Source of the DNA: Thermodesulfovibrionales bacterium
Lineage (GTDB): Bacteria; Nitrospirota; Thermodesulfovibrionia; Thermodesulfovibrionales; Dissulfurispiraceae
DNA: 38,559 nt
Assembly (NCBI GenBank): GCA_026415695.1
Contig: JAOAGP010000050.1
Coordinates: forward strand, 1-38,559
Direction of reading: 5' to 3'
In this document: piece after piece, positions 1 to 38,559 of the stretch
How positions within the stretch are numbered: position 1 is the first letter of the stretch
Layout: every line of letters begins with the position of its first letter
Translations under genes and position numbers: made by a program
The notes under the pieces: generated by a model
What the model was told of the DNA's origin: nothing
What the model saw: the letters and a program-made list of their open reading frames with translations, nothing else
Databases searched by the model: none

Positions 1-2079
<2,079 letters not shown>

Positions 2080-2092
2080 CTTTAGATACCTC

Positions 2093-3106
2093 CTATTTGA
2101 TTAACTCTTCAGCGATTTGAACGGCATTAAGTGCTGCACCCTTACGCAGATTATCAGCCACAATCCACATATTTATACCATTTTCAATAGACTCATCCTC
2201 TCTAATCCTTCCCACATAGGTTTCATCCTTATCTGCTACAATAATCGGCATTGGATATATATTCTTATCTGGGGCATCATAAACGATTACCCCTTTTGCC
2301 TTTGCCAGTATTGCCCTTGTTTCATTTGCAGTGAGTTTTTTTTCTGTTTCAATGTTTAATGATTCGGAATGGCATCTAAACACAGGCACCCTCACAGTTG
2401 TAGCAGTAACCCTAATTGAATCATCCCCCATGATCTTCTTTGTCTCATTGACCATCTTCATTTCTTCCTTTGTGTAACCATTCTCAAGAAACTTGTCTAT
2501 GTGTGGTAATACATTAAAGGCTATCTGATATGGATAAACATTGGTCTTAATCTCCCTGAAATTAAGGATATCTGTTGTCTGTGTCATCAGCTCATCCATC
2601 GCCTTCATGCCTGTGCCTGATACTGACTGAAAGGTAGTCACAACCACCCTTTTAATCCTCGCAACATCGTGAATAGGCTTAAGAACAACCACCATCTGAA
2701 TGGTTGAACAGTTTGGATTGGCAATTATCCCCTTATGCCAAGAAAGGTCATGGCTATTAACCTCTGGCACCACAAGTGGCACCTCTGGATCCATCCTCCA
2801 CTGGCTTGAATTGTCAATGACCACACAACCAGATTTTGCAGCCACTGGCGCCCATATCTTTGACCTCTCTGCACCAGCAGAAAAAAGGGCAATGTCAATA
2901 CCTTTAAAACAATCATCGGTAAGCCTCTCTACCTTGATCTTTTGACCTTTAAAATCAAGTTCCTTGCCTTCTGACCTCTCTGATGCAAAGAGTCTCAGAC
3001 TTTGTATGGGGAAATCCCTTTGCTCAAGTGTTAGCATCATCTCCTGCCCTACTGCACCAGTAGCCCCAACTACAGCAACTACATAAGAATTTTTCTTTTT
3101 TAGCAT
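2093..3106 (-). CDS. asd: Aspartate-semialdehyde dehydrogenase
   Basis: NADPH-dependent reduction of aspartyl phosphate to aspartate semialdehyde, the branch point to lysine/diaminopimelate, threonine and methionine. 337 residues, the usual length. It starts with the dinucleotide-binding loop [14 protein letters not shown], carries the catalytic cysteine in [10 protein letters not shown] (near residue 132), and has [13 protein letters not shown] and the [11 protein letters not shown] substrate-binding segment. An AAGGAG Shine-Dalgarno precedes the ATG. Its place just before metK and ahcY fits supply of homoserine for methionine and SAM. A toxin-antitoxin pair lies immediately upstream, between asd and leuB. 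Confidence 0.96.
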
Positions 3107-3124
3107 ATTTCTTGTTCTCCTTAT

Positions 3125-3394
3125 TTAATCTAAATCTATTTTGTATATGTCCCTTCTATGTCCAATCTTCAAAATATATATCTCCTTCTTATCCCAATTA
3201 ATTTCATAAATTACTCTATAATCTCCGATTTTTAATTTAAATTTACCAGATAATTCACCTTTTAATGGCATAATTTTAATGTCTCCGAAATTATCTTGAA
3301 ACCACTTTAGTTTATTTATTAATTTTCCACGAATTGAACTATCAATATTATCAATATCATTTAATGCAGAAAAACTAAACTTTATTTTATACAT
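3125..3394 (-). CDS. RelE/ParE-family toxin
   Basis: Small 89-residue protein of the RelE/ParE toxin superfamily. The diagnostic C-terminal half is present: a strand with FKLKIGDYRVIYEI (Arg60 in GDYR) followed by IYILKIGHRRDIYK (His79, Arg80, Arg81), which in RelE-type mRNA interferases supplies the basic active-site residues. RelE members cleave mRNA in the ribosome A site; ParE members inhibit gyrase. Sequence alone does not separate these, although the GHRR-IY ending is more usual in RelE-like members. The start overlaps the upstream antitoxin gene by 8 bases, the classic translational coupling of type II modules. Local base composition is more AT-rich than the flanking leuB and asd, consistent with acquisition by transfer. 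Confidence 0.85.
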   Translation of the reverse strand: MYKIKFSFSALNDIDNIDSSIRGKLINKLKWFQDNFGDIKIMPLKGELSGKFKLKIGDYRVIYEINWDKKEIYILKIGHRRDIYKIDLD

Positions 3395-3611
3395 TAAACC
3401 TTATACCATACTTTTCTGCTACTTCCTCAAGGGTAATAGAATTTCCTTTTTTTATCTCATTTGATGCCTGTTGTATCTCTCTAATAACTTGTTCTCTCAT
3501 TTCGTAACCATAATCATCATCTATTAAATCTTTAATTGATGCTGATAAGAGTTCTTTAAATTCTTTGACAGTAAGGTCGGATACCTTCTTATTTTCTAAG
3601 TCTATAATCAT
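3387..3611 (-). CDS. RelB/ParD-like antitoxin of the adjacent toxin
   Basis: 74-residue, highly charged helical protein with the motif VSDLTVKEFKELL near the N-terminus, common in antitoxins paired with RelE-type toxins, and a C-terminal segment ITLEEVAEKYGI. It precedes and overlaps the toxin gene by 8 bases, the usual antitoxin-first order. It should neutralise the toxin by direct binding and may autoregulate, but no clear DNA-binding ribbon-helix-helix is visible. A GGGGGTGG Shine-Dalgarno precedes the ATG, and the gene begins only 15 bases after leuB. It therefore probably depends at least partly on transcription through the leucine genes. The family assignment rests on the motif plus context. 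Confidence 0.75.
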   Translation of the reverse strand: MIIDLENKKVSDLTVKEFKELLSASIKDLIDDDYGYEMREQVIREIQQASNEIKKGNSITLEEVAEKYGIRFNV

Positions 3612-3626
3612 TTTACCACCCCCGTT

Positions 3627-4706
3627 TTACAGAATCCCTGCTACCATATCACCCACTTCTGTTGTGCTGTATCCCATCTTTCCTGCCGCCTGACTCTTCA
3701 TCTTTTGCATAACTTTTGACATGGCATTTTCAATTGACTGTGCAGCGTCAATTTCTCCTAATGTCTCAAGCATCATCATCCCTGCTGCTATTGCAGCCAT
3801 TGGATTAATTACATTCTTACCTTGATACTTTGGTGCACTCCCGCCCATTGGCTCAAACATTGATACCCCTTCTGGATTTATATTCCCACCTGCCGCTACA
3901 CCTAAACCTCCCTGTATCATCGCTCCGAGGTCTGTAATAATATCTCCAAAGAGATTTTCTGTAACCACGACATCAAACCATTCAGGATTTTTGACAAACC
4001 ACATATTTGCAGCATCTACATGATTATAATCCCTTTTAATCTCAGGAAAATCCTTACTTCCCATCTCCTCAAAAGCCCTATACCACAAGTCTCCACAATA
4101 CAAGAGGACATTCCTCTTGTGAACAAGGGTGATTGGTTTATCTGCATATTTTTTATCCTTTGCATTCCTCTTTCTTTTTAGTTCAAACGCATATTTTAGA
4201 CAACGGTCAACCGTTCTTCTGTCATAAACCATCAATTGAGTGGCTATTTCATCAGGGGTATCAAACCTTGTTACACCTCCATGTCCTGTGTAAATACCGC
4301 CAGTGTTTTCCCTTACCACTACAAAGTCAATATCATTAGGTGTTTTGTCCTTTAGTGGTGTCTCAACATTTGGATAGAGTTTTACAGGTCTGAGATTGAT
4401 ATATTGGTCAAGTGCAAATCTTGTCCTTAGCAATATACCAGTCTCAAGTATTCCTGGTTTTACATCCGGATGCCCGATAGCACCTAAATAAATGGCATCG
4501 TGTTTTTTGAATTCTTCAATTGCACTATCAGGCAGTATCTCCCCTGTCTTTAGATACCGTTCACCGCCAAAATCATAGGTTGTGTAATTCAGTTTAAAAC
4601 CAAACCTTGAGGACACCGCATTAAGCACCTTCAAGCCTTCTGCAATTACTTCAGGACCCGTGCCGTCTCCTGGTATTACTGCAATGTTATAAACCTTACT
4701 CATCAA
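3627..4706 (-). CDS. leuB: 3-isopropylmalate dehydrogenase
   Basis: Oxidative decarboxylation of 3-isopropylmalate with NAD, third step of leucine synthesis. 359 residues. Features of the isocitrate/isopropylmalate dehydrogenase family are visible: [14 protein letters not shown] at the N-terminus, the substrate-binding arginines in [18 protein letters not shown], the [12 protein letters not shown] segment, the metal-binding aspartates in [15 protein letters not shown], and [16 protein letters not shown] near the nucleotide site. Some members of this subfamily are annotated as tartrate or isocitrate dehydrogenases, but adjacency to leuD, 9 bases upstream, supports leuB. Two consecutive ATG codons are possible starts; the difference is one residue. 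Confidence 0.92.
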
Positions 4707-4715
4707 TCTTCTCCT

Positions 4716-5213
4716 TTATACCTTTTCAAGTTTTTTCTTTGTCCACTCAATCAAACCACCAGATGCAATCAACTCCTGCATAAATGGAGGTATAGGCTTT
4801 GCGGTAAAGGTCTTTTTTGTAGTCAGATTGTCTATCCTGCCAGTATCTGCATCAATTTCAACTATATCGCCTTCACTTATACCTTGTGATGCATCCTCTG
4901 ACTCAAAGATTGGTAGTCCAATATTAAATGCATTGCGATAGAATATCCTTGCAAAACTCTTTGCTATCACTGCCTGAATACCCGCTGCCTTTATGGCTAT
5001 AGGGGCATGCTCCCTTGATGATCCACAACCAAAGTTTTTACCAGCAACCAAGATGTCTCCTCGTTTTACCTTATTAGGAAACTCCTTGTCTGCATCCTCC
5101 ATTACATGCCTTGCTAATTCTTCAGGATTGGAGGTGTTTAGATACCTTGCTGGGATTATGGCATCGGTGTCAATATCATCACCAAATTTCCAAACCTTAC
5201 CTTGTAATTTCAT
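4716..5213 (-). CDS. leuD: 3-isopropylmalate dehydratase small subunit
   Basis: Small swivelling-domain subunit that pairs with LeuC to isomerise 2- to 3-isopropylmalate. 165 residues, the short archaeal/HacB-like type. It carries [15 protein letters not shown] at the N-terminus, the [16 protein letters not shown] loop that contacts the substrate, and [19 protein letters not shown]. It is the first gene of the leuD-leuB-TA-asd-metK-ahcY run; a 248-base gap separates it from the YkgJ-like gene upstream. The large subunit gene leuC is not next to it and not in this window. The ribosome-binding site (GGGTGG) is weak. A TATACT box lies in the upstream gap, but no convincing -35 partner was found. 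Confidence 0.93.
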
Positions 5214-5461
5214 GTTTAGACCACCCTATTAAAGATTTTAAAATCATCCAAAACTCAACTAAAAAGTATATCACAACAAGTCAAACAATATAAAATGAAC
5301 ATTGCCATTGTAGTCTTCACAAAACAATGCATCAAACAAAACCGTAAAGATATTGAGGGAAACCTACCTTTTAATGAATTACTGCCATAAGGGATGACTT
5401 TGTTTTAGCAACTTTTAACCTGCTTGTTTAAAGATATTGAATTAAATACGCATGAATCATT

Positions 5462-6019
5462 TTAAGATGTAGTCTCAATTATCACTTTAGTAAGTTGTAT
5501 GTTGGTATTCTGTGAACTATTTATGTATTCAAAGAATGTCTCTATAATCTCATTTCGTGTATTAATGATTAGTTGCATTGTGTCTGTCATCGTTCTACCC
5601 TGTCTTTTACCATACTCTCCAACAAAATTAATCAAATCAGTGCAGAAATACCAATTGCACCTAAACGGTCTTTTATACCTTTTAAGGATGCAGCCATTTT
5701 TTGACAAAAACTGACAGGGCTCCATTTCCAATAGATCATTTCGTTGAGTAGGCAGTTCTTCTTGTATTAGACATAGATATATAATATCGCTTAGTTCGTA
5801 GTAGCTATGTTTATTTTTACAGCAGATATCAGTACAGTTTATACATACACTTGATGTAATGTTTTGGATAATACCATCAATCCCATTTATCAACGATAGT
5901 ATCTTTTGTGCTTTAGGCTGTAGGGCATCTTTTAGGTCTGTGTTTTTTAAGAAAAAGATTTTTATCACTTTAAAAAGATGGAGGGGTTCTTTTATAGGTT
6001 TGTCACGGTATTTAAGCAA
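5462..6019 (-). CDS. YkgJ-type cysteine-cluster protein (putative Fe/Zn-binding)
   Basis: 185 residues. A cysteine pattern typical of the YkgJ/UPF0153 family is visible: CINCTDICC at about residues 58-66, then EPCQFLSKNGCILKRYKRPFRCNWYFC about 50 residues later. These cysteines are thought to chelate zinc or iron; the biochemical role of the family is unknown. The only plausible start is TTG at 6019, with AGAGGA, which lies within the last codons of pheT, as its Shine-Dalgarno. pheT ends 8 bases upstream, so the gene is probably co-expressed with rplT-pheS-pheT. The flanks of the cysteine cluster are not recognisable. Confidence 0.7.
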   Translation of the reverse strand: MLKYRDKPIKEPLHLFKVIKIFFLKNTDLKDALQPKAQKILSLINGIDGIIQNITSSVCINCTDICCKNKHSYYELSDIIYLCLIQEELPTQRNDLLEMEPCQFLSKNGCILKRYKRPFRCNWYFCTDLINFVGEYGKRQGRTMTDTMQLIINTRNEIIETFFEYINSSQNTNIQLTKVIIETTS

Positions 6020-6027
6020 CTGTTTTG

Positions 6028-8166
6028 TTATCCTCTAAGTATGCCTCCAGTCCTTGAGAGTATGAAGTTTACAAAGTCATTATGTAGAGTTTCTATTTCA
6101 CTATCTGATAATGTCTTTTCATTAGAACGATATCTGATATTGAATGCAACGCTCTTTTTATCATCAGCAATCCCTTTGCCTTTGTAAACATCAAAAAGTC
6201 TTATGTTTTCAATAATGGGTGATTCATAAGACCTTAATATCTCAAAAAGTCTTGCTACCTCTATTGAATTATCAATCAATATAGCCACATCCCTTTCAAT
6301 ATATGGGTATTGAGGGAGTGTTTTAAATATTGGCAATTCCTTTACCATGATATCTAAAATAGTATCAAGATACAGTTCGGCTATGAGAACATCTTGTTTT
6401 AGTATCTTAACAGGTAGTCTCTCTATCGTCCTTGCTGATAAGACCCCAAGATATCCAATCTTAAGAGATTCTTCTTGAGGGGTGGTTGGTGTTTGCTCAC
6501 CACTGCAGAACTTTACAATAATATCTGATGCCTTACCTTGATGTAAAAATGGTTCATTGCTTCTTACAAATCCAACTGATTTCACACAAAGGTCATCTAA
6601 AATGTTTTCAACTACCCCTTTTAAGATGTAAAACTCCTCACTTGAATCCCTGTATAGTTGTTTTTCGCCTTCTTTGGTCAAAAGTAAACCAATATGTTGG
6701 GGTTCTTTTGGAAGCCCATTATCTTGCCTTTCATTGATGAATACCTTACCTATTTCAAACAATCTCAAATCCCTATTGCCATATGAATAGTTATGAACAA
6801 GGTTTCTAATCAATGATGTTGTAATGGTCGTCCTTAAGTATTTGTCCTCTTGTCTAATAGGATTGAGGATACTTATCGTGTGTCTTCTTGTATCGTCATC
6901 TTTTATGTCAAGGTTGTTTATCTCATCCTCACCCATAAAACTATAGTTTATAACTTCTGTAAAACCGTAGCCTTTAAGAAGATATCTAATATCCTTAATC
7001 CGTTTAAGCCTCGTTTTAAATCCATCAGAAGTGTCTTTTTTAATGTATATTGGAGATTTTGGAACTACTGAAGGCACCTTTTCATAACCATAAAGCCTTA
7101 CAACCTCTTCTATCACATCAACATCTCTTATGATATCTCTTCTGCTTGAAGGTGGTTTTACTGTAATCTCATCACCTGATGTCTCAATACCTAATCCTAA
7201 GTTTATTAGTATCTTGATGACATCCTTTTTAGGAATAGTCATACCAATGTATCGGTTAATAGCCTTAAAACTAATCTTAATCTCACTTTCTTTATGCCTC
7301 TTTGGATAGATATCGATCTTTCCGTATATCTTTCCACCTGCTATCTGGTGTATTAGGTATGTAGCCCTGTCTAATGCCTTTTTAAGTATTTTCTTATCCG
7401 CTCCCCTTTCAAATCTGTATGATGACTCTGTCTTAATGCCTAATTTGTTAGATGTTTTCCTGATACTTGAGGGTAAAAACCATGCACTTTCAATCAATAA
7501 ATCCTTTGTTTCAGTAGTAACTTCTGAATCCTCTCCACCCATTATACCAGCAAGGGCTATAGGGTGAGATGCATCATTTATCAATAGCATATCGTCATCT
7601 AAGACCCTCTGGCTACCATCAAGGAGTTTTATACTCACAGGGTTTTCGTCCTTTCTTACCTTACCAGCTGTGGCTACAATTATCCTCTTGCCTTGTATCT
7701 TATTAAGGTCAAAGGCATGCATTGGATGCCCTAATTCAAGTAACACATAGTTTGTGATATCAACGACATTATTGATTGCCCTTATACCGCATTTGATTAG
7801 CCTTTGTTGTAACCATTGAGGTGATGGCTCTATGTTTACCCCTCTAATAATCCTGCCTGCGTATCTATGACATAGTTCATCATCAAGGATGTCAATATTG
7901 AAGTCCAACTCCCCTGTCTCAGCAACGAAATTGTGTTCAGGGAAACTCAATGGTTTGCCGTAGATGGCAGAGATCTCCCTTGCAATACCGAGTATGCTCA
8001 AACAATCAGGTCTATTAGGTGTGATATTTATATCAAAGACAACATCATCATCAAGGTATTCTATGCCTTCTACCTCAAGCCCTGTCATCGTCAGATGATA
8101 TGCAAGACCTTCAGGTTTGTCTGATATCTCTACATAATCCTTTAACCAACTAAGAGGGGCTTTCAT
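6028..8166 (-). CDS. pheT: Phenylalanyl-tRNA synthetase beta chain, lacking the N-terminal OB-fold
   Basis: Beta subunit of the alpha2-beta2 synthetase that charges tRNA-Phe. At 712 residues it is shorter than the usual 790-810. The N-terminus MKAPLSWLKDYVEI...GLEVEGIEYL runs directly into VVFDINITPNRPDCLSILGIARE at residues 42-64. The roughly 100-residue EMAP-type OB-fold that normally sits between these motifs is absent. The rest is complete: the B3/4 editing domain (HPMHAFDLNKI, IALAGIMGGEDSEV), the B5 region, the catalytic-like core, and a C-terminal FDX-ACB anticodon-binding domain (LPQYPYIERDVAILI to the end). The start abuts the pheS stop with no gap, indicating coupling. No frame break is visible at the missing domain. 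Confidence 0.94.
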   Translation of the reverse strand: MKAPLSWLKDYVEISDKPEGLAYHLTMTGLEVEGIEYLDDDVVFDINITPNRPDCLSILGIAREISAIYGKPLSFPEHNFVAETGELDFNIDILDDELCHRYAGRIIRGVNIEPSPQWLQQRLIKCGIRAINNVVDITNYVLLELGHPMHAFDLNKIQGKRIIVATAGKVRKDENPVSIKLLDGSQRVLDDDMLLINDASHPIALAGIMGGEDSEVTTETKDLLIESAWFLPSSIRKTSNKLGIKTESSYRFERGADKKILKKALDRATYLIHQIAGGKIYGKIDIYPKRHKESEIKISFKAINRYIGMTIPKKDVIKILINLGLGIETSGDEITVKPPSSRRDIIRDVDVIEEVVRLYGYEKVPSVVPKSPIYIKKDTSDGFKTRLKRIKDIRYLLKGYGFTEVINYSFMGEDEINNLDIKDDDTRRHTISILNPIRQEDKYLRTTITTSLIRNLVHNYSYGNRDLRLFEIGKVFINERQDNGLPKEPQHIGLLLTKEGEKQLYRDSSEEFYILKGVVENILDDLCVKSVGFVRSNEPFLHQGKASDIIVKFCSGEQTPTTPQEESLKIGYLGVLSARTIERLPVKILKQDVLIAELYLDTILDIMVKELPIFKTLPQYPYIERDVAILIDNSIEVARLFEILRSYESPIIENIRLFDVYKGKGIADDKKSVAFNIRYRSNEKTLSDSEIETLHNDFVNFILSRTGGILRG

Positions 8167-9177
8167 TTAGAACTGCTCCAAAAATCTGATGTCGTTTTCA
8201 AAGAATAATCTGATATCGGTTATTGAATACCTAAGCATGGTTAACCTTTCAACCCCCATACCAAAAGCAAACCCCTTATAAATTGAGGTATCATAGCCGA
8301 CATTTTCAAAGACCTTTGGATGAACCATTCCTGCACCCATAACCTCAAGCCAACCTGTTTCCTTACAAACCCTACATCCTTGCCCTTTGCAAATAATGCA
8401 TCCTATATCAACCTCTGCAGAAGGTTCAGTAAATGGGAAGAAACTCGGTCTAAACCGCACACTAACATTTCTTCCAAAGAATTCCTTAAGAAATACCTCA
8501 ATAACGCCTTTTAGATAGCTAAAGGTGATATCAGTATCCACCATCAGTCCTTCAACCTGATGAAACATTGGTGTATGGCTTATATCCGAGTCACATCTAT
8601 AGACCTTGCCGGGTGATATAAACCTCAACGGTGGTGAGCTCTTTTGCATAGCCCTTACTTGAACTGGAGAGGTTTGAGTCCTCAACACAATGTCTTCCGT
8701 TATGTAGAATGTATCCTGCATATCCCTCGCAGGATGGTCTTTTGGTATATTTAGCGCCTCAAAGTTGTAATAGTCTAATTCAACCTCAGGTCCATCTTCT
8801 ATGTCAAACCCCATTGATACAAAGATATCCACAATCTCATCTAATACAAGATTAATCGGATGAAGACTTCCTATCGGTATTCTATTGCCGGGTAGGGTAA
8901 TGTCAAGTGACTCTTTGATTTGTCTACGGGTGATATCAATCTGCTTAAGGTGCTCCTCCCTTTTAGACAACAAATCCTCAATCTCTCTTTTTAACTGGTT
9001 AAGGGCTTGACCATGGGTTGGTCTTTCTTGTGGTGCAAGAGAGGACATCCCTTTGAGTGCCTCTGTGATTATCCCTTTTTTCCCTAAATACTTTACCTTT
9101 AACCTATTGATGTCTTCTATTGAATTTGAAGCATCTAACTCAAGATTAAATGAATCTGCAATCTCTTTGTAGAGCAT
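8167..9177 (-). CDS. pheS: Phenylalanyl-tRNA synthetase alpha chain
   Basis: Catalytic class II subunit charging tRNA-Phe. 336 residues, normal length. The N-terminal coiled-coil that grips tRNA is visible up to about residue 85. The catalytic core includes HPARDMQDTFYI, LRTQTSPVQ, motif 2 around GKVYRCDSDISHTPMFHQVEG, and motif 3 GMGVERLTMLRY near the C-terminus. A cysteine cluster (CIICKGQGCRVC) at about residues 256-267 resembles the pair of CxxC motifs seen in many bacterial PheS proteins and may bind zinc. It follows rplT by 22 bases and is fused end to start with pheT, giving an rplT-pheS-pheT transcript. Confidence 0.97.
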   Translation of the reverse strand: MLYKEIADSFNLELDASNSIEDINRLKVKYLGKKGIITEALKGMSSLAPQERPTHGQALNQLKREIEDLLSKREEHLKQIDITRRQIKESLDITLPGNRIPIGSLHPINLVLDEIVDIFVSMGFDIEDGPEVELDYYNFEALNIPKDHPARDMQDTFYITEDIVLRTQTSPVQVRAMQKSSPPLRFISPGKVYRCDSDISHTPMFHQVEGLMVDTDITFSYLKGVIEVFLKEFFGRNVSVRFRPSFFPFTEPSAEVDIGCIICKGQGCRVCKETGWLEVMGAGMVHPKVFENVGYDTSIYKGFAFGMGVERLTMLRYSITDIRLFFENDIRFLEQF

Positions 9178-9199
9178 CTATTTTCGTGATAGAATTATT

Positions 9200-9556
9200 T
9201 TAAACCTTAAGAGATTTTACCCTTTCAGCAAGTTGCCCAAAAGCAGCCATATCGTTATAGGCTATATCAGCAAGGGCCTTTCTGTTTAGGGTAATATTTA
9301 GGGTTTTTAGTCCTTTCATGAGTTGGCTATATGTTATACCGCACAACCTTGCAGCTGCATTTATCCTTGTTATCCACAATGCCCTGAAATCCCTCTTTTT
9401 GAGTTTTCTATCTTTATAACTTGCAAGTAGTGCCTTATCAACGGCTTGTGTTGCAACCTTGTATAATCTACTCCTTCCACCGTAGTAGCCTTTTGCAAGT
9501 TTTATCCTCTTTTTGTGATATCTTCTTGTTTTAAAACCACCTTTTGCCCTTGGCAT
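9200..9556 (-). CDS. rplT: 50S ribosomal protein L20
   Basis: Early-assembling 23S rRNA-binding protein of the large subunit. 118 residues, exactly the family size. The N-terminus [16 protein letters not shown] is the basic tail; the globular part has [13 protein letters not shown] and [17 protein letters not shown] lies 6 bases before the ATG. Usually rplT follows infC and rpmI, but here the gene upstream is a Mur ligase ending about 100 bases away. rplT therefore seems to be the first gene of its own transcript, driven by the promoter at 9595-9624 and leading into pheS-pheT. Confidence 0.97.
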
Positions 9557-9594
9557 CTATGTCCTCCTGATGATTATTTTTTGTTAAAGTGTAT

Positions 9595-9624
9595 ATGATA
9601 ATGAATTAAGCGGTTATAAGTCAA
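9595..9624 (-). promoter_or_regulatory. Sigma70-like promoter of rplT-pheST
   Basis: On the minus strand TTGACT (9624-9619) and TATCAT (9600-9595) are separated by 18 bases. The box ends about 38 bases before the rplT ATG, in the only gap between the Mur ligase gene and rplT. Position and hexamers agree with a housekeeping promoter; strength is untested. Confidence 0.45.
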
Positions 9625-9655
9625 TTTTGTGGAAAATCAGTGTCATCAAAATTGA

Positions 9656-11032
9656 TTATGTTTGTATTCTACAGAGAGCCTCTTTTATCTGCAAAGCAAG
9701 ATCCGACAATGTCTCATCCCTTGCACCAAAAACAACAAAATTTTTATACCTGCCGATAAGTTCAAATATCTCTTTTCTTGAAGGGATTGACCTTGCAGAT
9801 CTCCCTCTTCGACATATTGCATCGGTTATGTCACTACTTGATATGTCTTTGGTTTGGACACTTCCACCTGCATAGTAAATCGGCAACACCAATAAAACAT
9901 CACCGTTTCTTAGATATTTTGAAAAGACATCAATATAACCATCCTTCATCAATCTTGTAGGTCCATAGCCATGAGGCTGAAATATATAACAGACATTTTC
10001 CTTATTCATGTTGACAGTTTCCATCAGAAATGAAATCTTATGAGGGTTGTGTGCATAATCATCCACAACGAATCCCCTGTTGTCATCAAGATATATGTCA
10101 AATCTCCTATCAATGCCGTCAAATCTGTGTATTGCCTGTTTTATCCTTTCTGTTTGAATACCAATCTCAGCAAGATAGGATATGCACGCAATGGCATTTA
10201 TGATGTTGTGTTTGCCCGGCAAAGAGAGACTAAACTCAACGCCATTTAAACTAAATGTGCTAAAGAATCCCTCTAAACTGATAATTTCAGCATTATAGTC
10301 AGATATGCCTCCAAATAAGGAAAAGGTCTTTATTTCATTTTTATATCCATTTGAATTGATAAATCTGAGGTTTTCATCATCTTTGTTGTAGATAACAAGA
10401 CTATCAGTATTTTTAATCAATCTATCGAATAAAACCATTGTATCTTGTATCTTGTGATGGTCTAAATCAAGGTTTAATAGTATCGTTGAATGAGGGTAAT
10501 AATTGACTATTGAACCGTCAGACTCACATGCCTCGATAACCAATATTTCAGAATCTCCTACAAGATAATTTCCATAATTTGTCTCATCCTTAAACTGTTT
10601 TGCCCTACCACCACCAATAAAATTCGGTTTTAATCCTAATTCCTTAAGTAGAAATGCAAGCATAGCAGATGTGGTTGACTTACCGCTTGTGCCTGCTATT
10701 GCAATGGTTTGATATCTTTTAACTGTCTGGGCAAGAAACTCTGGCCGTGTTAACATACTTATACCAAGAGAGATTGCCTTAATAATGTCTGGATTGTCTT
10801 GCTCTACAGCGGTGCTGTATATAAAAGTATCAATCTTTTGGGTCACACCGCTTCCGTCTTGAGGATACACCTTGATATTGTTTTTTTTGAATGTCTCTAA
10901 TAAGTTATGGTTTGGATGTTTATCAAATAGTCTGTCTGATCCAGATACTATATATCCCTTTTTTGCACAAAAAAAAGCCAATGCAGATGTCCCACTACCA
11001 GCAATCCCTGAAAAAAATATGTTGTTTGACAT
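9656..11032 (-). CDS. MurC-like Mur ligase (divergent paralogue)
   Basis: ATP-dependent Mur ligase family protein, 458 residues from the ATG at 11032. Layout matches MurC: N-terminal Rossmann-like loop FFSGIAGSGTSALAFF, central ATPase with P-loop AGTSGKSTTSAML, an acidic ESDGSIVNY segment, LLNLDLDHHKI, and a C-terminal domain with VDDYAHNPHKI and FQPHGYGPTR. Housekeeping MurC normally reads GTHGKTTT and DDYGHHP, so this is a divergent member. It resembles the MurC-like paralogues with GTSGKST described only as Mur ligase family. It may add L-alanine to UDP-MurNAc or act on another substrate; Mpl-like recycling is also possible. An in-frame TTG at 11056 lies inside the upstream terminator hairpin and is less likely. 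No strong ribosome-binding site is seen. Confidence 0.75.
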   Translation of the reverse strand: MSNNIFFSGIAGSGTSALAFFCAKKGYIVSGSDRLFDKHPNHNLLETFKKNNIKVYPQDGSGVTQKIDTFIYSTAVEQDNPDIIKAISLGISMLTRPEFLAQTVKRYQTIAIAGTSGKSTTSAMLAFLLKELGLKPNFIGGGRAKQFKDETNYGNYLVGDSEILVIEACESDGSIVNYYPHSTILLNLDLDHHKIQDTMVLFDRLIKNTDSLVIYNKDDENLRFINSNGYKNEIKTFSLFGGISDYNAEIISLEGFFSTFSLNGVEFSLSLPGKHNIINAIACISYLAEIGIQTERIKQAIHRFDGIDRRFDIYLDDNRGFVVDDYAHNPHKISFLMETVNMNKENVCYIFQPHGYGPTRLMKDGYIDVFSKYLRNGDVLLVLPIYYAGGSVQTKDISSSDITDAICRRGRSARSIPSRKEIFELIGRYKNFVVFGARDETLSDLALQIKEALCRIQT

Positions 11033-11054
11033 GTGTTTTATGCAGGATAAAATC

Positions 11055-11091
11055 AAACGGGGACTTTGGCATTGCTGTCAAGTCCCCGTTT
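11055..11091 (-). terminator. Intrinsic terminator of the Lys/Glu-repeat protein gene
   Basis: A perfect 12-base inverted repeat (AAACGGGGACTT at 11055-11066 and AAGTCCCCGTTT at 11080-11091) with a 13-base loop. On the minus strand the stem is followed by TTTGATTTTAT. It starts about 27 bases after the stop of the gene at 11119-11445 and lies just before the Mur ligase ATG, so that gene may need its own start or read-through. Confidence 0.75.
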
Positions 11092-11118
11092 AAGATAAGA
11101 AATAGTGTGATTATTAGA

Positions 11119-11445
11119 TTATTTCTTCTCTTCTTTCTTCTCTTCTTTCTTCTCTTCCTTCTTCTCAGCCTTTTCAGCCTTCTTCTCGCCCTTCTTTTCG
11201 CCCTTCTTCTCGGCCTTCTTCTCAGCTTTTTCAGCCTTTTCAGCCTTCTTCTCAGCCTTCTTTTCAGCCTTCTCAGCCTTCTTCTCAGCCTTCTCTGCCT
11301 TCTTCTCTTCCTTCTTCTCAGCCTTGTCAGCCTTTGGTGCATCAGCCTTTGGAGCGTCAGCCTTTGGTGCATCAGCTGCAATTGCTACTGAAGTAAGTGA
11401 AAATGCAAACAAGAGAGCTACTACGATTGCTAACATCTTCTTCAT
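11119..11445 (-). CDS. Secreted Lys/Glu/Ala-repeat low-complexity protein
   Basis: 108 residues. Residues 1-23 form a clear Sec signal peptide (KKM, then a hydrophobic core ending SVAIA), so the product is exported. The mature part is entirely repetitive: three APKAD units (residues 26-40), then alternating KAEKKAEK units, and KEEK units to the C-terminus. It should be a highly charged single alpha-helix or disordered chain with no catalytic domain. Its function is unknown; envelope spacing, surface or polyanion binding are only guesses. Expression looks strong: an AGGAGG ribosome-binding site, its own promoter candidate and its own terminator make it a monocistronic unit. A coding origin is supported by the signal peptide; the opposite-strand open frame here is a by-product of the repeats. 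Confidence 0.75.
   Translation of the reverse strand: MKKMLAIVVALLFAFSLTSVAIAADAPKADAPKADAPKADKAEKKEEKKAEKAEKKAEKAEKKAEKKAEKAEKAEKKAEKKGEKKGEKKAEKAEKKEEKKEEKKEEKK
11122..11376. repeat. Short tandem repeats and homopyrimidine tract
   Basis: DNA counterpart of the protein repeats: imperfect units of about 9-15 bases built from CTTCTTCTC, CAGCC and TTTT blocks on the plus strand. Positions 11122-11166 are 45 uninterrupted pyrimidines on the plus strand (purines on the coding strand). Such tracts are prone to slippage and can form triplex structures. Confidence 0.7.
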
Positions 11446-11500
11446 TCTTTTTCACCTCCTTTTTTATTGAGTTTTTGCTTCATCAATTTTACTGCAGATA

Positions 11501-11528
11501 TTATTACAATATTTATGCCAAAAGTCAA
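11501..11528 (-). promoter_or_regulatory. Promoter candidate of the repeat-protein gene (sigma70, overlapping sigma54-like motif)
   Basis: On the minus strand TTGACT (11528-11523) and TAATAA (11506-11501) are 16 bases apart. Overlapping them, TGGCA (11520-11516) and TTG (11509-11507) have the spacing of a sigma54 -24/-12 element, but the usual C after TTG is T. The sigma70 reading is simpler. Confidence 0.35.
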
Positions 11529-11606
11529 ATCCACATTCTAATTCGGGATAAACTTATGAAATAACTGTTTTTTAACATATCTGTAATATTCAGCCCTTTT
11601 CCTTAT

Positions 11607-12992
11607 TTAAGGAGTAGTTGCCTCATTTGAGGATGGAGGGATAGAGATGTCGTATTTTTCTAATCTGTATCTAAATGTTTTATCTGTCATACCAAGTAAC
11701 CTTGCCGCCTTTGCCACCACACAGTTGCTTTTTATCAAAGCCTGCCGTATTAATTGTTTCTCTAATTCCTCAAAAACAATACCTTTTGAGGGAAGGTGAA
11801 ACTCAAAATCCTGTCTTGTATATTCAGACTTTAGTTCGTCTTTTATGTCTGCAGGCATTATAAATTCCGAATCGCTCATTAATACTGCCCTCTCCATGAT
11901 AAATTCTAATTGTCTAATGTTACCGGGCCAATTGTACGATTGCATCAATTTAACAGTCTCATTAGATAATCCCTTGATTGACTTTCCAAACTCTTTGTTG
12001 TATTTGTTTATAAAGTAATTTGCAAGTAGCGGTATGTCTTCAATCCTATCCCTTAAAGGAGGTAACTCTATCGTCACTACACGCAATCTGTAATACAAAT
12101 CCTCCCTAAACCTTCCCTGCGCAACCTCTTTCGATAAGTCCTTGTTTGTCGCTGCGATAATCCTGTTGTCAACCTTTATAGTGTCTTTACCTCCAAGTCT
12201 CCGTATCTCTTTGTCCTGGAGAACCCTTAATAGTTTAGCCTGTACAAGCATAGGCATATCACCTATTTCGTCAAGAAACAAGGTCCCTTTATCCGATGAC
12301 TCAAATAAACCAATCTTTCTGTAGTTAGCCCCAGTAAATGCACCGGCTTCATATCCAAAAAGTTCACTTTCAATGAGGTTTTCTGGTATTGCTGAGCAGT
12401 TTAAGGCGACAAAAGGACCTTTAGCCCTTGGACTATTGTAATGAATTGCCTTTGCTATGAGTTCCTTACCTGTGCCACTTTCACCGTAGATCAATACTGT
12501 CACATTTGTTGGGGCAGCCTTTTTGGCTATCTCAACTACATAGTTCATCTTCTTTGAATGTCCTACGATACCATCTATCCTAAAACGCTCTATTAGAGCC
12601 TCTTTGAGTTTGATGTTTTCTTTTAGTAACTGCATCCTCTCAACTGCCTTTTTTACAGTCAATACAAGGCTGTCTTTATCAAGAGGCTTTGTAAGATAGT
12701 CAAATGCCCCTTTTTTCATCGCCTCAACAGCCGTGCTAACAGTGCCAAAAGCCGTCATTATGATTACAACAGGGCTCAGTTCGTCCTTCTGGACTTTATC
12801 CAATATTTCAAGTCCGCTTGATTTACCCATCTTTAGGTCTGTTATAACAACATCTGGAAGTATCTTGTTTATGAGCACAAGACACTCATCTACTGATCCT
12901 GCAGTATAGACCTCATATCCTTCATCAATCAATATCTCTTTTATAATCTCTCTTTGTGGTTTCTCATCATCTGCAATTACTACAACCGCCAT
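11607..12992 (-). CDS. NtrC-family sigma54-dependent response regulator
   Basis: 461 residues in three parts. The N-terminal receiver has acidic DD at 8-9, phospho-acceptor Asp52 (TDLKMG) and Lys102. The AAA+ sigma54-activator domain has Walker A GESGTGKE at 170-177, the sigma54-contacting loop GAFTGA at 217-222, Walker B TLFLDEIGDM from 237, and PPLRDRIEDI near 311. The C-terminus is a Fis-type helix-turn-helix with AKAARLLGMTDKTFRYRL. All residues needed for phosphorylation, ATP hydrolysis and sigma54 contact are present, so it should be an active enhancer-binding protein. It follows its kinase gene by 13 bases. Target genes are not shown by the sequence. Confidence 0.95.
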   Translation of the reverse strand: MAVVVIADDEKPQREIIKEILIDEGYEVYTAGSVDECLVLINKILPDVVITDLKMGKSSGLEILDKVQKDELSPVVIIMTAFGTVSTAVEAMKKGAFDYLTKPLDKDSLVLTVKKAVERMQLLKENIKLKEALIERFRIDGIVGHSKKMNYVVEIAKKAAPTNVTVLIYGESGTGKELIAKAIHYNSPRAKGPFVALNCSAIPENLIESELFGYEAGAFTGANYRKIGLFESSDKGTLFLDEIGDMPMLVQAKLLRVLQDKEIRRLGGKDTIKVDNRIIAATNKDLSKEVAQGRFREDLYYRLRVVTIELPPLRDRIEDIPLLANYFINKYNKEFGKSIKGLSNETVKLMQSYNWPGNIRQLEFIMERAVLMSDSEFIMPADIKDELKSEYTRQDFEFHLPSKGIVFEELEKQLIRQALIKSNCVVAKAARLLGMTDKTFRYRLEKYDISIPPSSNEATTP

Positions 12993-13005
12993 CTTAACTC
13001 CTTTT

Positions 13006-14451
13006 TTATGACCTTTCTAATATTATCGGTAGGATAAATCTTACCTCTGTGCCCTTATTTTTTTCACTTATAATCTCTACCCTGCCACCATGCTCCTCTA
13101 TGACCCTCTTTGTCATTGAGAGCCCCAAGCCTAATCCAGTAGGCTTTGTTGAAAAGAAGGGCTCAAATACCTTATCAATCTCATCCTTATCTATCCCCAC
13201 TCCTGTATCAAATATTGAAAGGATCAGATCACCGTTTGAGATCTCTGTTTTAATACAGAGTTCTTTATAATCCCTGTCAATCTCCTCCATGGATTGAATA
13301 GCATTAGATATAACATTCATAAGACAAGACTTAAAGAGTTCTACATCAAGGTTCAGTTCTATAGATATGTTATCAAGCCTTTTAATATTGATCTTCACAG
13401 ATTCTGCCTTAGCCCATACCAACGCTATGATATCATCAAGCAGTTCCTTTATATTGACCATCTTTTTGTCTAATTTCATTGGACGGCTATAATCCAAAAA
13501 ATCATTTACAAGCTTGTTTAGTCTTGCTATCTCTTGCTTTATGCCGTTTATGAGTTCTCTGAATCTTTTTTGTTTGTTAATATCATCAGGTAGATATTTG
13601 TCATTCATGTGCTCTATGCTTAGATTGATAAAATTTAAGGGATTCCTTATTTCATGGGCAATACTCCTTGATAACTGACCAACTGCCGAGAGGTGTTCTG
13701 CCTCCCTTAACCTTTCCTTCAAAGACCTTGCTTCTCTTAGTTTGCTTACCATGAGGTTAAAACTATTTGCCATGCTTGCAACCTCATCATTGCCCTTAAC
13801 ATTTATATGTTGGTTTAGATCCCCTGCAGCAACCCTAACAGTTGCCTCCGCTATCTTTTCAATGGGTTTTGTATAATGCCTTGACAACAAAAGAGTTAGC
13901 ACAATCCCTATGCTAAATACCAATATTGCGGCAGTAATCCTCTTGATAGTGTTTTCTTGCAATATCTTTGTAAAGTCATCCTTATTGACCTTGAGATGAA
14001 CATAACCATACTGTGTGTTACCTGCAATAACAGGCACTATCACATTATAGGCACTTCCTTCCTCTGATACCGGTTCCCCTAACTCTGCCTTGATTATCAG
14101 TTCCTTTCTTTTGTGTGTTACGGGTTGACCAATCTTTGAGGGGTTTGTGCTTGCTACTATCTCATCTTTATTACTTATGATTGATATCTCTTTTATTCCC
14201 CTTGTGTTTAACTCGTTAAGATACTTAGATAACCTTGCCTCATCGCTAATACCAGAGGCTGTCACCTCCTCTACGCCTATTTGAATAGCCTTAGTGAGAT
14301 CGCTTGTCTGCCTTTCTATCTCACGATATATCTCCTTTTCGGATTGTGAATAGATAACAAGTAGGGCACAAACCATTATAAAGCTCAGAAAGAGCATTAT
14401 AATTACCAAACGGGTGTTTAATGAATACCTATACCTTATGCCTTCAAACAT
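13006..14451 (-). CDS. Membrane sensor histidine kinase
   Basis: 481 residues. Transmembrane segments at about 15-34 and 172-190 enclose a periplasmic sensor of about 135 residues with a PAS/Cache-like pattern (ISIISNKDEIVAST, then YNVIVPVIAGNTQYGYVHLKV). A HAMP linker follows (about 191-243). The H-box SIAHEIRNPLNF has the phospho-accepting His266. ATPase motifs are the N-box (NVISNAIQSM), DTGVGI at 415-420, FEPFFSTK and GLGLGL at 439-444. It resembles the NtrB/ZraS class partnered with NtrC-type regulators, and the regulator follows 13 bases downstream. The stimulus cannot be read from the sequence. Confidence 0.95.
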   Translation of the reverse strand: MFEGIRYRYSLNTRLVIIMLFLSFIMVCALLVIYSQSEKEIYREIERQTSDLTKAIQIGVEEVTASGISDEARLSKYLNELNTRGIKEISIISNKDEIVASTNPSKIGQPVTHKRKELIIKAELGEPVSEEGSAYNVIVPVIAGNTQYGYVHLKVNKDDFTKILQENTIKRITAAILVFSIGIVLTLLLSRHYTKPIEKIAEATVRVAAGDLNQHINVKGNDEVASMANSFNLMVSKLREARSLKERLREAEHLSAVGQLSRSIAHEIRNPLNFINLSIEHMNDKYLPDDINKQKRFRELINGIKQEIARLNKLVNDFLDYSRPMKLDKKMVNIKELLDDIIALVWAKAESVKINIKRLDNISIELNLDVELFKSCLMNVISNAIQSMEEIDRDYKELCIKTEISNGDLILSIFDTGVGIDKDEIDKVFEPFFSTKPTGLGLGLSMTKRVIEEHGGRVEIISEKNKGTEVRFILPIILERS

Positions 14452-14482
14452 TTTTAGATTGACAGACCCTATATCAATTTTT

Positions 14483-14488
14483 ATTATA
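14483..14488 (-). promoter_or_regulatory. Possible -10 box upstream of the kinase-regulator pair
   Basis: A perfect TATAAT on the minus strand lies about 31 bases before the kinase ATG, in the 146-base gap after the 527-residue gene. No good -35 hexamer is found at 16-18 bases, so an activator or another element would be needed. Confidence 0.3.
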
Positions 14489-14597
14489 ACCTAAACTCAC
14501 CATTTTTAATCCCTCATTTGCCTATGGCATCACCAAACCATTTATCACCATACCAAGTGTAAGGACATTCATAATTTTGTTTCAAAGGAAGGCAATC

Positions 14598-16181
14598 TTA
14601 TCTTGAGCTGTCTAAAAGTATCTTCTTTGCAGATACAAAAAACAACAATCTCTTTAGGTCAAGCAGGTTGTATTGAAACTCATCGTATTGATAATATTCC
14701 CTTAAGCCAACCAACATAGTATTGTCGTAAATGGGAAGTTCATATTTTCTTATGATTGCATCGGCTATGATCTCAATATCCTGTCTTCTTTCCCTTAAAG
14801 GTGGTATGTGAATGATGTGTGGGTTAATTGCCTTAAGTAACAACTCCGAGATCCTCGATTTGTCCTCTGGGGCGGTTCTTGATGTCAGGTAAAATCTACA
14901 ATCAAATCTTGTGGGCTTCATCTCTCCTAATTTGTAGAAAAAACCATCCTTTATCACCCTTGCTATCTTGTTTTGTAAGTCAATAGGCATCTTGTCAATG
15001 TTTTTAAGCAGCACTGTGCCACCTTCTTTAGCAATGTCAAACGCACCCCTAATCTTCTGAAAACCAAAAAATCCGCCTTTGCTCCCAAAAAACTCAACCT
15101 CAAAGTTGTCATTACTGATTCCACTACAATAAATAGAAACCAAGGGTTTTTGTCTGTTTGGATTGTCTTCTCTTTGATGCACAGAGGCGAGTAAAAGCCT
15201 CTTGCCCACATCTGCCTCTCCCCAGATAAAAAGGTTTCTCCCTTGACTATTAGCCACATAAAATTGATTTAGATTGTTATTAAACGATTCATCAGTGGTA
15301 GTAAACCTCAAACTACCATGTCTGTATCTTTGGGCATATTCAATCATGTCCTCAAAAAGACTACCTTGACCAAAATACCTGCCTTCAGACTCAAACTGCA
15401 TGATAATATCACATAGGAATTCTTCGTATTCGTTCTCAGGTATTGAATAGTATTTTTTCATGTTTTCCTTGCATCTTTCTTGTGCCTCAATAACCTGTGG
15501 AAACAAGATATTTTGACTGGCCAATACAGCAATCTCCATGACCTTAAACAGTTGAAATGCCATATAGTTATCAGAAAATAACATAGGGTGGTCAAATTCC
15601 TCTAATCTCTTTCCAGTATTACTATAAACCAACCCAACCATAGAGCAGGTGGTATGAAACAAAGAGGGCATATTAGTTATCTTTTGGATCTCTGTGATGT
15701 GATTTGTCTTAAAAAGCCTTTCTTGTATGAAAATACTATCCTCTAATGGAATCTTAAGAAGTAAAGGCAAAAGTCTTTTTATGTGAGGATGTTTTTGATA
15801 CATTATAAGATAGCCTAAGACAGGCAACTGTGAAGATATTATTACATGCTCCTCTTCTGCTATATTGGCTCTCTTGTTTAGGTTTATCGCCGATACCTTT
15901 AACATCATCGCAAATGCCCAAAGAGGATATGTATCTTCCTCCAATATGCAGTCAAAACCCTCAATAAGTGAGACAAGTCCGCGTTCACCTATGAGAGAAA
16001 TAGTGGGATGAATCAAGGTGAAATCCTTCTGTGGATATCTCTCCTTTACACTGCATAACAAACTAAACATCAAACCAGTGTCAGAAAGAACAAGATGAGT
16101 AATATCGGCAAATGACATTTTTTGCCCGATAATAGTGTCCTTTAAAAGACCAAAAGTATGGCGAAAGACTGGGAATATCAT
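14598..16181 (-). CDS. HDOD-like / degenerate sigma54-activator ATPase fusion protein
   Basis: 527 residues, soluble. Residues 1-200 look like an HDOD region (FPVFRHTFGLL, SFADITHLVLSDTGLMFSLL, then HPTISLIGERGLVSLI), a fold used in signalling output scaffolds. Residues 290-510 align by eye with the sigma54-activator AAA+ domain, but key residues are changed. Walker A is GEADVGKR (321-328) rather than GESGTGKE; the sigma54 loop GAFTGA is replaced by GGFFGF (369-374); Walker B reads LLKNIDKM (391-398) rather than FLDEIGDM. PPLRERRQDIE (460-470) is well kept. There is no Fis-type helix-turn-helix at the C-terminus. It is therefore unlikely to activate sigma54 directly and may be a regulatory partner of the two-component pair that follows. 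Weak ribosome-binding site. Confidence 0.6.
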   Translation of the reverse strand: MIFPVFRHTFGLLKDTIIGQKMSFADITHLVLSDTGLMFSLLCSVKERYPQKDFTLIHPTISLIGERGLVSLIEGFDCILEEDTYPLWAFAMMLKVSAINLNKRANIAEEEHVIISSQLPVLGYLIMYQKHPHIKRLLPLLLKIPLEDSIFIQERLFKTNHITEIQKITNMPSLFHTTCSMVGLVYSNTGKRLEEFDHPMLFSDNYMAFQLFKVMEIAVLASQNILFPQVIEAQERCKENMKKYYSIPENEYEEFLCDIIMQFESEGRYFGQGSLFEDMIEYAQRYRHGSLRFTTTDESFNNNLNQFYVANSQGRNLFIWGEADVGKRLLLASVHQREDNPNRQKPLVSIYCSGISNDNFEVEFFGSKGGFFGFQKIRGAFDIAKEGGTVLLKNIDKMPIDLQNKIARVIKDGFFYKLGEMKPTRFDCRFYLTSRTAPEDKSRISELLLKAINPHIIHIPPLRERRQDIEIIADAIIRKYELPIYDNTMLVGLREYYQYDEFQYNLLDLKRLLFFVSAKKILLDSSR

Positions 16182-16277
16182 ATTAATTAACTTTTCGTAA
16201 AAGTCCTCTGTTACATAAATATGTCATTTTTATGATGTTATAAATTTGCTTTAAAGCCCTGATGTAATCTTTGACTA

Positions 16278-17066
16278 TCAAGCCTTATCTTCAGCAAACG
16301 CCCTATACCCAAAATAGAGATATCCCATGCCAAATATCAAGATAATCAAACCTCCATACATAAACTCAATCCCCAATATCGTGTGAATGATGTTTAGGAT
16401 AACAGGAGGGGTAAGGGCTATAGCGCCCATTCTCATAATCTGTGCAAAGGATATCTCTGGCATTGACTTCTTTGCAAAGATAAACATTAACATTGAGCAA
16501 AACAACACCTGTGAGATGAGATAAAGAAAAGTGAAAAGATAAAAGAAGGGGAAAACGATGTAAAAAAACACCTTTTTAAAGACATCTACCCATCTATACA
16601 ATGTGCTGTGGGTAATGGTCATGTCCTCAAGATTTTTTATATCTAATTGGCTATAATCTTCAGGGGAATTCTTGAAAAAAATCTTAGTATCTGTGATGTA
16701 TATAATCGCCTTTGATTCATTGGGTGTTTTATATGTGTTGTTGGTATCTATGACTGCAAACAAGGTATTAGTCTTTGTGTTGTAAATCTCATGAGGAGAT
16801 GGTTTATCAATTGATAGCCTTCCAGATTTAATATAGATTGTCGGGACTTGAGGGATTATTATCGGTGCAGTCATATCCAACACCTCTTCTATCTGTGCCT
16901 GAAATTTAATTATCTCAGGGGTGGTAAACATGAGGCTTAAAAATAGTATGTATGTGATGCCATATCCCCTCCAATTCTTTGCAACATCAATATATAGGAC
17001 CCTTGAAAAGAATGACAACAGAGGAGCATGAAAGATGTTGAATTGTTTACCCATTTCTAAACCCAT
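16278..17066 (-). CDS. Multi-span membrane protein, DUF1189/Yip1-like
   Basis: 262 residues. One hydrophobic segment near the N-terminus (about 34-49, YGITYILFLSLMF), an extracytoplasmic-looking middle of about 120 residues (about 55-165), then a cluster of three or four transmembrane segments (from FFYIVFPFFYLFTFLYLI to the C-terminus). This layout and the start FNIFHAPLLSFFSRVLY match the DUF1189 group of uncharacterised membrane proteins. The ATG at 17066 has an AGAGG ribosome-binding site and overlaps the end of prmC by 20 bases, so it is translationally coupled to the rpmE-DUF1385-prfA-prmC cluster. A second ATG four codons in is possible. Function unknown. Confidence 0.7.
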   Translation of the reverse strand: MGLEMGKQFNIFHAPLLSFFSRVLYIDVAKNWRGYGITYILFLSLMFTTPEIIKFQAQIEEVLDMTAPIIIPQVPTIYIKSGRLSIDKPSPHEIYNTKTNTLFAVIDTNNTYKTPNESKAIIYITDTKIFFKNSPEDYSQLDIKNLEDMTITHSTLYRWVDVFKKVFFYIVFPFFYLFTFLYLISQVLFCSMLMFIFAKKSMPEISFAQIMRMGAIALTPPVILNIIHTILGIEFMYGGLIILIFGMGYLYFGYRAFAEDKA

Positions 17067-17907
17067 CTTGCCTCTTTGCTATTATTATCCTTTCTATCCC
17101 TGCATAGTCTTTTAAAATATTGATATCTGACATATGATTCTTTATTAGCATCCTTGAAACATCACCAGCCTGACCAAACCCAAGTTCAAAAACAATCATT
17201 GCACTGTCTTTTAGTGATTGGCTTATATTGTTGATTATCCTTCTATAAAAATCAAGCCCTTCTAATCCACCATCAAGGGCAATCACGGGTTCCTTCTTTA
17301 CCTCCCTTTGAAGTTTCAGTATCTCGTTGGTCTTGATGTAAGGAGGGTTTGATATTATTAAATCAAACTTGCCTATTTTTAAAGGGCTAAATAGATCACA
17401 TCTGATGAACGATACATTGTTAATGCGATTCCTTTTTGCATTTTTTATTGCAAAATCAAGAGCAGCCTCCGATATATCAGTACCTACAACGAAGGCATCC
17501 TTTACATGTTTTGCTACTGCAAGTGCAACACAGCCACTTCCTGTGCAAATATCAAGTATAAATGGTTTTTTACAATCAAGCCTTCTAACCTCTTTGATAG
17601 CATATTCGGTCATCAATTCCGTCTCTGGTCTTGGGATGAAAACCCCCTTACCTACTGATATCCTTATATCAAGAAAATCTACTTCCCCGAGCAGATACTG
17701 AAGTGGTAATCCAGATATCCTCTTTTTAACCAGCCTGTTAATTGACTGCAATTGTCTATTTGTAATCTTTATATCAGACAATATAAGTCTTTGACGCCCT
17801 ACAGACAACACATGGCTAATGATCAATTCAGCCTCATATCGTGGATTGTCAATCTTATGGTCTTTTAATGTAAGGGTGGTGTGCTTTATCGTTTCTAAAA
17901 GGTTCAA
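17047..17907 (-). CDS. prmC: Release-factor glutamine methyltransferase
   Basis: SAM-dependent methylation of the glutamine in the GGQ motif of release factors RF1/RF2. 286 residues. The N-terminal helical substrate-binding domain includes [15 protein letters not shown]; the Rossmann methyltransferase domain has [16 protein letters not shown] and the active-site motif SNPPYI (about residue 185-190), which binds the target glutamine. It overlaps the end of prfA, its substrate's gene, by 4 bases (ATGA arrangement), a widely conserved pairing. Confidence 0.95.
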
Positions 17908-18965
17908 ATATCCTTTAGTCTTTCTGTTTGATAATGCGTTATCAGGGCATCTATGAATTCGTCAAGATTACCCTCCAAGACATGCTCTAACTTATGGAGT
18001 GTAAGCCCTATTCTATGGTCTGTAACCCTGTTTTGTGGATAGTTGTATGTCCTTATCCTCTCGCTTCTATCTCCAGTGCCAACCTGTGATTTTCTGTCTT
18101 GAGCCCTTTCTTTTTCCTGTCTTTCTGTTTCTATCTCAAGAAGTCTTGACCGTAAGACCTTCATAGCCTTATCCCTGTTTTTTATCTGTGATCTCTCGTC
18201 TTGGCATTGGACAACTATCCCTGTAGGTATATGTGTGATCCTTACTGCAGAGTAAGTTGTATTGACACCTTGTCCACCCGGGCCTGAGGAGCAGAAGGTA
18301 TCAATCCTCAAGTCCTTCTCATCAATCTTGATGTCAACCTCTTCAGCCTCTGGTAATACCGCTACGGTAGCAGCAGAGGTGTGGATGCGACCTGATGCCT
18401 CTGTTACAGGCACCCTCTGCACCCTATGAACACCACTTTCGTATTTGAGCCTACTGTAAGCACCCTTTCCTGAGATAGTGGCTACAACCTCCTTGATGCC
18501 TCCTAATCCTGTTGGGTTTATGTCTATTACCTCAACCCTCCATCTCCTTGACTCTGCGTATTTTGAATACATCCTAAATAGTGCTGCTGCAAAGAGTGCA
18601 GCCTCTTCCCCACCAGTGCCAGCCCTTATCTCAAGTATTACATTCTTCTCATCACGAGGGTCTTTGGGCAAGAGGAGTATCTTTAGCTCGTTTTCTAAAA
18701 TTGGTTTTCTGTTCTTTAGATTATCAAGTTCACCTTGGGCTAATTCTTTGAGTTCATGGTCTGATGATTTTAGTAATTCTTCTGCCTCATCAATCTCCTG
18801 AAGCAGTTTTTTGTAATCCCTTATCTTTGATACAACAAGTTCTAAATCTGCCTGTTCTTTTGATAGTCTCTGCATCTCTAAAGGATTTGATAATACCTCT
18901 TGTGTTGATAAAGCAGAGGTCAATGCGTTGTATTTGTCTTCTATGACAACTAATTTATCTAACAT
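17904..18965 (-). CDS. prfA: Peptide chain release factor 1
   Basis: Recognises UAA and UAG stop codons and triggers peptide release. 353 residues, normal length. The peptidyl-transferase-centre loop [16 protein letters not shown] carries the GGQ motif that PrmC methylates. The codon-recognition part contains the class I segment [19 protein letters not shown], and the N-terminal helical domain is intact. It overlaps DUF1385 upstream by 11 bases and prmC downstream by 4 bases, so the three are one translational unit. Confidence 0.97.
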
Positions 18966-19854
18966 CTAATAAAGCCTCTTTGTTTTCCTGTCTTGAAACC
19001 AAGACCTCATTGAGAGCCTTTATTGCTACCTCAATTTGTGAGTCATCCGGTTCTCTAACAGTTAGTCTTTGTAACAACAGTCCCGGCAGTATGGCAATCT
19101 TAATAAGGGCATGGTCTTTCATCTTAGCAGACAGCTTAAGAACCTCATACGATAGACCTGCAATAATAGGTATTAGCAGGACACGGGATAAGAGTTTTTC
19201 AGCAAAAGACCACTCCTGAGGTATCATGAAAAAGATGAGGATGCTTATGACCATGACTATCATTAAGAAACTCGTCCCGCATCTTGGATGATACGGTGTG
19301 TATTTTTTTGCGTTTTCAACCGTGAGAGTCTCTCCAGCCTCATATGCGAAGATCACCTTGTGTTCTGCACCGTGGTATTGATAAATCCGCCTCATCTCTG
19401 ACCACAAACCAATGGCTACTATGTAAAGGATAAAAACAAAAACCCTAAAAATACCATCAATTAGATTAAAAAGCAGAGGGCTATTTGCCACAAAAGGCAT
19501 GTATTGTGAAGATATGGTCGCAACATAAAGAGGGAAGAATTTAAATAAGACAATTGCTATGCCTAATGCTAATACTATGGTTACAGCAAATAAAAACGGG
19601 TTTGTTTTGGATTTTTCCTTTTCATCAAGTGCTACTGAACCAGAAAATTCTATTGCCTTTATACCGATGTAAAGTGCCTGAAACAAGGCTACTACACCTC
19701 TTATGACTGGGAGTGTAAGGAACTTTGGTAATTTCTTTGTATATTCTTTTTTTAATTCAATACTGCCATCTGGTGATCTAACAGCCACAGACCAGCACTG
19801 TTGTGATTTCATCATCACACCCTCAATTACAGCCTGTCCGCCAACATTTTCCAT
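18955..19854 (-). CDS. DUF1385 integral membrane protein
   Basis: 299 residues. It starts with [13 protein letters not shown], the family hallmark, then has two hydrophobic regions (about 88-115 and 130-150), a conserved loop [16 protein letters not shown] with [13 protein letters not shown], and further membrane segments. The conserved His/Glu/Cys residues in that loop suggest metal or substrate binding, but the function is unknown. Members are very often found between rpmE and prfA, as here. GGAGG precedes the ATG, and the terminator hairpin after rpmE lies just upstream. Confidence 0.88.
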
Positions 19855-19876
19855 AAGGACTTTACCTCCAAAGAAA

Positions 19877-19906
19877 AAGGGTTAGAATACTGTATTTCTA
19901 ACCCTT
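19877..19906 (-). terminator. Intrinsic terminator after rpmE
   Basis: An 11-base perfect stem (AAGGGTTAGAA at 19877-19887 and TTCTAACCCTT at 19896-19906) with an 8-base loop. On the minus strand it is followed by TTTTTCTTT. It lies between the rpmE stop and DUF1385, so it should attenuate read-through from rpmE into DUF1385-prfA-prmC. Confidence 0.75.
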
Positions 19907-19928
19907 ATAAGATGTATATTTTTTTTAT

Positions 19929-20129
19929 CTACTTTTTTGCGTATTTCTTCTTAAACTTATCTACCCTTCCCTCTGCATCCACTATCTTTTGCTTGCCTGT
20001 AAAAAATGGATGGCATTTTGAGCAGATATCTACATGTATCTTATCCTTGGTTGAACCAGTCGTAAAGGTCTCTCCACAGGCACACACAACCTTTACCTCT
20101 TTATATTTTGGGTGAATTCCTTCTTTCAC
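19929..20129 (-). CDS. rpmE: 50S ribosomal protein L31 (zinc form)
   Basis: 66-residue large-subunit protein. The GTG at 20129 is chosen because it has AAGGAGG at the right distance, and because the product then begins [13 protein letters not shown] like the family. A longer open frame upstream adds unrelated residues. Two zinc-binding pairs, CAC (residues 16 and 18) and CSKC (37 and 40), mark the C+ zinc-containing form. The 72-base gap to the plus-strand kinase gene is a divergent promoter region. Confidence 0.93.
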
Positions 20130-20139
20130 AAAATCCTCC

Positions 20140-20169
20140 TTGCATTTTTTATCTGATATTTTATATAAA
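20140..20169 (+). promoter_or_regulatory. Possible promoter of the GAF kinase operon in a divergent gap
   Basis: TTGCAT (20140-20145) and TATAAA (20164-20169) are 18 bases apart, about 33 bases before the kinase ATG. The same AT-rich stretch could hold the rpmE promoter on the other strand. Confidence 0.3.
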
Positions 20170-20201
20170 TAAGATTTACTTTGGCAAGGAGTTAAGAACC
20201 T

Positions 20202-21446
20202 ATGACAATACAAGAGCATGTTTACAATGTTGTAAAGATATTTACAGACGGTCATTTTTCATTAAAAGAAAGGCTGTCAAAACTCATTGATTACATATCC
20301 GGTCAATTTTCAATAAAAAGATGTTCTTTGATGTTGATTGACTCAAATGGGATAAACATTGAGGTTGCAGCCTCAACAAATCCAAATATTATAGGGATAA
20401 TGAGAAGGACATCAGATGTGTGTATTTCCACAATAGCACTTGTAGAGAAAAAGCCCTTATGGATTGACAAGGAGGCAAGGACATTCTTTAGGACACTTGA
20501 TAAATCAAAATACGAGTCAACATCATCCCTAACAATCCCACTAATGTTTGAAGAAAAGAGGATTGGGGTAATCAATCTAACGGATTTCGGGGACATTGAG
20601 GGTTTTTTAAAGAATCACATGGTCATCATTGAGGAAATATCTCCTATTGTTGCTGCATTTATCCACTCATACTCTGCCATTGTCAGTTGTCAGGAACTAA
20701 AAGAAAAACTTGATAACAAGGAAGGGCAACTTCTTGAAATAGATAAATTGAAAACTGACCTCATTAATTTTATTGTTCATGACCTAAAAACACCTATAAG
20801 TGTCATAATCGCAAATCTTGATATGCTCAATTATGAAAACTTAACTGATAGCCAATCAGAATTAGTAAATCTATGTATTGATGAGGCAGAAAACCTAAAG
20901 AGGATGGTTCTAAACATATTAGATATTCAAAAGTTAGAAGAGGCAAGGATAAGCATCTTAAGAGAAGAGGTTGATATATTTGAACTATTAAAAAACCAGA
21001 TTAGGTCTTTAGGTGGTTTGCTCAAAAGACGCAGAATAACAGTAGAACTAAACGGTGAGCCAACAACTTGTTACATAGATGAAAACCTCATCGGCAGGAC
21101 TATCACAAACATCCTGATAAATGCAATAGAACATAGCCCAGAGGACTCAAGGATTAAGGTTACACTGCAACACAATAAATACGAAAATAGCATTGTACTT
21201 AAGTTTGAAGATGAGGGAGGCGGCATTAAGGAGGATATGCTGGATAAGATTTTTGACAAATACTCACAAGTTCTTGATGATGTAAAAACATACATAAAGA
21301 CTTCAACAGGATTAGGACTTACTTTTTGTAGGCTCGTTGTAGAGGCTCATGGTGGCAGGATATGGGCTGAAAATACCAACAAGGGGGCATTATTTACCGT
21401 TGTATTGCCCCAAGACTTTAAAAAAATCATACCTGATTTAGGATAA
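20202..21446 (+). CDS. Cytoplasmic GAF-domain histidine kinase
   Basis: 414 residues, no membrane segments. Residues 20-160 form a GAF-like sensor ([32 protein letters not shown]). A short coiled coil leads to the H-box [13 protein letters not shown] with His193. The ATPase has [24 protein letters not shown] and STGLGLTF. The AAGGAG Shine-Dalgarno is 10 bases before the ATG. The response regulator begins 3 bases after its stop. GAF domains bind small ligands or cofactors; no conserved tetrapyrrole cysteine pattern is evident, so the ligand is unknown. Confidence 0.93.
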
Positions 21447-21449
21447 GTC

Positions 21450-22631
21450 ATGTCAGTACCACAAGAGTATCTTGATAATACGATTTTGATAGTAGATGAC
21501 GAGCTCAGCATGAGGGTTACTATAAACAACATGCTGTCTCGCATGGGGTTTAAGAATCTACATATGGCAGAAAACGGTAAAAGGGCGTTTGAGATCGTGC
21601 AGGCTCGTAAGATCGATTTAATCATTGCGGATATAAACATGCCAATTATGTCAGGCATAGAGTTGTTTAAGACCATAAAAGACAACAAAAACTATCAACA
21701 TATAAAGTTTATCTTTGTTACAGCAGAGGCGTCTCGTCAGATAGTGGCAAGGGCAGCAGAGGACGGCGGTGAGGCATACATCATAAAACCCTTTGTGATG
21801 GCAACTCTTGAGGAAAAGATAATCAAGGTGCTTGAGAAAAAATACAGACCAAATGAACTTGAAAAGATGATGAAGAATTATAATGAGTTTTTGGAAAAAA
21901 AAGATTATGATGCTGCAGAGAAGGAACTAAACAAGGTAAAGGAAATAGTTGGTGAGACAGCAAAGATACTTTTTAATATGGCAAAGTTACAGTATCATAA
22001 GGGAGATATCAACAAGGCAATTGAATTATACAAAGAGGCAATAAATAAGAATCCCATGTTTGTAAAGGCATACAATGCATTAGGCGAGATATACGAGAGC
22101 TTGGGGGATATCCAGTCTGCGATAAGGTATTATGAAATAGCACATGAGATAAGCCCAGCAAACACAGAAAGACTTATAACCCTTAGCAAACTCTTGCATA
22201 AAACAGGTGATACAGAAAAGGCTGCGAGTCTCTTAAAGGGTGCTATAATTGAGACTAGAGAAGATGTATCTACATCAGAGTATCTTTTAGGAGAGATATA
22301 CCTTTCACAAAACAAAAACGAATTAGCATTAGAGACATTTTTAAAGGCACATCGTAAAAATCCATCGGACATACATATAATGAAATCCCTTGCAGAGACA
22401 TACAGAAAGGTCGGCAAGACTGAACATGCACTTGATATCTATAATCGCATCTTAACGATTAGCAAGGAAAACGCAGATACATACTACGAGATGGGAAAGA
22501 CTTTTTTAGAGATGGGGCAGAAACAAAAGGCAATAGAGTGCATGAAAAAGGCTTGGGAACTAAATCCCTACAGTCAGCAAATCACCGCAGATCTACGAGC
22601 CCTTGCACGACAAGACAAATTTACTTTATAA
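21450..22631 (+). CDS. Response regulator with TPR output (REC-TPR)
   Basis: 393 residues. The receiver domain has VDDELSMR (acidic pair 16-17), phospho-acceptor Asp61 (ADINMPIMSG), Thr91 and Lys113 (IIKPF). From about residue 165 to the end there are at least five or six tetratricopeptide repeats, for example ILFNMAKLQYHKGDINKAIE and AYNALGEIYESLGDIQSAIR. No DNA-binding or enzymatic output exists, so signalling is probably by phosphorylation-controlled protein binding. It follows its kinase by 3 bases and precedes corA by 13 bases. Confidence 0.92.
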   Translation: MSVPQEYLDNTILIVDDELSMRVTINNMLSRMGFKNLHMAENGKRAFEIVQARKIDLIIADINMPIMSGIELFKTIKDNKNYQHIKFIFVTAEASRQIVARAAEDGGEAYIIKPFVMATLEEKIIKVLEKKYRPNELEKMMKNYNEFLEKKDYDAAEKELNKVKEIVGETAKILFNMAKLQYHKGDINKAIELYKEAINKNPMFVKAYNALGEIYESLGDIQSAIRYYEIAHEISPANTERLITLSKLLHKTGDTEKAASLLKGAIIETREDVSTSEYLLGEIYLSQNKNELALETFLKAHRKNPSDIHIMKSLAETYRKVGKTEHALDIYNRILTISKENADTYYEMGKTFLEMGQKQKAIECMKKAWELNPYSQQITADLRALARQDKFTL

Positions 22632-22644
22632 AAAGGAGATGGTC

Positions 22645-23643
22645 ATGGAAAACAACATTTACTCATACATTGAAGGGACTAAATTTAAGTGGTTCAATAT
22701 AGACACCCCTACCCAAGAGGTTCTTAATCAGTTGATAACGACCCATCAATTCAAATTTCATCCCCTTGATTTAGAAGACTGTCTTTCAAAGACACAACTG
22801 CCAAAGATAGACGAATACCAAGACTATCTATTCATAATACTTCACTTCCCGAGATATCTAAAAGACAAGAAGTTTTCTATTCCGATGCAGGTATCTATAT
22901 TTATCAGCAAGGAGTATTTTGTTACCATCCACACTGGAGAACTCAAGCCTATTAATCAATTCTTCAACATCTGTAAGGAATTGATTGAATCCCCTGACTC
23001 ACCTTCAGTTGATATACAAAAACTAAACCCAAAATCAAGGGCATATATTACACAAGATATGTCCACCCCTTTTTTACTATACCGTTTTATTTACACACTT
23101 GTTGACAATCTACTTAGAATGATGGGCAAGATCATGATTAATATTGAAAACATTGAGGAAAAGGTATTTGATGAAAAGATTGACGCAGTTAGGGAGGTAA
23201 CCCAATTAAGACACGATATTGCAAACTTAAGGAGGATAATAATGCCACTTAAGAGGGTTATCCATGAGTTGGAGATTAAGATAAAGAGATTTACAGATGA
23301 GGATATGTCGGTGTATTTTAGTGACCTGTCTGATACTATTGATAAGGTCTGGACGATACTTGATGAATGCAAAGAGACCATAGAGATTTATAAGGATTCC
23401 GACTTTGTAATCAGTTCAGATAGAACAAATAAGATACTCGCCCTACTTACCATAGTCTTTACCTACTCCATTCCAGCCACTGTAATAGGCACATTATATG
23501 GTATGAATATCCCTATGCCAGGCAACAATGAATTTAAATGGACATTTTTAGGTGATTATACCACCTTCTTTTTTGTCCTGTTCCTGTCAATATTCCCTGC
23601 TATAATGATGCACAGGATATTTAAGAGATTGAAGTGGTTATAG
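22645..23643 (+). CDS. corA: CorA-family divalent metal transporter
   Basis: 332 residues. Inner-membrane channel for Mg2+ (or Co2+/Ni2+). A large cytoplasmic N-terminal domain with a long helix leads to two C-terminal membrane segments; the first ends in the signature YGMN (GTLYGMNIPMPGNNEF), the selectivity loop of the family, and the last residues are basic (RIFKRLKWL). The ATG at 22645 is chosen because AAAAGGAG lies 7 bases upstream. A TTG at 22603 would overlap the previous gene and lacks a ribosome-binding site. The exact metal is not determined by sequence. Confidence 0.92.
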   Translation: MENNIYSYIEGTKFKWFNIDTPTQEVLNQLITTHQFKFHPLDLEDCLSKTQLPKIDEYQDYLFIILHFPRYLKDKKFSIPMQVSIFISKEYFVTIHTGELKPINQFFNICKELIESPDSPSVDIQKLNPKSRAYITQDMSTPFLLYRFIYTLVDNLLRMMGKIMINIENIEEKVFDEKIDAVREVTQLRHDIANLRRIIMPLKRVIHELEIKIKRFTDEDMSVYFSDLSDTIDKVWTILDECKETIEIYKDSDFVISSDRTNKILALLTIVFTYSIPATVIGTLYGMNIPMPGNNEFKWTFLGDYTTFFFVLFLSIFPAIMMHRIFKRLKWL

Positions 23644-23703
23644 GGAATTTCTTGATGCACTAACACTAAAATCTACTAAACATCTTGGATTTTAAATCCT
23701 TTG

Positions 23704-23733
23704 TTGATTAATTTTATTGTTGTCTGATAAAAT
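23704..23733 (+). promoter_or_regulatory. Sigma70-like promoter of rpsT
   Basis: TTGATT (23704-23709) and TAAAAT (23728-23733) with an 18-base spacer in the 137-base gap between corA and rpsT. Predicted leader about 40 bases, carrying the AGGAGG ribosome-binding site. Confidence 0.45.
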
Positions 23734-23780
23734 TTTTATCCTGTAATTTTGGATGATATTTTTACAATAGGAGGATTTGA

Positions 23781-24134
23781 TTGGCAACCAAGGCAACGAC
23801 AAGAAAAAAGAAAAAACTATCCGTTCTCAAGAGGGCAAGGCAGGCTAAAAAGAGGGAATTAAGAAACGACTCAATGAAGTCAAAGATAAAGACCGAGATT
23901 AAGAAATTAGAGGCACTTTATTCAGGTCAAGACAGAGAGGCTATTGAGAAACAGTTAAAATATGTGATTAAGACTATAACCAGTGCTGCATCAAAGGGAA
24001 TAATCCACAAGAATACAGCCTCACGAAAGGTTTCAAGGCTTACAATCAAGACTAACAAAGCACTTTCAGGGATGACGACTGTTTCTGAAAGTCAGCCTCA
24101 AAACACATCAGATAACCTTCAACAATCTCAGTAG
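23781..24134 (+). CDS. rpsT: 30S ribosomal protein S20, TTG start and C-terminal tail
   Basis: 16S rRNA-binding small-subunit protein. The basic helical core, KKKKLSVLKRARQAKKREL then SMKSKIKTEIKKLEAL, and the ending KGIIHKNTASRKVSRL are typical. The start is TTG, preceded by AGGAGG; E. coli rpsT also uses UUG, where it takes part in autogenous control, so similar regulation is possible here. At 117 residues it is longer than the usual 86-90, mainly because of a Ser/Gln/Asn-rich tail of about 22 residues. The last 27 bases overlap the end of holA on the opposite strand. Confidence 0.92.
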   Translation: MATKATTRKKKKLSVLKRARQAKKRELRNDSMKSKIKTEIKKLEALYSGQDREAIEKQLKYVIKTITSAASKGIIHKNTASRKVSRLTIKTNKALSGMTTVSESQPQNTSDNLQQSQ

Positions 24135-24986
24135 AGTCATTTCAATCACAGCAGGGGCTGATCTCTTGAGGAGACTATCAGCCTCATGAAGTATCTTGAG
24201 TGTTCGTTTAACCTTTTCAGGTTTGTCATGCCTTGACCTAAAGTTTAAATAATTGGTACAAATCGCCCCTAACAACAAGAAGTCTTCAACATTCTCTCCC
24301 ATCCTTTTATAAGTCAGGAAAGTGTCCCTTACTTTACCTGTAGATAAAACCGATGTTAGATTGAATGCCCCGTATGATACCCCTGCATATGTTAATTCGC
24401 TGATATCCTCAATATCAACGATTTCCTTGCCTAATGCATCAAACTTCATCGCCTCTGAATACAATAACCCCACATTATCACCAGTAGATTCGTGTAAAAA
24501 GTCTAATGCCTTTTTAGTGAGTGTAAAACCCCTCTGTTGTGTCTTTTTATTAATCCACGCATAGACCTCTTTTTGTGAAGGTGTAAGGTCTATCGTTGTA
24601 AGGGGCTTTATGTCAAAAGGATGGGTCTTTTTCTTGTCTGTCAAAAACACAAAAATAAGCAGTGTAGAAAATGGTGAAGGGTCTAAGCTGTATTTAGAGA
24701 TAAGGGTTATGTCCTTTTTTGATAGTCTTTCACCATGATTAATAATTACAAGTCTTTTGCTTGCCATAAAAGGCATCATGTTTAGCAAATCTATAAGATC
24801 CTTTGCAGAAATCTGCTCATCAGATGAGGCAAGATTGTATTCCTCAACTATACAATTGGTTAAAGTAAAGGTGTGTTTGATATCCTTGATGCATTCAGTA
24901 AGCAGAAACTCCTGCGTTGATTGTAGGCAATATATCTTTTCAGGGAAACCAGCCTGTAATTCTTTATCAAAATCCCTAATACTCAC
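24108..24986 (-). CDS. holA: DNA polymerase III delta subunit
   Basis: Clamp-loader subunit that opens the beta sliding clamp. 292 residues, a little short of the usual 320-340. The pattern is characteristic: N-terminal IYCLQSTQEFLLTECIKDI, a middle ending LLNMMPFMASKRLVIINHGERL, then STLLIFVF, and the helical C-terminal collar domain with LDFLHESTGDNVGLLYSEAMKF. Walker-type ATPase motifs are naturally degenerate in delta. It follows lptE by 12 bases, the common lptE-holA pairing, and converges with rpsT with a 27-base overlap. Confidence 0.9.
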   Translation of the reverse strand: MSIRDFDKELQAGFPEKIYCLQSTQEFLLTECIKDIKHTFTLTNCIVEEYNLASSDEQISAKDLIDLLNMMPFMASKRLVIINHGERLSKKDITLISKYSLDPSPFSTLLIFVFLTDKKKTHPFDIKPLTTIDLTPSQKEVYAWINKKTQQRGFTLTKKALDFLHESTGDNVGLLYSEAMKFDALGKEIVDIEDISELTYAGVSYGAFNLTSVLSTGKVRDTFLTYKRMGENVEDFLLLGAICTNYLNFRSRHDKPEKVKRTLKILHEADSLLKRSAPAVIEMTLLRLLKVI

Positions 24987-24998
24987 TTGAGCATCCCT

Positions 24999-25541
24999 TT
25001 AGTTAGTAGGAGAAAAATAAATAATGCCCTGAACTATCTCTTTTGATAATTCATCAAGAGCCTTTTGTGTGTAAATCTCTTTCTGGATCAAAACATTGGT
25101 CAATCTATCCTGTGTAGTAAACACCGTCATATATGGTTTGAATACCTTTATTGGATACCTTTTAAATGTTTCAGTATCAATAAGTGTAAAAGCCCCTCCA
25201 ATGTCAACCTCATACTCAACAGCAGTTAGACCAATCTCTGATAGTATTCTAAGATTAAACCTATTTATCTCACCTTCTAATCTGTAGCGTGCATTTTTTG
25301 AGACATCAAAACCATAAAGCATGAGTTGTTGATTTAATGATGATAGAAGTTTGTCTTGTAGTTTGGGCTCGTATGTCTTATTTGTGATATTACCGATAGT
25401 TATAGACTGAAATGGGATATCTTTACTGCCCTGAATGGTATAACCACATGAGTTTATAAGAGCAACATTCAACAAAAGTATGAAACAAAAGCATAATCTT
25501 GATGCTATTGAGATAAACCCTCTGAGTTTGTATATAGCCAT
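24999..25541 (-). CDS. lptE: LPS-assembly lipoprotein LptE
   Basis: Outer-membrane lipoprotein that plugs LptD and delivers lipopolysaccharide to the outer leaflet. 180 residues from the ATG at 25541. An N-terminal hydrophobic helix (about 17-30) ends in the lipobox LINSC with the lipidated Cys32. The mature part has CGYTIQG, then SITIGNITNKTYEPKLQDKLLSSL, the LptE/LPS-export pattern. A GTG four codons upstream is an alternative start; GTGGGGA before the ATG is a modest ribosome-binding site. Family assignment also rests on the conserved leuS-lptE-holA order. Confidence 0.85.
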   Translation of the reverse strand: MAIYKLRGFISIASRLCFCFILLLNVALINSCGYTIQGSKDIPFQSITIGNITNKTYEPKLQDKLLSSLNQQLMLYGFDVSKNARYRLEGEINRFNLRILSEIGLTAVEYEVDIGGAFTLIDTETFKRYPIKVFKPYMTVFTTQDRLTNVLIQKEIYTQKALDELSKEIVQGIIYFSPTN

Positions 25542-25677
25542 TAGTCCCCACACAACGCCACTTATTAGAATTTTAATTTAAAAGGGTTATTAGCCCGTCC
25601 TTACACTGCCTTTTTGCATAAGAAAGACAATATCAACACATTGCAGAAATCAACAATGTAACATCAAACTGACTATC

Positions 25678-28254
25678 CTATACCACCACATTGACAAGCC
25701 TTCCACCTACAATGATGGTCTTTCTTACAGTCTTACCTGATATAAATTTCAAGACATTTGGATTGTTAATCGCCAATTCCTTTATCTTATCATCAGGAGT
25801 ATTGGCTGGTATCATTATCTTTGCCCTTAACTTACCATTTACCTGTATTACTAACTCAACCTCATCCTCTAATGTAAGAGCCTCATCCCATGTTGGCCAA
25901 GGTGATAAAGATACAGATCTCTGTTCTCCCATCTGATGCCATAACTCCTCGGATATATGTGGTGCAAATGGTGAGAGCAGCAGGATTAGGTTTTTTAGAC
26001 AGGTCTCTATTGTGTTATAAGTTTTTTTATCATTTGGTTCAACTGACGACAAAAGGTTCACAAACTCCATCATTGCAGATATCGCGGTGTTGAAATGAAA
26101 GTCCCTTTCAATGTCCGTTGTCACCTTCTTGATGCACTGATGCATCTTTCTTATGAGTTCTGTATCAATATCGTTTGTGATATCTGAATCCTTCATTTCT
26201 TGTTTACTCATCTTATACCTATAGACAAGCACCCAAACCTTGTTAAGAAACCTAAAGGCACCTTCTACACCTTGCTGAGACCACTCCAAATCCTTTTCTG
26301 GTGGCGCTGCAAAAAGGGAGAACAACCTAATGGTATCAGCCCCGTATTTATCTAATAGATCGTTTGGGTCAACCACATTCTTTTTAGACTTTGACATCTT
26401 CTCAACCCTGCCTCTTATAGCCTCCTGCCCACAATGAATGCATCTACCATCCTTTACCTCTTCAGGAAAAAGCCATTCATGTGTCTTGCAACTAAAGGTC
26501 TCTTTACATACCATGCCCTGTGTGAGAAGATTGGTAAACGGTTCAGAAAAATTGATAAGTCCCATGTCTCTTAGACATCTACTGAAAAACCTTGAATACA
26601 AGAGGTGCAAAACTGCATGTTCAATACCACCTATGTATTGGTCAACAGGCAACCAAAACGAGATGTCATCTGATGCCTGTTTAAATACAGACTCAAAATC
26701 ACACCCCTTGAAGTCTTTTTGAGCAATATCAAGATATGGCTTGGTGTGTGCCTCTTTCAGACAATAGGCTATGAAATACCAAGACGAGTCAACAAATGTG
26801 TCCATCGTATCTGTCTCTCTTTTAGCATCACTACCACATCTTGGGCATTTTACATTTATAAAATCATGTGCGTCTTTTAAAGGAGAACCTCCCATCCCAG
26901 TAAACTCTACATCCTCAGGCAGGAGCACAGGAAGTTGTTTGTAAGGAACGGGGACTATCCCACATTTTGGACAGTAAATTATTGGTATTGGAGTGCCCCA
27001 ATATCTCTGTCTTGATATCCCCCAGTCTCTGAGTTTATAGTTTATCCTCTTCTGACCAAGCCCTTTTTCTTCAATGAATTTGATTATTGCATCCCTTGCT
27101 TCTTGACCCATTAAACCACTAAAAATCCCAGAATCTACCAAAAATCCATCATCCTCATAGGCCTCATTTAATGGGGTTATCTGACTGTCAAGATTAGGCA
27201 CTATCACCACCTTAATTGGCAAACCATACTTCTTTGCAAAATCAAAGTCCCTTTGGTCGTGTGCTGGCACTGACATGATAGCCCCTGTGCCATATTCCAT
27301 TAAGACAAAGTTCGCAACATAAACCGGAACCTTCTCATCATTGAGAGGATTTATAGCATAATGCCCTGTAAATAAACCAACCTTTTCATCCTCTTTACCA
27401 TAATGTTGTTTTATGTTGTTGAGAGATTCCTTGTCTGTTACCAGTTCCTCTGCCAAAGGATGTGTAGGTGCTATGCACATAAATGTCACGCCAAAAAGTG
27501 TATCAGGTCTTGTAGTAAATATCCTCAATCTCTTTGTGCTGCCTGCTATTGCAAAATCAACCTCTACCCCTACACTCTTTCCAATCCAATTCCTCTGCAT
27601 TGTCACAACCCGTTCTGGCCACCCTTTAAGCGTATCACATCCTTCAAGGAGTTCTTCAGCATATTTAGTAATCCTTAAAAACCATTGCTCAAGTTCCTTT
27701 TGTATGACCTTACTATTGCACCTCCAACAACCACCATCAACCACCTGCTCATTTGCAAGCACAGTTGAGCACTCCTCACACCAATTCACAAAGGATTTTT
27801 TCCTGTAGGCAATCCCCATCTCATAAAGTTTTAGAAAGAACCACTGATTCCAACGGTAATACTCTGGATTACAGGTCGTCACCTCAACATCCCAGTCGTA
27901 ACTAATCCCAAGCCTTATGAGTTGAGATTTCATAAAGTTGATGTTTTCCTTTGTCCATTTATGTGGATGCACCTTGTTTTTTATTGCAGCGTTTTCTGCA
28001 GGCATCCCAAAGGCATCCCACCCCATAGGGTGTAAGACATCGTAACCATTCATAGACTTGTATCTTGCAACTACATCACCTATGGCATAATTTCTTACAT
28101 GCCCCATGTGTATCTTGCCTGACGGATAGGGAAACATCTCAAGGCAGTAAAACTTCTTTTTCCCTTTTTCTGATGGCGTTTTGTGTATGTTATTATCCTG
28201 CCAATACTGTTGCCATTTAGGTTCTATCTCCTTCTGGTCATATCTTTCTTTCAA
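25678..28254 (-). CDS. leuS: Leucyl-tRNA synthetase
   Basis: Class I synthetase charging tRNA-Leu. 858 residues, full length. The HIGH motif appears as HMGH (residues 49-52) within PYPSGKIHMGHVRNY, and the KMSKS motif as KMSKSKKNV at about residue 620. The CP1 editing domain is intact, with FTTRPDTLFGVTF as the threonine-rich site that clears mischarged amino acids. A Cys4-type zinc module (CEECSTVL ... CWRCNSKV) lies near residues 159-179. The stop falls 136 bases before lptE. The upstream gene lolA ends 14 bases before the leuS ATG, so they are probably one transcript. Confidence 0.97.
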   Translation of the reverse strand: MKERYDQKEIEPKWQQYWQDNNIHKTPSEKGKKKFYCLEMFPYPSGKIHMGHVRNYAIGDVVARYKSMNGYDVLHPMGWDAFGMPAENAAIKNKVHPHKWTKENINFMKSQLIRLGISYDWDVEVTTCNPEYYRWNQWFFLKLYEMGIAYRKKSFVNWCEECSTVLANEQVVDGGCWRCNSKVIQKELEQWFLRITKYAEELLEGCDTLKGWPERVVTMQRNWIGKSVGVEVDFAIAGSTKRLRIFTTRPDTLFGVTFMCIAPTHPLAEELVTDKESLNNIKQHYGKEDEKVGLFTGHYAINPLNDEKVPVYVANFVLMEYGTGAIMSVPAHDQRDFDFAKKYGLPIKVVIVPNLDSQITPLNEAYEDDGFLVDSGIFSGLMGQEARDAIIKFIEEKGLGQKRINYKLRDWGISRQRYWGTPIPIIYCPKCGIVPVPYKQLPVLLPEDVEFTGMGGSPLKDAHDFINVKCPRCGSDAKRETDTMDTFVDSSWYFIAYCLKEAHTKPYLDIAQKDFKGCDFESVFKQASDDISFWLPVDQYIGGIEHAVLHLLYSRFFSRCLRDMGLINFSEPFTNLLTQGMVCKETFSCKTHEWLFPEEVKDGRCIHCGQEAIRGRVEKMSKSKKNVVDPNDLLDKYGADTIRLFSLFAAPPEKDLEWSQQGVEGAFRFLNKVWVLVYRYKMSKQEMKDSDITNDIDTELIRKMHQCIKKVTTDIERDFHFNTAISAMMEFVNLLSSVEPNDKKTYNTIETCLKNLILLLSPFAPHISEELWHQMGEQRSVSLSPWPTWDEALTLEDEVELVIQVNGKLRAKIMIPANTPDDKIKELAINNPNVLKFISGKTVRKTIIVGGRLVNVVV

Positions 28255-28268
28255 ATCGTAACCCCCTG

Positions 28269-28877
28269 CTATTGTAAGATTGTAATACCATGTGGTGCAA
28301 CGAAATTAAAAATCTTGCTGTCAATTTCCTTGTTTACAACAATATCTCTAAACACCACATCTATTTTATTGCCAACCTTGTCTGTCATTGAAATGCTCTC
28401 AATCGGGAATTCTTTATCCTCATTAATGGATATGTCAACATTTAATATCTGTCCCATACCTTTTAAGGGTGTGAGTGACAGCCTCTTTTCAGAAATCTTT
28501 TTGATGTTGAAGTCTGACTTTATATCAGTTAAACCACTAATTAAGGCTATTGGAGTCTGCCCATATTTTGTCTCATCAAAAGGTGTTTTGTAAGCCGTTT
28601 TTTCAGCTGGTTTGTAGATTATCATCTCATTGTTGTTGATATAGATAAGATGAGGTTTTTCGCCTTGATACCTGATGTGAAGACTGCCTTTTTTCATATA
28701 AAACCTGCCATTGTATGTCATAGTCTTTTTTAATTCTTTTATAGTAGATTTTTGTATGAAGTTTCCTTGGATTGTCTGTAATGATTTGTAAAAGTCGTTG
28801 ATGATGCTAACAGGGTCTGTTGCCTCAATCTCTGATGTAAATGTAAGTAACAATAAAACAACAATTATTAATCTCAT
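28269..28877 (-). CDS. lolA: Outer-membrane lipoprotein carrier LolA
   Basis: Periplasmic chaperone that ferries lipoproteins from the LolCDE complex to the outer membrane. 202 residues. A signal peptide (residues 1-19, RLIIVVLLLLTFTSEIEA) precedes the open beta-barrel domain. LolA-type features are LQTIQGNFIQKSTIKEL at the mature N-terminus and GRFYMKKGSLHIRYQGEKPHLIYI (about 57-80), which forms the first strands. AAGGAAGG precedes the ATG. It is the first gene of lolA-leuS-lptE-holA, and with lptE it gives this operon an outer-membrane theme. Confidence 0.88.
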   Translation of the reverse strand: MRLIIVVLLLLTFTSEIEATDPVSIINDFYKSLQTIQGNFIQKSTIKELKKTMTYNGRFYMKKGSLHIRYQGEKPHLIYINNNEMIIYKPAEKTAYKTPFDETKYGQTPIALISGLTDIKSDFNIKKISEKRLSLTPLKGMGQILNVDISINEDKEFPIESISMTDKVGNKIDVVFRDIVVNKEIDSKIFNFVAPHGITILQ

Positions 28878-29043
28878 AAACCTTCCTTATAAAAACTTGG
28901 GGGTTATATGTTATCACAAAAAGGGTATCTATTTACTAATCTTGAGATGGATAGCCCTTAAGAAATCTTCAAAGTATTAGTGATATATACGAGGAAACTC
29001 TGTTTTTTTGACTTGCTTGATATTTTATAAATAGTTAGATACC

Positions 29044-29072
29044 TTGCCACACCATTTGGTATGCTGTAAAAT
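29044..29072 (+). promoter_or_regulatory. Promoter-like pair directly before the small membrane-protein frame
   Basis: TTGCCA (29044-29049) and TAAAAT (29067-29072) with a 17-base spacer. The expected start of transcription, 6-8 bases further on, falls on the ATG at 29079, so the message would be leaderless. Confidence 0.4.
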
Positions 29073-29078
29073 ATCAAA

Positions 29079-29279
29079 ATGAAAAAGGGAATAAAAAATA
29101 TTGCAAAAGGTGTTTGTTTTATCATCCTTCTTATTGTAATTGTGACTATGGTCATGTATCTTTGTCTTGTAAAACAGTCAATAATTGCAAGCTTATTGGT
29201 CTTATCTGTTTTTTTAGGATTAATCATCCTTGTCCCTCTTAACCTCTTGAGTTCATTATTTAGGCATATCAGTCGGTAG
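29079..29279 (+). CDS. Possible small two-span membrane protein (leaderless?)
   Basis: 66 residues beginning with a basic head (KKGIKNIAKG), then two hydrophobic helices, about residues 11-31 (FIILLIVIVTMVMYL) and 34-58 (IIASLLVLSVFLGLIILV), and a short basic tail FRHISR. Charge placement fits a positive-inside hairpin. There is no ribosome-binding site, but a good promoter pair ends just 6 bases upstream. No family is recognised. An overlapping minus-strand frame covers the same DNA and is less convincing. Coding status is uncertain. Confidence 0.4.
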   Translation: MKKGIKNIAKGVCFIILLIVIVTMVMYLCLVKQSIIASLLVLSVFLGLIILVPLNLLSSLFRHISR

Positions 29280-29442
29280 TTATCCATTACAAATTATCAC
29301 GCCAGTAATAAAGGTTCATAGGCTACAGACTATAGGAATGAGGTTCTGAATCTTTTATTTTACCTGCTTTACCCTTTACCTTTATCCTTAAGCCCACTTT
29401 ACAATGAGGTCTTAATCCCTATCTTTAGGTTAAAATATAAGG

Positions 29443-32208
29443 ATGTCCACAAAAGAGCTCATCATTGAAGGGGCAAGACAGAATAACCTCAAAAATATCT
29501 CCCTCTGTCTGCCACACAATCAACTGATAGTTATAACAGGTTTGTCAGGCTCTGGGAAATCCTCCCTTGCCTTTGACACAATCTTTGCAGAAGGACAATG
29601 GAGATTCATTGAATCACTGTCAACATATGCAAGGGTATTTATAGATAAGGTCAACAGACCTGATGTTGATAAGATACTCAATATTCGTCCCACGATTGCC
29701 TTACAACAACACAATCCTATAAAAACATCCCGTTCAACCGTCGGCACCCTCACTGAATTGTATGATCTCTTGAGGGTATTATTTGCCCATATCTCAACAC
29801 CCTTTTGTTATAACTGTGGCAGGGAGGTAAGACGATGGAATCCATCAGATATCTCTGACTATCTTTTGCAGTCTTTTAAGGATAAAAAGGCTATAATCTA
29901 TGCAGAAACACATTCAACAAAAGACAACCTCATCATGAGGGGTTTTCAGAGGGTGCTTATAAATGACGAGATACATGACTTAGCAGACATTAATGAAGAT
30001 GCCTCATCAAGATTCACCGTAGTTATAGACAGATTAATAATACAACCCGAAGACAGACTAAATGATTCCATCCGAATAGCATGGAAGGAGGGACAGGAAC
30101 GATTAGGCGTGATGGTTTTGTCTGAAAATGATGAAAAACAACATCTCGTGTTTTCATCAAAATTGATGTGTGATTACTGCAATATTAGATTAAACCAACC
30201 GACCGCCGAGATTTTCTCGTTTAATCATCCTGCCCACGCATGCCCTACCTGTAAGGGTTTTGGAAATATCCTCACCTATAAAGAAGACACAATAATCCCT
30301 GACCCAAATCTATCACTTTTTGACGGTGCAATCGCAATCCTTGAAAGAGATGGACTTTCATGGTGGAGGCAACAATTAATCAAGGGCGCAGAGTTAAGCG
30401 GGGTTGATATCAACATACCATATAAAGACTTGCCAGATGAGCATAAAAGGTTGATATTTGATGGCAATGAACACTTCTACGGCATAAATGCCCTGTTTAA
30501 GGAATTGGAGGAAAAGAGGTATAAGATACATGTGAGGGTATTCTTAAATAAATTTAGGTCAACTGTTATTTGCCCCGAGTGTAAAGGCAAAAGATTAATA
30601 AAAGGCTCTCTGTCATATAAGATTGATGGTAAGGATATAGCAGATATCGTAGATATGTCTATCTCTCAGATAAAGATGTGGATTGAGGGTTTGGCTCTTA
30701 CAACCTTTGAGAGAGACTCTGTAAAAGAGGCACTAAACCAGATAATCCTGAAGCTCAACTTTCTTGATATGGTAGGTCTTGGTTATCTTTCCCTATCAAG
30801 ACCGTCTAAAACACTCTCTGGTGGGGAGTATCAAAGACTCAACCTCTGTAACCAACTTTCAGGTAAACTCACTGGGACACTATATGTCCTTGATGAACCA
30901 ACCATAGGGCTTCATCCTAAAGACACAGACAGGATTATTGGTATCATTAAAGAGTTAGTGTCTTTTGGCAATACTGCAATTGTGGTAGAGCACGACAGGG
31001 ATGTCATATCATCATCTGACTATATCGTTGAAATGGGGCCCGGTGGTGGTTTAAATGGTGGAGAGGTGGTATTTTCAGGCAGATACGAGGATTTTGTCCG
31101 TTCAGATACACTGACTGCAAGGTATATCAACAATAACATTGATGATGAGTGTTTTATACAAAAAATCGATAAAAAAACACCATCAAGGCAGTCTATTGTC
31201 CTTGAAGACGCATGTGGTAATAATCTAAAGCATGTAGATATTTCAATCCCATTAGGACAACTAACCGTGGTCACAGGGGTATCAGGGTCAGGAAAGAGCA
31301 GTCTTATTGTTGAGACCTTATATTGTGCATTAGGGAATCATTTTAAAACTGAAACAACACCACCTCTACCTTTTAGAAGGCTATCAGGCAAATCTCACAT
31401 AAGGGGCGTGAAATTGATTGACCAATCTCCAATTGGACGGTCTCCAAGGTCAAATCCCGCAACCTACATTGGTTTCTTTGATGGGATTAGGAGGGTCTTT
31501 AGTCAAGAAGCAAGGTATAAATACAAAGGCATTGATCCAAGATATTTTTCCTTCAATGTGCCGGGAGGTAGATGTGAGACATGCAAGGGAGAGGGATTTC
31601 AAAAGGTTGAGATGTACTTCTTTGAGGATATTTATGTTAGATGTGAAGCATGTGGTGGAAGTAGATACAAACAGGAGATACTAAATGTCAGATATAAGGG
31701 AAAAAACATACATGATGTCTTAAACATGACTGTATCAGAGGCGATAACCCTTTTTGATGAAAACAGGGAAATCACAGATAAATTGCGATTGCTTGATGAC
31801 ATGGGTCTTGGATATTTGAGATTAGGGCAACCCGCAAATACTCTCTCTGGGGGAGAGGCACAGAGATTAAAGATATGTGCAGAACTCATCACAACCATCA
31901 ACAAAGACCCAAGGACAACTAACAAAGGGATACTATACATACTTGATGAACCAACGGTAGGACTACATTACTGCGATGTGACAAAACTCATGCATGTCAT
32001 CTTTAGGCTACTTCAAAAAAACAACACAGTTGTAATCATTGAACATAATCTTGATGTGATATCTGTTGCAGACTACATAATTGACCTCGGTCCTGAAGGA
32101 GGGGATAAAGGAGGAAGGGTAGTCTTTCAGGGGAATCCCTCAGACATAATAAAAGCAAAGGACTCTGTAACAGGACAGTATCTTTTTAACTACTTCAACA
32201 AGCAGTAA
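29443..32208 (+). CDS. uvrA: Excinuclease ABC subunit A (UvrA-like, somewhat divergent)
   Basis: DNA-damage recognition ATPase of nucleotide excision repair. 921 residues with two ABC ATPase halves. The first Walker A is GLSGSGKS (33-40) and the first signature TLSGGEYQR. The second Walker A is GVSGSGKS and the second signature TLSGGEAQR, followed by LYILDEPTVGLH. Zinc-binding cysteines are present (CDYC/CPTC in the first half; CETC and CEAC in the second). The segment RPTIALQQHNPIKTSRSTVGT differs from the common SPAISIDQK version, so it may be a paralogue class. If so, a canonical uvrA should exist elsewhere. It converges on the glycosyltransferase gene with a 3-base gap. Confidence 0.85.
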   Translation: MSTKELIIEGARQNNLKNISLCLPHNQLIVITGLSGSGKSSLAFDTIFAEGQWRFIESLSTYARVFIDKVNRPDVDKILNIRPTIALQQHNPIKTSRSTVGTLTELYDLLRVLFAHISTPFCYNCGREVRRWNPSDISDYLLQSFKDKKAIIYAETHSTKDNLIMRGFQRVLINDEIHDLADINEDASSRFTVVIDRLIIQPEDRLNDSIRIAWKEGQERLGVMVLSENDEKQHLVFSSKLMCDYCNIRLNQPTAEIFSFNHPAHACPTCKGFGNILTYKEDTIIPDPNLSLFDGAIAILERDGLSWWRQQLIKGAELSGVDINIPYKDLPDEHKRLIFDGNEHFYGINALFKELEEKRYKIHVRVFLNKFRSTVICPECKGKRLIKGSLSYKIDGKDIADIVDMSISQIKMWIEGLALTTFERDSVKEALNQIILKLNFLDMVGLGYLSLSRPSKTLSGGEYQRLNLCNQLSGKLTGTLYVLDEPTIGLHPKDTDRIIGIIKELVSFGNTAIVVEHDRDVISSSDYIVEMGPGGGLNGGEVVFSGRYEDFVRSDTLTARYINNNIDDECFIQKIDKKTPSRQSIVLEDACGNNLKHVDISIPLGQLTVVTGVSGSGKSSLIVETLYCALGNHFKTETTPPLPFRRLSGKSHIRGVKLIDQSPIGRSPRSNPATYIGFFDGIRRVFSQEARYKYKGIDPRYFSFNVPGGRCETCKGEGFQKVEMYFFEDIYVRCEACGGSRYKQEILNVRYKGKNIHDVLNMTVSEAITLFDENREITDKLRLLDDMGLGYLRLGQPANTLSGGEAQRLKICAELITTINKDPRTTNKGILYILDEPTVGLHYCDVTKLMHVIFRLLQKNNTVVIIEHNLDVISVADYIIDLGPEGGDKGGRVVFQGNPSDIIKAKDSVTGQYLFNYFNKQ

Positions 32209-32211
32209 AGG

Positions 32212-33612
32212 CTATAAGGCATACCTTTTATCCTCTAAAATCTTCTCCAAACTGCCTTTAATCCGTTTTACAACTCCATCCCAAATGCCAAATGTATCCT
32301 GTCTAAAGATAGTCATTGTTGGATACCATGGGCTATCGCTTCTATTGAGCATCCATCTCCAGTCAGAACTATAATGGAGCATAAGCCACACTGGTTTACC
32401 TAATGCACCGGCAAGATGTGCAACTGCTGTGTCCACAGTTATTACTAAATCAAGATTTGATATTAGTCCTGCAGTATGTGCAAAATCCTTTAAACTACCC
32501 GACATGTTTATAATCCTGATGTTATCAGGTAAGGACTTTAACTCCTCTGGATTGTATTCCTTTTGCAATGAATAGAATACCGCCCCTTCAGTCTTAAGAA
32601 TAGGCAGTAGATGAATTAGATGACAACTCCGATATCTACCACGAATGTTTGTCTTGCTGCCAGACCATGCAATACCAACCTTGAGTCTATTTTCTTTTCT
32701 CAACTCCCTAAAGCATTCCTGATAAACCGATTTAACAGTCAGATATTTGCTATATGAGGGTATTGTATGAATATCTGTTTTTAATACATAAGGGATATCT
32801 AAAAGGTGGATGCTGTAGTCAAAAAAAACATCATCAGGTTTTGTATCATAAACGGCTTCTAATCCCAATTGCCCTTCAAAAAGGGGTTTTAACGAATTAG
32901 GGCATTGCAAAGAGACCATCAAACCCATTTGTCTTAATATCTGGGCATATCTTATAGCCTGAAGCGTATCACCAAAACCTTGTTCTGAAATCAATAATAG
33001 CCTATAACTACCCTTTTGCCCACGCCAGAAGTTTTTAGGTCTTTGGATGTTTTTAAAATTAGGGGTTTTCCATCTCCACATGTAATAACTCCAACCAATA
33101 TCAAAATCACCTTTAAGAAGATACAAGAGTCCAAGATTGTATCTTGCCTCTGCATGTTTTGGTGATATCTCAATTGCCTTTTTATAAAAATCTTGTGCCT
33201 CGTCTAAATTTAACAGTTCCCTGTGGATAACACCTAAATTTAGATAAATATCAGGATCAGAGGGGTTTAATGCCAATGACTTCTCAAGAAGTTGTAATGC
33301 CTCGTTGTGCCTTTGCTGATACTTAAGACAAACCGCAAGGTTTACAAGTATATCAGTATCATCTGATGATTTGATAAGGGCACTATTAAGGAGGTTTTCA
33401 GCATCTTGTAGTTCACCTAACTCCATAAGTGCTATTGATAGATTCACAGCAACATCTACACTATACCTCATTGAAAGGGCAGTCAAAAGGTAGGGTTTTG
33501 CAAACTTATATTGACCTAAACGGAGATAAGTTGTGCCTAAATTGTAGTAATGGTTTGGATCTGCTATGTGTTGTGATGTGATAGAATCTTTTAAACCGTT
33601 TTCAGACCCCAG
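32212..33612 (-). CDS. TPR-glycosyltransferase, probable CTG start overlapping flaF
   Basis: About 466 residues if started at CTG 33612. The N-terminal part holds four or five tetratricopeptide repeats (for example VNLAVCLKYQQRHNEALQLL and YLNLGVIHRELLNLDEAQDF). The C-terminal half is a GT-B glycosyltransferase-like domain with LLLISEQGFGDTLQAIRYA, RLKVGIAWSGS and the donor-side DLVITVDTAVAHLAGALGKP, as in TPR-linked GT9/GT41-like enzymes. A TPR also lies upstream of the first ordinary starts (TTG 33486, ATG 33471), from 33487 to about 33550, so these would cut a repeat. No ATG, GTG or TTG occurs earlier in frame. CTG 33612 has GAGGGG 5 bases upstream and overlaps the flaF stop. A frameshift is the alternative. 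Pairing with FlaF suggests flagellin glycosylation. Confidence 0.75.
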   Translation of the reverse strand: MGSENGLKDSITSQHIADPNHYYNLGTTYLRLGQYKFAKPYLLTALSMRYSVDVAVNLSIALMELGELQDAENLLNSALIKSSDDTDILVNLAVCLKYQQRHNEALQLLEKSLALNPSDPDIYLNLGVIHRELLNLDEAQDFYKKAIEISPKHAEARYNLGLLYLLKGDFDIGWSYYMWRWKTPNFKNIQRPKNFWRGQKGSYRLLLISEQGFGDTLQAIRYAQILRQMGLMVSLQCPNSLKPLFEGQLGLEAVYDTKPDDVFFDYSIHLLDIPYVLKTDIHTIPSYSKYLTVKSVYQECFRELRKENRLKVGIAWSGSKTNIRGRYRSCHLIHLLPILKTEGAVFYSLQKEYNPEELKSLPDNIRIINMSGSLKDFAHTAGLISNLDLVITVDTAVAHLAGALGKPVWLMLHYSSDWRWMLNRSDSPWYPTMTIFRQDTFGIWDGVVKRIKGSLEKILEDKRYAL

Positions 33613-33979
33613 TTGAGCCCCTCAAACCTGCTGCAATGTTGATATTGATGTTAATCAAGATATCAAGTTTCTCTGGAGATGGAAAGGCAAGAACCTCTAT
33701 ACTTCTTTTGTCTATGAAAACACTGAGACTTAATAAGTTCTCCCTTACCTCTTTGGGTAACGGATTATCTGGATTTGACAGTTCTGTTTGAAATACAGTC
33801 CATACAGTTTGATTAAACTTGATAGCATCAGCAAGCATCTGATGGAGGTTTGATGCATTCCAATTGTTTTGACATTCTTTTAAGAGCATGGCTGCCTTTT
33901 GCAATACAGATGCCTCAAGATCTCTGCCTGATAATGTGGTTTGCTCAACCTTTTTATATGCATCAATTGGTCTATTCAT
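33602..33979 (-). CDS. flaF: FlaF-family flagellin chaperone/regulator
   Basis: 125 residues. The pattern LHQMLADAIKFNQTVWTVFQ, then LSNPDNPLPKEVRENLLSLSVFIDK, matches FlaF, best known in alphaproteobacteria. There it works with FlbT in flagellin synthesis and, as shown in Caulobacter, binds flagellin for export. No Shine-Dalgarno is visible before the ATG at 33979. The following glycosyltransferase begins inside its end (the CTG start overlaps the stop region). hisC lies 51 bases upstream. A flagellin gene is not in the window. FlaF outside alphaproteobacteria is less usual. Confidence 0.8.
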   Translation of the reverse strand: MNRPIDAYKKVEQTTLSGRDLEASVLQKAAMLLKECQNNWNASNLHQMLADAIKFNQTVWTVFQTELSNPDNPLPKEVRENLLSLSVFIDKRSIEVLAFPSPEKLDILINININIAAGLRGSTGV

Positions 33980-34030
33980 GAATTTAATTTTATAACTTAA
34001 TTTCTGGTTTTGTCCATTTGTATTAGAATG

Positions 34031-35089
34031 CTACCTATTGAGAATGTCCTTCAAGGCATCTATTAAGATCTCCATTTCATCCATCTTGCCTACTGTAATC
34101 CTTATGTGATTATCAATCCTTGGTCTCTTAAAATATCTAACGAGTATCTTCCTCTGCCTCAAGGCATCGCAGATAGTTTGTGCATTTAAAGCATCATGGG
34201 AGACAAACAAAAAGTTACTCATAGATTTGGTCACTGAAAAACCTAATCTCAGAAGTTTTTCATATGCCCATTGTCTTGTTGAGATTATCTTTTGCCTCGT
34301 TGTCTCAAAATATTCTCTGTCCTTAATAGATGCCTCTGCACCTGCAAGGGCGAGCCTGTCAAGTGGATATGAATTAAAAGAGTCCTTTACCCTCATCAAA
34401 CCTTCTATAAGTGCCACATCCCCGATAGCAAAACCTACCCTCAAACCTGCAAGAGAGCGGGACTTTGAGAATGTCTGAATTACGAGCAGATTATCATATT
34501 TATCAATTAGACCAACAGCACTTTCACCACCAAAATCAATATAGGCTTCATCAATGATGACTACATTATCTTGATTTGTTGAAACTATCCTTTCTATTTC
34601 CTCATGGGTTAGCAAGATACCAGTAGGGGCATTTGGATTTGCAATTATAACCCCACCAATATTTTTGCAGTAAGATTGCACATCAATGCAAAAATCCTCC
34701 ATCAAAGGAATCACTATCGCATCAACACCAAAAAGATGACTGTAAACCTCATAAAAGGTATATGTTATGTCAGGGAATAAGACCTTTCTGCCCCCCATAA
34801 AAAAAGCCATAAAAGAAAGGGCAAGTATCTCATCAGAACCATTGCCGACAAACACATTATTATGGCTAACACCGTAGTATTCACCTATTGCCTTTCTTAA
34901 GGCATATCCTTCAGGGTCAGGATATTTTCTAATGTCATTAAGTGCTTCTTTAATGGCTTGTAACACAGTGGGTGACGGGGGATAAGGGTTTTCATTGGTA
35001 TTTAGTTTGATGAAATCTAAACCCTTGGGTTGTTCGCCCGGGACATACGGATGAATAGTCCTTACAATCGGACTCCAATAGTTACTCAT
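34031..35089 (-). CDS. hisC: Histidinol-phosphate aminotransferase
   Basis: PLP enzyme converting imidazole-acetol phosphate to histidinol phosphate in histidine synthesis. 352 residues. Class I/II aminotransferase features are visible: KLNTNENPYPPSPTV at the N-terminus, GSDEILALSFMAF, the NPNAPTG segment, DEAYIDFGG, and the PLP-binding lysine in FSKSRSLAGLRVG. The related tyrosine/phenylalanine activity cannot be excluded. Its ATG is adjacent to the ffh stop (no gap), so it is translationally coupled to ffh. Confidence 0.93.
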   Translation of the reverse strand: MSNYWSPIVRTIHPYVPGEQPKGLDFIKLNTNENPYPPSPTVLQAIKEALNDIRKYPDPEGYALRKAIGEYYGVSHNNVFVGNGSDEILALSFMAFFMGGRKVLFPDITYTFYEVYSHLFGVDAIVIPLMEDFCIDVQSYCKNIGGVIIANPNAPTGILLTHEEIERIVSTNQDNVVIIDEAYIDFGGESAVGLIDKYDNLLVIQTFSKSRSLAGLRVGFAIGDVALIEGLMRVKDSFNSYPLDRLALAGAEASIKDREYFETTRQKIISTRQWAYEKLLRLGFSVTKSMSNFLFVSHDALNAQTICDALRQRKILVRYFKRPRIDNHIRITVGKMDEMEILIDALKDILNR

Positions 35090-36421
35090 CTACTGAAAGA
35101 ACGAAAAGTCCTTTGGTAATCTAAAACCTTTCTTGCCACCCTTAAACATCTTTAGCATCTTCTTCATCTCAAGATACTGCTTCATCAACCTATTTATATC
35201 TGCAACCGATGTTCCACTTCCCATGGCAATCCTACGCCTTCTACTGCCATTGAGGATGTTTGGATTTGCCCTTTCTTGTTTTGTCATGGAGTTTATAATC
35301 GCCTCAATCTTTACGAATTCCTTTTCATCCACCTTTACATCCTTTATAGCCTTATTCATTCCCGGTATCATACTTAAAAGGCTTTCAATAGTCCCCATGC
35401 TTCTTATCTTCTTAAGCTGGTCTCTTAAATCCTCAAAGGTAAACTCCTCTTCTATGAGTTTTTTCTGGAGTTTTTCTGCCTCCTTTGCATCAAATGATTG
35501 TTGTGCCTTTTCAATGAGGGTTAAAACATCACCCATACCAAGTATTCGGGTAGCAATCCTATCAGGATAAAACTGCTCAAGGGCATCAATCTTTTCACCA
35601 ACACCGATGTATTTTATTGGCTTACCAGTAACATGCCTTATAGATAATGCGGCTCCCCCTCTGGCATCACCATCCATCTTTGTTAGGATGATACCATCAA
35701 TACCTATCCTTTCATTAAAGGTCTTAGCCATGTTTACAGCGTCTTGTCCTGTCATAGCATCGGCTACAAGAAGCACCTCATGTGGCTTAACACTGTCTTT
35801 AATCCTCTGAAGCTGGTTCATCAGATCTTCATCAATGTGTAGTCTTCCAGCAGTATCAATAATAACTATATCCCTGCCGTCAATCTTTGCCTGCTTGAGA
35901 GCCTCTGTGCTAAGAAACACTGGGTCTTTCGTGTCTTTGTTAGAAAACACGGGGATATCAAGTTGTTTGCCCAAGGTTATAAGTTGGTCAATAGCTGCCG
36001 GTCTCTGTAAGTCCGCAGCAACAAGCAGAGGTCTCCTGCCTTCTTTCCTAAAAATACGGGCTAATTTTGCAGAGGTGGTTGTTTTACCCGACCCTTGAAG
36101 CCCTGTCATCATAATCACTGTTGGAGGATTAGCAGCAAGTTGAATGCGTGAACTCTGCCCCCCTAATGTTTCGCACAAGGTATCATGGACTATCTTTATG
36201 ACCTGTTGACCGGGAGATAGGCTTTCTAATACTTCTTTGCCAATTGCCCTTTGCCTAACCTGTTCAATAAACTCTTTGACTACCTTGTAATTAACATCAG
36301 CCTCAAGAAGGGCAAGCCTTATTTCTTTTAGGGCAACATCTACATCCTCTTCCTTGAGAAAGCCTCTGCTTTTGAGTTTATTAAATATTGATTCAAGTTT
36401 TTCAGAAAGACTGTCAAACAT
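35090..36421 (-). CDS. ffh: Signal recognition particle protein Ffh
   Basis: GTPase of the signal recognition particle that targets membrane proteins to FtsY and the translocon. 443 residues. The N domain is helical, and the G domain has GLQGSGKTTTSAKLA (P-loop), DTAGRLHIDEDL and TKMDGDARGGAALS. The methionine-rich M domain that binds 4.5S RNA and signal peptides includes SLLSMIPGMNKAI, RRRRIAMGSGTSV and LEMKKMLKMF. trxA ends 1 base before its ATG and hisC follows without a gap. Confidence 0.97.
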   Translation of the reverse strand: MFDSLSEKLESIFNKLKSRGFLKEEDVDVALKEIRLALLEADVNYKVVKEFIEQVRQRAIGKEVLESLSPGQQVIKIVHDTLCETLGGQSSRIQLAANPPTVIMMTGLQGSGKTTTSAKLARIFRKEGRRPLLVAADLQRPAAIDQLITLGKQLDIPVFSNKDTKDPVFLSTEALKQAKIDGRDIVIIDTAGRLHIDEDLMNQLQRIKDSVKPHEVLLVADAMTGQDAVNMAKTFNERIGIDGIILTKMDGDARGGAALSIRHVTGKPIKYIGVGEKIDALEQFYPDRIATRILGMGDVLTLIEKAQQSFDAKEAEKLQKKLIEEEFTFEDLRDQLKKIRSMGTIESLLSMIPGMNKAIKDVKVDEKEFVKIEAIINSMTKQERANPNILNGSRRRRIAMGSGTSVADINRLMKQYLEMKKMLKMFKGGKKGFRLPKDFSFFQ

Positions 36422-36422
36422 A

Positions 36423-36752
36423 CTAACCTAATAAAGAATCTATCTTGCTTTTTAATTGAGATTTTGGAACGGCACCGACAATCTTATCAACCTCTTTGCC
36501 ATCCTTAAAAAAGATAATTGTTGGAATGCCCATTATCTTATACCTTGATGCCACATCGTTATTTTCATCCGTGTTTAACTTGCCAATCTTTACCTTACCG
36601 GCATACTCTTTTGCAAGTTCCTCAATAGTAGGTGCTATTATCTTACAAGGTCCGCACCATGCAGCCCAGAAATCAACGACTGTTAATCCCTTTGAGCCAA
36701 TTACCTCTGTCTCCCAATTACTTGAATTAAATTCAAATACACCTTCTGCCAT
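36423..36752 (-). CDS. trxA: Thioredoxin
   Basis: Small dithiol-disulfide reductant. 109 residues, standard length. The redox motif WCGPCK lies at residues 32-37 and the cis-proline loop is GIPTIIFF. AGGAGG is positioned before the ATG. It is the first gene of the trxA-ffh-hisC-flaF-glycosyltransferase run, and has a promoter candidate about 58 bases upstream. Confidence 0.96.
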   Translation of the reverse strand: MAEGVFEFNSSNWETEVIGSKGLTVVDFWAAWCGPCKIIAPTIEELAKEYAGKVKIGKLNTDENNDVASRYKIMGIPTIIFFKDGKEVDKIVGAVPKSQLKSKIDSLLG

Positions 36753-36809
36753 TTCTTCCTCCTGATAAGATTTATTGTTTATAACAAGATTATGAATTTG
36801 TGAAATTCA

Positions 36810-36839
36810 AGTATAACAGAGAAATCATATTAAAGACAA
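36810..36839 (-). promoter_or_regulatory. Promoter candidate of trxA
   Basis: Minus strand TTGTCT (36839-36834) and TATACT (36815-36810) with an 18-base spacer, upstream of the trxA ribosome-binding site. Confidence 0.4.
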
Positions 36840-36889
36840 ACCAATAAAAATTGACCAACTACAATTGACTTAAGATTATCCAGATTTGG

Positions 36890-36919
36890 TTGAAAAGACA
36901 TCCTTTTAAGTGTTATTAT
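36890..36919 (+). promoter_or_regulatory. Promoter candidate of tRNA-Leu
   Basis: TTGAAA (36890-36895) and TATTAT (36914-36919) with an 18-base spacer; the expected start of transcription is 1-2 bases before the mature tRNA 5' end. Confidence 0.4.
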
Positions 36920-36927
36920 TAACATCA

Positions 36928-37009
36928 GCCGAAGTGGTGGAATTGGTAGACACGCACGTTTGAGGGGCGTGTGGGGAGACCTGTGCGGCTTCGAGTCCCG
37001 CATTCGGCA
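36928..37009 (+). tRNA. tRNA-Leu(GAG) with unusual T-arm and acceptor
   Basis: 82 bases including the discriminator A at 37009. Acceptor strand GCCGAAG (1-7), D-arm with GGTAGA, anticodon stem CACGT/GCGTG around loop TTGAGGG with anticodon GAG (Leu CUC/CUU), a long variable arm as in leucine tRNAs, and T-loop TTCGAGT. Two departures are visible. The base before TTC (position 53) is C and opposes C61, breaking the nearly invariant G53-C61 pair. Position 7 G faces A66. The 3' CCA is not encoded. Otherwise the cloverleaf is sound. Either a real variant, a decaying copy or a sequencing error. Confidence 0.85.
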
Positions 37010-37086
37010 TTATCTTAAAGAATAGACATCTTAAAGTGACCTATCAGCCTTCCTGAAGATTACACATCCTCAATAACAAAAACCCT

Positions 37087-37116
37087 TTGGACTTGTAGTG
37101 TTTTATATGCTAAACT
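37087..37116 (+). promoter_or_regulatory. Promoter candidate of the FliK-like gene
   Basis: TTGGAC (37087-37092) and TAAACT (37111-37116) with an 18-base spacer; an extended -10 element TGC precedes TAAACT. About 78 bases before the ATG. A sigma28-type flagellar promoter was not found. Confidence 0.35.
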
Positions 37117-37194
37117 CATTGTTGGTATAGCCATCACAACAGACCCTGTTTGAGATAACTACAGGATAGACCATCGGATAACGAAAACAAGGTT

Positions 37195-38559
37195 ATGATA
37201 AATTTCAGGATTACTGACATACAAGGTGGCATCCTCACCATTGAGAGACCCGCAGGGCAGGAGATCTCACTCAAACTCTCCGAGATCGTAAGGGGGCATG
37301 TAATGGAGATACTGCCGAGCGGGGCAGTGGCATTGAGAATAAAAGGCGAACCCCTTATTGCAAAGACACAGGTGCCACTTCAGCCCGGGACTAATCCTTA
37401 CTTTAAAGTGACGAGTATCCCTATTGAAGGCAGAGAACTAACATTACAGTTTTTAGGTTTTGCACCAGAAGAGGTGCCACAACTCCAACAACAAACCACC
37501 TTCTCCGATTTAAGAAAAGAACACCTGATAGGGTTAATCAAAGAACTCAATGCCCTCCTTAAACAGATTAAGGAGCAATCCAACGAACCACTCCCAAGGA
37601 CAGTGAAACTTCAATCCTTGACAAACGAGATATTGAAATCCCTTCCTCAAGACATCATGCAGGTGCCTAAAGAGATAAGACTACAACTACAGCAACTACT
37701 TCAGACAAGCCTAAAGATAACTGGGCAAGGGCTTCAGGCAAAGATTACAGAACTTATGGATCTCCTACCAAAAGACTCAAACATCTCACGAGAGATTGCA
37801 GATTTAAAAAAGGATATTTCCGTCAACATAGACAAACTGACAAACATCTCACTTAAGGGGGCTATACAAGACACGGGGGTTGCCCTTGAGGCAAAACTTC
37901 GTTCTATAGCAGTCTTACAAGATAAGATCTCAGATGTGATACACAAAGAGCCCGACACAATGTCATCAAATCCCTCAAAGGACGCTACTCCTAATACCAA
38001 TCAGACTTTAGAAACCTCTCGAGGGAAAAACACCTCAACATTTGACATTAAGACACTTATCCACCACGATCTAAAGGCAAAACTCTTACAGCTAAAAGAC
38101 GCCATAGTCAGAGGAGAGGTAAAAGACGGCTCAATACAGCCAGATTCAAATAACAACCAGCCGAGCCATTCTGTCTCAAAAAATGCAGAACAATTGTCAA
38201 AAACGATTGACACCATCCTGAAGGATATTGAGACCTTTCAGACATTGTCAAAGGCAACCAATTCATTTTACACATTCTTGCCTGTTGATTGGCGAGGACT
38301 TAAAGAGGGAGACATAGCGTTTAAAAAGGGTAAGACAAGAAACAGCGGTATTACGCCTTATTCCTGTAGGGTAAACCTCAACCTTGATAGAGTAGGTCAA
38401 GTTGGCTTCATTGTCCTTAAGTTTGGGGCAGACTACTACATCTCCTTTCGCACAGAAGACAAGGGGTTTCAGGAAAGATTAAAGGAAGGCATAGACGAAC
38501 TCAAAAGTAGTTTTGCACAAAAAAACATGAGGCTTAATACAGTGAATTTCTTTGACCTT
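37195..38559 (+). CDS. FliK-like flagellar hook-length control protein, 3' end outside window
   Basis: 455 codons, open at the right edge. The N-terminal module (about 1-95) is a beta-rich segment with VRGHVMEILPSGAVALRIKG, resembling the N-terminus of FliK-like proteins. The middle (about 100-355) is low-complexity, rich in Gln, Lys, Leu and Asp/Ser, as in the FliK ruler region. From about residue 370 a Flg_hook-type domain is seen (YSCRVNLNLDRVGQVGFIVL, then YYISFRTEDKGFQERLKEGIDELKSSF). FliK measures hook length and switches the export gate to filament substrates. The flagellar gene flaF nearby supports this. The ATG at 37195 is the first after an in-frame stop; its ribosome-binding site is poor. 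Confidence 0.7.
   Translation, partial: MINFRITDIQGGILTIERPAGQEISLKLSEIVRGHVMEILPSGAVALRIKGEPLIAKTQVPLQPGTNPYFKVTSIPIEGRELTLQFLGFAPEEVPQLQQQTTFSDLRKEHLIGLIKELNALLKQIKEQSNEPLPRTVKLQSLTNEILKSLPQDIMQVPKEIRLQLQQLLQTSLKITGQGLQAKITELMDLLPKDSNISREIADLKKDISVNIDKLTNISLKGAIQDTGVALEAKLRSIAVLQDKISDVIHKEPDTMSSNPSKDATPNTNQTLETSRGKNTSTFDIKTLIHHDLKAKLLQLKDAIVRGEVKDGSIQPDSNNNQPSHSVSKNAEQLSKTIDTILKDIETFQTLSKATNSFYTFLPVDWRGLKEGDIAFKKGKTRNSGITPYSCRVNLNLDRVGQVGFIVLKFGADYYISFRTEDKGFQERLKEGIDELKSSFAQKNMRLNTVNFFDL

Follow-up and report, generated by a model that had tools for sequence, protein, structure and literature searches.

The window analyzed here, i.e. the whole stretch of 38,559 nucleotides from a Thermodesulfovibrionales bacterium, encodes a 527-residue protein (14598..16181, minus strand; coordinates and strand have been confirmed) in which an HDOD domain (residues ~1–258) is fused to an AAA+ domain (residues ~289–524) derived from the sigma54 activators (bEBPs). 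Comparison of the family with canonical bEBPs shows that residues needed for ATP hydrolysis and sigma54 contact have been lost, while the P-loop glycines and lysine are retained and several new basic residues have become fixed. We propose, with a probability of roughly 0.45, that this protein is a non-hydrolyzing, probably Mg-independent switch which binds an anion or a nucleotide and is coupled to its HDOD domain.

Domain architecture

The HDOD domain, with its C-terminal helices, spans residues 1–258 (15408..16181, minus strand). In a Pfam search, the window protein alone gave no match to PF08668 (HDOD), but this family was matched by 25 of 26 orthologues (best E-value 1.7e-17). A family profile compared with the PDB likewise retrieved the HDOD structures 3p3q (1.5e-6), 1vqr (4.5e-6) and 3hc1 (1.7e-4). 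In an AlphaFold2 model of the window protein, built with 26 family sequences as input (pLDDT 88.5), residues 1–258 align with MmoQ (3p3q; VIA Z 19.6, 235 residues, 3.4 Å) and residues 1–261 with Cj0248 (1vqr; Z 17.2). The window protein thus has in common with MmoQ, Cj0248, GsmR and SadB the HDOD fold and a presumed regulatory role. HDOD domains are related to HD-GYP but lack catalytic activity; their function is unsettled and often tied to motility, and c-di-GMP binding has been reported for one HDOD protein, SadB (PMC6543031, PMC11004494).

The AAA+ domain, including its lid, covers residues 289–524 (14610..15317, minus strand). Sigma54_activat (PF00158) was matched at residues 296–437 of the window protein (4.2e-20) and in 26/26 orthologues. 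The best structural match of this domain is FleQ (5exs), to whose AAA+ domain residues 289–523 of the model align with a VIA Z of 22.8 (229 residues, 2.4 Å). A second AlphaFold2 model, for which the query was an orthologue from Thermodesulfovibrio sharing 30% identity with the window protein (pLDDT 88.6), agrees with the first and again gave a bEBP fold (FleQ, Z 24.6) together with HDOD (MmoQ, Z 18.7). The sequence-only reading had proposed both an HDOD-like N-terminal region and a C-terminal AAA+ domain of the sigma54-activator type, and had suggested structure prediction as a check; both folds were found. Overall, the window protein shares with the AAA+ domains of NtrC1, PspF, FleQ and LuxO the fold including the lid, the GxxxxGK motif, the PPLRER segment and the order of the elements. 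Unlike these bEBPs, it carries HDOD as its N-terminal domain.

A uniformly rewritten ATPase pocket

The motifs of 40 family members were compared with those of 12 canonical bEBPs from the window genome and related genomes; all coordinates in this section are on the minus strand. The P-loop, GEADVGKR (residues 321–328, 15198..15221), had been described as a lost Walker A motif. This proved to be wrong, as the sequence fits GxxxxGK, both glycines being present in 40/40 members and the lysine in 39/40. Only the bEBP-specific glutamate which follows the lysine has changed, to an arginine (R328) in all 40 members, while the controls have Glu at this position (GESGTGKE), except for one with Gly. The proposed replacement of Walker B by LLKNIDKM (residues 391–398, 14988..15011) was borne out: the catalytic aspartate, present in 12/12 controls, is Lys in 39 of the 40 members and Thr in the remaining one, and the adjacent glutamate position is occupied by Asp, Glu, Asn, Gln or Lys. 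The substitutions extend to the Asn switch (PspF N64), which is Phe, His or Tyr in 39/40 members, and to the sensor I asparagine, which is Arg, Lys or Gln in all 40, Arg or Lys in most. In the trans-acting RxDxxxR motif, the remnant of FRxDLYYRL reads ISELLLKAI in the window protein (residues 444–452, 14826..14852) and the equivalents of R162 and R168 are both gone in 40/40.

The GAFTGA loop is the part of bEBPs which contacts sigma54. As had been noticed, it is replaced by GGFFGF in the window protein (residues 369–374, 15060..15077). The threonine is missing in 40/40 members and the loop is shorter by 2–3 residues, with a conserved Gly-aromatic-x-Gly core retained in most. Sensor II is represented by NLLDLKRLL (residues 505–513, 14643..14669), in which N505, L506 and L509 are found in 40/40 members; Arg at position 507 is present in only 21/40 and is Leu in the window protein. 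Compared with NtrC1, PspF, FleQ and LuxO, the family therefore lacks the GAFTGA threonine, RxDxxxR and the Fis helix-turn-helix (HTH), and has Lys and Arg in place of the Walker B Asp and of the Glu following the P-loop Lys.

The protein ends ~14 residues beyond sensor II. Pfam found neither HTH_8 nor any other HTH in the window protein, and none is seen in the family alignment, which ends after sensor II, while a neighboring regulator (11607–12992), used as a positive control, gave full matches to Sigma54_activat, the lid, a receiver domain and HTH_8. The absence of a Fis HTH was thus correctly recognized from the sequence. This feature makes it very unlikely that the protein is a sigma70-type transcription regulator resembling TyrR, DhaR, HupR or VpsR, despite these being bEBP homologues with a defective GAFTGA (PMC3162934).

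In PspF, E43, N64, D107, E108, R162, D164 and R168 each matter for ATPase activity (PMC3419264); all or most family members have other residues at the equivalent positions. By homology, the altered side chains are inferred to face the pocket. The summed charge at five pocket positions ranges from +2 to +5 in the 40 members vs -2/-1 in the 12 controls, and the rewriting of the pocket is uniform, not random. These losses support the earlier view of a regulatory pseudo-activator of unusual HDOD–AAA+ architecture, unable to act as a normal sigma54 activator.

Two readings of such a domain differ from a ligand-binding switch. In the first one, the pseudo-AAA+ domain would join the hexameric rings of an intact sigma54 activator as a poison or spacer subunit in order to block or tune it, the HDOD domain setting the timing. 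Consistent with this, the AAA+ fold is fully kept in both models, removal of R162, D164 or R168 makes PspF constitutively hexameric (PMC3419264), and mixed bEBP rings are known or proposed for HrpR/HrpS, FleQ/FleT and VnfA1/VnfA3 (PMC9542535). Possible partners exist, with at least 14 other such AAA+ domains in the window genome and sigma54 in nearly all genomes. However, sigma54 being found in 28 of the 31 genomes of the window's family, its presence does not discriminate between readings. Moreover, no activator is a conserved neighbor of the gene, and the L1 and Walker regions follow a conserved consensus of their own instead of a bEBP-like surface. We consider this reading the main rival of the switch, though the less probable of the two. 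In the second one, the AAA+ half would be a pure scaffold, i.e. a folded domain with an empty pocket that serves HDOD as an adaptor or spacer. Many pseudoenzymes work as scaffolds, and all catalytic functions have been lost here. Nevertheless, GxxxxGK and precisely these new basic residues are fixed over two families, although a mere spacer would have no need of them, making this third-ranked alternative unlikely.

Distribution and selection

Full-length orthologues are present in 40 of the 176 genomes of the order, namely 24 of the 31 genomes of the window's family (f1) and 16 Thermodesulfovibrio genomes (genus g25, family f10), with one copy per genome among carriers. A first scan of genome contigs with the window protein alone as query gave no match, and an alignment scan returned, among the matches listed, one full-length relative, from Thermodesulfovibrio sp. 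N1. Within its own genome the window protein is unique, the 14 or more other matches being ordinary bEBP AAA+ domains. Across 396 genomes sampled from the phylum, a clean gap separates orthologues (E < 1e-175) from generic bEBPs (E ~1e-51, matching the C-terminal half only), and no orthologue was found in this sample beyond the 40 carriers of the order.

None of the 40 members contains an internal stop and the substitutions recur throughout, so the open reading frame is not simply misread. Among the closest pairs, dN/dS is 0.03–0.2 in both domains, and mean identity within f1 is higher in the AAA+ half (0.55) than in the HDOD half (0.47). Collectively, these values exclude decay and indicate that the AAA+ half matters. 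The loss of catalytic motifs could by itself have suggested the decaying pseudogene of a normal activator, but the selection data, the intact frames and the shared replacements across the family refute this idea, whose probability is close to nil. Likewise, the substitutions reflect more than chance, since both families share them as fixed changes and strong purifying selection acts on the gene.

The gene is nevertheless dispensable in some lineages: in at least two genomes (G012 and G013) it has been lost with the flanking genes retained, and no clear remnant was found in the gap. Its absence from G005 and G006 is probably due to missing sequence, as mnmG, its usual neighbor, is missing there too. 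An unrelated open reading frame with an apparent P-loop (MRRVGKTT) occupies the corresponding mnmG/LPG_synthase_TM interval of G013 (L219:4876-6057).

A link to flagella was also considered and is not supported (Fisher p 0.07). Three genomes, G011, G012 and G013, have neither FliM nor FlhA, but of these G011 keeps the HDOD–AAA+ gene and only the other two lack it; several flagellate genomes are also devoid of it. G011 is estimated to be 100% complete and its congener G022 has FliM as well as FlhA, which points to flagellar loss within the genus.

Proposed function and relation to known systems

In the proposed switch, the basic AAA+ pocket, deprived of the Mg2+-binding aspartate, would hold an anionic ligand. 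This could be ATP or ADP, with no Mg2+ turnover, or a different nucleotide, either phosphorylated or cyclic. Occupancy by the ligand would shift the AAA+ lid or the interface with HDOD, and the HDOD domain would relay the ligand state by protein–protein contact, with neither DNA binding through a Fis HTH nor remodeling of sigma54-RNA polymerase. Some points weigh against this proposal. The retained P-loop lysine could be structural, Lys393 may merely pair with adjacent acidic residues, and the gene has been lost in G012 and G013. The more specific version, that a bEBP ATPase pocket has been converted, in this lineage, into an Mg2+-independent sensor of a phosphorylated or cyclic nucleotide which is read out via HDOD and not via DNA, is put forward tentatively, as a possibility less probable than the switch itself.

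Homologues of bEBPs with a defective GAFTGA are not unusual, ~110 having been counted in a 2011 survey, with TyrR, DhaR, HupR, VpsR and YplP as examples (PMC3162934). Like the window family, these five proteins contain an AAA+ domain which derives from bEBPs but has ceased to be suited to sigma54. They are, however, DNA-binding regulators, whereas the window protein has no HTH, has a rewritten pocket and should not hydrolyze ATP. While the component domains are known, the combination of HDOD with a dead bEBP AAA+ domain appears to be new within the open-access literature, in which no description of an HDOD–bEBP fusion was found. Among the HDOD proteins in the literature examined, none contains a bEBP AAA+ domain, and SadB combines HDOD with a YbaK-like domain.

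The AAA+ domains of bEBPs are transcription motors. If the proposal is correct, they have been reused outside transcription. A conserved family which lacks both a DNA-binding domain and the hydrolysis residues, and which combines a uniformly rewritten, basic pocket with HDOD, would then clearly exemplify a pseudo-ATPase that has taken on a new role, and could help in approaching the unsettled function of the widespread HDOD domain.

Genomic neighborhood and putative promoter

In the window, 146 bp separate the gene from a histidine kinase gene downstream on the same strand, which is followed by an AtoC-like regulator. This arrangement had led to the suggestion that the protein antagonizes or scaffolds the kinase/regulator pair encoded downstream, and conservation of this linkage had been proposed as a check. 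Of the 31 f1 genomes, 26 have the kinase orthologue, but it adjoins the HDOD–AAA+ gene in the window only. The remaining 25 show no such linkage, and >100 kb separate both genes in G007, whose genome is a single contig. The usual neighbors are instead mnmG and envelope-glycan genes. The suggestion is thus not supported, and we regard such a role as highly improbable.

In 35 of the 38 carriers whose neighborhood was examined, the gene is divergent from mnmG, at a distance of 22–150 bp. In 33 of these 35 carriers, it is also tail to tail with an LPG_synthase_TM-like gene, beyond which lie a GT2 glycosyltransferase gene and, in most of them, a gene for a PMT/PAP2 protein. A functional dependence of mnmG or of the glycan genes on the HDOD–AAA+ gene is unlikely, G012 and G013 retaining these neighbors without it. 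The mnmG linkage is absent from the window and from both other genomes of its genus, the gene having a different location in each of these three. In one related genome (G001, L118:8285-13605), it has moved beside a receiver–SpoIIE–HATPase protein and genes which are fliL- and fliM-like by sequence.

A conserved, symmetric -10-like element (TATTATA; TGnTATAAT or TATAAT on the other strand) is present in the mnmG/HDOD–AAA+ spacer at L120:9590-9612 and in 36 other carriers. Outside the window's genus, all 37 carriers have TATTAT 7–13 nt before the start codon and TATAAT on the opposite strand, and in the 21/21 f1 carriers among them the mnmG side forms an extended -10, TGnTATAAT. The element leaves almost no leader on either side. 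This spacer is likely a bidirectional promoter giving near-leaderless mRNAs. Pseudo-symmetrical bidirectional promoters have been described for E. coli (PMC12825309), and the spacer, judged by its sequence pattern, fits that description. Expression in most carriers would then probably be tied to that of mnmG, i.e. be roughly constitutive. In the window, the relocated gene no longer has this element, and operon signals searched for in the window, i.e. promoter- and terminator-like sites, occurred at about the level of shuffled sequence.

Elsewhere in the window, positions 11119–11445 (minus strand) encode a small protein that looks exported, in which Lys/Ala/Glu repeats (KAEKKAEKK...) of histone-H1-like composition come after a signal-like N-terminus, the plus strand of the same segment carrying a Leu-rich, spurious open reading frame.

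Follow-up and report, generated by a model that had tools for sequence, protein, structure and literature searches.

A tRNA-Leu(GAG) gene with two broken pairs and its intact near-twin in a Thermodesulfovibrionales draft genome

What becomes of a leucine tRNA gene in which the pair that closes the T loop is broken? The question is raised by a tRNA-Leu(GAG) gene near the end of contig C95 of a Thermodesulfovibrionales draft genome, the contig that supplies the 38,559-nucleotide stretch of DNA analysed here (the window). An earlier note on this DNA left the choice between a functional variant, a decaying tRNA and a sequencing error; decay fits best, and each of the other two is given a lower probability.

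The gene, its two mismatches and their rarity

The only ARAGORN call in the window is tRNA-Leu(gag), with exactly the bounds given in Table 1. Aligned to the tRNA family model RF00005 over all of its positions (1-71 of 71), the gene scores 37.8 bits in Infernal against a gathering score of 29, and two pairs are marked as non-standard, 7-66 and 53-61. Reading the stems by hand gives the same result: the T stem GCGGC/CCCGC sets C53 opposite C61 and the acceptor stem GCCGAAG/ATTCGGC sets G7 opposite A66. The earlier note had read both mismatches from the letters and proposed an Infernal score as a check, and both are borne out. The gene thus reaches the gathering score of RF00005 over the whole model and lacks two features of the family, the T-loop-closing G53-C61 pair and the complete set of seven acceptor-stem pairs. 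A scan of the whole window at the gathering threshold returned no RF00005 match, which is ascribed to the speed filters. The GAG anticodon, the long variable arm and A73, by which it qualifies as a tRNA-Leu(GAG), are common to 28 aligned genes of this type (the copy on a second contig of the same draft, C93, and 27 genes from relatives, two of them from the genus mate G001).

Table 1. Features around the tRNA-Leu(GAG) gene, in window coordinates
Feature	Position	Strand	Basis or remark
trxA (thioredoxin, PF00085)	36423..36752	-	within the segment present twice in the draft
sigma-70-like promoter site, TTGAAA-18-TATTAT	36890..36919	+	10/12 consensus bases
tRNA-Leu(GAG), 82 nt, without encoded CCA	36928..37009	+	ARAGORN, Infernal RF00005, alignment with the C93 copy and relatives
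C at tRNA position 53	36989	+	G in the C93 copy and in 27 aligned genes of relatives
A at tRNA position 66	37002	+	C in the C93 copy and in 27 aligned genes of relatives
FliK-like gene, truncated by the contig end	37195..38559	+	PF02120 match below the Pfam cut-off; protein 79% identical to the C93 copy

The claim that G53-C61 is almost invariant agrees with everything that was compared. The draft (2.2 Mb in 123 contigs, 99.71% complete, 0.61% contamination) yields 41 ARAGORN calls, one tRNA-Asp being counted twice through a contig overlap, and G and C close the T loop in 40 of them, the exception being the window gene, which is also the weakest of 41 tRNA-model matches in the draft (the next scores 50.8 bits). 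Because the doubled tRNA-Asp(GTC) falls where the end of C117 and the start of C120 overlap exactly over 141 nt, it is most likely one gene seen twice. Positions 53 and 66 are invariant in the 28 aligned Leu(GAG) genes, from which the window gene is excluded. A lineage model derived from these 28 gives 98.1 bits for the window gene and 104.1-114.6 bits for 16 other Leu(GAG) genes, 13 of the 16 having also been used to build the model. In PMC7912444 the strict conservation of G53-C61 is ascribed to the stacking of U54-A58 on the pair and to a contact of C61. PMC6418473 adds that the pair is required by TrmFO; no TrmFO match above the cut-off was found in the window's own genome (68.8 of 428.65 bits), so no argument is drawn from U54 methylation.

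When 229 genomes of the class were searched for the core of Leu(GAG), the pattern requiring G53 matched in 151 and its counterpart allowing A, C or T there matched in one, the window's own, which matches both; 78 genomes match neither and are uninformative. Of the other 228, 150 carry the G53 form and none the non-G53 form. The earlier note held that the same C53 in many functional relatives would tell against its concern, and nothing of the kind was seen. A conserved lineage-specific variant is rejected on these counts together with the invariance of both positions in the alignment. A pattern scan of wider bacterial contigs for the same variant gave three matches, none of them in a tRNA, a weak result from a pattern that fixed one T-stem sequence, ran without a G53 positive control and was applied to contigs from which near relatives may be absent.

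An intact copy in the same neighbourhood on a second contig

A second tRNA-Leu(GAG) gene is present in the same draft at C93:370-451, scoring 52.9 bits with both pairs intact. It is identical to the window gene at 80 of 82 bases, and the two differences, G versus C at position 53 and C versus A at position 66, are precisely the two pair-breaking bases. The leucine tRNA listing that the earlier note had suggested thus turns up an intact gene able, by its anticodon, to read CUU and CUC, two codons that together account for 418 of 1039 leucine codons across the 26 genes counted on C95 and for 247 of 558 across 16 genes on C93. The draft also has genes for Leu(UAG) and Leu(CAG). Those for tRNA-Ile, Leu(UAA) and Ala(UGC) are absent among the 41 ARAGORN calls at the draft's matched places and may sit in unbinned contigs such as rRNA operons.

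The likeness extends to the surroundings, since the order trxA, tRNA, FliK-like gene is common to both loci. The name FliK-like is tentative because the PF02120 match of the window copy falls short of the cut-off and the C93 copy (C93:746-2203) has no Pfam match at all. From trxA through the tRNA the two loci are 84.8% identical in DNA over a 453-base match, and on the FliK-like side 78.1% over 1408 bases. The coding DNA of trxA is 87.5% identical over 64 codons (dS 0.97, dN 0.013), while the protein, of which C93 carries 64 residues, is 98% identical over that length; for the FliK-like gene dS is 1.1 and dN 0.13 over 454 codons. Had the tRNAs diverged neutrally by an assumed 20%, as few as two changes in 82 bases would be very improbable (binomial, 2.6e-6), and the damage therefore looks recent. 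By the same reckoning selection probably acted on both tRNA copies during most of the time since they separated; gene conversion between the copies could instead account for the low divergence.

The FliK-like protein was matched in 37 of 59 relatives searched, at a single place in each (38 of 60 including the window's own genome). Within the stretches examined, tRNA-Leu(GAG) lies beside neither trxA nor the FliK-like gene in the genus mates G001 and G002, the FliK-like gene of G002 being near a contig start with its upstream side unseen, and ancestral gene order is accordingly of no use here. G001 itself carries two tRNA-Leu(GAG) genes (on its contigs C17 and C61), identical over their 82 nt, at different loci and both intact; multiple copies of the gene thus occur in the genus.

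The earlier note also credited the window gene with a good promoter. A promoter-like site is indeed present, while its statistical support is weak, three sites of such quality being observed in the stretch versus 1.4 (sd 1.2) in shuffles. The two copies share all 36 bases at 36881-36916, including the -35 hexamer, and have -10 hexamers that are one base apart (36917). Because the promoter site is kept, the window tRNA may be transcribed.

Damaged spare or working variant

The window gene is probably, if with no more than moderate confidence, a recently damaged spare copy of an ordinary tRNA-Leu(GAG) gene, with little or no decoding role, whose work is done by the copy on C93. On this explanation the gene would be one of two copies of a tRNA-Leu(GAG) locus (trxA, tRNA, FliK-like gene), and divergence would have affected the flanks while leaving both tRNAs almost as they were. 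Later the window copy would have acquired the changes G53 to C and C66 to A, and with them lost the pair that closes the T stem and the final pair of the acceptor stem. Its transcript would be expected to fold and be processed poorly, because U54-A58 has no G53-C61 pair left to stack on and the contacts of the elbow with G18 and G19 become weaker. Such a copy would add little or nothing to decoding, and the intact C93 copy would read CUU and CUC. We infer the loss of function, its timing and the presence of both copies in one cell. The earlier note had imagined decay with the codons passing to another isoacceptor; decay is upheld, whereas the likely substitute is a second intact Leu(GAG) gene and not an isoacceptor.

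As in a pseudogene, the changes relative to an intact parent copy disrupt the structure: both differences break pairs. The intact copy is in the same bin, on a different contig. The predicted T-stem pair probabilities fall from about 0.31 in the intact gene to 0.02 in the window copy, under an energy model that leaves out tertiary contacts and modifications and does not favour the cloverleaf even for the intact copy. The breakage of two pairs fits relaxed selection, to judge from simulation, in which two pairs are lost in 15% of cases when the intact gene is given two substitutions at random; given that frequency and the retained promoter site, decay is not proven by the pattern alone.

Whether both copies belong to one chromosome bears directly on the matter, as a damaged tRNA is easier to accept with a spare in the same cell. 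The end of C95 falls 75 nt short of the position at which the C93 FliK-like gene has its stop codon, and C93 opens within trxA, about 138 nt from that gene's 3' end; the segment present twice therefore overlaps end to end. Elsewhere in the bin there is no exact match to the final 200 bases of C95. A tandem duplication and a close relative binned together with the C93 organism are about equally likely sources of this arrangement, and if C95 is such a relative's contig, that organism's own intact Leu(GAG) copy has not been seen.

The second of these sources leads to the strongest alternative, which we hold to be unlikely yet well worth weighing: C95 comes from the co-binned relative, and C53 and A66 mark a working variant that is the only Leu(GAG) tRNA there, perhaps aided by CUN reading through Leu(UAG). 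A segment seen twice, at the end of one contig and the start of the other, is what a co-binned relative would leave. In line with it are the FliK-like proteins, which share 79% identity with each other and 58% and 51% with those of genus mates, and a synonymous divergence of about 1, resembling that between two species, though TrxA is nearly identical. A working variant also accords with the codon counts, since with CUU and CUC so frequent among C95 leucine codons the loss of the tRNA would be costly, and with the presence of the Leu(UAG) and Leu(CAG) genes. Set against this, in a bin-wide comparison of pieces holding 182 of the 246 contig ends, C93 and C95 form the only diverged end-to-end overlap longer than 1 kb, compared with 15 exact 141-nt overlaps, which suggest a k=141 graph assembly; the remaining diverged matches are internal or shorter than 530 nt. 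The starts of C5 and C98 share a diverged overlap of about 0.3 kb with end-to-end geometry, in opposite orientation and 74-82% similar, which looks like a repeat array. Among the 40 of 70 or 78 candidates scored in each search, C93:2210-15000 and window positions 16541-36540 matched other parts of the bin over short stretches only, at 69-93% identity. A single qualifying overlap argues against widespread mixing of the bin, though it leaves room for one foreign contig. The two contigs cannot be told apart by base composition (mean GC3 0.365 in 26 picked genes of C95 versus 0.370 in 16 of C93; Mann-Whitney P 0.60). Against the working variant itself stands the class survey, in which no informative genome besides the window's own shows a non-G53 form.

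Less likely still is an error of sequencing or assembly at one or both bases. The contig belongs to a draft in 123 pieces with exact 141-nt end overlaps, and the tRNA lies 1.5 kb from its end, circumstances in which errors might be looked for. The neighbouring genes, on the other hand, are open and conserved, TrxA as noted above and the FliK-like frame open up to the contig end, and two independent substitution errors within 82 bases would be improbable at usual consensus error rates.

That the gene specifies a working leucine tRNA which dispenses with G53-C61, through a shifted T stem or other elbow contacts, and is the sole reader of CUU and CUC strikes us as very improbable. The particular form in which U48 pairs with A66, giving a T stem from 48-66 to 52-62 and a six-pair acceptor stem in a reshaped tRNA, is the least probable of the readings: U48 and A66 are complementary, so that A66 would add an outer pair while C53 surrenders the old inner one, but the predicted probability of the 48-66 pair is 0.016 (in an energy model without tertiary contacts) and none of the 28 aligned Leu(GAG) genes shows such pairing. 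A T stem shifted in this way would cost the usual 15-48 contact.

A mobile-element origin is unsupported, no integrase-like frame being noticed by eye among the window's open reading frames of at least 80 aa. One frame elsewhere in the window (11119-11445, minus strand) encodes 108 residues with a signal-like start followed by long alanine-lysine-glutamate repeats.

Relation to known tRNA genes

If the gene is a damaged spare, its main value is as a warning that a tRNA inventory of a draft genome may list a broken spare among the working genes, and that a single broken pair on one contig gives no evidence for a new tRNA architecture. Should the variant work after all, it would provide a test of how strictly G53-C61 is needed. 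The literature on bacterial tRNA decay and pseudo-tRNAs, in the part available to us, held nothing that bears directly on this case.

With an ordinary bacterial tRNA-Leu(GAG) (RF00005) the window gene has in common 80 of the 82 bases of the C93 copy, the anticodon, the long variable arm, A73 and a promoter site, and it departs from one in C53 facing C61 and G7 facing A66. A second point of comparison is tRNAOther of Bacillus cereus, which is presented in PMC3399842 as a tRNA-like gene thought to stand outside translation, beside an ordinary tRNA set, a position similar to that proposed for the window gene. tRNAOther flanks a genomic island, whereas visual inspection of the window's reading frames brought no integrase to notice; and the window gene has an obvious parent from which it is set apart by damage to two bases.
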